Source: Caldimonas mangrovi (GTDB lineage: Bacteria > Pseudomonadota > Gammaproteobacteria > Burkholderiales > Burkholderiaceae_C). From it: 64,000 nt of DNA. The position numbers and the translations under genes were made by a program. The DNA lies in the NCBI RefSeq assembly GCF_023721835.1, contig NZ_JAMKFE010000005.1:248001-312000 (forward strand), in the 5' to 3' direction. This document shows, piece after piece, positions 1-64,000 of this stretch. Position 1 is the stretch's first letter. Each line of letters opens with the position of its first letter. The notes under the pieces are model-generated. The model worked only from the letters and a program-made list of their open reading frames with translations, was not told the origin of the DNA and did no database searches.

Positions 1-1
1 C

Positions 2-1114
2 GGGGGCGACCAGGCCTGTTTCCAGCTGCCGGGCGCGCCCAAGAAGTACCGGCTCGGCAACGAGTGCGAGACCTACGGCGAGCTGTCGCTGAACGCGACC
101 GTGATGGAGGTCGAGAACGGCCCGAAGTTCAACATCGGCACCATGCTCGCCTTCTCGGTGCCCAACCACCAGGACTGGGAGCAGTTCGACCCGTCGTGGC
201 GCGAGGTCTATGTCGAAGCCGTCGGCATCGGCGAAGGCGCGTTCTCGAAGGCCAGCCTGTGGGCCGGCAAGCGCTACTACGACCGCCACGACGTCCACAT
301 CAACGACTTCTACTACTGGAGCAACAGCGGCCCGGGTGCGGGCATCGAAAACGTCGACGTCGGCCTGGGCAAGCTCAGCTACGCGCTGCGCCGCAATGCC
401 GCCGGCGACCGCACGCAGCTGCTGGGGCACGACCTGCGCTGGAAGGACATCCCCGTCAACACCAACGGCACGCTGACCGTCGGTCTGGACGTGCGGCACC
501 GCCACAGCGACCGCGGCATCAAGAACGCCGGCGGGCAGGGCCTGACGGTGCAGCACCAGCAGACCAAGATCTTCAACGACGGCTACAACAAGCTGGCGCT
601 GCAGTACGGCAAGGGCGCGCTGTCCAACCTCGACCACAGCTTCCCGGCACTCGACGCCGACAAGAGCGACAACTCCTGGCGCATCGTCGAGTCGGTGGTG
701 TGGCAGCCGAGCACCGGCCTGCCGCTGGCCGGCATGGCCACGCTGGTCTACGAAGACCGCGACATCGAGGGCGCCAGCGGCAAGTGGCTGTCGTTTGGCG
801 TGCGCCCGGTGTACTTCTTCAACGACCGCTGGAGCGGTGCGGTGGAGCTGGGCCATGACCAGTTCAAGCCCGACAGCGGCGCGAAGCAGAACCTGACCAA
901 GCTGACGCTGGCGGCACAGTACGGCACCGCGAAGAACTTCTGGGCCCGGCCGGTGTTCCGCCTGTTCTGGACGCATGCGAAGTGGAACTCGGGGGCGCAG
1001 GCCGCTGCCGACGACAACGAGAACCTGGTCGGCACGGCGGTTTCCAGCACCGGCGTCTTCGGGTCGAAGAAAAGCGGCAGCACCTTCGGCGTTCAGGCTG
1101 AAGTTTGGTGGTGA
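2..1114 (+). CDS. lamB: Maltoporin LamB, 5' truncated by the window edge
   Basis: Outer-membrane maltodextrin channel. The frame is open from base 2, so the signal peptide and first strands lie upstream. The visible part starts with a Cys pair (QACFQLPG..., NECETYGEL) typical of mature LamB and ends in VWW, the aromatic C-terminus expected of a beta-barrel and close to the EIWW end of the E. coli protein. Alternating aromatic/polar strands run throughout (for example DRHDVHINDFYYWSNSG). It faces malK across a repeat array, so it is not in the same operon as the inner-membrane transporter, but the two surely work together. LamB versus another sugar-specific porin of the same family cannot be settled from the fragment. 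Confidence 0.85.
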   Translation, partial: GGDQACFQLPGAPKKYRLGNECETYGELSLNATVMEVENGPKFNIGTMLAFSVPNHQDWEQFDPSWREVYVEAVGIGEGAFSKASLWAGKRYYDRHDVHINDFYYWSNSGPGAGIENVDVGLGKLSYALRRNAAGDRTQLLGHDLRWKDIPVNTNGTLTVGLDVRHRHSDRGIKNAGGQGLTVQHQQTKIFNDGYNKLALQYGKGALSNLDHSFPALDADKSDNSWRIVESVVWQPSTGLPLAGMATLVYEDRDIEGASGKWLSFGVRPVYFFNDRWSGAVELGHDQFKPDSGAKQNLTKLTLAAQYGTAKNFWARPVFRLFWTHAKWNSGAQAAADDNENLVGTAVSSTGVFGSKKSGSTFGVQAEVWW

Positions 1115-1121
1115 CTGTTGA

Positions 1122-1190
1122 CCACCCCCTACCGGCTGCGCCGGCCCCCTCAAGGGGGCAACACCAGCGGACCGGCGGAGCCGGATCCGC
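1122..1190 (+). repeat. Dispersed 3'-end palindromic element, copy A
   Basis: About 70 bp starting 7 bases after the lamB stop. It holds three small hairpins in a row: CCGGC/GCCGG around TGC, GCCCCC/GGGGGC around TCAA, and CCGGC/GCCGG around GGA. Two more copies occur in this window (9396-9466 and 46369-46440), each directly after a stop codon and in the same orientation relative to that gene (the CCCCCTAC end nearest the stop). This resembles a REP-like or transcript-3'-end element. There is no T-run, so simple intrinsic termination is doubtful. Confidence 0.7.
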
Positions 1191-1941
1191 GGTGTTCGTT
1201 GGGCCGGCGCAAGCCGTGCGCGGGGCGCGGCACGGCGGGGGGGGGGACGCAGGCTGACTTTGGGGGCTGCTCTTGGGCGGCCATGTGAGGGGGCGTGCAC
1301 ACCGCGGGGCGGCGACGCTGGGTCCGCGGTGTGCGTTTTTGTGTTTGCGGGGCGCGGCACGTTGAGGTGACGCAGGCTGACTTTGGGGGCTGCTCTTGAG
1401 CGGCCATGTGAGGGGGAGTGCACACCGCGGGGCGGCGACGCTGGGTCCGCAGTGTGCGTTTTTTGTGTTTGCGGGGCACGGCACGTTGAGGTGACGCCGG
1501 GTGACTTTGGGGGCTGCTCTTGGGCGGCCATGTGAGGGGGAGTGCACACCGCGGGGCGGCGACGCTGGGTCCGCAGTGTGCGCTTTTTGTGTTTGCGGGG
1601 CACGGCACGTTGAGGTGACGCAGGCTGACTTTGGGGGCTGCGCTTGGGCGGCCATGTGAGGGGGCGTGCACACCGCGGGCGGCGACGCTGGGTCCGCGGT
1701 GTGCGTTTTTGTGTTTGCGGGGCGCGGCACGTCGAGGTGACGCAGGCTGACTTTGGGGGCTGCCCTTCGGCGGCCGTGTGAGGGGGAGTGCCCACCGCGG
1801 GGCGGCGACGCTGGGTCCGCGGTGTGCGTTTTTGTGTTTGCGGGGCGCGGCACGTTGAGGTGACGCAGGCTGACTTTGGAGTCTGCCTCGGGTGGCCATG
1901 TGAGGGGGAGCGCCGCGGGCCGGAGACGCTGGGTGCGCAAT
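1191..1941 (+). repeat. Tandem array of ~123-bp terminator-like repeats
   Basis: Five full units plus degenerate ends. The landmark GACTTTGG recurs at 1256, 1379, 1503, 1627, 1749 and 1872 (period 122-124). Each unit carries an 11-bp stem GCACACCGCGG / CCGCGGTGTGC with a 15-16 nt loop (first copy 1297-1334), followed by GTTTTTGTG on the plus strand. Some copies have one stem mismatch (CCGCAGTGTGC). The stem plus T-run looks like an intrinsic terminator for lamB transcription, repeated six times. The array fills the whole gap between the convergent lamB and malK genes. The translated frames here are low-complexity and I do not count them as genes. Confidence 0.85.
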
Positions 1942-2025
1942 GTCGCTGCACTGGCAACCGGCGGAAAGCGCGGGGCAGCAAAGGACACGGCGGCGCGCCA
2001 CGATGGGCGCGCCGCCGCGCAACCG

Positions 2026-3207
<1,182 letters not shown>

Positions 3208-3234
3208 GGTGTCTGTCTCTGGTTATGGATGCCG

Positions 3235-4137
3235 TCAACCCTTGACGGCGCCGGCCGTCAGGCCGGAGACGATCAACCGCTGGAAGTACAGCACCAGCAG
3301 CACCAGCGGCATCGTGACGATCACCGAAGCGGCCATGATGGTGCCCCAGGGCAGTTCGTAGCCGCTGGGCCCGCTGATCAGCGCGATGGCCACCGGCACG
3401 GTGCGCTGTTCGGTCGACAGCGTGAAGGTCAGCGCGAACAGGAATTCGTTCCAGGCCGCGATGAAGGCCAGCAGCCCGGTGGCCGCCATCGCGGGCCACA
3501 GCAGCGGCATGAAGATCTTGAAGATCAGCGTGAAGACGCCGACGCCGTCCATCGTTGCGGCCTCTTCCAGTTCCTTGGGCAGCTGCTTCATGAAGGTGAC
3601 CAGCACCCACACCGTGAACGGCAGCGTCAGCAGCAGGTCAGCGAACAGCAGCGAGCCCAGGTGGTCGTACAGGCCGGCCCAGCGCACCAGCTCGAACATG
3701 CCCGACAGCACGGCCACCTGCGGGAACATCGACGCCGACAGGATGGTCATCAGCAGCACGCCGCGGCCGCGGAACTGCACGCGCCCCAGCGCCCAGGCCG
3801 CCATCAGGCTGACGCCGAGCGAGATCAGCACCACGCCGCCGGCCACGATGACCGAATTCAGCAAGTTGTGCGCGAACGGCTGCTCGCTGAAGACGGCGAC
3901 GTAGTTCTCCAGCGTGGGCCGATCGGGGATCATCTCGGGCGAAAACAGCCCGGTGCGCCCCTTCAGCGAGCTGGAGATGGCATACAGGAAGGGGAACACC
4001 GAGAAGAACACCAGCGCGGCCGCGGCCGCCAGGTAGCCAATGCGCTTCATCAGCGCCGCAGCGCTCATCGGCTTGGTGCGGCGCGGGCGGCGCGCGTGTG
4101 TCGTGGCGGCGGTGGCGGCGATCGGATGCGAACTCAT
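3235..4137 (-). CDS. malG: ABC sugar transporter permease, MalG type
   Basis: Inner-membrane permease subunit of 300 aa. It has six predicted membrane segments and the EAA loop EAATMDGVGVFTLIFKIFMP that docks onto MalK. I chose the ATG at 4137 because it overlaps the malF stop in an ATGA arrangement, implying translational coupling. The frame stays open upstream but only as an antisense-like extension inside malF. The N-terminal ~35 residues are Ala/Arg-rich and cytoplasmic. It is coupled to malF and followed by malK. Confidence 0.93.
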   Translation of the reverse strand: MSSHPIAATAATTHARRPRRTKPMSAAALMKRIGYLAAAAALVFFSVFPFLYAISSSLKGRTGLFSPEMIPDRPTLENYVAVFSEQPFAHNLLNSVIVAGGVVLISLGVSLMAAWALGRVQFRGRGVLLMTILSASMFPQVAVLSGMFELVRWAGLYDHLGSLLFADLLLTLPFTVWVLVTFMKQLPKELEEAATMDGVGVFTLIFKIFMPLLWPAMAATGLLAFIAAWNEFLFALTFTLSTEQRTVPVAIALISGPSGYELPWGTIMAASVIVTMPLVLLVLYFQRLIVSGLTAGAVKG

Positions 4138-5045
4138 GCTTCCACCTTCTGCAGGGCCGGCCGCAGCAAGCCCATGTACAGGATCGTCATCAGCGAGATC
4201 GTGAAGAATACGACCGTGGCCGCCGCGGAGCCGTAGCCGACGAGCTGAAAGTCGATCAGTTGTTCGCGCACGAACACCGACATGCTTTTCGTCGATCGGC
4301 TGTTGGAGGTCATCACGTAGATCAGGTCGAACACCCGCATGGAATCGAGCATGCGGAAGATCATGGCCACTGCGACGCCGGGCAGGATCAGCGGCAGCGT
4401 CACCTTGCGGAACACGGTGAAGGGCGGCACGCCGTCGACGCGCGCGGCCTCGTAGCAGTCGGCGGGCACCATCTGCAGCGCGGCGAGGATCAGCAGCGCC
4501 ATGAAGGGCGTGGTTTTCCACACGTCCACCAGCACGATGGTGAACAGCGCCAGGTCCGGGTCGGCCGTCCACGCGATGGGCGTGGACATCAGGCCCCACG
4601 ACATCAGGTAGTGGTTCACCACGCCGAACTGGTCGTGCAGCATCCAGCTCCACATCTTGGCCGACACCACGGTCGGGATGGCCCATGGGATCAGCATCGA
4701 TGCACGCAGCAGCGTGCGCAGGCGCGACGGGTGGTTCAGCAGCAGCGCCACGCCCAGACCGAGCAAGGTTTCCAGCGTGACGGACAGGCCCGCGAACACC
4801 AGCGTGTTGCCCACCGCGCCCCACCACTCGGGGTCGGCCAGCAGGCCGTATTCGCCGACGTAGTTCTCCAGCCCGACGAAGTTCCACTCGTCCAGGTTGG
4901 ACAGCTGCACGTCGGTGAAGCTGAGCCAGATGGTGCGGCCCAGCGGCCACCCGGCCACCAGCAGCAGGATGAGGAGCATCGGCGTGGCCATCAGCCACGC
5001 GCGGCGCACCCGGTCGGCCGAGAGCGAGGATCGTCGGGTTGTCAT
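4134..5045 (-). CDS. malF: ABC sugar transporter permease, MalF type
   Basis: Partner permease of MalG, about 303 aa, with six membrane segments and the EAA loop EAARVDGVPPFTVFRKVTLP. It is a short MalF, without the large periplasmic P2 loop of the enterobacterial protein, as in most non-enteric MalF/UgpA-type permeases. The ATG at 5045 (MTTRRSSLSADR) is preferred. A TTG five codons upstream is possible, and neither has a clear ribosome binding site. It is separated from malE by 93 bp containing a strong hairpin. Confidence 0.9.
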   Translation of the reverse strand: MTTRRSSLSADRVRRAWLMATPMLLILLLVAGWPLGRTIWLSFTDVQLSNLDEWNFVGLENYVGEYGLLADPEWWGAVGNTLVFAGLSVTLETLLGLGVALLLNHPSRLRTLLRASMLIPWAIPTVVSAKMWSWMLHDQFGVVNHYLMSWGLMSTPIAWTADPDLALFTIVLVDVWKTTPFMALLILAALQMVPADCYEAARVDGVPPFTVFRKVTLPLILPGVAVAMIFRMLDSMRVFDLIYVMTSNSRSTKSMSVFVREQLIDFQLVGYGSAAATVVFFTISLMTILYMGLLRPALQKVEA

Positions 5046-5073
5046 GGGACGGTGCGGCAAGAAGTTCGGGCAG

Positions 5074-5112
5074 CCCGGGCGCGTGCAGCGGCGGTGCCTG
5101 CGCGCGCCCGGG
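5074..5112 (-). promoter_or_regulatory. Intercistronic stem-loop between malE and malF
   Basis: Arms CCCGGGCGCGTGCAG and CTGCGCGCGCCCGGG form a 15-bp stem with one wobble position and a 9-nt loop. No T-run follows on either strand, so it is more like an mRNA-stabilising or processing element than a terminator. In E. coli, REP hairpins in the malE-malF gap raise MalE over MalFGK. The same position here suggests the same use, by inference. Confidence 0.6.
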
Positions 5113-5138
5113 ATCGGTTCAGCGTGTGGCGACTGGGC

Positions 5139-6404
5139 TCACTCCCACTTGCCGGAGCGGCCGATGCGGCCCAGCGACTTGTCCAGCCGGGCCAGCGAGT
5201 CCTGCGCCTTCGCCTTGCCCGACAACACCTCGTGCACGGCATTCCAGAACTGGTTGCTGACCTGGTTGTACTTGGCGCCGGTGACGGTGGCGGGGCGGCC
5301 GACCGCGCTGGTGAAGGTGTCGAGCAGCTCGATCATGAAGGGGTTGGCCTTCGCGATGTCGGCGTCCTTGTAGAGCGCGGCGATGGTCGGGTTGAACGAG
5401 CCCGTGATCGCGCGTTCCTTCTGCACCTGCGCGCTGGTCATGTACAGCACCAGTGCGGCGGCGGCGTCGGCGTTCTTCGAATACTTCGACACCGCCAGCA
5501 CCTGGCCGCCGAGTGTGGCCGCATGGCGGCCGCCGGCGGCGCCCTTGGGCAGCACCGCCACGCCGACCTTGCCCTTCACGGCGCTGCCTTCGCCCTGCGA
5601 AAGCGACCACGCATACGGCCAGTTGCGCATGAACACCGCGTTGCCGGCCTGGAACACGCCACGGGCCTCTTCTTCGGCGTAGTTCAGCACGGCCGACGGC
5701 GAGATCGTGCCGACCCAGCTCGCGGCCGTGCTGATGGCCTTCACCGCGTTCGGGTTGTTGATGCTGACCTTGCCGTCGGGCTCGACGATGGTGCCGCCGC
5801 CATGGCTGGCCACCCATTCGAGGGCGTCGCAGGTCAGGCCTTCATAGGCCCGGCCCTGCCACACATAGCCCCACAGCTTGTCGTTGCCGGCGGCGCGCTC
5901 GGCCTCCTGGATCTTCTTCGCGGTGGCGGTGAGGTCGTCCCAGGTCGTCGGCACCTTGGCGCCGTGCTTGGACAGCAGGTCCTTGCGGTAGTACAGCAGG
6001 CCGGCGTCGATGAACCACGGCATCGCGACCAACTGGCCGTCGACCTGCATGTTGGAGACAAAACCCGGGAAGTGTTCTTTCTCGACGCCCTTCGAATAGG
6101 GCTTGAGGTCGAGCAGGTGGTTGGCCAGCATGCCGGGCCACACCACGTCGACCATGAACACGTCGATCTTGTCGGAGCGCGAGCTCAGCACCTGCTGGTA
6201 CAGCGCCAGCCGCTCGCTCGCGTCGTTCGGCGTGGCGACGACCTGCACCTCGTTGCCGGTCTTCTTGGCCCACTCGGCGGCGGCGGACTTGCACAGCTCC
6301 AGCTCCTGGCCCACCGCGCCGCAGGACACCTTGATCGAGGCCGCCTGTGCAGCCGCGCCTATGACGACGCCCAACACCAAGGCGCTCAGCTTGTATCGTT
6401 TCAT
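5139..6404 (-). CDS. malE: Periplasmic sugar-binding protein, MalE/trehalose-maltose type
   Basis: Extracellular solute-binding protein family 1, 421 aa. The ATG at 6404 is preceded by a strong GGAGGA site and opens a signal peptide (MKRYKLSALVLGVVIGAAAQA, cut near AQA-AS). Family features include VDVVWPGMLANHLLDL, MPWFIDAGLLYYRKDLL and GGQVLAVSKYSKN. Overall it looks closer to the trehalose/maltose-binding (ThuE-like) branch than to E. coli MalE, so trehalose or sucrose are alternative ligands. It is the first gene of malEFGK. The 276 bp upstream, to the kinase gene, must carry the promoter, but I could not fix -35/-10 boxes. Confidence 0.88.
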   Translation of the reverse strand: MKRYKLSALVLGVVIGAAAQAASIKVSCGAVGQELELCKSAAAEWAKKTGNEVQVVATPNDASERLALYQQVLSSRSDKIDVFMVDVVWPGMLANHLLDLKPYSKGVEKEHFPGFVSNMQVDGQLVAMPWFIDAGLLYYRKDLLSKHGAKVPTTWDDLTATAKKIQEAERAAGNDKLWGYVWQGRAYEGLTCDALEWVASHGGGTIVEPDGKVSINNPNAVKAISTAASWVGTISPSAVLNYAEEEARGVFQAGNAVFMRNWPYAWSLSQGEGSAVKGKVGVAVLPKGAAGGRHAATLGGQVLAVSKYSKNADAAAALVLYMTSAQVQKERAITGSFNPTIAALYKDADIAKANPFMIELLDTFTSAVGRPATVTGAKYNQVSNQFWNAVHEVLSGKAKAQDSLARLDKSLGRIGRSGKWE

Positions 6405-6680
6405 CGAAGTCCTCCAGATTGCGAAATCAGTCTTGACCGAAGACGCAGCTCGCGAAGCGACGGCCGTCACGCCATGCGCCTCGCGGGTTGTCTCCTTGTG
6501 CGGCCGACGGCTGCGGCCGCTTGCTTGTCGAACCCACGTGCCGGCGGCCGTGGCTTCTGGAGCTATCAGACCCCGGGTGGGTGAACTCTGGATTTCGATT
6601 GTTTAAAGCCGGACTCAGAGCTTGAAACAGCACGCAGGGGCGTCAAGGCGCAGGCAACCACCGTGCCTGTGGCATGGCAG

Positions 6681-9293
6681 TCATGTCTCGGTGACGCCTT
6701 CGGCAGCGTCGGCCATCACGCCGGCCAGCCACACCTCGAGTGCGGGCAGCTCGAACGGCTTTTGCAGGAATGCGGCGGCCGGGTCCCAGGCGGTGCGCTC
6801 CTGCAGCATCTCGGGCGACAGGCCGGACATCAGGGCGACCGGCCGTCCCGGCCAGCGCGTCGCCACCTCGCGTCGCAGTCGCAGGCCATCCATGCCGGCA
6901 CCGAGGCAGATGTCCGACAGCACCAGCGTCGGCTCGCACCCCTGCGCCATGGCGGCAAGCGCGTCTTCGGCGCTGGCCACCGGGCGGGGGTGGGCACCGG
7001 CTTTTTCCAGCATGTCGGTCACCGTGGCGCGAAAAGCTTCGTCGTCGTCGACCACCAGCACCTCCAGCCCGGTCAGCGGACGCGGCACCGGCAGGGCGCG
7101 CGCCGCGCTGACGGCTTGCGGCGCGGGCGCGGTCGAGCACGGGAAGCTGAGCCGCACCGCGGTGCCGACGCCCTGTGCGCTGGCCAGCGAGATGTCGCCG
7201 CCCGACTGCTTGACGAAGCCGTAGACGATGGACAGGCCCAGGCCGCTGCCGACGCCCGCGGCCTTGGTGGAGAAGAAGGGCTCGAACACCTTGCCTTGCA
7301 GATGCTCGGGGATGCCGGTGCCGGTGTCGCGCACCTGCACCTCGACATGGCCATCGGCCCGGGCGGTGGCGACCGTCAACCGGCCACCCGCCGGCATGGC
7401 CGCAGCGCTGTTCAGCACCAGGTTCAGCAGGCTGTTCTCGAGCTGGCCGCGGTCGACGAAGACGTAGGCCCCGGGCGCATCGAGCTCGAATGCCACGGTC
7501 ACCTGCGAGCCCGCGCTGTATTCGATCAGGTCGCCCATCTCCTCCACCATTTCATCGACGGCCACGTGCTCGGCCTGCAGCGGCTGGCGCCGCGCGAAGG
7601 CGAGCAGCCGCCGAGTCAACCCGGCGGCGCTGTGGGCGGCGCGCTGCACGCGCGCGAGCTGCGCCTGCGCGGTGGACTGCGCGGAGAGTTCGGCCTCGAC
7701 CAGCGACAGGTTGCCGAGGATGGTGCCGAGGTAGTTGTTGAAGTCGTGCGCGACGCCGCCCGTCAACTGGCCCAGCACCTCCAGCTTCTGGGCATGCTGC
7801 AGCTGCGACTCGATGGCGCGGCGCGCGGTCAGGTCGGTCACCAGCGTGACGGCGCCGCTGCCGGGCATGGCGCGCGTGCGCAGGTCGAAGACCTGGCCGT
7901 CGGGCAGGCGCAGCTCGATGTGGTCGAAGGCCGAGAAGTCGCCGGGGCGTGCAGTCGTGAGGCGGTTGGGCGCGGTGTGGCCAGGGGCCAGCCAGGTGGA
8001 GCCGGCCGGCAGCTGTGCGAGCAGTTGCTCGGCCGTGAAGCCGCAGCGCGGGTGGATCTCGTAGCGCGCCAGCAACTGGGTGAACTGCGGGTTCCACAGC
8101 ATCAACCGCTGATCGCTGTCGAACACCGCCAGTGCGTCGGTCATGCTGTTGTGCACGGCCTCGACCATCTCGCGCTGCGTGCGCAGGTCGGTCACCAGCT
8201 GCTGTTTCGCGACCAGCGCGTCGCGAAACACCTCGAAGGTGCGCGCCAGCGCGCCGAGTTCGTCGCGACGCCGCGTCGCGGGCGTCGACTGTTTCGTGTC
8301 GCCCTGGGCCAGGCGCGACATCACGTTGGTGATGTTCTCGATCTCGGCCACGAGCCGCCGCACGTAGTGGGCGGCGCCGCCGGCAATGGCCAGGCACACC
8401 AGTGCCAGCGCGATCATGCCGGTCTCGCCGAAGCGGGCCGCGCGGCCGATCGCGTCGCTGCGCATCGCGGCATTTGCGCGCAGCTTGCCGACGTGCCGCG
8501 CCACTTCGTCGCTCAGTTCGTTCGCATTGGCACGGGTCAGCACCACCAGGTAGCTGGCGTGGCGCTCCACGTCGAAGATCGAGCGCCGCAGGCCGAGCAC
8601 GCTGTCCGGGCCGGTGCTCAATTCGTCGAGCAGCGTGCCGAATTCGGCGCCGTAGGGGGCCAGTGCGCGGCGCCGCTGCGCCGACAGCAGCGAAGCTTCC
8701 ACATCGGCTTCCAGCCGACCGAGCAGGGCCGGGTCGTCGACCGCGATGCCCATGACCATGCTCGACCATGCGGTGGCGATGCTCGGGTCGAGGATCACCA
8801 ACCCGCGCCCGCGGCCGTTGAGTTCGGTCCCCAGCCGGTCGAGCTGCACCAGGCGCTGCGCGAAACGCCGCTGCAGCTCCAGCTTCTCGCGCGTCAGCAC
8901 GATCAGGAAGTTCAGGTCGCGCCGCACTTCGTCCTGCAGACGCGTCAGCGCGGCACCGAACTCGGTCGACGGCTCCATCCCGGTCGACTGCTGGCGGATC
9001 TGCTCCAGCAGATCCAGCACCGCGCTGGTGTTCTCGTTGAAGGCCTCCTCGGTGGCCGAATCGGCCAGCTTGGGCGCCACCGCCGCCAGTTGCGTGGTCC
9101 GTTCCGCCAGTTCGAGCGAATGCGAGATGTTCGGCAGCAGGTCGTCCTCGAACCCCGCCACCGCCCGCTGCGCCCCCCGCATCCCGAACCACCCGACCGC
9201 CGCGAGCGCGATCGCGGCCACCAGCAGGATCAGAAACGCCGCCAGCAGCCGCGTGCGCACCCGGTCGATGGCCCAAGCCCGCAACGGCGTCAT
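6681..9293 (-). CDS. Hybrid sensor histidine kinase
   Basis: 870-residue membrane kinase. Transmembrane segments lie at ~15-37 and ~291-310 and flank a helical periplasmic sensor of about 250 residues (TorS/NIT-like architecture). Then come HAMP (~311-365), a PAS-like domain (~375-490), HisKA with GGVAHDFNN (phospho-His at 516), HATPase with the N, G1 (DTGTGIPE) and G2 (GSGLGLSIV) boxes, and a C-terminal receiver with phospho-Asp in LVLSDICLG. No Hpt domain is visible. It lies downstream of an OmpR-type regulator gene, separated from it by repeat copy B. The ligand cannot be predicted. Confidence 0.9.
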   Translation of the reverse strand: MTPLRAWAIDRVRTRLLAAFLILLVAAIALAAVGWFGMRGAQRAVAGFEDDLLPNISHSLELAERTTQLAAVAPKLADSATEEAFNENTSAVLDLLEQIRQQSTGMEPSTEFGAALTRLQDEVRRDLNFLIVLTREKLELQRRFAQRLVQLDRLGTELNGRGRGLVILDPSIATAWSSMVMGIAVDDPALLGRLEADVEASLLSAQRRRALAPYGAEFGTLLDELSTGPDSVLGLRRSIFDVERHASYLVVLTRANANELSDEVARHVGKLRANAAMRSDAIGRAARFGETGMIALALVCLAIAGGAAHYVRRLVAEIENITNVMSRLAQGDTKQSTPATRRRDELGALARTFEVFRDALVAKQQLVTDLRTQREMVEAVHNSMTDALAVFDSDQRLMLWNPQFTQLLARYEIHPRCGFTAEQLLAQLPAGSTWLAPGHTAPNRLTTARPGDFSAFDHIELRLPDGQVFDLRTRAMPGSGAVTLVTDLTARRAIESQLQHAQKLEVLGQLTGGVAHDFNNYLGTILGNLSLVEAELSAQSTAQAQLARVQRAAHSAAGLTRRLLAFARRQPLQAEHVAVDEMVEEMGDLIEYSAGSQVTVAFELDAPGAYVFVDRGQLENSLLNLVLNSAAAMPAGGRLTVATARADGHVEVQVRDTGTGIPEHLQGKVFEPFFSTKAAGVGSGLGLSIVYGFVKQSGGDISLASAQGVGTAVRLSFPCSTAPAPQAVSAARALPVPRPLTGLEVLVVDDDEAFRATVTDMLEKAGAHPRPVASAEDALAAMAQGCEPTLVLSDICLGAGMDGLRLRREVATRWPGRPVALMSGLSPEMLQERTAWDPAAAFLQKPFELPALEVWLAGVMADAAEGVTET

Positions 9294-9395
9294 CCGCCCC
9301 CCGATCGCCAGGCAAATACGCCCCGCGCCTCAGGCGCGTTCCGCCGCCGCCAGGCGACCGTGCCCCGCGTCCAGCGGGTGCACCCCAGCGGCCAC

Positions 9396-9466
9396 CGTGG
9401 ATCCGGCTCCGCCGGTCCACCAGTGGCGCCCCCCCGGGGGGGCCGGCATAGCCGGTAGGGGGGGGG
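9396..9466 (-). repeat. Dispersed 3'-end palindromic element, copy B
   Basis: On the minus strand this reads as copy A: CCCCCTACCGGC, then a C7/G7 hairpin, then the GACCGGCGGAGCCGGATCC core. It begins 2 bases after the response-regulator stop and fills most of the 175-bp gap before the kinase start. Its position inside an apparent two-gene operon suggests an effect on the relative yield of regulator and kinase. Confidence 0.7.
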
Positions 9467-9468
9467 TC

Positions 9469-10203
9469 TCATACCCTCGCCACCTCGGCAGCAAACATGT
9501 AGCCGATGCCTCGCTCGGTGCAGATGTATTGCGGGTGCTTGGGGTTGGGCTCGATCTTGCGCCGCAGCCGCAGGATCAGCACGTCGATGGTGCGATCGAA
9601 CACCTCGGTTTCCAGGCTGCGCGTCTGCTCCAGCAACTGGTCGCGCGTCCAGACGCGGCGCGGATGCCGCACGAACGCCTCGAGCAGCCGGAACTCGCCC
9701 TGTGTCAGGGGGCACGGATCGCCGGAGCGCGACCGCAGCTCGCGCTCGGCCATGTCGAGCACCCACTGCCCGAAGCCGAGCCGTTCACCCCGCGGCATGC
9801 CATGAGCGCGAGGGGCGGCGGCGCCCGGCTCGGCATAGCGGCGCAGCACGGCACGCACGCGGGCCACCAGTTCGCGCGGGCTGAAAGGCTTGATCAGGAA
9901 ATCGTCGGCGGCCAGTTCGAGCAGCAGGATGCGGTCGGTCTCGTCGCTGCTGCCGCTGATCATGATCAGCGGCACGCTGGACGTCTGCCGCAGCTGGCGC
10001 GCCAGCGTCAGGCCGTCCTCGGCCTTGAGCCGCAGATCGAGCAGCACCAGATCGTAGGCGTGGCGTTCCATCGCCTCGTGCATGGCGCCGCCAGTATGGG
10101 CGCCATCGGCGTCGAAACCGGCCTTGCAAAGCAGATCCTGCAGCATGGCCACCATGTCGCGCTCGTCGTCGACGACGAGGATGCGAGGCTTGTGTGTCTC
10201 CAT
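9469..10203 (-). CDS. OmpR/PhoB-family response regulator
   Basis: 244 aa. Receiver domain with the acidic pair VDDE at 11-14, phospho-Asp at 56 (LVLLDLRLK) and Lys in LIKPFSP. The C-terminal winged helix has the RDQLLEQ...VDVLILRLRRKIE and ERGIGYMF signatures. The ATG at 10203 is used. A GTG three codons upstream sits closer to a GGAGG and could be the real start. It is the first gene of a regulator-kinase pair, and is TorR-like in pairing with a hybrid kinase. Confidence 0.9.
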   Translation of the reverse strand: METHKPRILVVDDERDMVAMLQDLLCKAGFDADGAHTGGAMHEAMERHAYDLVLLDLRLKAEDGLTLARQLRQTSSVPLIMISGSSDETDRILLLELAADDFLIKPFSPRELVARVRAVLRRYAEPGAAAPRAHGMPRGERLGFGQWVLDMAERELRSRSGDPCPLTQGEFRLLEAFVRHPRRVWTRDQLLEQTRSLETEVFDRTIDVLILRLRRKIEPNPKHPQYICTERGIGYMFAAEVARV

Positions 10204-10506
10204 TGTCTCCACGGTACCTCCGCCTACAACCGGCCTCCCTGAGGGGCTTGCGGCGAAATTGCATTTGTTTGAGCCGTATTCATACCGTACCGGACGGGCC
10301 GCCACGATTGCATGTGTTGTTTCAATTGTTAATCGGCTGGCCGTCCACGTGCATGGCATTTTCTGACGGGCGCGCCGTTTGCTCCCGCTGTAGGACACCG
10401 GCGGACAGGCCCGCGTGCAGGCAGCCGACACGAGGCGGCTGGCCCGGCTCCTACGATGCTTTTCACCGAGTTGGCCAGGCGCGGCCATGGATGCAGGAGG
10501 TTGCAG
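10204..10506. promoter_or_regulatory. Divergent intergenic region upstream of the response regulator
   Basis: 303 bp without a gene. It contains a locally AT-richer stretch (about 10250-10345, with CATTTGTTTGAG and TTTCAATTGTTAATC) that probably holds the minus-strand promoter of the regulator and a plus-strand promoter for the small membrane protein. I could not define convincing -35/-10 pairs. Confidence 0.35.
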
Positions 10507-10680
10507 ATGTCGAATTGGACAGTGGGTTTGAAGGTGGTGGCCCTGGTCGTGAGCGTGCTCGCGGCGGTCGGCGTCGCACTCGGCACCGAGGCCGGCGAGG
10601 CGCTGTTGCTGCTGGTCAGCGTACCGGCCGCCGCCGCCGTCGCCATCGGTGTCTCGGCTTTCATCGATCTCGACCGGTGA
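10507..10680 (+). CDS. Small hydrophobic membrane protein, 57 aa
   Basis: The ATG at 10507 follows a good AGGAGG six bases upstream. The product has two hydrophobic stretches (residues ~7-24 and ~30-50) separated by GTEAGEA, and an acidic end (FIDLDR). It is probably an inner-membrane hairpin protein of unknown role. It precedes pagL by 81 bp on the same strand, so co-transcription is possible. I do not recognise a family. Confidence 0.65.
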   Translation: MSNWTVGLKVVALVVSVLAAVGVALGTEAGEALLLLVSVPAAAAVAIGVSAFIDLDR

Positions 10681-10761
10681 ACGTGCTCCGGCACGACGGT
10701 TGCAAGCTCTGCGGCGTGAGCCGGGTGGGGGCAGGGGGTGTTGCAGACGAGGTCGTGAGTC

Positions 10762-11376
10762 GTGCTGTTCTTCTCCTTCTACCGCTGGTTCATGCGGGCA
10801 TCGGTGGGCAAACGGTTCTGTGTGGCGTTGCTGTGTGGCGCGTCGCTGCTGGCCGCCAAACCGAGCCGAGCCGCTGATGCTTCTTCTTTCCCCGCGTGGA
10901 TGCCCGAAGTGGGCTTCGTGCAAATCGGGCGCGCCCAAGAGACGCGAGCCACCGTCTTCGGACTGATCTGGCCTTGGGAAAAGGCCTGGCGCATGGGTGG
11001 CGGGCAGTGGTCGGGCTACTGGGAGCTGGCGCTGGGCCGCTGGAGCACGCCCGGCGTCGACGGGCGCGACCGGGCCTGGGTCACCCAGTTCGGAGTGACG
11101 CCGGTGTTCCGGTTCCGTCCGAGCGAGGGGCGCTCTCGCTGGTTCCTCGAGGCCGGCATCGGCCTGACGGTGATGAGCCCCATTTACCGCAGCCCGAGCA
11201 AACGTTTCAGCACTGCGTTCAATTTCGGCGACCATCTGGCGGTCGGCCGCAACTTCGGCGAGAACGCGCAGCATGAGCTGTCGCTGAGATACCAGCACTT
11301 CTCCAATGGCGGCGTCGACCACCCGAATCCCGGTGAAGACTTCATCCAATTGCGCTACGCCACGTCGTTTCGCTGA
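10762..11376 (+). CDS. pagL: Lipid A 3-O-deacylase, PagL family
   Basis: Outer-membrane acyloxyacyl hydrolase that removes the 3-O acyl chain of lipid A. With the GTG start at 10762 it is 204 aa. A hydrophobic segment (FCVALLCGASLLAA) and an A-x-A-type site near residue 38 look like a signal peptide. The C-terminal motif RYQHFSNGG...PGEDFIQLRY carries the catalytic set: His179, Ser181 and Glu192, with spacing close to the P. aeruginosa His126/Ser128/Glu140. The protein ends in Phe-Arg, and the mature part is a short beta-barrel of normal size. An ATG at 10792 is an alternative start. Confidence 0.88.
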   Translation: MLFFSFYRWFMRASVGKRFCVALLCGASLLAAKPSRAADASSFPAWMPEVGFVQIGRAQETRATVFGLIWPWEKAWRMGGGQWSGYWELALGRWSTPGVDGRDRAWVTQFGVTPVFRFRPSEGRSRWFLEAGIGLTVMSPIYRSPSKRFSTAFNFGDHLAVGRNFGENAQHELSLRYQHFSNGGVDHPNPGEDFIQLRYATSFR

Positions 11377-11420
11377 TGCGGTAAGGTTCAGGGCCTGCGT
11401 GGTATGAACACGCCCCACCC

Positions 11421-11840
11421 ATGCCGACCCCTGCCAATCCTCAGAAATTCGCCGTCGACGTCCATCCCAGCCGCATCGACGGCATGGGCGCCTTCGCGGC
11501 CGAAGCCATTCCCGCCTACAAGAAGATCGGCGAGATCCGCGGCGAGCCCATCAGCGTGCGCGAGGCGCGCCGCCGCGCCAAGCACCAGCAGCGCATCATG
11601 ATCGTCGAGATCTCGGACAAGCGGGCCATCGATGCGTCCGCTTCCCAGGACCCCATGCGCTACACCAACCACTCGTGCTCGCCGAACACGGTGCTGCGCA
11701 TCCAGCGCGGCAGGGTGGAGTTCTATGCGCTGCGCAACATCGCGAGCGGCGAGGAGCTGACCGCCAACTACGGCGAGACACACCACGAGGGCAAGCTCGA
11801 ATGCCGCTGCGGCGCGCCGAATTGCGCGGGGCGGATCTGA
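11421..11840 (+). CDS. SET-domain protein (putative lysine methyltransferase)
   Basis: 139 aa, almost entirely a SET domain. It has an N-terminal GMGAFAAEAIPA block, NHSCSPN at 83-89 (SAM-binding/pseudoknot), GEELTANYG at 110-118 (catalytic Tyr) and a post-SET zinc cluster CRCGAPNC at 128-135. All conserved parts are present, so it is probably active. Bacterial SET proteins are known but their targets are mostly undefined. It is convergent with ligD (18 bp gap) and lies near Ku, whose tail is lysine-rich. Confidence 0.88.
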   Translation: MPTPANPQKFAVDVHPSRIDGMGAFAAEAIPAYKKIGEIRGEPISVREARRRAKHQQRIMIVEISDKRAIDASASQDPMRYTNHSCSPNTVLRIQRGRVEFYALRNIASGEELTANYGETHHEGKLECRCGAPNCAGRI

Positions 11841-11858
11841 ACGCGGTCCGGCCGGTGT

Positions 11859-14369
11859 CTAGATCTCGACGCCCAGCGCCTTCATCATCTTGACGCTCAA
11901 CGTCTTGCGCTGCGCGTCGTAGTCGGCCCACGCCGCTGCGGCGTCCTTTGCGTGGGCCAGCGCATTGCGGATGTTGAAGCAGGCGCCGCGCAGGTCCTTG
12001 CGTGTCGACAGTTCGTCCCAATGCAGCGGCATCGAGACCGGCGCTCCTTCGCGGGCGCGCAGCGAGTACGCCGAGATGGCGGTCGCGCCGCGGCCGTTGC
12101 GCAAGTAGTCGATGAAGATGCGGCCGTCACGCTGCGACTTCGACAGCCGGGCGGTGAAACGTTGCGGCGCGATCGTCGCCATCCGCGTCGCGACGGCTTT
12201 CGCGAACGCCTTCACTTCGTCCCATCCGCGTGTGGCTTTCAAGGGCACGACCACATGCAGGCCCTTGCCGCCGGTCGTCTTCAGGAAGGTGGCCAGCCCC
12301 AGTTCTTCGAGCAGCACGCGTGTCAGCTGCGCGGCTTCGACCACCTGCGTCCACGGCAGATCGGAGTCGGGGTCCAGGTCCATCGTGATGCGGTCGACCT
12401 TGTCGGGCTTCGGTGCGCGCGCACCCCAGGTGTGCAGCTCGACATTGCCGTATTGCGCGAGCGCGACGATGCCCTCGGGCCGCGTCACCATCACCTGCTG
12501 GTCGGTGCCGTCGCTCGCCGGCACCTCGACGCTTTCGACACCGGGCGGCAAGGCCGTCTCGATGTGCTTCTGGAAGAAGCATTCGCCGCCGGTCCCCTGC
12601 GGACAGCGCAGCAGGCTCAGCGGGCGCTTCAGCAACTGCGGCAGCAGGTGTTCGGCGATGGCCTCGTGGTAGCGCACGACGTCGAGCTTGGTCACGCGCG
12701 GCACGCTGAAGACGATGCGCTCGGGGCTGGTGATGCGCACGCCCATCACGGCGTCCTTGCCGCGCTGTGCTGCGGGTGTGCCCGTGCGGGGGGCGGTGTT
12801 CGGGGTCTGCATGGCGCGGTTCTCCTTGATCGGCCGGGCCTGTTCGCGCACCACCTCGCGCGCGGGCTTGTCTTCGCGCAGGCCCACGAACGAGGCCTGG
12901 CGCAGCAGGCCGTCGCGGCTCCAGGTCGCAAAGCGCACCTGCGCGACGTGGCGCGGCTGCACCCAGTGCACCTTCGATGCGCCCGGCAGGGCCGGCTTGC
13001 GACGGAACGGGCAGGTGCCGGTCTCGTCGGGCTGCAGGCGCTTGCGCATCGCTTCGAGCCCGGCGGTGTCGAGCCCGCTGCCGACGCGGCCGGCATAGTC
13101 GAGCTGGCCGTCGTCGCCCCACACGCCGACCAGCAGTGCGCCCAGGTGGCCGCGGCTGCCGCGCGGCTCGGTATAGCCGGCGATCACCACTTCCTGTTCC
13201 GCGCGGCATTTCAGCTTGATCCAGTGCGGCGAGCGTCCGGCGCGGTAGGGCGCATCGAGCCGCTTGCCAATCAGGCCCTCGAGCCCGAGCCGGCACGCTG
13301 CGTCGAGCACCGCCTGGCCGACGTGGCGGGGGTCGAGCGGCTTGCTGCGGCTCAAGGCGGCATCGGCGGGCAGGGTGGCGAAGATCGCGTCGAGCACGGC
13401 GAGCCGCTCGGTCAGCGGTTGGTCGCGCAGGTCCTGCCCCTGCCACCACGGCACGTCGAACACGATGTACTCTACGTCGGCCGCGCCGTTGTCTAGCATG
13501 GCCTGCAGGGCATGGAAGTCGGTGTGGCCCTGTTCGTCCATCACGACGATTTCGCCGTCGAGCCAGCCGGGGCCCAGCTTCAGGCGGGTGAGCTGCTGCG
13601 CCAGCCGCGGCAGGCGCTCGGTCCATTCCAGCCCGTTGCGGCTGAAGATGCGGGCGCGCCGCCCATCGAAGCGCGTCAGCATCCGGTAGCCGTCGTACTT
13701 GATCTCATAGGCCCACAGGTCGCTCGCCGGCGGCCGGTCGACCAACATGGCGAGCTGCGGCTCGACCAGTTCGGGCAGCGGCTGCTCGCTGGCCTTCTTG
13801 CGGCCGCGTTTTTTGACCGGCGCCGCCGCCTTGTGCGGGAGCGGCTCGTGCAGCACCGCATCGCCGTCGCCGGCTCTGGCGTGGCGGTCGCGGCGCTTCT
13901 TCAGCATCCATTGCGAGCGATCGCCGCCGGTGCGAAACAGCACCCACGAGCCGTGCAGCCGGCTGCCGCGCAGTTCGAAGTGCAGCTTGCCGCGCCGCAG
14001 CGCTTCGTCGACGTCGTCTTCGGGGACCCACTCTCCGCGGTCCCACACCGCGACATCGCCGGCACCGTAGTGGCCCTTCGGGATGGTGCCCTCGAAACTC
14101 GCGTAGTCGAGCGGATGGTCTTCGACCTCGACGGCCAGGCGCTGGATGTCGGGATCCAGGCTGGGTCCCTTGGGGACGGCCCAGCTCTTCAGCGCGCCGC
14201 CCCATTCGAGCCGGAAGTCATAGTGCAGCCGGCGGGCGTCGTGCCGTTGGATCACGAACTGCAGAGGCGTGTCGGCCCGGGGGCGACGGTGTGCGGCGCC
14301 GGCAGGTTCGGGCGACTGGCGGAAGTCGCGCTTCGCGTGGTAGGTCGAAAGCGGGTCGTCGCGTCGCAT
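11859..14369 (-). CDS. ligD: Multifunctional DNA ligase D for non-homologous end joining
   Basis: 836 aa with three domains in Pseudomonas-type order. The 3'-phosphoesterase (~35-155) has QRHDARRLHYDFRLE and WAVPKGPS. The ATP-dependent ligase (~205-515) has catalytic Lys224 in EIKYDGYR and DGEIVVMD. The primase-polymerase domain (~545-830) has TMDLDPDSDLPW (metal-binding Asp residues) and TGGKGLHVVVPL. It seals and fills ends brought together by Ku. It lies 12 bp after ku in the same transcript. Confidence 0.96.
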   Translation of the reverse strand: MRRDDPLSTYHAKRDFRQSPEPAGAAHRRPRADTPLQFVIQRHDARRLHYDFRLEWGGALKSWAVPKGPSLDPDIQRLAVEVEDHPLDYASFEGTIPKGHYGAGDVAVWDRGEWVPEDDVDEALRRGKLHFELRGSRLHGSWVLFRTGGDRSQWMLKKRRDRHARAGDGDAVLHEPLPHKAAAPVKKRGRKKASEQPLPELVEPQLAMLVDRPPASDLWAYEIKYDGYRMLTRFDGRRARIFSRNGLEWTERLPRLAQQLTRLKLGPGWLDGEIVVMDEQGHTDFHALQAMLDNGAADVEYIVFDVPWWQGQDLRDQPLTERLAVLDAIFATLPADAALSRSKPLDPRHVGQAVLDAACRLGLEGLIGKRLDAPYRAGRSPHWIKLKCRAEQEVVIAGYTEPRGSRGHLGALLVGVWGDDGQLDYAGRVGSGLDTAGLEAMRKRLQPDETGTCPFRRKPALPGASKVHWVQPRHVAQVRFATWSRDGLLRQASFVGLREDKPAREVVREQARPIKENRAMQTPNTAPRTGTPAAQRGKDAVMGVRITSPERIVFSVPRVTKLDVVRYHEAIAEHLLPQLLKRPLSLLRCPQGTGGECFFQKHIETALPPGVESVEVPASDGTDQQVMVTRPEGIVALAQYGNVELHTWGARAPKPDKVDRITMDLDPDSDLPWTQVVEAAQLTRVLLEELGLATFLKTTGGKGLHVVVPLKATRGWDEVKAFAKAVATRMATIAPQRFTARLSKSQRDGRIFIDYLRNGRGATAISAYSLRAREGAPVSMPLHWDELSTRKDLRGACFNIRNALAHAKDAAAAWADYDAQRKTLSVKMMKALGVEI

Positions 14370-14381
14370 CGCGGCGCCTCC

Positions 14382-15407
14382 TTACGCTCGCTTGCGCGCA
14401 GCGGGCGTCTTGGCGGCGGTGGTCGACTTGCGCGCAGGCGTCTTCTTCGCGGCGGCCTTGCGCGCCGTGCTGCCGCTGCGGGCTGCACGCTTGGCGCTCG
14501 CGCCGTCAGTGCGCTTGGCGGCAGGAGCGGGCGGCGGGGCGCTCGGCTTCTTGCCACCCACATGCATCGGCTTCACCTTGCCGCCGCCGCCCGCAGATCC
14601 CTTGCCGCCCTCGGCGCGCTGCACGCTCTGGCGCAGCGCGGCCATCAGGTCGATCACCTGCGCGCCGCCCTCGGCGCGGGTCTCTTCCCCGGCTGGCGTC
14701 AGCGTGTGGGTCTGGCCGGACTCGATCTTGGCGTCGATCTGCGTCAGCAGGTCTTCACGGTAGGTGTCGCGATACTGGGCTGGCTGCCAGTCTTGCGACA
14801 TCTCGTCGACCAGGCGTTGCGCCATCTCGAGTTCGCGCGCACCGACGCCCACCGCCTTCAGGTCGCTGTCGGGCACGTACAGGTCGCCGGGCTCCAGCAC
14901 CTCGTCGGCGAAGCGCATCGTGTTGAGCATCAGCACCTCGCCTTCGACCAGCAGGGCGGCGAGGTGCTGCTTGCTGTGGATGACGACCTTGGCAATGCCG
15001 GCGCGGCCGCTGGCTTGCATCACCTGGCGCAGCAGCGCATAGCCCTTCTCGCCGCGCTTGCCCACTTCCAGGTAATAGGGGGTCTCGAAGTAGGCCGGTG
15101 AAATCTGCCCGGCGTCGACGAAGCCGAGGATCTCCACCGTCTGCGTCGCCTCCGGGTTCGCCCGGCGGAAGTCCTCATCCGACATCAGCACGTATTCGCC
15201 TTTCTCGTACTGATAGCCCTTGACGATGTGCTCGCTCTCGATCGGCTCGCCGGTGCGCTTGTTGATGCGGCGGTAGCCCACCGGCGCCATGTCGCGCCGG
15301 TCCAGCCAGTCGAAATCGAGATCGTTCTTGCGCTGCGCAGCGCGCAAGGTGACGGGGATGTGCACCAGCCCGAAGGTGATGGCGCCTTTCCAGACGACAC
15401 GTGCCAT
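14382..15407 (-). CDS. ku: Ku homodimer protein of bacterial NHEJ
   Basis: 341 aa. The Ku core runs from VVWKGAITFGLVHIPV through IVKGYQYEKGEYVLM, IHSKQHLAAL and AQRLVDEMS. Residues from ~260 form a long Lys/Ala/Pro tail with KKTPARK-type repeats, like histone H1, expected to hold DNA. The ATG at 15407 opens directly at the conserved core; the frame further upstream reads into the next gene. Order: SemiSWEET-like gene, ku, ligD, with 19 and 12 bp gaps. Confidence 0.95.
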   Translation of the reverse strand: MARVVWKGAITFGLVHIPVTLRAAQRKNDLDFDWLDRRDMAPVGYRRINKRTGEPIESEHIVKGYQYEKGEYVLMSDEDFRRANPEATQTVEILGFVDAGQISPAYFETPYYLEVGKRGEKGYALLRQVMQASGRAGIAKVVIHSKQHLAALLVEGEVLMLNTMRFADEVLEPGDLYVPDSDLKAVGVGARELEMAQRLVDEMSQDWQPAQYRDTYREDLLTQIDAKIESGQTHTLTPAGEETRAEGGAQVIDLMAALRQSVQRAEGGKGSAGGGGKVKPMHVGGKKPSAPPPAPAAKRTDGASAKRAARSGSTARKAAAKKTPARKSTTAAKTPAARKRA

Positions 15408-15426
15408 GGCACGTATGCGGCAAACG

Positions 15427-15714
15427 CTATGCCTGCGTCGCGCCCGCCCGTGCACTCTGGCGGCGGGTGTTGCGCCGGTAGATCGCCTGGCCGGCGATCG
15501 CACTGCACAACAAGGCGACGTTGACGAACAGGAACACCCAGTTCTGCAGCAGCGCGCTGTAGATCGAGAAGCCGAGCGACGCCGCCGACTGGCCGATGAA
15601 CAGCCAGGACGAGACGCCGCGGCTGTCACCGCTGCGCCACTGCTTGCGCACCTGGTGGAAGATGGTCCACAGCAGGATGGCCGCACTGGCCCATCCGATC
15701 AGCTCAGTTGTCAT
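15427..15714 (-). CDS. SemiSWEET/PQ-loop-like small membrane protein
   Basis: About 95 aa with three hydrophobic segments and the layout of a SemiSWEET half-transporter: an ALLWTIFHQVRKQWRSGDSRG block followed by GVSSWLFIGQSAASLGFSIYS and FVNVALL. The classical Pro-Gln is replaced by His-Gln (FHQV). It starts 22 bp after the AsmA-like stop and ends 19 bp before ku, so it is probably co-transcribed with both. Transport of small sugars is the family expectation; nothing in the context proves it. Confidence 0.65.
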   Translation of the reverse strand: MTTELIGWASAAILLWTIFHQVRKQWRSGDSRGVSSWLFIGQSAASLGFSIYSALLQNWVFLFVNVALLCSAIAGQAIYRRNTRRQSARAGATQA

Positions 15715-15736
15715 GCATGGGTCCTGAAGCAAAAAA

Positions 15737-17833
15737 TCAAGGCGTGCGCGCGGGCGGAGCCGGCTCGCCGGTACGTGCGCTGCGCAGGCGCTGCAGCGCC
15801 TGGCCGCAGCCCTGCCGGGTGCCGGTGCTGGCGCCGGGATCGATCAGCGGGATCACGGCGGCCAGCGGATTCACCGCGGCCAGCGCGGCAGCCGCCAGCA
15901 CCTTGAGCCCGATGCGTCCCGCGTCCAGGCGCACCTGCGGGTCGGCAAAGCGGCCCTGCACGTGGATCGGCGAACGCAGCGAGAGCGGCGAAAAGTCTTT
16001 CGGCCGCGCCATCAACGTGAGGTCGAGTTGCTCACGCGCGAGCGACACCGAGCCGTCGACCAGCACCAGCGTGTCCGGCGTGTCGATCAGCCCCAGCTCG
16101 CTCTTCAGCTGTCCGTCGTCGGCCACGAAGCGCATCACCGCGCACCGCATCGGCAGGCGCCGGTCGCCGGTGATCAGCAGGCCGAGGCCTTCGGCCACGT
16201 CGATGCCCAGGGCCTCGACCACCAGGTGCGACAGCTCGCCGTCATGGACCCACAGCGACGCCGTGCCGTCGAGCGAGCCCAGCATCGCCGCCGTGGAGCG
16301 TCCGACGCCCCGGAACTGGGCACGGCCCGACATCGACCCGGTGACGTACGCCGGTGCCGTGGCGCCCTCGCGGGCCTGTTCATCGCGCGGGTTGCGCGCC
16401 TGCAGCCACTGTTCGAGCCGCACGTCGGCCAATTGCAGGTCGACGTCCCAGCGCGGTGCGGCGGGACGGCTGTCGAGCACCAGCGCGCCGCGCAGCTTGC
16501 CGCCGGACGTGTCGGCGACCACCTCGTCGATGCGCAGCACGCCGCCTTGCAGCCTGACATGGGCCTGCAGGGGCCGCAGGTCGCGCAGATAGGCGGTACC
16601 GAGGTCGAGCATCTCGAGGTCGAAGCGCACGTCGGCATTCATGATCCGCAGCGAGGGAAGGTTGAACTCGCGCTGGGGCAAGACCTGGCCGTCGGCCCCT
16701 GGCGGCCGGCCGCTGCCGGCGCCCCGGGGCGCACCGAAGGCCGGTCCCAGGTCGGCCAGGACGAGGCGCTCTCCGGTCAGCTTGCCGGACAGCAGCGGCA
16801 CCTGCGGCCGACGGTCGAACGTGAAATGTCCGCCCAGTCGGCTGGTGCCCACCGCCGCTTCGCGCACGGCGGCCTTCCAGACCCGGCCTTCTTTCGCCAA
16901 TTGCCCGTCGAGCTTGAAGGGCGGTGTGGTCGGCAGGGTCACGCCCCACGGTGCGCCGGCCGTCGCCAGCGAGTTACCCTGCACCGAGAACTGCCCGTCG
17001 AAGCCGTGCAGCCGCAGCAGATCGATCGCGTGTCCGTCGAAGGCGTATTTCGCCTGGCCGGCACTCGCGCTCGCAGTCACCGGTACCGGCTCGCCTTGCC
17101 CCTCCTGCGCCAGCAGCGGCAGGGCACCCGACGACGTGATGCGGAACTCGAACTCCGCCTTGCGATAGCTTCCGTCGCCCTGCAGCACCACCCCGCGCGC
17201 GGAGCGGCCCGCCTGGCTGCCTTCGTCGGTGCGCGCCTGCGCCTGCAGCACCAGCTGCAGCACGGCGTCGCGGTATCGAACGTCGCCGCGGCCGACCACC
17301 AGCCGCTCGAATTCGGGCGCCTCGAAGTCGCGCCCGGGCGGGGCCGGTTTGGGTTCGCCGAACTGCCAGTTGGCACGGCCGTCGGCGAGCCGCCACAGCG
17401 TGGCATCGATCGCGTCGACCTCGAACGCACGCACGCGCAGCGGCGGTGCCGCTGGGTCGCCGCGATGGCGCCATTGCGCGAGCAGGCTGGAATAGGGGAG
17501 CTTCAGGTACACGCCTTCGGCGTCGACAAACCCGGACGGCTGCCCAGCGTCAGCGGCCCAACCCGGTGGGCCGATCACGAAGCGGTCGGTGCGCAGCCGC
17601 ACGCTGCCGAGCAGCCGCAGCTTGAATTCGTCACCGATCGTCACCTCGCGTTGCAGGCGCTGTTCGAGCTGGCGTTCGAACGGGCCGCGCAGGAAGGGCC
17701 AACCCGCGGCCTCGCAGATCAACAACAGGGCAACCAGGCCCGCGAGCGCCACGCCCGCGATGGCCCAGGGGCCGCGCACCGAAAGCCGCGGTCGAGGGGC
17801 GGGTTGCGGGGAGGGGGGGGCGGCATCGGTCAC
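15737..17833 (-). CDS. AsmA-family inner-membrane-anchored protein
   Basis: 698 aa. A Pro-rich cytoplasmic start is followed by one membrane anchor (~25-48), then the AsmA N-terminal signature (FLRGPFERQLEQRLQREVTIG) and a long periplasmic repeat region of amphipathic beta strands. It ends in the AsmA_2-like part with VHDGELSHLVVEALG and DGSVSLAREQLDLTL. AsmA-like proteins affect outer-membrane lipid or protein homeostasis and some bridge the envelope. It follows the M50-HlyD gene after 63 bp, so it could be read with the secretion block. An 8-C run occurs in its fifth to eighth codons. Confidence 0.88.
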   Translation of the reverse strand: MTDAAPPSPQPAPRPRLSVRGPWAIAGVALAGLVALLLICEAAGWPFLRGPFERQLEQRLQREVTIGDEFKLRLLGSVRLRTDRFVIGPPGWAADAGQPSGFVDAEGVYLKLPYSSLLAQWRHRGDPAAPPLRVRAFEVDAIDATLWRLADGRANWQFGEPKPAPPGRDFEAPEFERLVVGRGDVRYRDAVLQLVLQAQARTDEGSQAGRSARGVVLQGDGSYRKAEFEFRITSSGALPLLAQEGQGEPVPVTASASAGQAKYAFDGHAIDLLRLHGFDGQFSVQGNSLATAGAPWGVTLPTTPPFKLDGQLAKEGRVWKAAVREAAVGTSRLGGHFTFDRRPQVPLLSGKLTGERLVLADLGPAFGAPRGAGSGRPPGADGQVLPQREFNLPSLRIMNADVRFDLEMLDLGTAYLRDLRPLQAHVRLQGGVLRIDEVVADTSGGKLRGALVLDSRPAAPRWDVDLQLADVRLEQWLQARNPRDEQAREGATAPAYVTGSMSGRAQFRGVGRSTAAMLGSLDGTASLWVHDGELSHLVVEALGIDVAEGLGLLITGDRRLPMRCAVMRFVADDGQLKSELGLIDTPDTLVLVDGSVSLAREQLDLTLMARPKDFSPLSLRSPIHVQGRFADPQVRLDAGRIGLKVLAAAALAAVNPLAAVIPLIDPGASTGTRQGCGQALQRLRSARTGEPAPPARTP

Positions 17834-17896
17834 GCCCCCAAGCCGGCAAGCGGCATACCCGGGCGTTCGGCCGGCATGGCTGCGTGCGGCCAGCGG

Positions 17897-20026
17897 TCAG
17901 AAGCCGACTTCGCGCTGCCACAGCGCCGCCACGCGGCGAATCGCCCATTCCATCCAGCTGCGATCGGTTCCCTGCAACACGGCGATGCCGGTGCGCTCCT
18001 GCTGCGAGACCCCAGGCAGGTCGCAATCGGTCAACCGCACCCGGAAGACCGCCCGCAAAGGCACCAGACGCCCGTCCGGCATGCGCTGGGACGGGATCTC
18101 GCCACCGAAGCTGCTGCTGACCGCTGCATGCTCGATCTGCGACAACTGCACCGGATGCACGCCGACCCCCGTGCACGTCACGCCCGGGTGGCCCGGCAGG
18201 TCGGCCAGGAAGACCGCCCGGCCCGGCTGGCCTTCGAGGCTTTGGAGCGCATGCTCGTCGACATAGGCGTCGACCTTGTTGCCGCTGGGGCCGACCAGCG
18301 TCAGCAAGCGCTCGCCGGCCGGCAGCCAGGCGGCTGGCGACACGTCGGGGTTGACGTCGACCACGTCGGCATCGAACGGTGCGACCAGCGTCAGGCGTTC
18401 GGCTTCCCGCTGCAGCCCCTGTACCGCCTCGGCGGCCTGTTCCCACCGTTTGCGCAGCGCGGGACCGGCTTCGCGCAGGCGTGCATCGAAGCTCTGCTGC
18501 GTCAATTGCCAGCGCAGCTGCTGTTCCTGCGCGTGCGCCAGGGCCAATTGGGCCTGCAGCTCGGGCGCCTGCAGCCGCACCAGCTCCTGCCCGGCGCGCA
18601 CGCGAGTCCCAGCGGCCGGCAGCGGCGTCAGGAGCTGTGCCGCCCTCGGGGCGTACAGCCCTTGTGTCTGCAAGGCGCCCAGCACGGCCGGTGCGCGGAC
18701 GTTCGACTGCCACGGCCACAGCACGAAGGCGGCGGCGGCACCGGCGACCAGCACGAGGCGCACGGTCGCCGCATTCCAGCGCATGCGGCCGCGCCGCTGC
18801 CACCAGGCCTTCATCTCGCGCTGCACCGGCAATGCGATGAACCAGGCCAGTTCCACCATCATCAGCACCAGGCCGAGGACCTTGAAGAACAGGTGATAGA
18901 CCAGCAGCGCGATGCCGAGAAACAGCACCAGCCGGTACAGCCAGGTCGCGTAGGCGAAGACGATCAGGAAGCGCTGCCGGGCGGGCGGCAGCAGCTCGGG
19001 CGCCGGCTCGCCGAAACCGAACAGGCGCTCGCGCAGCCACCAGCGGCCGTGCGCGAAGGCGCGTTCGTGCAGGTTGGGTAGGTTGATCCAGTCGGACAGC
19101 AGGAAGTAGCCGTCGAAGCGCATGAACGGGCTGGCGTTGATCGCGAGCGTCAGCACCCAGGTGGTGGTGGCGAGAAGAAAGGCGCCCGCGCGTGCGGGGC
19201 CCCATTGCGGCGTGTCGGGCAGCATCGCCCACGCCAGCAGCGCGACGGCGCCGAGTGCCAGCTCGGTCAGCATCCCGGCGGCGCCGATCGCCAGCCGCTG
19301 CCGGCGCGACGGCAGCTTCCAGGCTTCGTTGGTGTCGGTGTACAGCACCGGCCACATCACCAGGAACGCCACGCCCATCGTCGGCACCCGGCAGCCGTAG
19401 CGGTGTGCGGTGAGCGCGTGTCCCAGCTCGTGCAGCAGCTTGGCGGCCGACACGGCGACGCCGATGGCGAATGCACCTTCCCAGCTGGCATACGAGACGA
19501 AGGTGTGGGTGAACTCGTCCCAGCGGCGGGACGCGAGCAGCAGCCCGGCCAGCGCGGCGGCGGCGACGGCCCACCAGAAGCCGGGGTGGAAGGCCCAGCC
19601 GATGCGCGGCGCCAGGCGCTGCAGCAGGCGCTCGGGCCGCACCAGCGGCAGGCGGAAGAAGAGGTAGTTCTTCAGCAGCCACATGCCGGGCCCCGGGCGC
19701 GAGGCCTGCGCGGCCTGCCGCAGCCGCTCGGTGTCGGCGCCCCGTGTTGCCTGCAGCAGGTGGTTGCGCCCGAGCATCTCGACCAGGCCCTGCAGGTCCT
19801 GCGGCGTCGGGCGCAGCGTGGTGTGGTCGTGCACCGCCTGCAGCACCGCCTGCGGTGCGCCCATCGACCAGCGCGACAGGATCTCGAAGGCGGCCCATCC
19901 GAGCTGGTAAAAGCGGTTGGCCGCCGGGTCGTGCAGCGTCCAGGTCGGCGTGCCGTCGGCGGCTGGTGCGCCGGGGTGCAGCGCCAGATCCTGGCGCAGC
20001 GGGGGCAGGGTCGCCAGTGTGGCCAT
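17897..20026 (-). CDS. PqqD-like / M50 metalloprotease / HlyD fusion membrane protein
   Basis: 709 aa. Residues ~30-95 resemble a PqqD-type winged helix (QLGWAAFEILSRW...DLQGLVEMLGRNHLL). A multi-pass membrane part carries the zinc-protease motif HELGH at 199-203 and the second motif NASPFMRFDGYFLLSD at ~297-312, whose Asp is the expected third zinc ligand. Further membrane segments lead to a HlyD-type C-terminus from ~440 (two lipoyl-like halves around a short coiled coil). The family is annotated as a putative peptide zinc metalloprotease. It is the last of six genes after the giant exoprotein and probably handles its processing or export across the inner membrane. No ATPase motif is present. 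Confidence 0.8.
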   Translation of the reverse strand: MATLATLPPLRQDLALHPGAPAADGTPTWTLHDPAANRFYQLGWAAFEILSRWSMGAPQAVLQAVHDHTTLRPTPQDLQGLVEMLGRNHLLQATRGADTERLRQAAQASRPGPGMWLLKNYLFFRLPLVRPERLLQRLAPRIGWAFHPGFWWAVAAAALAGLLLASRRWDEFTHTFVSYASWEGAFAIGVAVSAAKLLHELGHALTAHRYGCRVPTMGVAFLVMWPVLYTDTNEAWKLPSRRQRLAIGAAGMLTELALGAVALLAWAMLPDTPQWGPARAGAFLLATTTWVLTLAINASPFMRFDGYFLLSDWINLPNLHERAFAHGRWWLRERLFGFGEPAPELLPPARQRFLIVFAYATWLYRLVLFLGIALLVYHLFFKVLGLVLMMVELAWFIALPVQREMKAWWQRRGRMRWNAATVRLVLVAGAAAAFVLWPWQSNVRAPAVLGALQTQGLYAPRAAQLLTPLPAAGTRVRAGQELVRLQAPELQAQLALAHAQEQQLRWQLTQQSFDARLREAGPALRKRWEQAAEAVQGLQREAERLTLVAPFDADVVDVNPDVSPAAWLPAGERLLTLVGPSGNKVDAYVDEHALQSLEGQPGRAVFLADLPGHPGVTCTGVGVHPVQLSQIEHAAVSSSFGGEIPSQRMPDGRLVPLRAVFRVRLTDCDLPGVSQQERTGIAVLQGTDRSWMEWAIRRVAALWQREVGF

Positions 20027-20030
20027 CGCG

Positions 20031-21365
20031 TCACCAGCCCAGCCACTGGCGTGCCACCACCAGCGGGCGGCGCAGCGCGATGTAGATCAACGGTGCCCAG
20101 CCGGCTTCGAGCCGCGCGGTGCCCATCTGGCCCAGTCGCGGCGGCGCCTGCCCGGGCAGGAAATCGGCTTTCAGCCGGTACGCGAGAAAGCCTTCGGCCG
20201 TCGGTTCGGCGCGGTAGGCGACCTGCACGATGCGCGCTTCATAGGCGGAGAGCGGCGAGCCCTGCGGGTAGAGCGTCAGCACGTCGCCCGCCTGCACGGC
20301 AATGTGGTCGCCGGCTGGCAGGTGCGCGGTCAGCTCGACCTGGCGCGGGTCGGCGATCAGCAGGATGCGTTCGCCGATGGCGACGGCGCGGCCGAGCCAG
20401 TCGCTGGTGTCGGCGAACACCGCCACGCCGTCCCGCTCGGCCTTGACCTGGATGCGCGCCAACTGCTGCGCGGTGTATTCGAGCTCGACCGAACGCTCCT
20501 GCAGCTTGCCGCGGCTGAGTGCGATCTCGATGCGGCTCTTGTCGTCGGTGACAGCGGCCTGGGCCGATTGACGGTATTCCTCCAGCGCGGTGTCGTAGGC
20601 CTTGCGGGCCACGTCGTGGCGGGCCTGCAGCGACGTGATGTCGAGACTGAACAGCGGCGTGCCGGCATGAACGGGCTGGTTGGGCTGGACGTCGAAACGG
20701 TCGATCACGCCGTCGAGCGGGGCGCGCACGAGGAACGGGTCCTTCGCGGTGACCTCGGCGGGCGCGAGCACGGTCAGGCGCATCGGCACCAGGCACAGCA
20801 CCAGCGCCGCGATCACCAGGCGGCGGCGCGCCTTGCCGCCGCGCAGCCAGCTGCCCGCCTGCGCCAGGCCGCTGCGACGCGGCTTGAAGGCGGCCAGTGC
20901 ATGGCCGTAGGCGTCGGCGAGCTCTTTCGCGAGCGCGAGTTCCGCTTCGGGCCAGGCCCGTTCACGCACCAGCACCAGCCCGGCGTCGGCCGGTTCGCCG
21001 GGGCGGCCGAGCGGCAACCACAACGCGTGTTCGGGCCACCATTGCGACCACTCGGCCTGCAAGGGCTCGGGCAGGTCGACGGCGCCGAACCCCTGCGCCG
21101 GCCAGCGTTCGCGCATCGCGTGCCGGCCGATCTTGCCGGCCCATTGCACGTAGGGGGCGGTCGGGTCGGGCTGGGGCAATCCCGAGACGGCGGCGACGCG
21201 GGCGAGGCCTTGCTCGCTCCACAGCACGGCCTGCCGGTACGGCAGCAGCTGCAGCGTCTCGTTGACCGCGACGAAACCCAGTTCTTCGAGCGTGGCGGCG
21301 GCACGCGCACGGCGCGCCAGCTGCAGCAGCGTCAACAGCGGGCTGACGGCGTCCCGGGCGTTCAT
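20031..21365 (-). CDS. HlyD-type adaptor with N-terminal GAF-like domain
   Basis: 444 aa. Residues ~15-158 look like a cytoplasmic GAF domain (LARRARAAATLEELGFVAVN..., LWLPLG...GLVLVRERAW). One membrane segment follows at ~182-201. The periplasmic part has a lipoyl half (VRAPLDGVIDRFDVQPNQPVHAGTPLF), a helical hairpin and a second lipoyl/beta-barrel part. A HlyD adaptor with a GAF-like head inside the cell suggests ligand- or partner-controlled secretion. It lies between a classical adaptor (4 bp upstream) and the M50 fusion (4 bp downstream). Confidence 0.82.
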   Translation of the reverse strand: MNARDAVSPLLTLLQLARRARAAATLEELGFVAVNETLQLLPYRQAVLWSEQGLARVAAVSGLPQPDPTAPYVQWAGKIGRHAMRERWPAQGFGAVDLPEPLQAEWSQWWPEHALWLPLGRPGEPADAGLVLVRERAWPEAELALAKELADAYGHALAAFKPRRSGLAQAGSWLRGGKARRRLVIAALVLCLVPMRLTVLAPAEVTAKDPFLVRAPLDGVIDRFDVQPNQPVHAGTPLFSLDITSLQARHDVARKAYDTALEEYRQSAQAAVTDDKSRIEIALSRGKLQERSVELEYTAQQLARIQVKAERDGVAVFADTSDWLGRAVAIGERILLIADPRQVELTAHLPAGDHIAVQAGDVLTLYPQGSPLSAYEARIVQVAYRAEPTAEGFLAYRLKADFLPGQAPPRLGQMGTARLEAGWAPLIYIALRRPLVVARQWLGW

Positions 21366-21369
21366 CGCT

Positions 21370-22134
21370 TCACTTGCGCGGCGGGAACATGGCCCAGCCG
21401 CTCATGCCAGGCAGGAGCATCGGGTGGCTGCCGTCGATGACACCGATCACCGGCAGCGTCTGGCTCACCGGGTCGATCTGGGCGCCCAGGCGCTGCACCT
21501 TGGCGGGATAGGTCTTGCCGAGTTCCTCGACCTCGACGCTGAAGCTCATGCCGGGCTTCAGCCAGGCCAGCCAGCGCGACGGCACGATCATCTGCAGTTC
21601 GAGCTGCCCGGTTTCCAGCACGTCGAGCAGCGGGGTGCCCGGCTGCACGTAATGATGCGCCGCAACGTGGCGCTTGGCGATGCGCCCGTTGAACGGTGCG
21701 GCGATGGTGCAGCGGCTCATCAAGGTGCGCGCGCCGCTGGCCTCGGCCTGCATCTCCTTCAGCTTGGCCCGTGCCTGGTCGAGTTCGAACCGGCCGATCG
21801 AGTTGAGTTCGGCCAGTCGCTGGTTGGACTGCATCAGCGCCTGCGCGGCCTCGACGCCGGCTTCGGCCTTGCGCAGTTGCGCCTGCACCAGCGAGCAGTC
21901 GAAGCTCACCAGCGCCTGGCCGGCGCGGAAGGCGTCGCCCTCGCGCAGCGGCAGACTGGAGATGCGGGCTGCCAACTCGCTCGACAGCGTGACCGCGTTG
22001 CGCGAACTCAGCTGTGTGCGGATGCGCCCGTCCTTGTCGGCCGTCAGTGCCGGTGGCAGGGGCGCGGCGGTCTGCGCTGCCAGGGGCAGCGGCAGCAGCG
22101 CGAGCAGGAGCAGCACATGGCGTCGCAAGCTCAC
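21370..22134 (-). CDS. Periplasmic adaptor (HlyD/RND type)
   Basis: 254 aa from a GTG start at 22134 with AAGGAGG just upstream; the start overlaps the TolC-like stop (GTGA). A signal peptide (RRHVLLLLALLPLPLAAQ) is followed by a lipoyl half (SLPLREGDAFRAGQALVSFDC), a coiled-coil hairpin, APFNGRIAKRHVAAHHYVQPG, and a beta-barrel ending LLPGMSGWAMF. It is exported rather than membrane-anchored by an N-terminal helix. It probably forms the periplasmic ring that docks on the neighbouring TolC-like protein. Confidence 0.88.
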   Translation of the reverse strand: MSLRRHVLLLLALLPLPLAAQTAAPLPPALTADKDGRIRTQLSSRNAVTLSSELAARISSLPLREGDAFRAGQALVSFDCSLVQAQLRKAEAGVEAAQALMQSNQRLAELNSIGRFELDQARAKLKEMQAEASGARTLMSRCTIAAPFNGRIAKRHVAAHHYVQPGTPLLDVLETGQLELQMIVPSRWLAWLKPGMSFSVEVEELGKTYPAKVQRLGAQIDPVSQTLPVIGVIDGSHPMLLPGMSGWAMFPPRK

Positions 22135-23711
22135 GTCCCTCCTTGCGGGTCGATCACCTTCTGCCAGGCCTGTTCCGATGCGCGCACGGCTTCGCCGAGC
22201 GTCTTGAGATCGTGCGCGCCGACCGATTCCGGCAGCGGGTCGAGGCCCAGCGTCGCGATCACCTGCCCGTAGGCACCCTGCAGGGCACCGTAGTTCTGGT
22301 AGAGGCGCAGCTCGGCCATCATGGCCGTGGCGGCCGCGCGGATTTCTTCGAGCTTGCTTTGCGCATTGGCGCTGGCGGCGTTGCGCGTGTATTGCAGGAT
22401 GCGCTGCTCGACGGTGTGGAGCTGCTGGGTCAATTCGTACTGGCGCAGCTTGCCCAGGTAGTCGAGGTGGGCCACGTGCACCTGCGTCAGCACCGCCATG
22501 TTGAGCGCCAGGCGCTGTCGCTGCGCAACCTCGAGCTGGGCCTGGGCCAGCCCGCGGATCTTGCCGGCGTTGAGCACATTCAGCAGATTCCAGCTCACCT
22601 TGACACCGACGTCGCCCCAGTGCTGGTTGACCAGGTAGCTGTTGCTGTCGTAGTGGCCGCCGAGGCTGAGCTCGATGCCGGGGAAGAGCTTGGCCATCGC
22701 CTTGCGGGTTTCCAGCAGGCCGATGCGCTCGTTGTAGTGCGCTTCGACCAGCTCGGGCCGGTGGGTCAGTGCGGTCTCTTCCATGACGTCGGTCGAGATC
22801 GCGAGCTTGGGCACGTCCAGCGTGAGCGCGCCCGACACCTCGAACGGGCGGCCGGGGCCCAGGTTCATGATGGCCGCCAGTCGCGGCTTGGCCTGCGCCA
22901 GGTCGTCGCGCACGGCTTCGAGCTGGCGCACGATATCGAGCAACTGGCGCTGGTAGGTCAGCGCCTCGAGCGGCGAGCGCAGCTTCTCGACCTCGACCTT
23001 GCGCGCGTCTTCCAGCGCCTGGCGCGCCAGCGCCAGCACCGGTTCCACCTTGCCTTGCAGCGCCTGCGCGCCGGCGGCCTGCCAGTACGCCTGCCGGGTC
23101 TGCTGCATCAGCAGGTGCAACACCTTGCGGCGCCGCTCCTGGGCGACCAGCAGGCGGTCGGCCTGCTGCGAGGCCTGGTAGTAGCTGACGCCGAAATCGA
23201 GCACGTTCCACGACAGCGTCAGGTCGGTGGTGTAGCGCTCGTCGTCGGTGGAGGTGGACGGCTCCAGCGACTCGGTGCCGGTGCGCACGCTGCGCGACGA
23301 CGAGGCCAGCACGTTGTCGCGGTGCGTATAACCGGCCGAGGCGGCGAGCTTGGGCAACAGGTCGGTGCGCGAGAGGTCGAGCTGCCGCTGCGACACCGCC
23401 TCTTCCATCAGCTTGAGCCGGTGGTCGAGGTTGTACTTGATGGCTCGCGCCATCGCTTCTTCGAGCGTGATCGCGCCCTGCAGCGGCTCCTGCTCGGCGA
23501 ACATGCGCGAGCGGTCCTGCTGCACGGCGGTTCGCAGTTCATCGGCGGTCAGCGAGCGCGGCTGGATCGCACAGCCGGTGAAGGCGACGGCGACCAGCGA
23601 GGCGAGCAGCAATCGTCGAAAGGGCGTCCGGCGGCGGGCGATGGTCAAGATGGTGTGCTCCATGGTTGTTGTCGACGTGAGGGCCATCGGGCCAGGAAGG
23701 GCCATGCTCAT
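22131..23711 (-). CDS. TolC-family outer-membrane channel
   Basis: 526 aa. The start at 23711 overlaps the stop of the giant gene (ATGA) and follows AGGAGGAAGG, a sign of translational coupling. A hydrophobic leader is followed by a possible lipobox (FTGC). Two OEP repeats follow, with long helices and strands such as LDLSRTDLLPKLAASAGYTHRDN and MAKLFPGIELSLGGHYDS. It is the outer-membrane exit of the export pathway. Alternative internal Met codons up to residue 17 would still keep the leader. Confidence 0.9.
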   Translation of the reverse strand: MSMALPGPMALTSTTTMEHTILTIARRRTPFRRLLLASLVAVAFTGCAIQPRSLTADELRTAVQQDRSRMFAEQEPLQGAITLEEAMARAIKYNLDHRLKLMEEAVSQRQLDLSRTDLLPKLAASAGYTHRDNVLASSSRSVRTGTESLEPSTSTDDERYTTDLTLSWNVLDFGVSYYQASQQADRLLVAQERRRKVLHLLMQQTRQAYWQAAGAQALQGKVEPVLALARQALEDARKVEVEKLRSPLEALTYQRQLLDIVRQLEAVRDDLAQAKPRLAAIMNLGPGRPFEVSGALTLDVPKLAISTDVMEETALTHRPELVEAHYNERIGLLETRKAMAKLFPGIELSLGGHYDSNSYLVNQHWGDVGVKVSWNLLNVLNAGKIRGLAQAQLEVAQRQRLALNMAVLTQVHVAHLDYLGKLRQYELTQQLHTVEQRILQYTRNAASANAQSKLEEIRAAATAMMAELRLYQNYGALQGAYGQVIATLGLDPLPESVGAHDLKTLGEAVRASEQAWQKVIDPQGGT

Positions 23712-26700
23712 CCTTCCTCCTGCGCCAGTGCACGCAGGTGCTCCAGCAGCGCGGCGCGCTCCGCTTCGCGCGCCACGTGGCCATAGCGTTCGAACTGCGC
23801 AGCAAGGGCCGGTCGGCCGGACTCGGACGGCAACGGCTGCCCGGGCAGGTCGGCGAAGCGGGCGTCGAAGCCTGCTTCGCCGGGAGGCAGGTGCAGGTCG
23901 GTGCGCGGCTCACCGGCCGGCCGCGCTGGCGGCGCCGCCCGGTTGAACTCGATCTCCAGTTGCGAACTGGCGCGGTTGCCCTTGGCATCACGGGCGATGA
24001 CCTCGATCTTCAAGCGCCCGGCCACGCCGTCGGGCGCGCGGCCGGACAACGTGCCGGTGGTGGGATCGAACTTCAGCCAGTTGGGCAGCGGCCGGCCGTC
24101 GGCCATCCTCACCTCGACCGCCACTTCCGCATTGCGGTCGCTGTGCGTGAACGTGGACGCCGGCAGCGCAATGCTGATCTGCGAGCCGGGCGGGACGCGG
24201 AAGTCGCCGACATCCGGCATCGCTTGCAGGCCCGCGCCGTTGCCGGCCCCGACTTCGATGAAGGTGCTGCGCGGTGCGTCCGCTGCCCAAGCGGTGGCGC
24301 TCAACGCAGCGGGGGTCAGCGGGTTCTGGCCCAGGGCGCTGCCCACGAAGGTGCCGGGAAGGCCGCCGTCTGCTGCCGGCCCGGTCGGTGTGAGGGTGGG
24401 CGTGTCGATCGGCGTGATGGGCGCCATCGGGTTGAGCGTGACAGGCGGTTGCTCGAAGACCGGTGCCGGGGCGGCCACCGGTGGGGGCAGGGGCGACAGC
24501 GGCGTGGGAGGCGGCGGGGGCGGGGGCGGCGGCAACTGCTCGATCTGATAGGCGTCGCCGCTGCCTCCCACGGCGAGGGCATTGCCGGCCAGATCGGCGA
24601 TGCCGCTGCCGGCCGATGCGAGTGCGAGTTGCAGCGTGCCGCTGCCGGCAATGCCGCCGACGGTGACGACGTAGGTCGAGGCATCCACCTGTGTGACCGT
24701 CGTGACGCTGCCCGCCGCCGACCCGGTGGCGGCCAAGCTGAAGTCGCTCGTGTCGAGGCCGGTGACGCCCTCCGAGAAGCTCACGGTGTAGGTGACGCTG
24801 CGGGCAAAGGTGGGGGAGGGGTCGGCGCGCACGATGCCGACAATGGCGGGCACGGTGGTGTCGACCACAACGCCTGCGGTGCTGCCGACGCCAGCGAGCG
24901 TGACGGTCAGGTCGTTGCCGGCCGCATCGCGCAGCGTGCCGCCGTTGGCCTGCAGGCCGCCGACCGCAATGCCGTTGGGGTCTGTATCGCCGGCCTGCAC
25001 GGTGTACTCGAAGACGAGGGCTGTGCCGCCGGAACCGGTTGCGTAGGTCGCATGGCGGGTGGTTCCGCCGACGTCGAGTACCAGCCGGGGCGTACCGCCG
25101 GCGCTGTCGACGAGCACGGCCTCGCTGGCGTTGACGGTGAAGCTCAGCACGTCGCCGGCGTTGTAGTGGCCGCTGGCGGGCACCGCGACCGTGGCGACGG
25201 TGGGCACCACGGCGTCGACCTGCACGCCCGCGGTGGCACCCACGCCCTGGAGCGTCAGGGTCGCCGTATTGCCCACGGCATCGCGCAGCGCGCCGCCGTT
25301 GGCGTCGATGCTGCCGCCGAGCGCGATACCGTTGCTGTCGAGGTGGCCGCTTTGCACGGTGTAGCGGAACACCAGCGCGCCGGTGCCGGAGCCGCTGACG
25401 TAATCGGCGTAAACGGTGCCGCCGGTGTCCAGCGTGACCGCGAGGCGCGGGGTGCCGCCGGTGGTGTCGACCGTGACGGCCTCGCCGAAGTTGACGGTGA
25501 AATCGAGGTTCTGTCCGGCCACGTAGGTGCCATTGGCCGGCACCGAGACTGATGCCACGGCAGGAATGTCGCGATCGATGCCGTAGACCTCGCCAGTGGC
25601 GCCGGCCGCGAGGGCGTTGCCGGCCGCATCGGCCATGCCGGTGCCGCTGCCGTTGAGGTCGAGCCGCACGCTGCCGGTACCGCTGAGCCCGTTGACGACG
25701 ACGGTGTAGGTCGAACCGTCGACCTGCGTGACCGTCGCGATGGTGCCGGCGGCCGAGCCGGTGGTGACCAGCGTGAAGTCGGCCGCGTCCATGCCGCTGA
25801 CGGCTTCGGAGAAGGTGACCGTGTAGCTGACCGAGCCGGCGGTGGTCGGGGTGGCGTTGACGCGCACGATGCCGGTGTTGGCCGGTGCGGTGGTGTCGAC
25901 GACCACGCCCGAGGCGTCGCCCACACCGGTGAGCGCGACGTTCAGGCTGTTGCCGGCCGCATCGCGCAGCGTGCCGCCGTTGGCCTGCAGCGAGCTGACG
26001 GCGATGCCGTTGGCATCGGTGTCGCCCGCCTGCACGGTGTACTCGAACACCAGCCCGCTGCTGCCCGAGCCGGACACATAGCTGGCGTGACGGGTGACGC
26101 CGCCGATGTCCAGCACCAGCCGTGGCGTGCCGCCGGTGGTGTCGACCACCACGGCCTCGCTCGCGTTGACGCTGAAGCTCAGCACGTCGCCGGCGTTGTA
26201 GTGGCCGCTGGCCGGCACCGAGACCGATGCCACCGCCGGCACGACGGCGTCGACCTGCACGCCAGTGGTAGCGCCGACGCCGTTGAGCGCCAGATTCGCG
26301 GTATTGCCCACAGCGTCGCGCAGCGTGCCGCCGTTGGCGTCGATGCTGCCGCCGAGCGCAATGCCGTTGCTGTCGAGGTGGCCGCTTTGCACGGTGTAGC
26401 GGAAGCTGAGCGCGCTGGTGCCCGAGCCGGCGAGATAGCTCGCGTAAACGGTGCCGCCGGTGTCCAGCGTGATAGCGATGCGTGGGGTGCCGCCGGTGGT
26501 GTCCACCGTGACGGCCTCGCCGAAGTTGACGGTGAAGTCGAGGTTTTGCCCGGCCACGTAGGTGCCGTCGGCCGGCACCGAGACCGAGCCCACCGTGGGC
26601 GCCACGCCGTCGATGATCAGGTTGTGCTGCCCGGCGATGGAGTTGGCGCCGCCGGTGGCCGGCAGCGTGAGCACTGCGTCGTCGTCGGTGGCGTTGCGGA

Positions 26701-29700
26701 GGGTGGCGCCGTTCAAGGCCAGCGCGCCGGTCGACTGGTAGTCGAGGTCGGCGCTGAGGTCGCCGGCCTGCACCGTGTAGCTGAAGGTCAGGGTGTCGCT
26801 GCCGGAACCGGACACGTAGCTGGCCAGCCGGTCGGTGGTGCCGGTTTCCAGCAGCAGCGTGGGCGTGCCGCCGGTCGTGTCGACGTTCACCGCCTGGTCG
26901 AAGGTGACGGTCACCGTGACGGTGTCGCCCACCTTGTACCCGCCATCGGGGTTGGTCACCTGCACGTTGGTGACCTCCGGGTTGAGGCTGTTGACGGTGA
27001 TGGCGATGATGTCGGTGTCGGTCTGTGTGCCGCCGGACCCGCTCAACCCGAGGTCGCTGGTCGTGATCTGCAGGCCGGCGGCGCCGTTGTAGCCGGGCGT
27101 GGGCGAGAAGATCAGTCCGTTCAGCGCACTGTTGATGTCGGCAATGGTGCCTTCAAAAGTCATGGTGCCGTCGTTGGCGCCGCTGCCCACGATGAAGCTC
27201 AGGCCCGTGGTGCCGGGCAGTGTGATCAAGCCGTTGCTGGCGGTCAGCGTCACTCGCACCGTACCGCCGCCGGCATCGACGTCGCCGACAGAAACCAGGT
27301 TGCCGTTGCCGCTGCTGAAGACCAGCGTCGCGTCCTGATCCACCGACTGGGCGGCGGGCACACCATGGACTGGCGCATCGTTCACCGCGGTCACCGACAA
27401 CGTGACGGTCTCTGCATCGTCCAGGTTGCCGCCGCTGCCGGTATTGCCGTTGTCGGCGATGCCCACGGTCAGCACCACGTTGCCGGTGGCGTTCGTCGCC
27501 GTCTGGAAAGCGACGCCGCCGCCGGCGATGTAGGCATTGATGTCGGCGATGCTGCCCGTCAGGGTCAGCGCGGAGCTGGTCCCGCCGACGGTGACGCCGC
27601 CGCCGCTGGTGGCTGCCAGGCTGCCAGAGCCGACCGAAAAGGTGGCGGTCACCGGGCTGCTGCCGGCATCTGCGTCGGCGAAGCTGATGCCGGTAAGCGC
27701 GCTGCTGACGTCCTCGGTGACGTTGATCGAAACAGGCGTTGTGACCACGGGCGCGTCGTTGACGGCGCTCACCTGCAGGGTGGTGGTACCGCTGTCAGTT
27801 TGCGCGCCGCCGCTGCCGGTGTTGCCGCCATCGTCGACGCTTGCGGTCAGCGTCACATCGGCGGTCGCGTTGCTGGCCGTGGTAAAGGTGACATTGCTGC
27901 CGGCGATGAAAATATTGATGTTGGCGATGCTGCCGGTCAGGGTCAGGGCGCTGCCGGTGCCTCCGACGGTGACGCCGCCGCCGCTGGTCGCCGCCAAGCT
28001 GCCGCTCGCTACCGAAAGTGTTGCCGTCACGCTGCCGCCACCGGCGTCGACATCGCTGAAGCTGATGCCGGTCAGGGCGCTGGCAACGTCCTCGGTCACG
28101 CCGATCGAAGCGGGCGTCGTCACGACAGGTGCGTCGTTGACGGCCGCCACGCTGATCACCTTGGTCGCCGCGTTGCTGTCGGCACCGCCGTCGTTGACGG
28201 TGAAACCGATGGTGCGGTTGGCGGTGCTGGGCGCATCCGAGCTGTTGTCGTAGGTGACGCTGCGCAACGCGGCTTGCCATTGGGCCAGCGTCGCGGTGCC
28301 GCCGGCGGAGGTCAGCGTCAGCACGCCGGTGGCGGCGTTGTAGCTGGCACTGATGTTGCCCATGGTGCTGCCGTCGTTGGTGAAAGCAAGCACGTCCTGG
28401 CCGCTGGCGAAGTTGCCGGTGATGGCGGCCGTGGCACTAACGAAGGTTGTGCTGTCCACATCGCTCAGCGTCAGGCTGGCATCGACCACCGTGGCGCTGC
28501 CGCTTTCCGTAAAGGCGCTGGTCCCGCCGGAGGTCGTCACCACAGGTGCGTCGTTCACCGCGGTCACGGTGATCGTGATGGTGCCGTCGGCCGGGCCGGT
28601 GTCGGCGGCGTCGCGTATGCGCGTGGTGATGCTGAAGTTCTGGTCGTTGTTGGCCGAGGGGGTCAACGCGACGGCAGCCAGTGCGGCATTGACGTCGGCC
28701 GCCGAGCCGGTGACCGTCCATACGCCGGTGCCAGTGTTGTAGGTGGAGGTGGCCGAGCCGAAGGTGCCGGTCGACAGCGTGCCGGCCGAGGTGTCCGAAA
28801 GCGTCAGCGTGGCGGTGATCGTGTCGCCGGTGTCCACGTCGGTCACGACGATATCGTCCAGCGCCACCGCGCCGCCGGCTTCGGTGGCCGCCTTGCTCTG
28901 CGTGAGGTCGGTGGCCGTCGGCGCATCGTTGGTGCCGGTGACCGTGACCGTGATCGTGCCGTCGGCCGGGCCGGCATTGGCGGCGTCGCGAACGCGGGTG
29001 GTGATGGTGAAGTTCTGGTCGTTGTGGGCCGAGGGGGTCAGGGCCACGGCTGCCAGCGCGGCGTTGACGTCGGCCACCGAGCCGGTGACCGTCCACACGC
29101 CGGTGCCGGCGTTGTAGGTGGACGTGGCCGAGCCGAAGGTGCCGGTCGACAGCGTGCCGGCCGCAGGGTCGGACAGCGTGAGCGTGGCGGTGAGTGTGTC
29201 GCCGGTATCGACGTCGGTGATCACGATGTCGTCCAACGCCACGGCGCCGCCGGCCTCCGTGGCGGCCTTGCTCTGGGTGAGGTTGGTCGCCGTGGGCGCA
29301 TCGTTGGTGCCCGTGACAGTGACCGTGATCGTGCCGTCGGCCGGGCCGGTATTGGCGGCATCTCGAACGCGCGTGGTGATGGTGAAGTTCTGGTCGTTGT
29401 TGGTCGAAGGGGTCAACGCGACGGCAGCCAGTGCGGCATTGACGTCGGCCACCGAGCCGGTGACCGTCCACACGCCGGTGCCGGCGTTGTAGGTGGACGT
29501 GGCCGAGCCGAAGGTGCCGGTCGACAGCGTGCCGGCCGAGGTGTCCGAAAGCGTGAGCGTGGCGGTGGTCGTGTCACCGGTGTCCACGTCGGTCACGACG
29601 ATGTCGTCCAGCGCCACCGCGCCGCCGCCTTCGGTCGCGGCCTTGCTCTGCGTGAGGTTGGTAGCCGTGGGCGCATCGTTGGCCGGTGTGACGTCGAGCG

Positions 29701-31873
29701 TGATGGTGCCGTCCGCCGGGCCGGTGTTGGCGGCATCGCGGATGCGCGCGGTAATGGTGACGTCCTGGTCCCGGTTCGCCGCCGGGGTGAAAGCCACGGC
29801 GGCGAGCGCCGCGTTCACGTCGGTCAACGAGCCCGTGACCGTCCACACGCCAGTGCCAGCGTTGTAGGTTGCGGTGGCCGAGCCAAAGGTGCCGGTGCTG
29901 AGGGTGCCTGCCGCAGGAGTTGAGAGCGTGAGGGTCGCGATGATCGTATCGCCGCTATCCACGTCGGTCACCACTATATCGTCGAGCGCTACAGCGCCGC
30001 CCGGGTCTTCGACGTATGCGACCGTTTGGGTGAGATTGGTAGCCGTCGGCGCGCTGTTGGGCGAAAAATTGGTGTCGAGTGTGCCGAGGTTGTAGATGTT
30101 GGTCTGGCCGCTACCCGCTGAACCGTTGCCTTGCCCGGAGCCACCCGAGCCCCCTGCGCCGGCATTCGACGCCAGGTCGCCGTTGCTGATGCTGTCCAGC
30201 CTCAGCGTCGCACCGGCGGCGTTCCACAGGCCACCAACGCCGATACCTCCGCCGCCTCCGACACCCGGTTGTAACGCTCCACCCGCGCCGCCGCCGCCTG
30301 CCGCACCGACGTTGTTGGATACTGTCGAGGACAAAATCGTCAGGGTGCCGGCGTTGTAAACCGCACCCGCTGCGTGACCGCCCCTGCCACCGTTGCTCGC
30401 GTACGCCGCGCCGCCGCCGCCGCCGCCGATCGACAAGCTGCCGTTGCTGGCGGTCCCACCTGTCCCTCCGCTGGCATAGCCGCCCAGCGCCCCTCCTGCT
30501 CCACCGGTGGTGCTACCGCCTCGTCCGCCGTGCCTGTTGTTTATCGGTGTCGTGTAGTCCCCGCCATTGCCACCGACACCGCCGCCGCCGGAACTGCCAG
30601 CGTAGTTGGTGCCGCTCGTGCCGCCAGCGCCGCCGGACCCGCCGCCAATGCCGGCAAGGCCGCCGCCCCCGCCGCCACCGCCACCGGCATATACGCCGGA
30701 ACCGCCGCCACCACCCCCCCCCGAGGCACCGCTTGCGGTGACCGTGACCCCGGTCAGGGTCAGAGTACCGGCGTTGCGTATCGCACCACCAAGGGCATCG
30801 CTGCCGACAGCCCCCTTGTTGCCGCCGTTGGCAGCGATCAAGCCTTCACGGATGGTGAGGTTGGCGATGCTGACCGTCCCGGAACGAACCTCTACGACCC
30901 GCCCGTAATAATTGGCGTCCACGGTGTACCCACCGCCCACGATATCGAGAGCCTGACCGTCACTAACGTTGATATCGACAAAGGTGCGGTGTCCGTCGGT
31001 GCTGCTGGCAAGCATGTCGCCGGTGCCCGTCGCGCTGATGTTGCCCAGAAGGGTGATGGTATCGGTCGCGCCGTTCGAGGCCGCCGTGCTCAATGCCGTG
31101 CGAAGTTCGCCTATGGTGCTGACTGAAAACGTGGCGAGTTGATGGTCGTAGTCCTGCAGTCGGGCGCCGTCGAACGCGGGCACCGCGTTGACCAGGCCGG
31201 TGGTGATCTCCAAGGTCCAGTTGCCGCCACCCCGGGTGTTGCCGGTGCTGTCGTTCGATGCCGCAATGTCGGCGGCGGTCGCATCGGCCAGTGCCGCCAG
31301 GAACTGCTCGCCCTTGGTACCTGCGCCTACGTCGCATCCGTACAGCAAGATGTCGCCGTCGGGTGCCAGTGCGGAACCGATGGCGCTCAACCGGTCGTTG
31401 TACGCCGTCAGGTTGCCGCTGTGCAGTGGCACGTTGCCGAGCAGCAATACCCCTTCGTCGCCGTGCGAGACGACGTGAATGGCGTCGATCCCGGTGCGCC
31501 CGTTCAGGGCATCAGCGATCTGTTGTACGCCATCGCGGTTGCTGTCGAGCAAGACGATCTCTGCTCCCGGGGCGGCAGCCGCAACGATCTCGTCGTAGTT
31601 TGGCAGCCGGGTGTCGACAAAGACGATCTCGGTGCGTGGATGCTGCGCAGGAGCCAGCGCATCGCTGATGTCTGCCGCAGTTTCGTGCGCCGGGGCAGGC
31701 GGCGGTGGAGCGTCGCTACTCGCTTCGGCAACGCCGGCCGCCGCCGCGACGACTCCCGCATCGAACATGATGCGCGGCTCCAGCGCGAGCATCAGCGGCG
31801 GCTGCTGGGAACGCGCCGGGCTGGTCTTGCCCGCAGGGGAGCGACGGGGTGCGCGAGATTTGAGCCACCACAT
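23708..31873 (-). CDS. Giant repetitive exoprotein: LEPR leader, DUF4347, cadherin/Ig-like repeats
   Basis: 2721 aa; the ATG at 31873 has AAGGA eight bases upstream. There is no classical signal peptide. Instead it has a basic start followed by LALEPRIMFDAGVV (residues 29-42, LEPR-type leader). DUF4347 spans ~80-245 with HVVSHG (His137) and LLYGC (Cys180). A beta-helix-like region (~245-600) holds a Gly-rich insert (~384-540). Then come four ~125-residue cadherin-like repeats, three of another type (VNDAPVVTTP...), and two 345-residue Ig-like superblocks. A poly-Pro linker precedes a putative-Ig domain (LPNWLKFDPTTGTLSG) and a charged end. No RTX repeats. It is probably a surface adhesin exported by the five downstream and upstream partners. 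Confidence 0.9.
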   Translation of the reverse strand: MWWLKSRAPRRSPAGKTSPARSQQPPLMLALEPRIMFDAGVVAAAAGVAEASSDAPPPPAPAHETAADISDALAPAQHPRTEIVFVDTRLPNYDEIVAAAAPGAEIVLLDSNRDGVQQIADALNGRTGIDAIHVVSHGDEGVLLLGNVPLHSGNLTAYNDRLSAIGSALAPDGDILLYGCDVGAGTKGEQFLAALADATAADIAASNDSTGNTRGGGNWTLEITTGLVNAVPAFDGARLQDYDHQLATFSVSTIGELRTALSTAASNGATDTITLLGNISATGTGDMLASSTDGHRTFVDINVSDGQALDIVGGGYTVDANYYGRVVEVRSGTVSIANLTIREGLIAANGGNKGAVGSDALGGAIRNAGTLTLTGVTVTASGASGGGGGGGSGVYAGGGGGGGGGLAGIGGGSGGAGGTSGTNYAGSSGGGGVGGNGGDYTTPINNRHGGRGGSTTGGAGGALGGYASGGTGGTASNGSLSIGGGGGGAAYASNGGRGGHAAGAVYNAGTLTILSSTVSNNVGAAGGGGAGGALQPGVGGGGGIGVGGLWNAAGATLRLDSISNGDLASNAGAGGSGGSGQGNGSAGSGQTNIYNLGTLDTNFSPNSAPTATNLTQTVAYVEDPGGAVALDDIVVTDVDSGDTIIATLTLSTPAAGTLSTGTFGSATATYNAGTGVWTVTGSLTDVNAALAAVAFTPAANRDQDVTITARIRDAANTGPADGTITLDVTPANDAPTATNLTQSKAATEGGGAVALDDIVVTDVDTGDTTTATLTLSDTSAGTLSTGTFGSATSTYNAGTGVWTVTGSVADVNAALAAVALTPSTNNDQNFTITTRVRDAANTGPADGTITVTVTGTNDAPTATNLTQSKAATEAGGAVALDDIVITDVDTGDTLTATLTLSDPAAGTLSTGTFGSATSTYNAGTGVWTVTGSVADVNAALAAVALTPSAHNDQNFTITTRVRDAANAGPADGTITVTVTGTNDAPTATDLTQSKAATEAGGAVALDDIVVTDVDTGDTITATLTLSDTSAGTLSTGTFGSATSTYNTGTGVWTVTGSAADVNAALAAVALTPSANNDQNFSITTRIRDAADTGPADGTITITVTAVNDAPVVTTSGGTSAFTESGSATVVDASLTLSDVDSTTFVSATAAITGNFASGQDVLAFTNDGSTMGNISASYNAATGVLTLTSAGGTATLAQWQAALRSVTYDNSSDAPSTANRTIGFTVNDGGADSNAATKVISVAAVNDAPVVTTPASIGVTEDVASALTGISFSDVDAGGGSVTATLSVASGSLAATSGGGVTVGGTGSALTLTGSIANINIFIAGSNVTFTTASNATADVTLTASVDDGGNTGSGGAQTDSGTTTLQVSAVNDAPVVTTPVSINVTEDVSSALTGISFADADAGSSPVTATFSVGSGSLAATSGGGVTVGGTSSALTLTGSIADINAYIAGGGVAFQTATNATGNVVLTVGIADNGNTGSGGNLDDAETVTLSVTAVNDAPVHGVPAAQSVDQDATLVFSSGNGNLVSVGDVDAGGGTVRVTLTASNGLITLPGTTGLSFIVGSGANDGTMTFEGTIADINSALNGLIFSPTPGYNGAAGLQITTSDLGLSGSGGTQTDTDIIAITVNSLNPEVTNVQVTNPDGGYKVGDTVTVTVTFDQAVNVDTTGGTPTLLLETGTTDRLASYVSGSGSDTLTFSYTVQAGDLSADLDYQSTGALALNGATLRNATDDDAVLTLPATGGANSIAGQHNLIIDGVAPTVGSVSVPADGTYVAGQNLDFTVNFGEAVTVDTTGGTPRIAITLDTGGTVYASYLAGSGTSALSFRYTVQSGHLDSNGIALGGSIDANGGTLRDAVGNTANLALNGVGATTGVQVDAVVPAVASVSVPASGHYNAGDVLSFSVNASEAVVVDTTGGTPRLVLDIGGVTRHASYVSGSGSSGLVFEYTVQAGDTDANGIAVSSLQANGGTLRDAAGNSLNVALTGVGDASGVVVDTTAPANTGIVRVNATPTTAGSVSYTVTFSEAVSGMDAADFTLVTTGSAAGTIATVTQVDGSTYTVVVNGLSGTGSVRLDLNGSGTGMADAAGNALAAGATGEVYGIDRDIPAVASVSVPANGTYVAGQNLDFTVNFGEAVTVDTTGGTPRLAVTLDTGGTVYADYVSGSGTGALVFRYTVQSGHLDSNGIALGGSIDANGGALRDAVGNTATLTLQGVGATAGVQVDAVVPTVATVAVPASGHYNAGDVLSFTVNASEAVLVDSAGGTPRLVLDVGGTTRHATYATGSGGTALVFEYTVQAGDTDPNGIAVGGLQANGGTLRDAAGNDLTVTLAGVGSTAGVVVDTTVPAIVGIVRADPSPTFARSVTYTVSFSEGVTGLDTSDFSLAATGSAAGSVTTVTQVDASTYVVTVGGIAGSGTLQLALASAGSGIADLAGNALAVGGSGDAYQIEQLPPPPPPPPPTPLSPLPPPVAAPAPVFEQPPVTLNPMAPITPIDTPTLTPTGPAADGGLPGTFVGSALGQNPLTPAALSATAWAADAPRSTFIEVGAGNGAGLQAMPDVGDFRVPPGSQISIALPASTFTHSDRNAEVAVEVRMADGRPLPNWLKFDPTTGTLSGRAPDGVAGRLKIEVIARDAKGNRASSQLEIEFNRAAPPARPAGEPRTDLHLPPGEAGFDARFADLPGQPLPSESGRPALAAQFERYGHVAREAERAALLEHLRALAQEEG
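24540..26595 (-). repeat. Two tandem copies of a 1035-bp Ig-like superblock
   Basis: The landmark CGGCCACGTAGGTGCC recurs at 25516 and 26551, a period of 1035 bp (345 codons). Each block contains three Ig-like units with VDTTGGTPR signatures and one SEAVSGMDAADF-type unit. Unequal crossing over could add or remove whole blocks in frame. Confidence 0.8.
28555..30060 (-). repeat. Four tandem 375-bp cadherin-like coding repeats
   Basis: Exact 375-bp spacing (125 codons) of units reading APTATNLTQSKAATE...ADGTITVTVTG. The three inner copies are very similar at the DNA level; the outermost (toward 30060) has diverged. Recent duplication in the gene is implied, and repeat number may vary between strains. 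Confidence 0.85.
30714..30722 (-). repeat. Nine-base G tract inside the giant gene
   Basis: Nine C on the plus strand (G9 in the mRNA sense) in the Gly-rich part, about residue 388 of 2721. Gain or loss of one base would truncate the protein, so the tract could act as a slippage switch. The present length keeps the frame open. Confidence 0.5.
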
Positions 31874-31900
31874 GGTTGGGTTCCTTTGGCAAGCTGCGGG

Positions 31901-32860
31901 TCAGGTGGCGTGGCGAGCGGGGTGGGCCGTGCCATTCGGTGTTTCGTCGTTCCTCACGCGGATCACATGAGCGGCGCTGGTGTGTTCTTCGCGCCAGAAG
32001 CTCAGGTTGGCGTACTGCTGAAACAGATCGGGTGGCAGGATGGTCTGCCGGGACTGCGCGCCGACCTTGGGACGCACCCGATGCAACCCGGCCAGCCCAA
32101 GCGCCTGATCGAACTCCGGTGCGTCGTACCGGACATCGTCGAAGTCGTGCTGCGGGTACCAGGGCTCGCCGATGAAGTCGTAGACGAGACGCAGGACCTT
32201 GTCTGGTGCTTGCGCAAGCAGGTCGTACTCCACCACTAGAAGGGCGCCGGCATGCTCGCTGTAGAAGGCCTCCTTCAACCCGGCCCAGGCAAAGCCCACC
32301 AGTCGGTTGCGCTGGGCGAGCGTGTCCACGCGGCTGTAGACCGTGTTGCGTTCCACGTCGTCGTTGAAAAGCTTGGTGTTCTCGAACGGGTTGGCCCGAT
32401 ACAAACGCTCGATGCTGTCCATCACCCACGCGACGTTGCGCACGCAAGCGATGACCTTGGCTTGTGGAAAGAGACCCAGCACGGCCGGCAGCTTGGCGCA
32501 CCAGAGGCGGTTGGTATCGAAGACGACCGGCTTGTCGACATGTTCGCTGTAATAGTTGTCGAACAGCCCGCGCAGCAGCCGCTGACGCTGCTCGCGCGAT
32601 ATCACGGGACCGAACTCGCTGCCGGCACTGAATTGCCCCAGCATCGACGTGAACAGCGACCCGACCGGGCTTGTCATGCCGGCATGGAAGCGCGGGTTCT
32701 GCTGCAGCAGCGCTGCCAGCAGCGTCGAGCCGGAGCGAGGCAGGCCCGAAATGAAGTGGAAGGTCCGGGGGGGGCTGTTCAAATCGGTTTCCTGTGCGTC
32801 GGCGGCCTTGAGTTCATGCGCAACTGTCGGCGCGCTCGTGGTGCGCGGACAGCGCAACAT
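31901..32860 (-). CDS. PAPS-dependent sulfotransferase
   Basis: 319 aa from the ATG at 32860. The PAPS 5'-phosphosulfate loop is SGLPRSGST (residues 38-46). The 3'-phosphate site region is VIACVRNVAWVMDS, and the C-terminal part has VEYDLLAQAPDKVLRLVYDFIGEPWYPH-like features. The FHAGMTSPVGSLF block after the loop belongs to a bacterial subfamily related to protein sulfotransferases. It ends 27 bp before the giant gene on the same strand, so it is probably the first gene of that operon. The target may be the giant protein (Tyr or Ser/Thr) or a glycan. No strong ribosome site is seen, so the start is moderately sure. Confidence 0.85.
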   Translation of the reverse strand: MLRCPRTTSAPTVAHELKAADAQETDLNSPPRTFHFISGLPRSGSTLLAALLQQNPRFHAGMTSPVGSLFTSMLGQFSAGSEFGPVISREQRQRLLRGLFDNYYSEHVDKPVVFDTNRLWCAKLPAVLGLFPQAKVIACVRNVAWVMDSIERLYRANPFENTKLFNDDVERNTVYSRVDTLAQRNRLVGFAWAGLKEAFYSEHAGALLVVEYDLLAQAPDKVLRLVYDFIGEPWYPQHDFDDVRYDAPEFDQALGLAGLHRVRPKVGAQSRQTILPPDLFQQYANLSFWREEHTSAAHVIRVRNDETPNGTAHPARHAT

Positions 32861-32958
32861 GAATCTGGTTGTATCTGCCTGCACTATTGCGCAAGATGCG
32901 GCCGGTGTGGCCAAGCGAAAGCAGCAGGCCGTGTACAAGTACCGATGCAGGAGGATCA

Positions 32959-33531
32959 ATGCAGGACAGTTCCACCGACACCTCCGACAGCATGTCGCCT
33001 ACGTGGCCCATGGCGACCGTCTGGATCACCGGATTGAGCGGGGCGGGCAAGTCGACGCTGGCGTTGCAGCTGTACCGCGCGTGGCGCAGCGAGGGTCGGC
33101 CGGTGCTGGTGCTGGATGGAGACGCCGTGCGCAGCGGGCTGAATCGGGACCTCGGCTTTTCTGCCGAAGACCGGCACGAGAACATCCGCCGCGCGGCCGA
33201 AGTAGCGCGCCTGGCCAACGAGGGCGGCGTGTGGGTGATGGCGGCGTTCATTGCTCCGTTGGCGGTCCACCGCAGCCTGGCACGGGAGATCATCGGCAAC
33301 GACAGGTTCATCGAGGTCTATCTCTCCACCCCTTTCGACGTGTGCGCGGCCCGCGATCCGAAGGGGCTCTACGCGCAGGCCAAGGCCGGGGCGATTGCAA
33401 ACTTCACCGGTGTGGGCGCCGCGTACGAGCCGCCGGTGAACCCGCACTTGTCGATCGACACGTCGAGGCACACACCGCAGCAGGCCGCCGACCTGGTGCT
33501 CGATCTGCTGCTGCGGCGCCTCGAACGCTGA
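32959..33531 (+). CDS. cysC: Adenylylsulfate (APS) kinase
   Basis: 190 aa; the ATG at 32959 follows GGAGGATCA. It phosphorylates APS to PAPS. Walker A GLSGAGKST is at 25-33, then LDGDAVRSGLNRDLGFS, DRHENIRRAAEVARL, and the substrate lid RDPKGLYAQAKAGAIANFTGVGAAYE-type motif. All key residues are present. No cysD, cysN or cysH is near. It diverges from the sulfotransferase with 98 bp between starts, which points to PAPS supply for sulfation rather than for sulfate reduction. Confidence 0.94.
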   Translation: MQDSSTDTSDSMSPTWPMATVWITGLSGAGKSTLALQLYRAWRSEGRPVLVLDGDAVRSGLNRDLGFSAEDRHENIRRAAEVARLANEGGVWVMAAFIAPLAVHRSLAREIIGNDRFIEVYLSTPFDVCAARDPKGLYAQAKAGAIANFTGVGAAYEPPVNPHLSIDTSRHTPQQAADLVLDLLLRRLER

Positions 33532-33534
33532 TGT

Positions 33535-34083
33535 TCAGGGTCGCGACGGGAAGATGCCTTCCATCGCAATCACGAAGTTGATGCCGATGTAGGGGTTGCG
33601 CATTCCCACCGGCTGGCCGCCGCCCGCAACACCCGACTGCACACCCGCCATCTCGACGGGCCCGTTCAACTGCGTGGACCAGATGTTCGCCGAGCCCGGC
33701 CCGCCGCTGGATGCTCCGAGGGCGTTGTTGCTTGCGCTGGGCGTGTTGGCCGGCTCCGTCGCCGTGCCGGCGACCTGCACCGAGGTCGGGTGGTTGTGCA
33801 TGGGCAGATTGTTGAGCGTGAGCGTCACGTTCTCCGTGCCGGCGAGTGCACCCTGGACGATGTTGGAAAGCCTTGGTCCTTGACCCATGCCAACCGGACT
33901 GCGGCCGCGCAGGTCCGGCAGGCCGAAAGTGACTTGCCCGTCCCCGCCGTACATCGTGCCCAGCAGCGCGAACAGCGCCTGGTTCTGGGCGATCGGCACC
34001 AACTGTCCCTGGCATTGCGCCCAACCGACCGGCGCGAAATTGAAGCCGACCATGCGGATCTCGCCGATGAATGGTTCACTCAT
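33535..34083 (-). CDS. Phage tail collar-domain protein (MdpB-like)
   Basis: 182 aa from the ATG at 34083, with AAGGAG upstream. The N-terminal collar domain reads GEIRMVGFNFAPVGWAQCQG...GDGQVTFGLPDLRGR. The rest is Ser/Gly/Thr-rich and closes with GMRNPYIGINFVIAMEGIFP, the typical end of microcystin-dependent-protein (Mdp) family members. No other phage gene is close, so this is a domesticated or non-phage fibre-like protein. It is convergent with cysC, with only 3 bp between stops. Confidence 0.85.
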   Translation of the reverse strand: MSEPFIGEIRMVGFNFAPVGWAQCQGQLVPIAQNQALFALLGTMYGGDGQVTFGLPDLRGRSPVGMGQGPRLSNIVQGALAGTENVTLTLNNLPMHNHPTSVQVAGTATEPANTPSASNNALGASSGGPGSANIWSTQLNGPVEMAGVQSGVAGGGQPVGMRNPYIGINFVIAMEGIFPSRP

Positions 34084-34165
34084 ACTCGTCTCCTTGGGGG
34101 GTGGGGGAGCGGGCCGGCTGACGGCAGCCTCCCGCGGTGTCTGCCTGCGGGGCAAGCTTGCAGCG

Positions 34166-34483
34166 TCATGCCGCCGCCGGGGTCTTGAGCCGATGAAACA
34201 CGGCTTCGAGGCAGGACCGGCCGTCCGGCTCGGGGCGCACCGGCGTCAGCATCAACGCGCACTCGATGCCCTCGGGCCCGCCGACGTGATACAGCGCCTG
34301 CGGCAAGGCGACGCCGGGCGGCAACGCGAAAAGCAGCGAAAAACACTCATGGCGTTCATTCATCGGCAGGCGGGTGTCGACCCGTCGCAACTCGGCCTCG
34401 ACGGCACCGTCGGTGCCCCAGAGAATGCGAAAGGTCTGCCCGGCGGCGCGGGCAAAGCGGTCATGGCCGGGCAAGGTCTGCAT
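34166..34483 (-). CDS. DUF6916-like small protein
   Basis: 105 aa. Pattern: DRFARAAGQTFRIL, VEAELRRVDTR, HECFSLLFALPPG, LPQALYHVGGPEG, and a final CLEAVFHRL. This matches my memory of the DUF6916 family, found beside tail-collar proteins. It is 82 bp upstream of the collar gene on the same strand, and its start lies inside the end of the GNAT gene. Function unknown. No signal or membrane segment. Confidence 0.65.
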   Translation of the reverse strand: MQTLPGHDRFARAAGQTFRILWGTDGAVEAELRRVDTRLPMNERHECFSLLFALPPGVALPQALYHVGGPEGIECALMLTPVRPEPDGRSCLEAVFHRLKTPAAA

Positions 34484-34979
34484 ACGCGTGTCGCGGGCAG
34501 GAAGAGGGGGCTTGCAGCAAGCCCGGGGTGCGACGCATCGACAGATGCACGCCGTTGTTGGCGACGACTTCGAAGCCGAAGCGCTCGTAAAGCCGCCGGG
34601 CCGGATTGGCCGGCTCGACATGCAGCCTGCAGGGTTGCGAGCGCTGGTCCGCACGATGTGTCATCCATGCCATCACGGCGCTGCCGATGCCGGCACCTCG
34701 TGCCTCGGGAACAAGGCTGATGTCGATCAACGTGAACGCGTCTGGCCGATCGCGCCAGTACACGCGGCCGATGGGCCCCCGCACCTGCAGCAAGAGCCGG
34801 AACTGCGCATCGGCATAGTGTTCCTGGTAGTAGCGATGCTGCAGGTGGAACTGAGTGTCGAGAAAGGCGGCGCGTTCCTCGTCAGCCCAGCCGGTGGCGG
34901 CTGTTTCGTCCCAGCGCGTGCTGCGGTAGAGCCGGTACAGAAACTCCAGGTCGGTCGCGACGACAGGTCGAGAACTCAA
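34461..34979 (-). CDS. GNAT-family N-acetyltransferase
   Basis: About 172 aa. The acetyl-CoA loop VPEARGAGIGSAVMAWM (R/Q-x-x-G-x-G/A type) and the end block NPARRLYERFGFEVVANNG define the fold; the N-terminal part (LEFLYRLYRSTRWDE) is typical. No ATG fits; a TTG at 34979 is the most plausible start. The stop overlaps the DUF6916-like gene by 23 bp, so GNAT, DUF6916-like and collar form a three-gene unit. Target unknown. Confidence 0.75.
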   Translation of the reverse strand: MSSRPVVATDLEFLYRLYRSTRWDETAATGWADEERAAFLDTQFHLQHRYYQEHYADAQFRLLLQVRGPIGRVYWRDRPDAFTLIDISLVPEARGAGIGSAVMAWMTHRADQRSQPCRLHVEPANPARRLYERFGFEVVANNGVHLSMRRTPGLLQAPSSCPRHAYADLARP

Positions 34980-35323
34980 GCCGCAGCCGGGCCCGGCGGA
35001 TGCCGCGCCGCACTGAAGGAGCGCCAGCGCGTCGGCATGCTCCTCGCTGCGCTCAGCCTCTCCAGGGCGGGGTGCACCGCCCGCCTTGCGTTGGCCGGCG
35101 GGTTCGTCGTACGCGGTTGGGTCTGGTGGGTTCACTGTCGCTGCGCGGTGGGTTCTTGCTCGCGGCCATCCTACCCACCGGTCCTGCCGTTGAGGAGGGG
35201 AACCGAGGGGAAACCGCGCTGCCACAGTTGACAGGGTGCCTGCCGTCAAGCGGGCACGCTTCCCGTGCCGAGAGCCTCCCCACAGGGGCGGCGTAGAATC
35301 CGACCGCCTCATGAACAGGCCGT
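34980..35323. other. Intergenic stretch before tRNA-Arg
   Basis: 344 bp between the start of the GNAT gene and the tRNA. A TTGACA at 35228 and a TAGAAT at 35294 are present but are too far apart to pair. The TAGAAT lies 25 bp upstream of the tRNA and may be its -10 box with a poor -35. I see no coding frame with a ribosome site and no integrase remnant. Confidence 0.4.
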
Positions 35324-35400
35324 CTGCCCGTAGCTCAACTGGATAGAGCAGCTGCCTTCTAAGCAGCAGGTCGGGGGTTCGAGTCCCTCCGGGCAGGCCA
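35324..35400 (+). tRNA. tRNA-Arg (anticodon TCT)
   Basis: 77 nt with a full cloverleaf: acceptor CTGCCCG/CGGGCAG perfectly paired, D-arm GCTC/GAGC, anticodon stem GCTGC/GCAGC with loop CTTCTAA, T-arm GGGGG/CCCTC (one wobble) with loop TTCGAGT, discriminator G and encoded CCA. It reads AGA codons, which are rare in this GC-rich genome. Confidence 0.97.
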
Positions 35401-35478
35401 CTCGTTGCGGTCGACTCCGCCGGCCTGTGCCAGCGCGCATTTCTGCGGTGATACGCTAGGCGCGTCCCGGAGCCGAAC

Positions 35479-35724
35479 ATGCATACCCACGCGCCTGCGA
35501 AATTCCTGGTCCTGATCGAAGCCGCCGGTCCGATGATCGCAAGGCTGTTCGACGCGCGACGAGCGCATCTTTCCGACTTCGATGCCGCGTCGGAGGAGGT
35601 GGCGGTGATGACGTCCGGGGTCGTGCCTCAACGTGGCGCCACCGGGCCCGAATGGGGCGCGGCACTCGAAGGCCACAGCGCGGCCGAGCGCGAGGCCGCG
35701 CTGGTGTTTGCCCTCGATCCCTGA
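35479..35724 (+). CDS. Small hypothetical protein, 81 aa
   Basis: The ATG at 35479 has CCGGAG six bases upstream. The protein is soluble, Ala-rich and mildly acidic (LVLIEAAGPMIARLFDARRAHL...). It has no motif I know. It follows tRNA-Arg and ends 15 bp before the convergent glutathione transferase gene. Composition and ribosome site favour a real gene. Confidence 0.6.
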   Translation: MHTHAPAKFLVLIEAAGPMIARLFDARRAHLSDFDAASEEVAVMTSGVVPQRGATGPEWGAALEGHSAAEREAALVFALDP

Positions 35725-35739
35725 CGCCGCAGGGCGCCG

Positions 35740-36432
35740 TCAGTGGCGCTTGTACTGCTGGGTACCGAACAGGACCTCGCGCTCCTTGTCGCCGGTCAGC
35801 GGCTTGCGCCGGTCGGCCAGCACCTCGACACCCCGCTGGACGGCCGGGCGGGCGGCGATCTCGTCGAACCAGCCCTTGAGGTGCGGGTAGTCGTTCCAGT
35901 CGATGCCCTGGTTTTTCCACGAGCGCAGCCACGGGAAGACGGCGATGTCGGCAATGCTGTACTCGGGGCCGCCGATGTACTTGCTCTGCGCCAGGCGCTT
36001 GTCCATCACACCGTATAGGCGCCGGGCCTCGTTGGTGTAGCGGTTGATCGCATAGTCGATCTTCTCGGGGGCATACATCCGGAAGTGATGGGCCTGTCCC
36101 AGCATCGGGCCGACGCCGCCCATCTGGAACATCAGCCATTGCAGCACCTCGAACTTCTGGCGATCGCTCTTGGGCAGCAGCTTGGCGCACTTCGATGCCA
36201 GGTAGAGCAGGATGGCCCCCGACTCGAACAGCGCGACCGGCTTGCCGTCCGGCCCCACCGGGTCGACGATGGCCGGGATCTTGTTGTTCGGGCTGATCGA
36301 CAGGAACTCGGGCTTGAACTGGTCGCCCGCGCCGATGTCGACCGGGAACACCTTGTAGGGGAGGCCGCATTCCTCCAGCATGATGTGCACTTTGTGCCCG
36401 TTGGGGGTGGCCCAGGAATACACTTCGATCAT
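35740..36432 (-). CDS. yfcG: Glutathione transferase / disulfide-bond oxidoreductase, YfcG type
   Basis: 230 aa. The thioredoxin-like N-terminus has the Nu-class site YSWATPNGHKV, then ISPNNKIPAIVDP and FESGAILLYLA. The alpha-helical C-terminal domain has YSIADIAVFPWLRSW. YfcG proteins reduce disulfides with glutathione and lack typical transferase activity. The ATG at 36432 opens directly before the motif. It is transcribed divergently from the neighbouring unknown gene. Confidence 0.9.
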   Translation of the reverse strand: MIEVYSWATPNGHKVHIMLEECGLPYKVFPVDIGAGDQFKPEFLSISPNNKIPAIVDPVGPDGKPVALFESGAILLYLASKCAKLLPKSDRQKFEVLQWLMFQMGGVGPMLGQAHHFRMYAPEKIDYAINRYTNEARRLYGVMDKRLAQSKYIGGPEYSIADIAVFPWLRSWKNQGIDWNDYPHLKGWFDEIAARPAVQRGVEVLADRRKPLTGDKEREVLFGTQQYKRH

Positions 36433-36532
36433 CTGGCTCGCTTCCGTTGACGTGGTTGTCGACGGCCCGAATCTAGCAGCCCGGAGAAAAGCCCGCAGCG
36501 CCGAGGCCCACCGGCTGGCGGCACGAACAACG

Positions 36533-37300
36533 ATGCTGAATGCCCTGAAACGTCTTCTCGGGGGGAGCGGCTCCTCGATCGACTGGCCGGCGATCGAGGC
36601 CTGGGCACGCAACCTCGACTGTCAAATGCGGCGCGAGCGCGACCCCTTCAAGGTGGTGTTCGACGGCCATTTCGAACCTGCCGAACGCTGGCGCCTGGAA
36701 TACGGCGCCACGCAGCGCAACTACATCGAGGGCAACGAGTTGCGCATGCGCATGGAGTTGCAGCTGCCGCCTTCCCTGAACGTGTTGCTGCTGTCGCGAA
36801 CGCTGAAGGAAAAGCTCGAGGCACAGGCCTACGAGCGCTTCACGAAGGCGATGACCACGCAGATCGACATCAATTCGCCCGAGGAAATGCGCTGGCTGGC
36901 GATGTATCCCAAGGTCGCGTTGCGTGAGCCCCAAGGCATGCGGTCGCGCTACGGCATGGTGGCCAACGCTCCCAATGCCGCAGCGAGCTGGCTCGAGGGG
37001 CGGCTCGGTACTCGCCTGCTGGAGTTCGGCGCCGGCACCGAAGGCGTCCCGTTCGTCCTGATGACCCTGCGCGGCCGGCTCTACCTGAGGCTGGGCACGC
37101 CGATGCTGAGCGTGCATCTGCTCGAAGAGGTGTTGAGCCTGTTTCGCTTGGCAGCAACTCGCGCCCGGGAAACTTTGGCGCAGTGGGCCGAGGACGACGA
37201 CGGCTCCTGGGTCAGCACGACCTCCCATGCGTGGGCGGCCGATTCTCACATCGAGTTGCCGGTCGATCCTGCGCCCGACGAGGGCGGCAAGCGCCGGTAA
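36533..37300 (+). CDS. Conserved protein of unknown function, 255 aa
   Basis: Soluble mixed alpha/beta protein. Start MLNALKRLLGGSGSSIDWPAIEAWARN, with a central RLEYGATQRNYIEGNELRMR block that looks like a conserved fold core. The C-terminal ~40 residues are acidic. No signal peptide, membrane segment or catalytic motif that I recognise. It ends just before a strong two-way terminator shared with the acyl-CoA dehydrogenase gene. Confidence 0.75.
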   Translation: MLNALKRLLGGSGSSIDWPAIEAWARNLDCQMRRERDPFKVVFDGHFEPAERWRLEYGATQRNYIEGNELRMRMELQLPPSLNVLLLSRTLKEKLEAQAYERFTKAMTTQIDINSPEEMRWLAMYPKVALREPQGMRSRYGMVANAPNAAASWLEGRLGTRLLEFGAGTEGVPFVLMTLRGRLYLRLGTPMLSVHLLEEVLSLFRLAATRARETLAQWAEDDDGSWVSTTSHAWAADSHIELPVDPAPDEGGKRR

Positions 37301-37311
37301 GACGGCAAAGC

Positions 37312-37344
37312 AAAAAGGGCCTGCTTCGCCGCAGGCCCTTTTGT
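37312..37344. terminator. Bidirectional intrinsic terminator
   Basis: Arms AAAAGGGCCTGC and GCAGGCCCTTTT around the loop TTCGCC. A-rich on one side and T-rich on the other, so it can stop transcripts arriving from both convergent genes. Confidence 0.9.
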
Positions 37345-37363
37345 CGTTCGATCGCGGCAACCA

Positions 37364-38581
<1,218 letters not shown>

Positions 38582-38725
38582 GAGCGTCTCCGTGAGTGTG
38601 GGTGCCTCAAGCCAGCCGGTCAGCACGACGCGGCATCGTGTCTGTCACAGCATCGGGCAATCGTGCTCGCCGCGCTGTCACCTAGGTGCCGCCGTGCCGG
38701 CCTTGCGCCCGGGTGTTGCGCTTGC

Positions 38726-39805
38726 TCAACCCATGCGCTGTGCAAAGCGCCACGCCATCTCGGCGAGCGGCTTTGCGCCCGCCGCAGCCTGCTTTGCCTG
38801 GGCGCTCGACGCCGTGCCGTCGACGACGCGCTTGGCGATACCTTGCAGGATGCCGGCCAGGCGGAACAGGTTGTAGGCCAGGTAGAAGTTCCAATCGGCC
38901 ATCACGGCATCGGGGTCGCCCCGGCCGGTGCGCTGGCAGTAGCGGCGCACATACTCCCGCTCGTCCGGAATGCCGAGTTCCTCGATGTTCAGGCCGCCGA
39001 TGCCGCGGAACGAGCCCGGCGGGATATGCCAGGCCATGCAGTGATAGCTGAAGTCGCCGAGCGGGTGGCCCAGCGTGGACAGCTCCCAGTCGAGCACCGC
39101 CAGCACGCGCGGCTCGGTGGGGTGGAAGATCAGGTTGTCGAGACGGTAGTCACCGTGCACCACCGACACCTGGCTGTCGTCGCGGGCGCTGGCGGGGATG
39201 TGCTCCGGCAGCCATTCGATCAGCCGGTCCATCGCCTCGATGGGCTCGGTGATGGAGGCCTGATACTGCTTGGTCCAGCGGCCGATCTGCCGCTCGAAGA
39301 AATTGCCCGGCTTGCCGTAATCGGCCAGGCCGCGTGCTGCGAAGTCGACGCTATGCAGTGCCGCGATCACGCGGTTCATCTCGTCGTAGATCGCGCCGCG
39401 CTGCTCGCGCGACAGCCCGGGCAGCGACTGGTCCCACAGCACGCGCCCCTCGACGAACTCCATGATGTAGAACGCGCGGCCGATGATGGATTCGTCTTCG
39501 CACAGCAGGTGCATCCGCGCCACCGGCACGTCGGTGCCGTGCAGCGCCTGCATCACCTTGAACTCGCGCTCGATCGCGTGGGCCGACGGCAGCAGCTTCG
39601 CCACCGGGCCGGGCTTGGCCCGCATCACGTAGCTGCGCTGCGGCGTGGTCAGCTTGTAGGTGGGGTTGGACTGCCCGCCCTTGAACAGCTCGACCGATAG
39701 CGGCCCGGCGAAGCCCTCCAGATTCTGTTCGAGATAGGTCGTGAGCGCTTGCACGTCGAACGCGTGCTGCTCGGAGACGGGGCGGGTACCGGTGTAGGCG
39801 TCCAT
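38726..39805 (-). CDS. APH-like phosphotransferase (ACAD10/11-type kinase half)
   Basis: 359 aa. Kinase-fold small-molecule phosphotransferase with KGGQSNPTYKL, Lys in MRAKPGP, the catalytic loop VVHGDYRLDNL and the metal-binding LDWELSTLGHPLGD. Good site AGGAAG before the ATG. It lies 144 bp upstream of the acyl-CoA dehydrogenase on the same strand. In ACAD10/11 proteins this domain phosphorylates 4-hydroxyacyl-CoA, which is the likely role here. Confidence 0.88.
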   Translation of the reverse strand: MDAYTGTRPVSEQHAFDVQALTTYLEQNLEGFAGPLSVELFKGGQSNPTYKLTTPQRSYVMRAKPGPVAKLLPSAHAIEREFKVMQALHGTDVPVARMHLLCEDESIIGRAFYIMEFVEGRVLWDQSLPGLSREQRGAIYDEMNRVIAALHSVDFAARGLADYGKPGNFFERQIGRWTKQYQASITEPIEAMDRLIEWLPEHIPASARDDSQVSVVHGDYRLDNLIFHPTEPRVLAVLDWELSTLGHPLGDFSYHCMAWHIPPGSFRGIGGLNIEELGIPDEREYVRRYCQRTGRGDPDAVMADWNFYLAYNLFRLAGILQGIAKRVVDGTASSAQAKQAAAGAKPLAEMAWRFAQRMG

Positions 39806-39859
39806 TCAGGGCTTCCTATCGTTGCTGTTGCGATGCCGGGCCGCCGCCGGGGAGGGGCG

Positions 39860-40564
39860 CTACCCCTCGGCGATGGCCATCAGCTTGTCCTTCGACAGCA
39901 CGACGAGCCGCGTCGGCTCGATGCGCACCGCACCATCGCGCTCGAAGGACTTGAGTTCCTGGTTGACCCGCTGGCGCGACGCGCCGAGCAACTGAGCCAG
40001 GTCTTCCTGCGCGAGCTGCAAGCCGATGCGGACCTCCTCGCCCTGCTGCACGCCATAGCTGCGCGCCAGCAGCAGCAGCTGTTTCGCGAGGCGCGCGGCC
40101 AGCGGCAGCGTGTTGAGGTCTTCGACGATGTTGAACATCAGCCGCAGGCGCCGGCAGTTCAGCCGCAGCAGCGCCTCGTAGAGCTCGACGTGCTGTTGCA
40201 GCAGCTCCTTGAAGTCGGGCTTGCGCACCACCAGCAGTGTGGTTTCTCCGTGCGCATTGGCGTCGTGCGTGCGCGGCAGCCCGTCGAAGAGCGCGATGTC
40301 GCCGAACCAGGTGCCGGGCTCGACGTAGGTCAGCGTGATCTGCTTGCCTGACAACGACACCGAACTCACCCGCACCGCCCCCTTGGCCACACCGATCCAT
40401 TCGTCGGCCGGCTGGCCGCGCGACGACAGCATCGCGCCGTCGGCCACGCGGCGTACCGCGGCTCTCGAGAGGATGGCAGAACGCAGCGCAGGCGAGAGCT
40501 TGGAGAACCACGGGCCGGATTCGATCGTGTTGCGTTCGGCGATTGTAAGAATGGGGGTATTCAT
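39860..40564 (-). CDS. Crp/Fnr-family transcription regulator
   Basis: 234 aa. A cyclic-nucleotide-binding beta-roll at ~20-130 (VEPGTWFGDIALFDGLPRTHDA) is followed by the dimer helix and a winged HTH (LAQEDLAQLLGASRQRVNQELKSFERDG). No Cys cluster, so it is not Fnr itself. It precedes the phosphotransferase/acyl-CoA dehydrogenase pair by 54 bp and may control it. Divergent from the class II aldolase gene. Confidence 0.9.
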   Translation of the reverse strand: MNTPILTIAERNTIESGPWFSKLSPALRSAILSRAAVRRVADGAMLSSRGQPADEWIGVAKGAVRVSSVSLSGKQITLTYVEPGTWFGDIALFDGLPRTHDANAHGETTLLVVRKPDFKELLQQHVELYEALLRLNCRRLRLMFNIVEDLNTLPLAARLAKQLLLLARSYGVQQGEEVRIGLQLAQEDLAQLLGASRQRVNQELKSFERDGAVRIEPTRLVVLSKDKLMAIAEG

Positions 40565-40651
40565 GTTTTGTCGCTGAAGTGACAGGGCTCGTCTCGTGGC
40601 GAGGGGTATTTTCCATCGTTGACCACACCGTACACGACACAGGAGACTCAC

Positions 40652-41434
40652 ATGCCACCGACTGCTTCCGCTCTGAACATTCCCAGCCGCCAAGGCAGCG
40701 TGAGCGATGCCGAATGGCAGGTGCGGGTCGACCTGGCGGCCGCTTATCGCCTGGTGGCCTGGTTTCGCTGGGACGATCTCGTGTTCACGCACATCACGGC
40801 ACGCGTGCCGGGCACCGAGGACCAGTTCCTGATCAATCCCTACGGCCTGCTGTTCGACGAGATCACGGCGTCCAGCCTGGTGAAGATCGACCTGCAGGGC
40901 AACAAGCTGGACGATACACCGTTCAACGTGAACCCGGCCGGGTTCACGATCCACAGCGCGATCCATGGAGCGCGGCACGACGCGCACTGCGTGCTGCACA
41001 CGCATACGTTGAACGGCATCGCGGTGTCGGCGCAGAAGCAGGGGGTGCTGCCCTTGTCGCAGCAATCCATCTTCGTGCTGTCGAGCCTGGCCTATCACGA
41101 CTACGAAGGCGTGGCGCTGCGCGACGAGGAGAAGCCGCGGCTGGTGCAGGACCTGGGTGACCGCAACTTCCTGATGCTGCGCAACCATGGTCTGCTGACG
41201 CTGGGGCCGTCGGTGGCCGAGGCATTCCTGTCGATGTACCTGTTCGAGACCGTCTGCACCATCCAGGTCCGCGCGCTCGCGGGCGGCGGCGAACTCATTG
41301 CGGTCGACCCGCGCATCATCGAGTCGGCCGGGCAGCAGGCGAAGCAGGTGACGCGGGGCCAGGGCGGCGGCGCGCTGACCTGGCCGGGCCTGCTGCGGCG
41401 GCTGGATCGCACGGATCCGAGCTACCGCAACTGA
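40652..41434 (+). CDS. Class II aldolase/adducin-family protein
   Basis: 260 aa; the ATG at 40652 has AGGAGA upstream. Zinc ligands appear in CVLHTHTLNG and LMLRNHGLLTLG. The family includes fuculose- and ribulose-phosphate aldolases, but this adducin-like branch often lacks a defined substrate. It is divergent from the Crp/Fnr gene with 87 bp between starts. Confidence 0.88.
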   Translation: MPPTASALNIPSRQGSVSDAEWQVRVDLAAAYRLVAWFRWDDLVFTHITARVPGTEDQFLINPYGLLFDEITASSLVKIDLQGNKLDDTPFNVNPAGFTIHSAIHGARHDAHCVLHTHTLNGIAVSAQKQGVLPLSQQSIFVLSSLAYHDYEGVALRDEEKPRLVQDLGDRNFLMLRNHGLLTLGPSVAEAFLSMYLFETVCTIQVRALAGGGELIAVDPRIIESAGQQAKQVTRGQGGGALTWPGLLRRLDRTDPSYRN

Positions 41435-41443
41435 GGCCAGCCT

Positions 41444-42181
41444 TCAGCTCTTCGGGGAACTGCCTTCGAGACGCAGGTACTGCGCCAGCAGCTTCTCCAT
41501 CGTCGTGTAACGCTCGCGCTCGTGCAGCCACTGCGTGGGGGCGAGGTTGACCGCCCGCACGACCGAGTCGTCGGCGCCGATGTCGACCACGTTGATGCAA
41601 GCCGGCGCCTGCTCCATGCGGCCCAGGAAGCAGCGCTGCCCGGCCAGCAGGTAGGACAGCAGCCCGCGGTTCACGCCGCCATGCAGCACCAGCAGCGCCT
41701 GCTGCCAGCCGTCGTCTGCGAGCAGTTCCTGAAACGGCGGCAGGATGCGGTCGAGCATCTCGCCGACCGACTCGCCGCCCAGGAAGCGGGCCGACTCGTC
41801 GGCAAAACCCTGGAATGCGCCGAGGAAGGCCTGGCGCATGGCGTCACGCGGGATGTCGGCAAGCCGCCCGGGGCGGATCTCCTGCAGCCGCGGGTCGACC
41901 TGCAGTGCGAGCGCCTGCGCCGCCGCGGCGAGCACGCGCTCGGCGGTCTCGACCGTGCGCGGCAGGCCACTGACGACCACGCGGTCGAAGCGCACGCCGG
42001 CCACCGCGAACAACTCGCCGGCGGCGTCGGCCTGCTCGCGGCCGAGGTCGTTCAGCGGCACCGTGTCGGGCGGCACCGGCGTGCCGTCGGGCAGAAAGTA
42101 GTCGACCGAGCCGTGACGCATCAGGTAGATGCGGCGGCGCTGCGGCCAGCGGGGAGGAGAGGGTTCACCCTGGGCGCTCAT
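41444..42181 (-). CDS. Histidine phosphatase superfamily protein
   Basis: 245 aa with the catalytic LMRHGSVDYF near the N-terminus, VVSGLPRTVETAE and the second His in LVLHGGVNRGLL. Phosphoglycerate-mutase fold; the substrate is not evident. It follows the enoyl-CoA hydratase gene after 24 bp, in an apparent two-gene operon. No export signal. Confidence 0.88.
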   Translation of the reverse strand: MSAQGEPSPPRWPQRRRIYLMRHGSVDYFLPDGTPVPPDTVPLNDLGREQADAAGELFAVAGVRFDRVVVSGLPRTVETAERVLAAAAQALALQVDPRLQEIRPGRLADIPRDAMRQAFLGAFQGFADESARFLGGESVGEMLDRILPPFQELLADDGWQQALLVLHGGVNRGLLSYLLAGQRCFLGRMEQAPACINVVDIGADDSVVRAVNLAPTQWLHERERYTTMEKLLAQYLRLEGSSPKS

Positions 42182-42205
42182 GGCGTCCCCCTGAAGCTGC
42201 GACGT

Positions 42206-42985
42206 TCAGCGGTAACGCGCAGGGCGCTTCTCGAAGAAGGCGGTAATGCCTTCGGCAGCATTCGGATGCAGCAGGTTGTCGACAAAGCTGTCACGCTCGG
42301 CGTCCAGTTGTTGGGGCAGGCTGCGGCTGGGCCACTGGTTGAGCAGTTCCTTGCTGCTGGCCAGCGCGTTGGGGGCGAGGTCGGCAAGCCGCTGTGCGAT
42401 GTCCAGAGCTTGCGCCAGCGCCTGCCCTTTGTCTGTCACTCGATTGACAAGACCATGAACGTGCAGCTGCTCAGCCGTCACCGGCTCGCTCAGCCAGATC
42501 AGCTGCGTGACCAGCGCACGCGGCAAGGCCTGCATCAGCTGCCAGGTGGCGCCGCCGTCCGGCGACAGGCCGATGCGGTTGTAGGCCAGCGAGAAGCGTG
42601 CGTCGCGCGACGCGACGACCAGGTCGCATGCGAGCGCCAGCGAACAGCCGCCGCCCGCGGCGGCGCCTTCGACTGCCGCGATGACGGGTTTCGGGAAAGT
42701 GCGGATGGCTTCGATCAGGCGATGGAAGCGGTCGAGCCGCTGTGTCTGCACCTCGGGCCCCAGACGGCTGTTCTCGGACAGCTGCTGCAGGTTGCCCCCG
42801 GAACAGAAATTGCCTTCAGCTCCGGTGATGATCACACAGCGCACTTCCTCGGAGGATTCCGCGACACTCAAGGCCTCGACACCGGCCGCGGTGATCTGTT
42901 CGGACAATGCGTTGCGCGTGTCGCGGTCGGCCAGGGTGAGGACGAGCGTGCGGTCCTGGCGTTCGGTTCTCAGTTCTGCTGACAT
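42206..42985 (-). CDS. Enoyl-CoA hydratase/isomerase family protein
   Basis: 259 aa crotonase fold. Oxyanion-hole motifs are FCSGGNLQQL and AVEGAAAGGGCSLALACDLVVAS, then FSLAYNRIGLSPDGGATW. The Glu expected for hydration near the GLSPDGG block appears as Asp/Gly, so isomerase-type chemistry is possible. The ATG at 42985 has no clear ribosome site. Confidence 0.88.
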   Translation of the reverse strand: MSAELRTERQDRTLVLTLADRDTRNALSEQITAAGVEALSVAESSEEVRCVIITGAEGNFCSGGNLQQLSENSRLGPEVQTQRLDRFHRLIEAIRTFPKPVIAAVEGAAAGGGCSLALACDLVVASRDARFSLAYNRIGLSPDGGATWQLMQALPRALVTQLIWLSEPVTAEQLHVHGLVNRVTDKGQALAQALDIAQRLADLAPNALASSKELLNQWPSRSLPQQLDAERDSFVDNLLHPNAAEGITAFFEKRPARYR

Positions 42986-43155
42986 GGCGAAATGCGCGTG
43001 GCGCGTTGATGGAGCGGGCTTGCGGCATGCAAGTACGCAGTCCGAGAATTGTGCATGAGCGCATGCAGAACGTTGTGGCGCGCCGGCCGCGTGGCCGCCA
43101 GGCAGCCTGCCTGAGCATGCTAGAGTCCCAGGATACAAATTGTCACTATAGCGGC

Positions 43156-45138
43156 ATGAAAAGAACGAACTCCCGGCTGACCACTGCTGTCGTCTTGCTG
43201 GGCGCGTCGTTCAACGTTCTCGCGCTGGGATTCGGCGGTTTGCGGGAGCCCGCCGTGTTGGGCCGGCCGCTGAACCTGATCGTGCCCATACGCGTCGAGC
43301 CGGGCGATGACTTTTCTGCCGCATGCGTCAGCGCCGAGGTCAGCTTCGGCGACCAGCGCTTGCGCGCCTCGGTCGTGCACGCGGCGGTCGAGCCGAACGG
43401 CGGCGCGATCCGCGTGACGACCGACGTGCCGGTCGAAGAGCCGGTGGTCACCGTGGCCGTGAAGGCCGGTTGCAGCGCCAGCATGTCGCGTACCTACACG
43501 GTGTTCGCCGACCCGCCCGTGGTGCACACGCCCGTGGTGGTGGCTCAAGCGCCGGAGCGCACGACCGCGGCGCCGCCCACACCCACACCGGCACCCAGAT
43601 CTGCACGCACGCAGCCGACGGTGTCTCCCGCCGCGGAGCCGGCGGCCGAGCGCGCACCTTCGCGCCCGCCTCGGCCGCGCGCCGCAGCACGCCCGCCTGC
43701 GCCGGCACCCGAGGCCCGCCGGCCCGCCATGGCCCCGGCGCCGGCATCCGCACCGAAGCGCACCACGCCGCCAGCGCCCCGGCCCACCGCCGAAGCGCCA
43801 CGCCGCGGGCCTCGGCTGCAACTCGACACGTTCGATGCGGAGCTGAGCACGCCGACGCTGAGGCTGTCGCAGGAGCTGTCGACGCCTCAGGCGCAGACGC
43901 CCGCAGAGCGGGAGGCTGCTGCGGCGGCCTGGCAAGCGATGAGCGCTTCGCCGGACGAGCGCATCCGTGACCGCGAGCGGCTGCAGGCGCTCGAACGCAG
44001 CCTGCTGGAAATGCGTGCCGAATCGGTGCGCACGCGGGAAAGCCTCGACCGCCTGCAGGCGCAGCTGCGCCGCGCCGAGGAGAACCGCTACGCCAACCCG
44101 CTGGTCTACCTGCTGGTGCTGGTCTGCGTGATGCTGGCCGCGGCGCTGGCCTGGGTGCTGCGCCAGCAGTCCGGCCGCCGCACCTGGTGGGCGCCATCGG
44201 CGCTGACCAGCGAGAGCCGGCGCGGTGAGCTGGTCCCGGCGCCTGAGCCGGCGCGAGCACGCGCCGTCGCGCCGCCGGCCGAGGCCGAGAACACGTCGCC
44301 CGATGCCAAGCTGGCCGTTGCCGCGTCGACCGCGGTGCGCCGGCAGCAGGCGGCCGCCGATGCGGCGGCAGCGGCACAGCTCGCGTCGACGATCGCGCAC
44401 GAGCGGCCGTTCCGGCCGTCTCAGCCTGGCGAGGAGGTCGGTGGTGCGAACAAGGTATCGGTCGAGGAGCTGATCGACCTGGAGCAGCAGGCCGAGTTTT
44501 TCGTCGCGCTCGGGCAGGAGGAGTCGGCCATCGAGCTGCTGCGCAGTCACGTGTCCGGGCATCCCGACGGCAGCCCCTTGCCCTACTTGAAGCTGCTCGA
44601 GATCTACCAACGGCGTGGCGAACGACTGGCCTACGACGAGATCCGCGCCGAGTTCAACGAGCGCTTCAATGCCTACGCGCCCGCCTGGGAGGACGCGCCA
44701 TCGGACGGGCGCTCCCTGGAGGAATACCCCACCGTGATCTCGCGCCTGCAGGCGCTGTGGGAGAACCCTTCGCGTGCGCTCGAGGTGCTGCAGGCCTCGC
44801 TGCTGCGCCGGGACGCTTCGTCGCAGACCTTCGATCTGCCGGCTTATCGCGAGCTGCTGATGCTGTACTCGGTGGCACGCGACCGCGTGCACGGCGTACC
44901 GGACGCCGATGTCGACGTGCTGCTGCCGCTGGAAGACGACGAAGAGGATTTCCCGCACTCGATGCTGGAGCCGCTGATGGCGACGACGCCGGTGCACCCG
45001 TACCGGGGGCCCATCGCGGGGCACGGCGTCGATCTCGAACTCGAGCCGCCGGAGACCGCCCCTCCAGGGGCACCGTCGAGCAGCATCGACTTCGAGCCGA
45101 TACACCTGGAACTGCCGAGCGACAAGCGGCCTGCCTGA
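43156..45138 (+). CDS. FimV-like cell-pole/pilus-associated protein
   Basis: 660 aa. A signal peptide (to ~LALG) and FimV-type N-terminus (LGFGGLREPAVLGRPLNLIV) are followed by a long Pro/Ala/Arg linker (~130-230), a short coiled coil (~274-310), one membrane segment (~314-336), an acidic/Ala linker and a TPR-like cytoplasmic part (EQQAEFFVALGQEESAIELLRSHV). FimV proteins organise the pole and type IV pili. It lacks an obvious LysM domain. It is convergent with the aminotransferase gene, with 4 bp between stops. Confidence 0.8.
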   Translation: MKRTNSRLTTAVVLLGASFNVLALGFGGLREPAVLGRPLNLIVPIRVEPGDDFSAACVSAEVSFGDQRLRASVVHAAVEPNGGAIRVTTDVPVEEPVVTVAVKAGCSASMSRTYTVFADPPVVHTPVVVAQAPERTTAAPPTPTPAPRSARTQPTVSPAAEPAAERAPSRPPRPRAAARPPAPAPEARRPAMAPAPASAPKRTTPPAPRPTAEAPRRGPRLQLDTFDAELSTPTLRLSQELSTPQAQTPAEREAAAAAWQAMSASPDERIRDRERLQALERSLLEMRAESVRTRESLDRLQAQLRRAEENRYANPLVYLLVLVCVMLAAALAWVLRQQSGRRTWWAPSALTSESRRGELVPAPEPARARAVAPPAEAENTSPDAKLAVAASTAVRRQQAAADAAAAAQLASTIAHERPFRPSQPGEEVGGANKVSVEELIDLEQQAEFFVALGQEESAIELLRSHVSGHPDGSPLPYLKLLEIYQRRGERLAYDEIRAEFNERFNAYAPAWEDAPSDGRSLEEYPTVISRLQALWENPSRALEVLQASLLRRDASSQTFDLPAYRELLMLYSVARDRVHGVPDADVDVLLPLEDDEEDFPHSMLEPLMATTPVHPYRGPIAGHGVDLELEPPETAPPGAPSSSIDFEPIHLELPSDKRPA

Positions 45139-45142
45139 GGTG

Positions 45143-46327
45143 TCAGAGCTGCGCCAGGCGCTGCAGGGCCGAACGCAGTGTCTCGTCCTTCTTCGCGAAA
45201 CAGAAGCGCACCACGCGCTGCTCGCGTCCGCCGGCGTAGAACACCGACAGCGGGATCGCCGCGACGCCGATCTCGGTGGTCAGCCAGCGGCAGAACTCGA
45301 CCTCGCTGCGGTCGCTGATGGCGCTGTAGTCCACGCACTGGAAATAGCTGCCCTCGCTCGGCAGTAGCCGGAAGCGAGTGCGGCCCAGGCCGTCACGGAA
45401 GAGGTCTCGCTTGTGCTGGTAGAAAGCCGGCAGCTCGAGATACGGCGCCGGGTCGGCCATGTACCGGGCCAGCGCATGCTGCACCGGCGTGTTGACGGTG
45501 AACACATTGAACTGGTGCACCTTGCGGAACTCGGCGCTGAGCGGCGCCGGCGCCGCCACGTACCCGACCTTCCAGCCGGTCACATGGTAGGTCTTGCCGA
45601 AGCTCGAGACGATGAAGCTGCGCGCAGCCAGCTCGGGGTGGCGCGCCACGCTCTCGTGCGCCTGCCCGTCGTAGACCATGTGTTCGTACACCTCATCGGC
45701 GATCACGACGATGTCGGTCGGCCGCAGCAGCTCGGCCAGCGCGTGCATGTCCTCGCGGGTCCAGACGCTGGCGCTCGGGTTGTGCGGCGTGTTGACGAGC
45801 AGAGCGCGGGTGCGCGGCGTGATGGCCGCGGCGATGCGCTCGAAGTCGGGGCGGAAGCTGCCCGGCTCGCCGTCGCGCCCGAGCGGCACGAACACCGCCT
45901 TGCCGCCGGCCAGCTCGATGTTCGGCTCGTAGCTGTCGTAGCAGGGCTCCAGCACGATGACTTCGTCGCCGGGGCGGACCACCGCCAGGATGGCCGTCAG
46001 AATGCCCTGCGTGGCCCCGGCCGTGACGGTGATCTCCAGCCCCGGGTCATACCGATGGTCATACAGCGCCCCGATCTTGCGGGCGATCGCATCACGCAGC
46101 GCCGGCACACCGGGCATCGGCGGGTACTGGTTGTGGCCCGCGCGCATCGCCTCGGCCACGCAGTCGACCAGCTTCGGGTCGCAGTCGAAGTCCGGAAAAC
46201 CCTGCCCCAGGTTGACGGCGTCATGCTCCTGCGCCAGCGCGGACATGACCGTGAAGATGGTGGTGCCCACCCGGGGCAGCTTGGTGCCGACGTCCGGCGT
46301 GCGGGGGGAATGTACTTGCATGGTCAT
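45143..46327 (-). CDS. PLP-dependent aminotransferase, class I (methionine-type, YbdL-like)
   Basis: About 394 aa. PLP Lys in SSFGKTYHVTGWKVGY; NTPHNPSASVW binds the substrate carboxylate/PLP; NLGQGFPDFDCDP at the N-terminus is typical of YbdL/kynurenine-type enzymes. ATG at 46327 or two codons on; no strong ribosome site. It lies after cysB on the same strand, separated by repeat copy C. The sulfur link (methionine) fits the neighbouring cysB. Confidence 0.9.
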   Translation of the reverse strand: MTMQVHSPRTPDVGTKLPRVGTTIFTVMSALAQEHDAVNLGQGFPDFDCDPKLVDCVAEAMRAGHNQYPPMPGVPALRDAIARKIGALYDHRYDPGLEITVTAGATQGILTAILAVVRPGDEVIVLEPCYDSYEPNIELAGGKAVFVPLGRDGEPGSFRPDFERIAAAITPRTRALLVNTPHNPSASVWTREDMHALAELLRPTDIVVIADEVYEHMVYDGQAHESVARHPELAARSFIVSSFGKTYHVTGWKVGYVAAPAPLSAEFRKVHQFNVFTVNTPVQHALARYMADPAPYLELPAFYQHKRDLFRDGLGRTRFRLLPSEGSYFQCVDYSAISDRSEVEFCRWLTTEIGVAAIPLSVFYAGGREQRVVRFCFAKKDETLRSALQRLAQL

Positions 46328-46368
46328 CAATTCACTGCATCGATAGGCGAGCGGTCGGTCCGAGTGGC

Positions 46369-46440
46369 TCCGCGGATACGGCTCTGCCGGGCCGCCGGAG
46401 CCGCCCCCTCGAGGGGGCGCGCGCAGCGCGTAGGGGGTGG
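46369..46440 (-). repeat. Dispersed 3'-end palindromic element, copy C
   Basis: Starts one base after the cysB stop. It contains CCACCCCCTACGCGC, the perfect palindrome GCCCCCTCGAGGGGGC and the CCGGCGGCCCGG/GCCGTATCCGCGG end. Same orientation relative to the upstream stop as copies A and B. It probably marks the 3' end of the cysB message. Confidence 0.7.
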
Positions 46441-46441
46441 A

Positions 46442-47395
46442 TCAAAGCTCATAGTGCTGCCCGTCGCTCCCCATCGCACGCACGATCAGGTTGCGGTTGA
46501 GACGGTCCGACAGCGACTCGGCGAAGGCATAGACGAAGTTGCGCAGGTAAGCGCCGCGCTTGAAGGCGATGCGTGCGACGTTCTGGCCGAACAGGTGGCC
46601 GGTCGGGCGCCACACCAGCTCGCCGCCGGGGGCGAAGGCTGGGTCCTCGCGCACGGCCATCTCGGCGACGATGCCGACGCCGAGGCCCAGGCGCACGTAG
46701 GTCTTGATGACATCGGAGTCGATCGCCTCCAGCACGATGTTCGGCTTCAGCCGCTTCAAGGCGAAGGCCTGGTCGATCTTCGTACGGCCGGTGAAGGAGG
46801 GGTGGTAGGAGATCAACGGCTCGCCGGCCAGTTGCTCCAGCGACAGCCGCTCGACCCGCGCGAGCGGGTGGGCGGCCGGCAGCACGGCCATGTGCTGCCA
46901 CTCGTAGCAAGGCATCGTCACCAGTTCGTCGAACTGCGCCAGCGACTCGGTCGCCAGGCCGATCTCGGCGGCCTCCTCGATCACCATCTGTGCCACCTGC
47001 TCGGGCGTGCCTTGATGCAGGCTGATGTTGACCTTCGGGAAGCGCTTGCGCAACTGGGCCACCGGCGCCGGCAGCACATAGCGGGCTTGCGTGTGCGTGG
47101 TCGCGATCGACAGCGTGCCGGCGTCCTGCTTCGAGAACTCTTCGCCGATGCGCTTCAGGTTGTGCACCTCGCGCATGATGATCTCGATCGACTTCAGCAC
47201 CTGTTCGCCGGGCTCGGTCACGCGCTTCAGCCGCTTGCCGTGGCGCGCGAAGATGTCGACGCCCAGTTCTTCCTCCAGCTCCAGGATGGCCTTCGAGATG
47301 CCGGGCTGGGAGGTGAACAGGGCTTTGGCCGTCTCCGTGAGGTTCAGGTTGCGGCGCACCGCCTCCTGGACGAAGCGGAACTGGTGCAAGTTCAT
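46442..47395 (-). CDS. cysB: LysR-type regulator CysB
   Basis: 317 aa. CysB/Cbl branch: the N-terminus MNLHQFRFVQEAVRRNLNLTETAKAL with HTH, then GISKAILELEEELGVDIFARHGKR and THTQARYVLP (sulfate/thiosulfate pocket Thr residues). It controls sulfate uptake and reduction with N- or O-acetylserine. Downstream of cbiX by 43 bp. Confidence 0.93.
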   Translation of the reverse strand: MNLHQFRFVQEAVRRNLNLTETAKALFTSQPGISKAILELEEELGVDIFARHGKRLKRVTEPGEQVLKSIEIIMREVHNLKRIGEEFSKQDAGTLSIATTHTQARYVLPAPVAQLRKRFPKVNISLHQGTPEQVAQMVIEEAAEIGLATESLAQFDELVTMPCYEWQHMAVLPAAHPLARVERLSLEQLAGEPLISYHPSFTGRTKIDQAFALKRLKPNIVLEAIDSDVIKTYVRLGLGVGIVAEMAVREDPAFAPGGELVWRPTGHLFGQNVARIAFKRGAYLRNFVYAFAESLSDRLNRNLIVRAMGSDGQHYEL

Positions 47396-47438
47396 TATTT
47401 CGGCCTGATCTGAGGATGGCCGAAATTATGTCACCGAG

Positions 47439-47819
47439 CTATGTGGAGGTGCGGCTGAGGGCCAGCGCGCTTTGTGCCATCGCCTCGATGAGCCGTTCGG
47501 TCTCGCCGACGGCCGGCTGCAGCAGCCACTGCACGTGCGGGTGGCGGCCAGCCAGTTCGGCGAGCAGGGCGGGCAGGTCCTTGCGCACATGACCGCCGGC
47601 GCCCAGAAACAGTGGCACCACGCTCACGTGGGTGCAACCGGCCGCTGCCAACCTCGCCCCTGCTTCTTGCAGGTCCGGCGACATGAACTCCAGGAACGCC
47701 AGCTCGACGACCGCATCGGGTGCCAGCCCGCGCAGGCGCTGTGCGGTGGCATCGAAAGGGCGCGCCCACTGCGGGTCGCGCGCGCCGTGGGCGAACAGCA
47801 GGATGCCGGGCCTGCACAT
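47439..47819 (-). CDS. cbiX: Sirohydrochlorin chelatase, short CbiX type
   Basis: 126 aa single-domain chelatase. N-terminal LLFAHGARDPQW with the metal-binding His, and the second His in GGHVRKDLP. It inserts Co or Fe into sirohydrochlorin; next to cysB, siroheme for sulfite reductase is the likely product. The ATG at 47819 lies just after the lptG stop; a GTG four codons upstream that overlaps the lptG stop is possible. Confidence 0.88.
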   Translation of the reverse strand: MCRPGILLFAHGARDPQWARPFDATAQRLRGLAPDAVVELAFLEFMSPDLQEAGARLAAAGCTHVSVVPLFLGAGGHVRKDLPALLAELAGRHPHVQWLLQPAVGETERLIEAMAQSALALSRTST

Positions 47820-47824
47820 CGCGC

Positions 47825-48949
47825 TCACCGGTTGCGTACCAGCCAGTTGAAGGCCAGCAGCGACAGCAGCAGGTAGATGGTGCTCGGCGCCGCCGCGGCC
47901 ATCCACGGCGTCCAGTTCTGCAACAGGCCGATGTGGCTGGCGACGTTGTTCAGCAGCACGAAACTGATGCCCAGCATGATGCCGCCGAACACCTTCAGGC
48001 TGATGCCGCCTGAGCGGCCATGCAGGTAGGCGAAAGGCAGCGCCAACGCGACCATCACCAGACAGGCCAGCGGGTACAGCGCCTTGCGCCAGAACTGGAT
48101 CTCGTAGCGCTGCGCCGACTGCTCGTTCTCGGACAGGTGCGAGGCGTAGCGGTACAGGTCGACCGCCGACATCGTGTTGGGTGGCTGCACGGCCGCCGCG
48201 ACGACCGACGGCGACAGCGAGCTCGGCCAGTCGTAGATGGCGTACTCCTCATCGACCAGCTCCAGTTCGCCCGGGCGGGCGTTGGGGGCGTCCACAGCCT
48301 GCCAGTGGCTGCGGCGCGCCTGTTCGAGGCGCCACACCGGGCCTTTGCGGATCGTTCCTCGCGGCGCGCTGAGCCACGATACCAGCCGGCCGTCGCCATC
48401 GAATTCGTAGATGTGCACGTCGCGCAGGTCGCCGCCGGCCGAAGCCGCGGTCAACTGGATCGAGTAGCTGCGCTCGCCCTCGGCCGTCGCGCGATGGTCC
48501 TTCAGCCAGGCGCTGGAGCGGCCGAAGGCGGTGCTGCCGCGCGCCTTGCCGCGCACGGCCTGGGCGTGCTGGTCGGTCCAGGGCGCGAGGTAGTCGCCGA
48601 CGACGAAGGTCAACGCCGCAAAACCGATGCCCAGCCCCATCAGCAGCGTGAGCGCCGCGCCGGGGCCGAGCCCGCTGGTGCGCAGGATGGTGAACTCCGA
48701 CGACTGCGCCAGCCGCGCCATCGCGTAGATGGTGCCGATCAGCACCGCGATCGGGATCAGCTCGTACAAGCGGCCGGGCAGCTGCAGCAGGCAATAGGTG
48801 AGCGCCGCCGCGAGCGGGTAGCCCTTGCGGCCGACCTTTTCGAGCTCGTCGATGAAGTCGATGAAGAAGAACAGCGACAGAAAGGCCACCGTGACGAAGG
48901 CCACGGCGCTCAGCACGTCGGTGTAGATCAGGCGGCGGACAGTCTTCAT
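47825..48949 (-). CDS. lptG: LPS export permease LptG
   Basis: 374 aa YjgP/YjgQ-family subunit of the LptB2FG extractor that takes LPS from the inner membrane. Three N-terminal and three C-terminal membrane segments flank a periplasmic jellyroll. Opening block LSLFFFIDFIDELEKVGRKGY and AQSSEFTILRTSGLG are typical. 7 bp after lptF. Confidence 0.94.
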   Translation of the reverse strand: MKTVRRLIYTDVLSAVAFVTVAFLSLFFFIDFIDELEKVGRKGYPLAAALTYCLLQLPGRLYELIPIAVLIGTIYAMARLAQSSEFTILRTSGLGPGAALTLLMGLGIGFAALTFVVGDYLAPWTDQHAQAVRGKARGSTAFGRSSAWLKDHRATAEGERSYSIQLTAASAGGDLRDVHIYEFDGDGRLVSWLSAPRGTIRKGPVWRLEQARRSHWQAVDAPNARPGELELVDEEYAIYDWPSSLSPSVVAAAVQPPNTMSAVDLYRYASHLSENEQSAQRYEIQFWRKALYPLACLVMVALALPFAYLHGRSGGISLKVFGGIMLGISFVLLNNVASHIGLLQNWTPWMAAAAPSTIYLLLSLLAFNWLVRNR

Positions 48950-48956
48950 GCGGTCT

Positions 48957-50060
48957 TCAGGCAGGGGCGTGGCGGCTGCTGCGGCCGAAGCGGAACAGGT
49001 CGGCCAGGCCCCGCTCGCGCCAACGCAGCACCAGCCACGCGACGACCGCGGCGCCACCATGCACCACCAGCAGAGCGGTCAGCGGGGCGAGCTTGCCGCC
49101 GGAGACCCAGCCTTGCGTGAGGTTCAGCAGGTTGAAATAGACCACGAAGGTCAACAGCGCGAACAGCAGGTTCCAGCTGCCGCCGCGGCGCGGGTTCGAG
49201 GCAGACAGGCCGACACCGAGCAACAGCAGGTTGGCGGCCGTCAGCGGCAGGCCGATGCGCCAGACCAGCTCGCCGAGGTGGCGCGCGGTCGGGTCGAGCC
49301 ACAGTTCCAGGGTCGTGCGGGCCTTGGGGGGCAGGTTCTCGTTGCGCACCTGCGCCTTCTCGCCGGCGAGGATGCGATAGGTCTCGAACTGCGCGATGTT
49401 CTTCTCGTTGGTCTCAAAGTTGCGGTCCACCCGCTGCCCGCGGTCGAGCACGAGGAAGCGGTCCTCGCCCCGAGTTTCGATGCGGCCGGTGCTGGCCGAC
49501 GTGACGGCCTCGCGGTCGTCGCCGCGGATCAGCACGAACACGTTGCGGCCGGTGCGGCCTTCGTCGGTGTTGCGCTCGACGAAGAACACGCGGCGGCCGT
49601 CGCTCGACGATTGGAACTGCCCGGGGGCGACGCGCGACAGGTCGGAGCGCCGCTCGTAGAGGTCGCGCAGGTCGGCGGTGCGCTGGTTGGCCCATGGCCA
49701 GACAAACAGCGCGAGCAGCGCGATGATGGCGACCACCGGCACCGACAGCCGCAACACCGGGCGCAGGAAGCGCCCGAGCGGCACGCCGCTGGCGAACCAG
49801 ATCGTCATCTCGCTGTCGCGGTACATGCGAGACAGGCAGCTCACGATGGCGACGAACAGCGAAAGACTCAGGATGGTCGGCAGGTAACCCAGCACCGTGT
49901 AGCCCATCAGCAGCACCACGTGCTGCGGCGCCACCGAGCCGCTGGCCGCCTGGCCCAGCGTGCGGATCAGCATCATGGTCAGCACGATGGTCAGCAAGAC
50001 CACCAGCGTGGCACCGAAACTGCGTGCGAGCTCTCGACGGACGGAGGAATCGAATAACAT
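48957..50060 (-). CDS. lptF: LPS export permease LptF
   Basis: 367 aa partner of LptG. ATG at 50060 (MLFDSSVRRELARSF, the usual LptF start; upstream TTG rejected). RMYRDSEMTIWFASG is the coupling-helix region. Six membrane segments around a periplasmic jellyroll. Divergent from pepA with 26 bp between starts, an arrangement conserved in many proteobacteria. Confidence 0.94.
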   Translation of the reverse strand: MLFDSSVRRELARSFGATLVVLLTIVLTMMLIRTLGQAASGSVAPQHVVLLMGYTVLGYLPTILSLSLFVAIVSCLSRMYRDSEMTIWFASGVPLGRFLRPVLRLSVPVVAIIALLALFVWPWANQRTADLRDLYERRSDLSRVAPGQFQSSSDGRRVFFVERNTDEGRTGRNVFVLIRGDDREAVTSASTGRIETRGEDRFLVLDRGQRVDRNFETNEKNIAQFETYRILAGEKAQVRNENLPPKARTTLELWLDPTARHLGELVWRIGLPLTAANLLLLGVGLSASNPRRGGSWNLLFALLTFVVYFNLLNLTQGWVSGGKLAPLTALLVVHGGAAVVAWLVLRWRERGLADLFRFGRSSRHAPA

Positions 50061-50086
50061 CGATGAATTCAAGTGAACGCGACATT

Positions 50087-51547
50087 ATGGACTTCAGATT
50101 TCAATCCCTTGCCCCCTCAGGCCTTGCCGACTTTGCCGCCGACGCCCTGATCGTGGTGCTGGCGGGCGAAGTGAAGCAACAGCGCGTCGATGGCGTGCTC
50201 GGCACCCTGCTGAAAGAAGCCGTCGCGCAGGGCGACTTCCAGCTCAAGTCCGGCCGCACGCTCTACCTGCACCGGGCTCAGGGCTTGCGTACGCCGCGCG
50301 TGATCCTGGCGGCGGCCGCGGATGCGACGCCCAAGGCGTTCAAGGCCGCCATCGTCCATGCCGTGGCGGCGCTGAAGAACAGTGGCGCCAAGCATGTGGC
50401 GGTGGCCTCGGCGGCACCTGAAGGGCTCATGCCCGAGCATGCCGAAGCGTTGGTGGCCGGCGTGAGCGACGCGCTCTACGTCTACCGGCACACCAAGCCG
50501 ACCGCCCCCAAGCCGGCAGCGCTGGCCCGGCTCACGCTGCTCGGCGACAAGGCCGATGCCAAGCCGCTGCAACAGGGGCTGGCGCGTGGGCAGGCGATCG
50601 CCGCCGGCGTGACACTGGCGCGCGAGTGCGCCAACCGCCCCGGCAACCATGCGACGCCCACCTTCCTGGCCGAGCAGGCCAGGCAGCTCGGCAAGGAGCA
50701 CGGCCTGCGCGTCGAGGTGCTCGACCGCAAGGCCGTGGAAAAGCTGGGCATGGGCGCCTTCCTGGCGGTCGCGCAGGGTTCCGAGGAGCCGCTGCGCTTC
50801 ATCGTGCTTCGCTACGAAGGCGCCGCCAAGACGCAGGCACCGACGGTGCTGGTCGGCAAGGGCATCACGTTCGACACCGGCGGCATCTCGATCAAGCCGT
50901 CGGCCGAGATGGACGAGATGAAGTTCGACATGGGGGGGGCCGCGAGCGTGCTCGGCACCTTCCGGGCCATCGCGCAGCTGAAACCCCGCCTCAACCTGGT
51001 CGGCCTGATTCCTGCGTGCGAGAACATGCCGGACGGCCGGGCCGTGAAGCCGGGTGACGTCGTCACCAGCCTGTCGGGACAGACGATCGAGATCCTCAAC
51101 ACCGATGCCGAAGGCCGCCTGATCCTCTGCGACGCGCTGACCTATGCGGAGCGTTTCAAGCCTGCCGCGGTGATCGACATCGCCACGCTGACCGGCGCCT
51201 GCGTGATCGCGCTCGGGCACCATCGCTCTGGCCTGTTCACCGCCGACGACGAGCTCGCCGAGGCACTGTCGACCAGCGGCCAGCAGGCACTGGACCCTTG
51301 CTGGCGCATGCCGCTGGACGAGGAGTACGAAGAGGCGCTGAAGAGCAACTTCGCCGACATGGGCAACGTCGGCGGCCGTGCCGGCGGCGCCATCACGGCG
51401 GCGATGTTCCTGCGCAAGTTCACCGCCAAGTACCGTTGGGCCCACCTCGACATCGCCGGCACGGCGTGGAAGAGCGGTGCGGCCAAGGGCGCGACCGGCC
51501 GGCCGGTGCCCTTGCTGACGCATTACCTGCTGCGCCAGGCGCGCTGA
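50087..51547 (+). CDS. pepA: Leucyl aminopeptidase (M17)
   Basis: 486 aa. Zinc-binding and catalytic motifs VGKGITFDTGGISIKP, KFDMGGAASVLG, ENMPDGRAVKPGDV and NTDAEGRLILCDAL. In many bacteria it also binds DNA. Divergent from lptF and followed by holC after 15 bp. An 8-G run codes Met-Gly-Gly in the DMGGA motif. Confidence 0.95.
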   Translation: MDFRFQSLAPSGLADFAADALIVVLAGEVKQQRVDGVLGTLLKEAVAQGDFQLKSGRTLYLHRAQGLRTPRVILAAAADATPKAFKAAIVHAVAALKNSGAKHVAVASAAPEGLMPEHAEALVAGVSDALYVYRHTKPTAPKPAALARLTLLGDKADAKPLQQGLARGQAIAAGVTLARECANRPGNHATPTFLAEQARQLGKEHGLRVEVLDRKAVEKLGMGAFLAVAQGSEEPLRFIVLRYEGAAKTQAPTVLVGKGITFDTGGISIKPSAEMDEMKFDMGGAASVLGTFRAIAQLKPRLNLVGLIPACENMPDGRAVKPGDVVTSLSGQTIEILNTDAEGRLILCDALTYAERFKPAAVIDIATLTGACVIALGHHRSGLFTADDELAEALSTSGQQALDPCWRMPLDEEYEEALKSNFADMGNVGGRAGGAITAAMFLRKFTAKYRWAHLDIAGTAWKSGAAKGATGRPVPLLTHYLLRQAR

Positions 51548-51562
51548 AGGAGTTGCGGGCCG

Positions 51563-51991
51563 GTGACGGAGATTGCTTTCCACTTCAATGTGCCGGACAA
51601 GCTGTCCTACGCCTGCCGGCTGCTGCGCAAGGCCTATCGCAGCGAGGCCGAGGTCGGGGTGGTTGCACCGGTGCGCCTGCTCGGCGAACTGGACCGCGCG
51701 CTGTGGAGCTTCGAGCCGCTGGAGTTCATTCCCCATGCGTCGGCCCGGCTTGCCGGCTCTGCGATCTCGAAACACACCAAGGTGTGGTTGGCCGCCGACG
51801 CGGCCGACGTGCCGCATCACGCGGTGCTCGTGAACCTGGGTGAGGTCGTCCCCGAGGGGTTCGAGCGCTTCGACCGGCTGATCGAGATCGTGTCGGCCGA
51901 CCCTGCCGACCGGCAGGCCGCCCGGCAGCGCTGGAAGCACTACGGCGATCGCGGCTATGCGATCCAGAAGCACGAGGTCGGAGTGACATGA
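51563..51991 (+). CDS. holC: DNA polymerase III chi subunit
   Basis: 142 aa from a GTG at 51563, with GAAGGAG upstream. Chi features: FHFNVPDKLSYACRLLRKAY, LDRALWSFEPLEFIPH and RWKHYGDRGYAI. Chi links the clamp loader to SSB. The pepA-holC order is conserved. Confidence 0.92.
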   Translation: MTEIAFHFNVPDKLSYACRLLRKAYRSEAEVGVVAPVRLLGELDRALWSFEPLEFIPHASARLAGSAISKHTKVWLAADAADVPHHAVLVNLGEVVPEGFERFDRLIEIVSADPADRQAARQRWKHYGDRGYAIQKHEVGVT

Positions 51992-52037
51992 AGGCCGCCG
52001 CCGATTCAGCACGCGAACCCTCCCACGGGTTGTCTCG

Positions 52038-52394
52038 ATGACCGCTGGCAAGACCGTCCCCCCGCGCCAGGTGCCGACGCTCACCGAGGTGGTGCGTCGC
52101 GATGCGGACTCGGCGACCGAGATGCCCCAGCCCGAAGCGCCGGAGATTCAGGAGCCGCCCCCTTTTCTGCTGGCCGCCGAGGGCGAGGAACAGATCACCC
52201 ACCGCATACTGGCCGATTTGCAGCGTCAGGTCGATCTGATGCTCGAATACCGGCTGCGCGAAACTCTCACGCCGGCGCTCGCGCGCATGGCGGATCAATT
52301 GATTCGGGATACCCGGGTTGAATTGGCCGCGACATTGCGCGAAGTGATTGCGCGGGCGGTGGCACAGGAGCTGGCCCGTACGCGGGGACGCTGA
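52038..52394 (+). CDS. Conserved hypothetical protein downstream of holC
   Basis: 118 aa. Pro/Glu-rich first half, then an amphipathic helical half (EEQITHRILADLQRQVDLMLEYRLRE...). No membrane segment. It follows holC by 46 bp and is probably in the same transcript. Small proteins of this build after holC occur in Burkholderiales. Function unknown. Confidence 0.7.
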   Translation: MTAGKTVPPRQVPTLTEVVRRDADSATEMPQPEAPEIQEPPPFLLAAEGEEQITHRILADLQRQVDLMLEYRLRETLTPALARMADQLIRDTRVELAATLREVIARAVAQELARTRGR

Positions 52395-52623
52395 GATCGC
52401 TGCTGCCGTGCGGTGGGCGGCGCAGCCGCCACCCCGTGGTCTGCCTCTTGCTTTGTCGGACCCCACGCCTGTCGGGTTAACGCGGTGTCGACCCGAAGGT
52501 TGACCCGCCGGTCACGGGATTCCTTAGAGGATTCCCGCAGGAAAGGCGGTTTCTTTTCGAGTATTGTTCCGGCCGTTGAGTAATCAAATCCGAGTCTCAA
52601 CTTTTTCAACTAGGAGGCTTTTC

Positions 52624-53763
52624 ATGCAATTCAAACTGAACCTGATCGTGGGTGCAGCTGTCCTGACGCTGGCCGGTACGGCCCTGGCCCAGGACGTGGT
52701 GAAGATCGGCCACGTCGGTCCCACCAGCGGCGGCATCGCCCACCTCGGCAAGGACAACGAGCTCGGCGCCCGCATGGCGATCGACGAGTTGAATGCCAAG
52801 GGTGTGACGATCGGGGGCAAGAAGGTCAAGTTCGAGCTGCTCGCCGAAGACGACGCGGCCGACCCGAAGCAGGGCACGGCTGCCGCACAGAAGCTGGTGG
52901 ACTCGAAGGTCCAGGGCGTGGTGGGCCACCTGAACTCCGGCACCACGATTCCCGCGTCCAAGATCTATCACGACGCCGGCATTCCGCAGGTGTCTCCCTC
53001 CGCCACCAACCCCCGCTACACCCGCCAGGGCTTCAAGACGGCCTTCCGCATGGTGGCTGACGACGTGCACCTGGGCGGCACGCTCGGCAAGTACGCCGTC
53101 ACGCAGCTGAAGGGCAAGTCGATCGCCGTCATCGATGACCGCACCGCCTACGGCCAGGGCGTCGCCGACGAGTTCGAGAAGGGCGTCAAGGCAGCCGGCG
53201 GCAAGGTCGTTGCGCGTGAATTCACCAACGACAAGGCCACCGACTTCACCGCCATCCTGACCTCCATCAAGGGCAAGAAGCCCGACGTCGTGTTCTACGG
53301 CGGCATGGACGCCGTGGCCGGCCCGATGCTGCGCCAGATGAAGTCGCTCGGCATCGAAGCCAAGTTCATGGGCGGCGACGGCATCTGCACCGGCGAACTG
53401 CCGAAGCTGGCAGCCGGCACGATGGGTGACGGCCAGGTGGTCTGCGCCGAAGCCGGTGGTGTCGAAGGCGCCGAGAAGAAGGGCATGGACGATTTCCGCG
53501 CTGCCTTCAAGAAGAAGTTCAACACCGACGTCCAGATCTACGCTCCGTATGTCTACGACTCGGTGATGGTGATGGTCAACGCGATGGTCAAGGCCGGCTC
53601 GTCGGACCCGGCCAAGTACCTGCCGGTGCTGGCCAAGACCGAAGGCTACAAGGGCGTCACGGGCACCATCAGCTTCGACAACAAGGGCGACCTGAAGAAC
53701 GGCGCGCTGACCCTGTACACGTACAAGGGCGGCCAGCGCGAGCAACTCGCGGTCGTTCGCTGA
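52624..53763 (+). CDS. Branched-chain amino acid ABC transporter binding protein
   Basis: 379 aa; the ATG at 52624 is preceded by AGGAGG. The signal peptide ends in ALA-Q. Livj/LivK-type fold: KIGHVGPTSGG, GHLNSGTTIPASKIYHDAGIPQVSPSAT-like ligand site, and VVFYGGMDA. LivHMGF are not next to it, so it must dock to a permease elsewhere. It has its own intrinsic terminator. Confidence 0.92.
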   Translation: MQFKLNLIVGAAVLTLAGTALAQDVVKIGHVGPTSGGIAHLGKDNELGARMAIDELNAKGVTIGGKKVKFELLAEDDAADPKQGTAAAQKLVDSKVQGVVGHLNSGTTIPASKIYHDAGIPQVSPSATNPRYTRQGFKTAFRMVADDVHLGGTLGKYAVTQLKGKSIAVIDDRTAYGQGVADEFEKGVKAAGGKVVAREFTNDKATDFTAILTSIKGKKPDVVFYGGMDAVAGPMLRQMKSLGIEAKFMGGDGICTGELPKLAAGTMGDGQVVCAEAGGVEGAEKKGMDDFRAAFKKKFNTDVQIYAPYVYDSVMVMVNAMVKAGSSDPAKYLPVLAKTEGYKGVTGTISFDNKGDLKNGALTLYTYKGGQREQLAVVR

Positions 53764-53786
53764 GCCTCGTTCTCACCGAGCCATGC

Positions 53787-53815
53787 AACGGGCGCCCCAC
53801 GGGGCGCCCGTTTTT
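53787..53815 (+). terminator. Intrinsic terminator after the Liv-type binding protein
   Basis: AACGGGCGCCCC and GGGGCGCCCGTT back to back, followed by TTTTTC (53811 onward). Strong stem and T-run. Confidence 0.92.
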
Positions 53816-53989
53816 CTTGGCGTCGGCACTGAGGACGCGGCGCACCGTCTGCCTGCTCCATGAAGGCCGCGCACCTGGAATGTGCTCACCGGGCGGTGCG
53901 CGAACGAGCCGCCCCGCCTTGGAGCCGCGGAGTGCCGCAGGGGGGCGTTGTCGTGCGCACTGCAACTCGCGTTACAACACATCGCGTGC

Positions 53990-54007
53990 CCGTCATGGTT
54001 CCGCCAT
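53990..54007 (+). promoter_or_regulatory. Possible PHO box upstream of phoD
   Basis: CCGTCATGGTTCCGCCATG shows two CCGYCAT-like half sites about 11 bp apart, roughly like the PhoB consensus. It lies 46 bp upstream of the phosphatase ATG. Tentative. Confidence 0.3.
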
Positions 54008-54052
54008 GCATGCCGCCTAGGCTGGCGAGACGCCAACCTCAGGAGCGCCTAC

Positions 54053-55693
54053 ATGCCGAACTCCCGTTCTTCCAGCCGCCGCCGCTTCCTCCACCTCGGT
54101 TCCGCCGTCCTCGGGGGTGCCGCGGTGCCGTCATGGGTGACGGCCCAGGGCGCACCCGCGCTCGTGGCGTCGGACGGTGCCCGTCCGCGTGTGTTGCAGG
54201 GCCTGCAACTGGGTGATCCGTCGCACGACTCGCTGCTGGTCTGGAGCCGCAGCGACCGACCGGCCCGGATGGTGGTCGAGTGGAGTCTCGACCGGCATTT
54301 CCGGCAAGCGACTCGCGTCGTCGGCCCGTATGCGCTGGCAGACCGCGACTTCACGGTGCGTCAGGATCTGACCGGCCTGCCCGCGGATCGCGAAGTTTTC
54401 GTGCGTGTGAGCTTTCAGGCGCTCGACAGTGCGCGCACGGTGTCCGAGCCCGTCACCGGCCGCCTGGTGACCCTGCCGGCGGGACGACACGGCAGCGAAG
54501 GGCTGCACCGGGGCGGGCGCCACGCCGCCGACCTGCGCTTCGTCTGGGGCGGCGACACGGCCGGGCAGGGCTGGGGCATCAACCCGGCCTTCGGCGGCAT
54601 GCGCATCTACGAAGCGATGCGGGTGCGCGAACCGCGTTTTTTCATCCACAGCGGCGACAGCATCTATGCCGACGGCCCCATCCAGCCCGTGGTGCAGGCA
54701 GAGAACGGGCAGACGTGGCAGAACATCGTGACGCCGGAAGTGTCGAAGGTCGCCGAGACGTTGGACGAGTTCCGGGGGCGCTATCGCTACAACCTGCTCG
54801 ACGAGAACGTGCGCCGCTTCAACGCCGAGGTACCGCAGATCTGGCAGTGGGACGACCACGAAGTCACCAACAACTGGTCCGATGCGAAGGACCTGTCCGC
54901 CGACACCCGCTACACCGAGAAGAGCGTGCCGCTTCTGACCGCACGCGGCACCCGCGCCTTCCTCGACTATGCACCGTTGCGGCCGTTCGACGCGCGCGAG
55001 TCCCAACGGGTCTACCGCCGTTTTTCCTACGGCCCGCTGCTCGACGTCTTCGTGATCGACATGCGCTCCTATCGGGGGCCGAACACCGACAACCTGCAGC
55101 CGGTATCGGGTGCCCAGACCGCCTTTCTCGGCCGCGAGCAACTGGAATGGCTCAAGGACGGGCTGGACCGCTCGCGTGCGCTGTGGAAGGTGATCGCCGC
55201 CGACATGCCGATCGGCCTGAACATCGGCGACGGCACCACCGCGGCCGGTGCGTCCCGCTGGGAGGCCGTCGCCAACGGCAACGCCGCCGCGCCGCTGGGA
55301 CGTGAGCTGGAGGTCGCCGAATTGCTGCGTTTCATCCGCCGTCGGCAAGTGCGCAACACCGTTTGGCTGACGGCCGACGTGCACTACTGTGCCGCGCACT
55401 ATTACGACCCTCAGCGTGCCGCCTTCGACGACTTCGACGGCTTCTGGGAGTTCGTGGCCGGCCCGCTCAATGCGGGCAGCTTCGGCCCGAACACGCTGGA
55501 CGGCACCTTCGGGCCGCAACTGATGTTCTTCAAGGCACCGCCGGCCGGTCAAGCCAACTTGTCGCCGTATGCCGGACTGCAGTTCTTCGGCGAGGTGAAC
55601 CTCGATGGGCGCAGCGGTGCGCTGACGGTGGACATGCGCGACCTCGACGGCGCTTCGGTCTACAGCAAGACGCTGGCGCCGCGGTTCGGTTGA
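54053..55693 (+). CDS. phoD: Tat-exported alkaline phosphatase D family protein
   Basis: 546 aa. Tat signal SSRRRFLHLGSAVLGG; AGGAG before the ATG at 54053. PhoD metal-site motifs: GGDTAGQGWG, FFIHSGDSIYADGP, WDDHEVTNNW and TADVHYCAAHYYDP. Ca/Fe-dependent phosphodiesterase/phosphatase in the periplasm, often induced by phosphate shortage. Its end overlaps the end of azoR by 34 bp. Confidence 0.93.
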   Translation: MPNSRSSSRRRFLHLGSAVLGGAAVPSWVTAQGAPALVASDGARPRVLQGLQLGDPSHDSLLVWSRSDRPARMVVEWSLDRHFRQATRVVGPYALADRDFTVRQDLTGLPADREVFVRVSFQALDSARTVSEPVTGRLVTLPAGRHGSEGLHRGGRHAADLRFVWGGDTAGQGWGINPAFGGMRIYEAMRVREPRFFIHSGDSIYADGPIQPVVQAENGQTWQNIVTPEVSKVAETLDEFRGRYRYNLLDENVRRFNAEVPQIWQWDDHEVTNNWSDAKDLSADTRYTEKSVPLLTARGTRAFLDYAPLRPFDARESQRVYRRFSYGPLLDVFVIDMRSYRGPNTDNLQPVSGAQTAFLGREQLEWLKDGLDRSRALWKVIAADMPIGLNIGDGTTAAGASRWEAVANGNAAAPLGRELEVAELLRFIRRRQVRNTVWLTADVHYCAAHYYDPQRAAFDDFDGFWEFVAGPLNAGSFGPNTLDGTFGPQLMFFKAPPAGQANLSPYAGLQFFGEVNLDGRSGALTVDMRDLDGASVYSKTLAPRFG

Positions 55694-56394
55694 CCCGCCA
55701 CCGGAGACGGCTGCGGGCGTCCGGCTGCGTGCAGGCGGTCGACGAGGTGGTCCACCTCGGCATCGGCCTGCTCCAGGGAGGCTTGCAGACGCTCGTCTGC
55801 GAACTCGTCGTACTCGACGGCCAGGCTGTGCATCTCGGTGATGCCGATGTAGCCGAAGGCCGTGCGGATCGCCGGCTCGACATGGTTCATGTGCGCGATG
55901 CGCTGGCCGGCACCATAGCCGTGATCGCCCCGGGCACTCAGCACGAACAATCGTTTTCCGGCCTCGGCCAGCAAGGGCCAGTAGGGATCACCGGCGCGCG
56001 AACGGTCGAAGCCGAAGGTGCGGCCGACGCGCACGATGTTGTCGATGTAGGCCTTGAAGCCGGCGGGGACGCCGAAGTTGTACATCGGCACGCCGGCGAC
56101 GATGACGTCTGCCGCCAGCAACTCGTCGATCAGCGCGTCGCTCTCGGCAAGCACTTCACGCATCCAGGCTTCGCGTTTCGGTTCCGGCGTGAAGGCCGCG
56201 TGGATCCAGCGGCCACTGACCGGTGAGGGCGGTGCGGCGCCGACGTCCCGGTACAGCACGCGATCGGTCGGGCGGTACGAGCTCCAGCGCTCGACGAATC
56301 GAGCGCTCAGGCGGCGCGTGTGAGAACCATGCGGTTGGGCGCCCGAGCGGCCCGGGCGGGCACTGGCGTCGAGGTGCAGAAGGGTGAGCATCAT
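55660..56394 (-). CDS. azoR: FMN-dependent NADH azoreductase (AzoR family)
   Basis: 244 aa flavodoxin-like quinone/azo reductase. N-terminal [14 protein letters not shown] binds FMN phosphate; VPMYNFGVPAGFKAYIDNIVR and GDHGYGAG are family signatures. Two adjacent ATG codons (56394, 56391). Divergent from a LysR-type gene that probably regulates it. The C-terminus runs into the convergent phoD 3' end. Confidence 0.92.
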   Translation of the reverse strand: MMLTLLHLDASARPGRSGAQPHGSHTRRLSARFVERWSSYRPTDRVLYRDVGAAPPSPVSGRWIHAAFTPEPKREAWMREVLAESDALIDELLAADVIVAGVPMYNFGVPAGFKAYIDNIVRVGRTFGFDRSRAGDPYWPLLAEAGKRLFVLSARGDHGYGAGQRIAHMNHVEPAIRTAFGYIGITEMHSLAVEYDEFADERLQASLEQADAEVDHLVDRLHAAGRPQPSPVAGQPNRGASVLL

Positions 56395-56513
56395 TCATCC
56401 TTGGTGTAGTGGCAGCAACGCGGAAGGAGGCGGTGCCTGCCAAGGAATATGCGTTTCACCAGCCGTTCCGACAACCGATAAGATGTCAGGCGTCACATTA
56501 ATAAAAGTAATCC

Positions 56514-57455
56514 ATGTCGCGCCGGCTGCCTCCGTTGTCTCAACTGCGTGCCTTCGAGGCGGCCGCCAGGCGCCGCAGCTTCAAGCTCGCGGCCGACGAG
56601 CTGGCCGTCACGCCGGCCGCCATCAGTCACCAGGTGAAAGCGCTGGAAGAGCTGTTGGGCATGGCGTTGTTCGAGCGACGCACCCGGCAGGTGGTGCCGA
56701 CCGCTGCGGCGCTGCGTCTGCTGCCGGTGCTGTCCGAAAGCTTCGACAGGATGGCCGAGGGGCTGGCGGCGATGAGTGCTGCACGCCGCGTGGCGAGCGT
56801 CACGTTGTCGACGACCCGCGCGTTCCTGACGCAATGGCTGATGCCGTGCCTGCCCGCGTTCCATGCGAAGCATCCCGAGATCGAGTTGCGACTGCATGCC
56901 GACGAGTCTCCGGTCGACCTGGCGGCGGGCGAGGCGGACCTGGCGGTCCGCTATGGTGCCGGCCCGTATCCGGGGCACGATGCCGTCGAGCTGGCGGAGG
57001 ACCGTTTCGCTCCGGTATGCAGTCCGCTGCTGAAGCTCGAGTCGCCGCGCGATCTGCAGCGGTGCCCGCTCATTCATTTCGAATGGCGGCGACCGGTCGC
57101 GGACATGCCCGACTGGAATCAATGGCTGCTCGCGGCTGGCGCGAAAGGGATAGACACGTCGCGCGGGCTGCGCTTCAGCGAGGAAGTGCATGCCATCCAG
57201 GCGGCCATTGCCGGCCAGGGCGTGGCCTTGCTCAGTACGACACTGGTCCACGACGAACTCCAGCGAGGCGTGTTGCGATCGCCGTTCGGGCCCATGCTGG
57301 GCGGGCGCCGCTTCTGGCTGCTGCAGCATCGGGCCCGCCAGCCGAGCGCGGCATGCCGGGCCGTCGCGCAATGGCTGCTCGGCGAGGCGAAGGCGCGGCG
57401 CAAGCCGCAAGGGCGGGAAGTGCCGGCGGCCGCGGCAACGCGGCGTTCCTCCTGA
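56514..57455 (+). CDS. LysR-type regulator, GcvA-like
   Basis: 313 aa. HTH at the N-terminus (LPPLSQLRAFEAAARRRSF, AAISHQVKALEELLG), then a periplasmic-binding-like effector domain (LSTTRAFLTQWLMPCL, DLAVRYGAGPYPG). C-terminal ~20 residues are Arg/Ala-rich. Opposite to azoR with 119 bp between starts, the usual LysR-target layout. Confidence 0.9.
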   Translation: MSRRLPPLSQLRAFEAAARRRSFKLAADELAVTPAAISHQVKALEELLGMALFERRTRQVVPTAAALRLLPVLSESFDRMAEGLAAMSAARRVASVTLSTTRAFLTQWLMPCLPAFHAKHPEIELRLHADESPVDLAAGEADLAVRYGAGPYPGHDAVELAEDRFAPVCSPLLKLESPRDLQRCPLIHFEWRRPVADMPDWNQWLLAAGAKGIDTSRGLRFSEEVHAIQAAIAGQGVALLSTTLVHDELQRGVLRSPFGPMLGGRRFWLLQHRARQPSAACRAVAQWLLGEAKARRKPQGREVPAAAATRRSS

Positions 57456-57469
57456 ACCTGCGTCAGGAT

Positions 57470-57831
57470 CTGATCGCCCATCGGGACGACTACGTCGGTG
57501 GGAGAGAAGAGTCCGAACGGCTTATCGGTCATGCCTGGCGCGATCGCGAGCCACGCCGGGCGACTTCGCCCGCACTGCATGCCGAGCGCTCCGCGTCCCG
57601 GTGCTGTTGATCCGCGGTCCACGGGATCATGTCGTGCCGGTGGAGCAGAGCCAGGCCATGGCTCGGGCGCTGCAGCGTGCGGGCAAGGCGCATCGGCACA
57701 TCGAGCCGGAAGGCGGGGACCATGCGCTCAGCCGGTATGCGCACCGCCTGGAGTTCCTCCAGGCGTTGGAGGCGTTTCTCGACGAACACTTGTCGTCCCC
57801 GGCAGCGGCGGCGCAGTCGGCACCGCGCTGA
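57470..57831 (+). pseudogene. Remnant of an S9 prolyl oligopeptidase-family gene
   Basis: Only the C-terminal ~110 codons remain, in two frames. The first part reads SERLIGHAWRDREP and ATSPALHAER. After a missing base near 57589-57590 the frame continues as RVPVLLIRGPRDHVVPVEQSQAM and GGDHALSRYAHR. This is the usual end of an alpha/beta-hydrolase S9 peptidase, with the charge-relay Asp (PRDHVVP) and His (GGDH) but no nucleophile Ser. The 5' part is gone and the LysR gene ends just before. A decayed gene, not a functional short protein. Confidence 0.75.
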
Positions 57832-57850
57832 AGCGGCAAGCTTGCAGCGG

Positions 57851-58285
57851 CTACCGCGACGAAGCCAGCTGCGCCGCCGCTTCCTGCTTTCCCAGCTTGC
57901 GCAAGGAGGCTATCGCCGGCATTTGTTTTTCACGCGGCCTGGCCTTGCCCGTCTCCCAGTTGTAGACCGACTGGGTGGACACGCCGAGCAGCAGGCCGCA
58001 ATCCTCTGCGGACAAGCCCAGACGGCGGCGCTGTCCCAGCAGGCCTTTGCCGCTGAACCGTATCCGGGGCTCGGCGGGCTGGGGGGAGTTGGGCGCGGCG
58101 TCGGCCGTGAGCTGGCGCATCAACCGGCGTACGTCCTGCTGCAACGCGCGCACCGCCCGCTTCAGTTCGGCGATCTCGCTGCGGTGAGCGACCGAGGCCT
58201 TCTTGAGGGCGGTGGTTTCGTCCCGCACCTGCCTGCGGGCCAGGCGGGTGATCTCGGTCTTGAGCAGTTGTGCGAGGTTGGGCAT
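57851..58285 (-). CDS. XRE-type HTH protein with N-terminal coiled coil
   Basis: 144 aa. Residues ~1-60 are helical and charged (LKTEITRLARRQVRDETTALKKAS), likely a coiled coil. A linker precedes a C-terminal helix-turn-helix (GQRRRLGLSAEDCGLLLGVSTQSVYNWETGKARP). Such Cro/C1-like proteins without an adjacent toxin or phage are common in Burkholderiales; the target is unknown. Confidence 0.85.
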   Translation of the reverse strand: MPNLAQLLKTEITRLARRQVRDETTALKKASVAHRSEIAELKRAVRALQQDVRRLMRQLTADAAPNSPQPAEPRIRFSGKGLLGQRRRLGLSAEDCGLLLGVSTQSVYNWETGKARPREKQMPAIASLRKLGKQEAAAQLASSR

Positions 58286-58649
58286 GGACGGCGGAGTCAA
58301 GTCATGGAGGCGGCAGGGTAACGCACTCCGGCATGGCTGCGCTGCCGCGCGCGCCCCGGCGCGGTGCGCGGAGGCGGCAGCGCAGACACACGGCAGCCCC
58401 TGTTCGTTAAACCCCGTTTAATCATCGTCCTCGATGATCGCCTCATCTCGATTCCGGAAGGTGACCGATGTCCTGGGACCTCGCGCGACACATCGCCATT
58501 TCAACGGCCGCGTTCGCGGCGGCCGGCTTCCAGTCGACGGCGGCTTGCGCCCAGGCGGCAGGGGCTCCTGCGGTGAGCCGGCCCCCGTACTCGTCGAACG
58601 CCTCAGATCAGGGCCCGACGTCCCACCAGTCGAGTGCGTATCGATCGGT
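58286..58649. other. Intergenic region with a doubtful small ORF
   Basis: 364 bp. A plus-strand frame at 58468-58674 (68 codons) has GGAAGGTGACCG before its ATG and a weak hydrophobic leader (ISTAAFAAAGF), but it runs over the end of selO and its sequence is low-complexity. I leave it as a possible small exported protein. An AT-richer GTTAAACCCCGTTTAAT stretch near 58410-58425 is an imperfect palindrome and could hold a promoter or operator. Confidence 0.35.
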
Positions 58650-60167
58650 TCAGGTTCCGCAGAAGGTTCGATAGCGCGCCGTCACCGACGCCGGTGCCGG
58701 TTCGGCGTAACGCGCCTGTTCCTGCGACTCTTGGTACGGCATGCGTACGGCCGCCAGCAGGCGATCGAACGGCCGCATGTCGTCGGCGGCCGAAGCGGCG
58801 TCCAGTGCCTCCTCGACCAGGTGGTTGCGGGGAATCACCCAGGGGTTGACGCGCCGCATGCCGGCAGCGCGCTCCTCGCCGAGGTCGGCACCGGCATCCT
58901 CGAGAGCGCAGCGCGCTCGCCATCGGGCCAGCCAGGCATCGGGCGCCTGCGGGTCATCGAACAGGGCTCGTAACCGGTCGTCGTCGTGCTGCGCGGCGTC
59001 GGCCAGGCGCCGCCACGCCAGCGTGAAGTCCACGCCGTGCTGGTGCAGCAACGCCAACCAATCCTCGGCGAGCACGCTGTCGGTGGCATCGTCGTCGCGT
59101 GTTGCGCGGCGAAGCCCGAGCTTGGCGCGGTGGCCCGCCAGCAGTGCCGCACGGTACAGCTCGGGAAACACGTCGACCACCTCGGTGGCTTGCGCGACCG
59201 CTTTGTCCATCGCCGGCTCGCTGCGGTCCTCGGCGATCAGCGGCAGCAAGGCCTCGGCCAGGCGGGCGATGTTCCAGCGCGCGATGAGAGGTTGGTTGCC
59301 GAAGGCGTAGCGTCCGCCTCGGTCGATCGAACTGAAGACGGCCTGCGGGTCGTAGGCCTCGACGAAGGCGCAAGGGCCGTAGTCGATCGTCTCTCCGGAG
59401 ATCGTCATGTTGTCGGTGTTCATCACGCCGTGAATGAAACCGACGTTCATCCATAGCGCCATCAGCGCCGCTTGCCGCTCGGCCACCTTGCGCAGCAGCC
59501 CGAGGTAGCGGTCGGGTTCGCCGATCAGGTCGGGGTCATGGCGGGCGATCGTGTATTCGGCCAGCAGGCGCAACGACCCGGTGTCGTCGTCGGCGGAGAA
59601 GAACTGGAAGGTGCCGACGCGCAGGTGGCTGGCGGCCACCCGAGTCAGCACGGCGCCGGGCAGGGCCTGCTCTCGATAGACCGGCTCGCCGGTCGCTGCA
59701 ACGGCGAGGGCGCGCGTGGTCGGGATGCCGAGCGCATGCATGGCCTCGCCGATCAGCGCCTCGCGCAGCATCGGTCCGGTCGCCGCCCTGCCGTCGCCAC
59801 CGCGCGAGAACGGCGTCGGCCCCGAGCCCTTCAGTGCCATGTCGCGGCGTCGGCCGGACCGGTCGATCACTTCGCCGAGCAGCAGCGCCCGGCCGTCACC
59901 CAGCTGGGGGGAGTAACGGCCGAACTGGTGGCCGGCGTAGGCCTGCGCGAGCGGTTCTGCGCCCGCAGGGACGGCGTTGCCGGCAAAGACGGCGGCGCCC
60001 TCGGCGCGACCGAGCGCCGCGACGTCCAGTCCGAGCTCGCCGGCAAGCTGGTGATTGAGGAACAACAGGTGCGGCGAGGCCACCGGAACGGGCTGCCCGC
60101 GGACATAGAGACCCGGCAGCTCGCGGGCATAGGTGTTGTCGAAGCGGAAGGTGAGGGCGGGGTCCAT
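58650..60167 (-). CDS. selO: Protein adenylyltransferase SelO (YdiU)
   Basis: 505 aa pseudokinase-fold enzyme that transfers AMP to protein Ser/Thr/Tyr. Motifs: AYAGHQFGRYSPQLGDGRA, LKGSGPTPFSRGGDGRA and the metal-site HGVMNTDNMTI. The ATG at 60167 with TGGAGC upstream is preferred; one at 60191 adds eight residues. No selenocysteine codon: the end is RYRTFCGT, with Cys in place of Sec. Confidence 0.93.
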   Translation of the reverse strand: MDPALTFRFDNTYARELPGLYVRGQPVPVASPHLLFLNHQLAGELGLDVAALGRAEGAAVFAGNAVPAGAEPLAQAYAGHQFGRYSPQLGDGRALLLGEVIDRSGRRRDMALKGSGPTPFSRGGDGRAATGPMLREALIGEAMHALGIPTTRALAVAATGEPVYREQALPGAVLTRVAASHLRVGTFQFFSADDDTGSLRLLAEYTIARHDPDLIGEPDRYLGLLRKVAERQAALMALWMNVGFIHGVMNTDNMTISGETIDYGPCAFVEAYDPQAVFSSIDRGGRYAFGNQPLIARWNIARLAEALLPLIAEDRSEPAMDKAVAQATEVVDVFPELYRAALLAGHRAKLGLRRATRDDDATDSVLAEDWLALLHQHGVDFTLAWRRLADAAQHDDDRLRALFDDPQAPDAWLARWRARCALEDAGADLGEERAAGMRRVNPWVIPRNHLVEEALDAASAADDMRPFDRLLAAVRMPYQESQEQARYAEPAPASVTARYRTFCGT

Positions 60168-60336
60168 GAAGCTCCAGGAAAACAAGGCCATCGTAGCGAA
60201 CCGGCGCGTTTCGGCGGGGCCATCATGAGGATGACTGCTGCGCGAGGCCGTCCGGGCGGCGCCGGCCAAGGGCTGCGGGCAGCGTCGGATGCCGCTGCAC
60301 CACCCGGCGATTGCAAGGGTTTTTCCGGTGCGACAA

Positions 60337-60354
60337 ACATTACACCAATAACGT
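60337..60354. promoter_or_regulatory. Candidate TetR operator
   Basis: ACATTA-CACCAA-TAACGT, an inverted repeat with one mismatch, 12 bp upstream of the tetR ATG in an AT-rich stretch (60330-60362). Likely autoregulation of the downstream operon. Confidence 0.4.
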
Positions 60355-60365
60355 ATATTTGAATC

Positions 60366-61007
60366 ATGCCCACTGCCACGCCACTGCGCCGGTCTCATCG
60401 CGACCGTAGCGACGCCACCCGTGCCCAGCTCATCGCCGCGGCGATTCGCGTGGTCCGCGAGAAGGCCTTCCACGGCGCCTCGGTGTTCGAGGTGGCCAAG
60501 GCTGCGGGCGTCACGCCTGGCGCCTTCCAGCACCACTTCGGCACCAAGGCCGAGCTGATGATGCAGGTGACCGAGTCCATCCTGCGCGGCGACCTGGACG
60601 ATCCCCTGGCGTGGCCGAAGGCCACTGCGTCGCTGCGCCGTCGCGCCGAAGGGGCGGTGCAGGCCCTGTGGAAGCGCGTCTACGAACCCGAACGCTTTCT
60701 GGTGGCTTGGCAGATCTACTTCGGCTCGGCTTCGGACGATGCGCTGCGCGAGCGCCTCGCGGCGAAGCGAGCCGAGCTCAGCCAGGTGCTGCACGGTCGA
60801 TTTCTCGGCACCTTTCCCGAACTGGCCGGCCAGCGTGACGGGGCGGCCTTCGTCGACACCGTGCTGTCCACGCTGCGGGGCATCGCGATGACGCGGCTGT
60901 TCGGCCCGCAACAGGAACTGGTCGATGCGCAACTGGCGCAGCTGGCCCGTCTGATCGAGCTGCGCTGTGCCGCAGCGCCCGCCTCCAACCGCAGGAAGAC
61001 AACATGA
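60366..61007 (+). CDS. TetR-family regulator
   Basis: 213 aa. N-terminal HTH (ATRAQLIAAAIRVVREKAFHGASVFEVAKAAGVTPGAFQHHFGTKAELM) and a ligand-binding helical rest. The stop overlaps the ATG of the binding-protein gene (ATGA), so it is the first gene of a coupled operon and probably represses itself and the following genes. Confidence 0.9.
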   Translation: MPTATPLRRSHRDRSDATRAQLIAAAIRVVREKAFHGASVFEVAKAAGVTPGAFQHHFGTKAELMMQVTESILRGDLDDPLAWPKATASLRRRAEGAVQALWKRVYEPERFLVAWQIYFGSASDDALRERLAAKRAELSQVLHGRFLGTFPELAGQRDGAAFVDTVLSTLRGIAMTRLFGPQQELVDAQLAQLARLIELRCAAAPASNRRKTT

Positions 61008-61984
61008 GCCATCGATTCCTCCTCACGCTGCGGGCCTGGGCCCTGGCCGTCTGCGCCCTGTGGGCCAGTCCCGGCGCACAGGCGGCATACCCCGACAAGC
61101 CCGTCACGCTGGTCGTGCCGTATCCGCCGGGCGGCGCCACCGACGTGCTCGCACGCATCCTCGCCAAGGGGCTCACGCAGCGGCTTGGCCAGCCTGTCGT
61201 GGTGGAGAACAAGGCCGGCGCAGGCACCGCCATCGGGGCCGCCGCTGTCGCTCGTGCGCCGGCAGACGGCTACACCCTGCTGATCAGCTCCAACACCACG
61301 TTCACGGTGAACGCAGCACTCAAGCGCACGTTGCCCTATGACCCGCAGCAGCAGTTCGAAGGCGTGGGCCTGATCGGTAGCTCGCCGCTGGTGTTGCTGG
61401 CCCATCCTTCGTTGCCGGCCAGCACGGTGGCCGAACTCGTCGCGCTGGCGCAGAAGCAGCCAGGCACGCTGTCTTTCGGTTCGTTCGGCACGGGCACCAC
61501 GTCGCATCTGGCGGGTGAGCTGTTCCGCATGATGACCGGAGCCGAGATGCTGCATGTGCCCTATCGGGGCAGTGCACCGGCCATGACGGACCTGATCGGC
61601 GGTCAGGTGTCCCTGACGTTCGATACCAACGTGGCCGCGATGCCGCAGATCGCGGCAGGCAAGGTCAAGGCGATCGCGGTCACCTCGCGCAAGCGTTATT
61701 CCGGCCTGCCGGACGTGCCCACCGTGGCCGAGGCGGGCTTCCCCGACTACGAGATGGTCCCGTGGATCGCGGTCGTGGCGCCACGCGGCCTGCCTGCCGA
61801 CGTGCGCGCGCGCCTGTCGAAGGCGCTGCAGCAGACCATCGCCGCCCCTGCCACCCACGCAGAGCTCGAGAAGGCTGGGGTGGAAGTGGCCTGGCAACCC
61901 GGCGCGGTCTACGACGAACGCGTCTCGCGCGAGCTGCCGTTGCTGCGAGCGTATGTGCACAAGGCCAAGCTGCCGATCGAATGA
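61004..61984 (+). CDS. Bug/TctC-family tripartite transporter binding protein
   Basis: 326 aa. Signal peptide to AQA-AYPDKPV, then VTLVVPYPPGGATDVLARILA, VVENKAGAGTAIGA and VPYRGSAPAMTDLIGGQV, all Bug hallmarks. No TctA/TctB membrane partners near, which is common for this family in Burkholderiales. The ligand may be the substrate of the following amidase. Confidence 0.93.
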   Translation: MSHRFLLTLRAWALAVCALWASPGAQAAYPDKPVTLVVPYPPGGATDVLARILAKGLTQRLGQPVVVENKAGAGTAIGAAAVARAPADGYTLLISSNTTFTVNAALKRTLPYDPQQQFEGVGLIGSSPLVLLAHPSLPASTVAELVALAQKQPGTLSFGSFGTGTTSHLAGELFRMMTGAEMLHVPYRGSAPAMTDLIGGQVSLTFDTNVAAMPQIAAGKVKAIAVTSRKRYSGLPDVPTVAEAGFPDYEMVPWIAVVAPRGLPADVRARLSKALQQTIAAPATHAELEKAGVEVAWQPGAVYDERVSRELPLLRAYVHKAKLPIE

Positions 61985-63507
61985 GCGCGAACGAACTTGC
62001 GGCGCTGTCGGCCGTCGAATTGCGCGAGCGCATACGGCGGCGCGAAATTTCGCCCGTCGAACTGCTGAACGACTGCATTGCACGCATCGAGGCGCTCAAC
62101 CCCGGCGTCAACGCCGTGTGCGCGACGGACTTCGCACGTGCGATGGCGCGTGCGCGCGAGGCCGAGGCGCACCTGCTGCGCGGCGGTCCCTTGCCGCTGC
62201 TGCACGGCCTGCCGCTCGGCGTGAAGGACCTCCAGGACACGGAAGGACTACTTACCACCTGCGGCAACGTGCGCCTGCGGGGCAACGTGCCGAGCGCTGA
62301 CACGGCGCTCGTGGCACGGCTGCGCGCGGCGGGCGCGATCGTCGCGGCAAAGACCAACGTGCCGGACATGGGTGCAGGCGCCAACACGCGCAATCCGGTC
62401 TGGGGCGCCACCGGCAACCCGTTCGACCCCCGCCTCAACGCCGGCGGTTCCTCCGGCGGCTCGGCTGCGGCACTGGCCTGCGACATGCTGCCGCTGGCGA
62501 CTGGCTCCGACACGGGGGGCTCGCTGCGCATCCCGGCCGCGCTTTGTGGCGTGGTCGGCCTGCGTCCTTCTCCGGGGTTGGTGCCCAACGACCACCGGCC
62601 GCTCGGCTGGTCGTCCATCTCGGTGCTGGGCCCGATGGCGCGCGACGTGGCCGATACGGCGCTCATGATGGCTGCGAGCGTCGGCGATCACCCGCTCGAC
62701 CCACTGGGACAGCGGGCCGAGGGCGCCGAGTTCTGGCCGCTGCGCGAGGTCGACCTGGCCGGCCTGCGTCTGGGCTACACCGAAGACTTCGGCGTCTGCG
62801 CCGTAGACGCCGGCATCCGCCGCACCTTCCGCGACCGCCTCGCGGCCGTGGCGCGCCAGGTCGCCTCCTGCGAGGAGGTCACGTTGCCGCTGCAGCACGC
62901 TCACCGAGCCTTCGACGTCGCGCGCGCAGAGAGTTTCGTCGCGGCGTTTGCCGAGCGGTACCGCACCGAGCCCGAAGCGCTCGCCCCCAACGTGCGTGCC
63001 AACATGGAGATCGCAGCCTCGGTGACGCTGGCGGACCGGGCGTGGGCACACCTCGAGCAGACCCGGATCGCACGTGCATTCCAGCGGGCTTTCGAGCGCT
63101 TCGACCTCATCGTGGCACCGGTCACGCCGCTGTCGCCATTCCCGTGGACGCAGCTCTACGCCGAACAGGTCGACGGCCGTGCCATGTCTAACTACTACGA
63201 ATGGCTGTCGCTCACCTATGTGGTCACGCTGGCGACTGTGCCGGCGCTGTCGCTGCCCTGCGGGGTGGACGAGCAGGGCATGCCGTTCGGCTTGCAGCTC
63301 ATCGCGCCCTTGCGGGGCGATGCGCGCCTGCTCTCGATAGCCGCGGCCATCGAGCGGGCATTCGCAGGCGAGGCCCGGCTCGCCCGGCCGCGGCCTGACA
63401 CAACCCGGCTGCGCGAGGCGCGGCCGGAGTTGCGCAGTATCGTCACCCATCCGCCGGCCCCGGCCGCGGAAGGCGGCGCCGCGGCCGGGCATCTGGGCGC
63501 GGTCTAG
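61981..63507 (+). CDS. Amidase signature-family enzyme
   Basis: 508 aa; the ATG overlaps the previous stop (ATGA). The Ser-cisSer-Lys triad is visible: Lys in LGVKDLQD, and GGSSGGSAAALA, with GSDTGGSLRIPAALCG for the nucleophile Ser. The C-terminal ~20 residues are Ala/Gly-rich. Hydrolysis of a small amide; with the Bug protein and an amino-acid dehydrogenase it suggests uptake and use of an N-containing compound. Confidence 0.93.
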   Translation: MSANELAALSAVELRERIRRREISPVELLNDCIARIEALNPGVNAVCATDFARAMARAREAEAHLLRGGPLPLLHGLPLGVKDLQDTEGLLTTCGNVRLRGNVPSADTALVARLRAAGAIVAAKTNVPDMGAGANTRNPVWGATGNPFDPRLNAGGSSGGSAAALACDMLPLATGSDTGGSLRIPAALCGVVGLRPSPGLVPNDHRPLGWSSISVLGPMARDVADTALMMAASVGDHPLDPLGQRAEGAEFWPLREVDLAGLRLGYTEDFGVCAVDAGIRRTFRDRLAAVARQVASCEEVTLPLQHAHRAFDVARAESFVAAFAERYRTEPEALAPNVRANMEIAASVTLADRAWAHLEQTRIARAFQRAFERFDLIVAPVTPLSPFPWTQLYAEQVDGRAMSNYYEWLSLTYVVTLATVPALSLPCGVDEQGMPFGLQLIAPLRGDARLLSIAAAIERAFAGEARLARPRPDTTRLREARPELRSIVTHPPAPAAEGGAAAGHLGAV

Positions 63508-63566
63508 GGGCGGTCAACACCAATGAGGGGGCCGATGCATAGCCGTTCAGGGCCCGGAGGGGCGCG

Positions 63567-64000
63567 ATGAGTACCCATGTCCTGGTTCTCGGTGCCGGCA
63601 TGGTCGGCGTCAGCACGGCGCTTGCGCTTCAGCAGCGGGGCCATCATGTCACGCTCGTGGATCGCAACGCGAGGTGCCTGGAAACCTCGTACGGCAACGC
63701 CGGCATCATCCAGCGCGAGGCGGTGAGGCCGTACGGCTTTCCACGGGAGTGGCGTGCCATTCTCAGAGTCGCGTCAGGACGCGGCAACGAAGCGCACTAC
63801 CACCTTGGCGGCCTGCCGGGCATCGCGTTGCGCCTGGCGAGGTACTGGGCCCATTCCGCCCCGGCGGCCTATGCGCCGATCGCTGAAGCCTACGAGCGGC
63901 TGATCGCGCACTGTCTGACCGAGCACGCCAGGTGGATGGACGAGTGCGGCGCACAGGATCTCGTGAGCAGGAACGGGTGGCTGCAGAGCTACCGAACACC
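63567..64000 (+). CDS. FAD-dependent amino-acid dehydrogenase (DadA-like), 3' truncated by the window
   Basis: The ATG at 63567 follows CCGGAGG. Rossmann start VLVLGAGMVGVSTALALQQRG with VTLVDRN as the FAD ADP-ribose site, then TSYGNAGIIQREAV, the DadA/D-amino-acid dehydrogenase signature. 145 codons are visible. It follows the amidase by 59 bp and is probably the fourth gene of the operon. Confidence 0.88.
   Translation, partial: MSTHVLVLGAGMVGVSTALALQQRGHHVTLVDRNARCLETSYGNAGIIQREAVRPYGFPREWRAILRVASGRGNEAHYHLGGLPGIALRLARYWAHSAPAAYAPIAEAYERLIAHCLTEHARWMDECGAQDLVSRNGWLQSYRT

Follow-up and report, generated by a model that had tools for sequence, protein, structure and literature searches.

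The window analysed here, a 64,000-nucleotide stretch of the Caldimonas mangrovi genome, carries on its minus strand a compact unit in which all the open reading frames and short junctions described in an earlier note on this DNA were found to be present. It comprises, in order of coordinate, genes for an M50/HlyD fusion protein (17897-20026, 709 aa; Pfam HlyD_3 and Peptidase_M50), a GAF-like/HlyD adaptor (20031-21365, 444 aa; HlyD_3/HlyD_D23), a free HlyD protein (21370-22134, 254 aa with a GTG start; HlyD_3/HlyD_D23), a TolC-like channel (22131-23711, 526 aa; OEP) and a giant repeat protein (23708-31873, 2721 aa; DUF4347 and Cadherin_4). The first three genes are separated by gaps of 4 bp each, the HlyD and TolC genes overlap by 4 bp, as do the TolC and giant genes, and 27 bp separate the giant from a sulfotransferase ORF (31901-32959; Sulfotransfer_3), which has TTG at its 5' end and whose true start probably lies further inside. 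A pattern search found Walker A in none of the six proteins, which bears out the lack of Walker motifs remarked on earlier. A sulfotransferase lies near the giant in 3 of the 21 loci that show the upstream region, one of the 3 being this window, a phage-tail-collar gene (here at 33535..34155, minus strand) does so in 7 of the 21, likewise including this window, and AsmA in no such locus outside this genome. By sequence comparison, the conserved core consists of the giant, TolC, HlyD, GAF-like/HlyD and M50/HlyD genes with the sulfotransferase as an occasional companion, and the six-gene unit originally proposed holds for five of its members.

Components of the unit

The M50/HlyD protein bears the signature of an intramembrane M50 protease (HExxH plus distal Asp motif): the HExxH residues H199, E200 and H203 and the SPFMRFDGY stretch containing D305 are the same in all 25 M50/HlyD proteins aligned. 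It also matches membrane-fusion-protein entries, is modelled by AF2 with a mean pLDDT of 86.6 and a pTM of 0.66, and appears from sequence and model to be the sole multi-TM component of the set, with a likely role as inner-membrane receptor or gate. The PqqD part that the earlier note had assigned to this fusion fared less well, as Pfam gave no PqqD match in any of the 25 aligned proteins; in its favour are a match just under the cut-off in one sister-clade protein (22.7 versus 23.4 bits) and an N-terminus predicted as beta3-alpha3. Similarly, for the proposed GAF-HlyD adaptor Pfam confirms the HlyD part and finds no GAF in the window protein, the domain being matched in only 3 of 21 aligned GAF-like/HlyD proteins. 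This inner-membrane adaptor has one long hydrophobic stretch, seen by eye, the free HlyD has an N-terminus resembling a signal peptide, as a periplasmic HlyD/RND-type adaptor, and the TolC-like protein is of the outer-membrane channel type (OEP) with a lipobox-like FTGC, also seen by eye. Public annotation labels the parts of the cluster as efflux adaptors or site-2 protease. The profile for RiPP/daptide intramembrane metalloproteases, NF041824, scores 167 bits on residues 35-399 of the M50/HlyD protein, under its cut-off of 300, and a distant cousin locus (L243) has ABC genes and an aminotransferase alongside an M50 gene that is not fused to HlyD.

The giant is the presumed export substrate. 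Near its N-terminus lies a LEPRIMFD motif of the LEPR-XLL type (31760..31783, minus strand), where profile NF012209 scores 15.2 bits on residues 28-47 at a cut-off of 17, followed by a DUF4347 domain (31160..31642, minus strand); giants of the window type share both features. Two DUF4347 residues, His137 and Cys180 of the giant, are invariant in 32 of 32 sequences, and Cys180 is the only cysteine of the window giant, as is its counterpart in 25 of 36 giants, several of which are truncated at one end. The domain is modelled with a pLDDT of 93.9, and Foldseek places it closest to 9qpe_G (E 3e-5, TM 0.59), with weaker matches to caspase-3 and to legumain (TM only 0.34-0.45, E between 1e-4 and 1e-3), consistent with a predicted caspase-like (clan CD) fold with a His/Cys dyad. 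Designed TIM barrels returned by a PDB sequence search with the domain were taken as chance matches. The report on the DUF4347 effector Tce1 (PDB 9qpe; PMC13323088) describes a putative cysteine protease with the same domain and His/Cys pair; Tce1, however, is a small type VI cargo, whereas here the domain is the N-terminal part of a giant. The portions of the DUF4347 literature available to us held nothing on these giants.

Towards the other end, the window giant has an Ig-like He_PIG domain (23954..24208, minus strand) and a GRPALAAQF motif (23792..23818, minus strand). A C-terminal pattern defined on the giants of loci L009-L088 themselves, the best 80 of 584 matches, is found in 62 of the 64 giants of that defining set, the exceptions being L010, probably in the wrong frame, and L013, whose AKPDLASQF is one letter off; in its strict form it matches only 2 of 16 giants from outside that set whose C-terminal end is visible. 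A looser core is present in 58 of the 64 and in 10 of the 16, with a background of 102 of 1770 other ORFs and 168 of 3200 shuffled tails, and in 0 of 11 SecA-linked tails. Because of this weak match in independent giants, we no longer rest the export signal on the C-terminal motif. Near the N-terminus, all but two giants either lack a charge-free 12-mer or have as their best one with a KD below 2, against 2.5-2.8 for the HlyD and TolC proteins of the cluster itself; the lack of a canonical signal peptide argues against plain Sec targeting.

Recurrence and plasmid carriage

The gene set recurs across Proteobacteria, ranging from environmental bacteria to plasmids of E. coli, permuted orders included. 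Among 80 relatives, the best of 584 matches, M50/HlyD, GAF-like/HlyD, HlyD and TolC occur together in 60, of which 57 keep the window's order on one strand, and in about a quarter TolC and HlyD were not seen beside M50/HlyD, in part on account of short flanks. Twenty of 30 further M50/HlyD stretches have all four components, often in a different order. In none of 145 loci does an ABC ORF lie inside the cluster; 31 of these loci are short pieces, our own genome is counted twice, and 83 show all four components. The check proposed with the original observation, whether the same set elsewhere comes with a co-located ABC gene, returned a widespread set with none inside the cluster. An ABC ORF lies in the flank, outside the cluster, in 15 of the 145: one adjoins an O-antigen ligase (L063), one a MacB-like protein (L201), and an ABC and OEP pair 3 kb away (L070) could be a separate exporter. 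A conserved linked pump was also considered and rejected; among the families common to at least four flanks, which also include the ABC group, collar proteins and five more, the three sampled were a histidine kinase, a competence protein and an acetyltransferase.

In a survey scoring the best two candidates per genome, DUF4347 was present in 71 of 77 genomes with M50/HlyD (above 500 bits) versus 24 of 321 others, or 33 of 36 versus 17 of 177 when counted by genus. Of the 398 genomes, 20 contain DUF4347 but no M50/HlyD match at all, and 6 contain M50/HlyD but no DUF4347, a pairing that on these sequence counts is strong but not strict.

Copies of the cluster are found on the E. coli plasmid pABWA45_1, on a conjugative plasmid of Burkholderia anthina and on a megaplasmid of Cupriavidus metallidurans CH34, and no ABC gene was seen in the viewed stretches of these plasmid copies. 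A census of 5426 E. coli genomes found the cluster in 24, with 21 of 25 places plasmid-borne; the M50 gene of locus L059 has no DNA match among E. coli genomes.

A sister clade with a SecA-like ATPase

In a sister clade, split from that of the window with a branch support of 100, related GAF/HlyD and M50/HlyD genes have as neighbours the genes of a SecA-like ATPase and of a large protein. Of 22 sister-clade rows in the tree, 16 have SecA beside M50/HlyD; of the 61 window-clade rows, some with little flank, none does, and the "neither" labels in the tree are partly due to short loci. The LEPR-type motif is present in giants of both clades, including the N-termini of all 10 DUF4347 giants examined from sister-clade genomes, which would assign the two clades the same kind of substrate, a giant LEPR/DUF4347 protein. 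Kamneva, Poudel and Ward (2015; PMC4452313) described a locus of SecA_DEAD, M50-HlyD, GAF-HlyD and HlyD genes, already pointed out its lack of an ABC transporter, proposed SecA as ATPase and M50 as pore, and called its biological role completely unknown; the parts of the paper available to us name no substrate. That locus belongs to our sister clade, of which the paper gives a partial description, and shares with the window the combination of GAF-HlyD, M50-HlyD and HlyD without ABC, whereas the window clade is without the secondary SecA and usually has a TolC gene. We found no paper pairing M50, HlyD and PqqD, nor one pairing LEPR with a giant protein in Planctomycetes.

A SecA survey covered 80 of 90 A1-positive genomes, the ten less complete being left out, and our own, which has one SecA. 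A second SecA match above 32 bits is absent from 41 of 66 window-clade genomes and present in 25.

Export route and energy source

Giant cadherin/Ig-like adhesins of the LapA/SiiE type are encoded with TolC and HlyD and leave the cell by type I secretion, and RTX repeats are common, though not universal, in type I substrates. The window resembles these systems in its giant cadherin/Ig-like protein, HlyD adaptor and TolC channel, but encodes no ABC exporter with them, has no RTX family among the Pfam matches of the giant, and has M50/HlyD, GAF-like/HlyD and a LEPR N-terminus instead. By comparison, the five core genes travel together with neither ABC nor SecA inside the cluster. We consider it fairly probable that the cluster is a dedicated, self-contained and mobile ABC-free exporter for giant LEPR/DUF4347 surface proteins, type I-like and with housekeeping Sec as its probable source of power. 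The PqqD-like and GAF-like domains in the cytoplasm would recognise the LEPR motif at the N-terminus, perhaps together with the C-terminal one, and the membrane domain of M50 would gate or process the substrate; housekeeping SecA/SecYEG would give the push at the inner membrane, and HlyD and TolC would conduct the chain across the periplasm and the outer membrane. The caspase-like DUF4347 domain, with what is usually the giant's only cysteine, may process the giant. The "borrowed energy" suggested in the earlier note becomes plausible because the sister clade has its own SecA-like ATPase and the window clade none, which leaves housekeeping SecA as a candidate here; the "protease-driven" alternative was dropped, as we found no sign that M50 proteolysis powers transport.

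Ordinary type I secretion through an unlinked ABC exporter, the cluster's own ABC gene having been lost or never there, would account for TolC and HlyD, and exporters of the LssB/LapB type (979 bits) and the PrtD type (613 bits) are indeed encoded elsewhere in this genome. Among 37 genomes, picked for contiguity or kinship rather than at random, 28 have at least one type I ABC exporter over a cut-off; nine, however, have none over any of three cut-offs, seven of these without a full-length candidate, further scoring having covered the 17 genomes under the LssB cut-off and our own. Seven of the 37 have neither a convincing type I ABC exporter nor a second SecA. A co-occurring unlinked exporter was what the earlier note had named as telling against its reading, and although two exist in this genome, such exporters keep no consistent company with the cluster. 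With no ABC gene inside any of the loci or in the viewed plasmid stretches, and a giant that matches no RTX family, we judge this explanation improbable. It is unlikely, too, that translocation is performed by the M50/HlyD protein, its membrane domain, with the PqqD-like and GAF-like domains, moving the chain on pmf or a folding ratchet outside the cell and without Sec: the lack of SecA in the window clade, the lack of a canonical signal peptide in most giants and the protein's standing as apparently the sole multi-TM component favour it, but its sister-clade relative is paired with a SecA-like ATPase and we know of no M50 protein that translocates proteins. Finally, the giant might cross the inner membrane otherwise, with the M50/HlyD/TolC set serving its processing, retention or release, or the export of small ligands, as the intact M50 catalytic residues and a free HlyD that passes the cut-off of an RND-type efflux adaptor family would allow; given that the set remains linked despite changes of gene order and movement on plasmids, we hold this to be very improbable.

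The proposal of a distinct route without ABC stands, relative to the exporter favoured here, insofar as the cluster occurs without linked ABC across many taxa and in some genomes without a convincing type I ABC exporter, and is not entirely new insofar as PMC4452313 already describes the SecA-linked sister locus. We give an even chance to a separate, plasmid-mobile exporter class in which an M50-HlyD fusion takes the place of the ABC protein, recognises a LEPR-type signal and, on energy from housekeeping Sec or pmf, exports giants that process themselves through a caspase-like domain. The presence of the cluster in C. metallidurans CH34 makes the energy question directly testable. If true, giant adhesins would have a way out of Gram-negative cells that searches for ABC exporters overlook, with a substrate and a candidate signal proposed for loci of a type whose role had been called completely unknown in 2015.

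The putative export cluster and its relatives

The minus-strand unit lies in a window covering 248001-312000 of contig 45 of a 5.5-Mb genome and reads sulfotransferase, giant protein (2721 aa), TolC-like channel, HlyD, GAF-like/HlyD and M50/HlyD, with junctions that are either overlaps of 4 bp or gaps of 4 to 27 bp. Pfam assigns HlyD to three of these proteins, one of which also carries M50, OEP to one, the sulfotransferase family to another, and both DUF4347 and Cadherin_4 to the giant. Directly after the unit, on the same strand (11859-17833), follow an AsmA-family gene at a distance of 63 bp, then Ku and LigD, and a phage-tail-collar gene (33404-34155) lies upstream of the sulfotransferase. 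At the other loci of a 145-locus set of window-type relatives no AsmA homologue was found.

Profile annotation of the best 80 of 584 matches to the M50/HlyD protein recovered GAF-like/HlyD in 79, HlyD in 62 and TolC in 60, with all four components present in 60 loci, 57 of which keep the one-strand order TolC, HlyD, GAF-like/HlyD, M50/HlyD. A large repeat protein precedes this set wherever the flank is long enough; in a shorter form of the cluster the giant stands immediately before GAF-like/HlyD. All four components also occur in 20 of 30 further M50/HlyD stretches, often in a different order (HlyD, GAF-like/HlyD, M50/HlyD, giant, TolC, or TolC, giant, HlyD, GAF-like/HlyD, M50/HlyD). The earlier note had described a six-gene unit: the compact cluster stands, but its core comprises five genes, as only 3 of the 21 loci whose upstream region is covered have a sulfotransferase near the giant. 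Of these 21, 7 have a phage-tail-collar protein close to the giant; both figures include the window. On a conjugative Burkholderia anthina plasmid carrying a DUF4347 giant, TolC and three HlyD-type genes, a gene annotated as a tail fiber protein directly precedes the giant.

The M50/HlyD protein matches 52 plasmid records, including Escherichia (18), Azospirillum (13) and Citrobacter (8). Plasmid pABWA45_1 of E. coli (locus L253) carries the complete five-gene module, with an Ig-like-annotated giant, TolC and three HlyD-type genes, parts of which are labelled efflux adaptors, and the module is flanked on both sides by insertion sequences. Among 5426 E. coli genomes, 24 contain the transporter genes of the E. 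coli module, 22 of them at a coverage of at least 80%, and 21 of the 25 places are on plasmids. C. metallidurans CH34 likewise has all five genes, the stretch examined ending within the giant. The cluster is thus one that moves as a unit.

The giant protein and its candidate signals

Of 77 genomes with a window-type M50/HlyD protein, 71 contain DUF4347, versus 24 of 321 others; by genus the figures are 33 of 36 versus 17 of 177. The predicted structure of the domain (mean pLDDT 93.9) best matches the type VI cargo Tce1 (9qpe_G; E 3e-5, TM 0.59), followed by caspase-3 and legumain, both with low TM-scores and E near 1e-4. Tce1 is described in PMC13323088 as a putative cysteine protease whose His/Cys dyad aligns to known protease domains; the name DUF4347 comes from the PDB and PMC8262886, not from PMC13323088. 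In all 32 of the DUF4347 sequences compared, the corresponding His and Cys are conserved without exception. Among 36 giants or large parts of giants, which together hold 53 cysteines in 82,393 residues, the predicted catalytic Cys is the sole cysteine in 25, and the extra cysteines mostly fall within 30 residues of an ORF start that may be set too early. This pattern is compatible with a self-processing N-terminal DUF4347 domain, a predicted activity.

Window-type giants share the N-terminal motif LE[PQA]Rx[MLVIA][FYL]D[AG]; against NCBIfam LEPR-XLL, with its cut-off of 17 bits, the motif of the window's giant reaches 15.2 bits. The E. coli giant starts with the variant LESRQLFDGA and has DUF4347-like SHG and YGC stretches, and the two overlapping pieces of it that were covered contain one Cys, at the YGC site. 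Near the motif, charge-free hydrophobic 12-mers reach KD values of 2 or more in just two giants (2.2 and 2.4) and are otherwise absent or below that value, compared with 2.5-2.8 for the corresponding 12-mers of the cluster's HlyD and TolC, which argues that the motif is not a normal signal peptide. At its C-end the window's giant has an Ig-like He_PIG domain and a short motif. This motif fits 62 of 64 giants of the set that defined it, whereas it turns up in 50 of 1665 other ORFs and in 8 of 3200 shuffled tails. In 16 independent giants the strict form matches 2 and a looser core 10, the latter also occurring in 102 of 1770 other ORFs, so that the motif characterises part of the clade. The open-access literature searched yielded no description of this substrate family and candidate signal for such loci.

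ABC exporters and SecA as candidate motors

The claim that the system has no ABC ATPase of its own was borne out: the Walker A pattern is absent from all six proteins, and no ABC ORF lies inside the cluster in 145 window-type loci (31 of them short pieces), although flanking ABC ORFs occur at 15 of the 145, at a distance of 102 bp in the closest case. Elsewhere in the genome, an LssB/LapB-type exporter scores over cut-off in 20 of 37 window-type genomes, including the window's own (contig 7), which also has a PrtD-type exporter; the other 17 comprise 8 with an HlyB- or PrtD-type exporter over cut-off and 9 with none, two of which (G016, G045) have full-length matches below it. No convincing type I ABC exporter was thus found in seven of the 37 (G082, G213, G298, G023, G004, G064, G088). 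A dedicated ABC exporter is therefore not a constant partner of the cluster, although most of these genomes do have one that the cluster could use. ABC genes do occur in a distant cousin, the RiPP-like cluster L243, alongside HlyD, an aminotransferase and an M50 protein that is not fused to HlyD.

Kamneva et al. 2015 (PMC4452313) describe ABC-free loci that combine GAF-HlyD, M50-HlyD and HlyD with a secondary SecA_DEAD protein, and propose SecA as their ATPase. Across 398 Proteobacteria genomes the M50/HlyD profile matches in 91, above 500 bits in 77, and the weaker matches often have a SecA of about 670 aa as a neighbour, the genes running GAF-HlyD, M50-HlyD, SecA, HlyD, with a large protein mostly at one end; one such SecA has DEAD, cross-linking and P-loop domains. 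A quick, unrooted tree of 83 M50/HlyD proteins separates 22 (16 SecA-linked) from 61 (none SecA-linked) with branch support of 100. Ten DUF4347 giants from genomes with SecA-linked loci, eight sharing a contig with that SecA, all begin, by eye, with LEPR, MEPR, LEER or LEQR followed by x[LM]LS. Within this sister clade, L170 (11469-19001; L171 is similar) continues into a ShlB/FhaC-type two-partner-secretion transporter and another large protein whose start resembles a haemagglutinin (by eye), a 14,920-codon open frame with DUF4347 lies upstream of the locus in G006 (contig 1, around 2731072), and L174 pairs M50/HlyD with an LEPR/DUF4347 giant, with neither SecA nor TolC in the 19 kb covered.

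A proposed export route

No SecA homologue was found at the loci of the best 80 of 584 M50/HlyD matches, though their flanks often stop within the giant. The window's genome has one SecA, and a second match above 32 bits was found in 25 of 66 window-type genomes tested and in none of the other 41, which include all seven genomes without a convincing ABC exporter; the driver there would be a housekeeping function or one of the five components. By analogy with the sister clade, the housekeeping SecA is the most likely motor here, in line with the borrowed-energy route suggested earlier; the protease-driven route suggested alongside it found no support. HlyD with TolC would form the periplasmic and outer-membrane duct, and M50/HlyD, with its PqqD-like part, membrane protease and HlyD part, may recognise the giant at the inner membrane together with GAF-like/HlyD. 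As the giants carry no canonical signal peptide, the SecA motor is the weakest step, and the main rival is that M50/HlyD itself acts as a translocase without Sec. The weaker C-terminal motif leaves the odds of the overall reading unchanged, since its supports are the gene set, the genome tests and the comparison with the sister clade. The window-type set is kin to the Kamneva locus but lacks its SecA, and, while the defining feature of type I secretion is missing, it would operate alike as far as anatomy tells.
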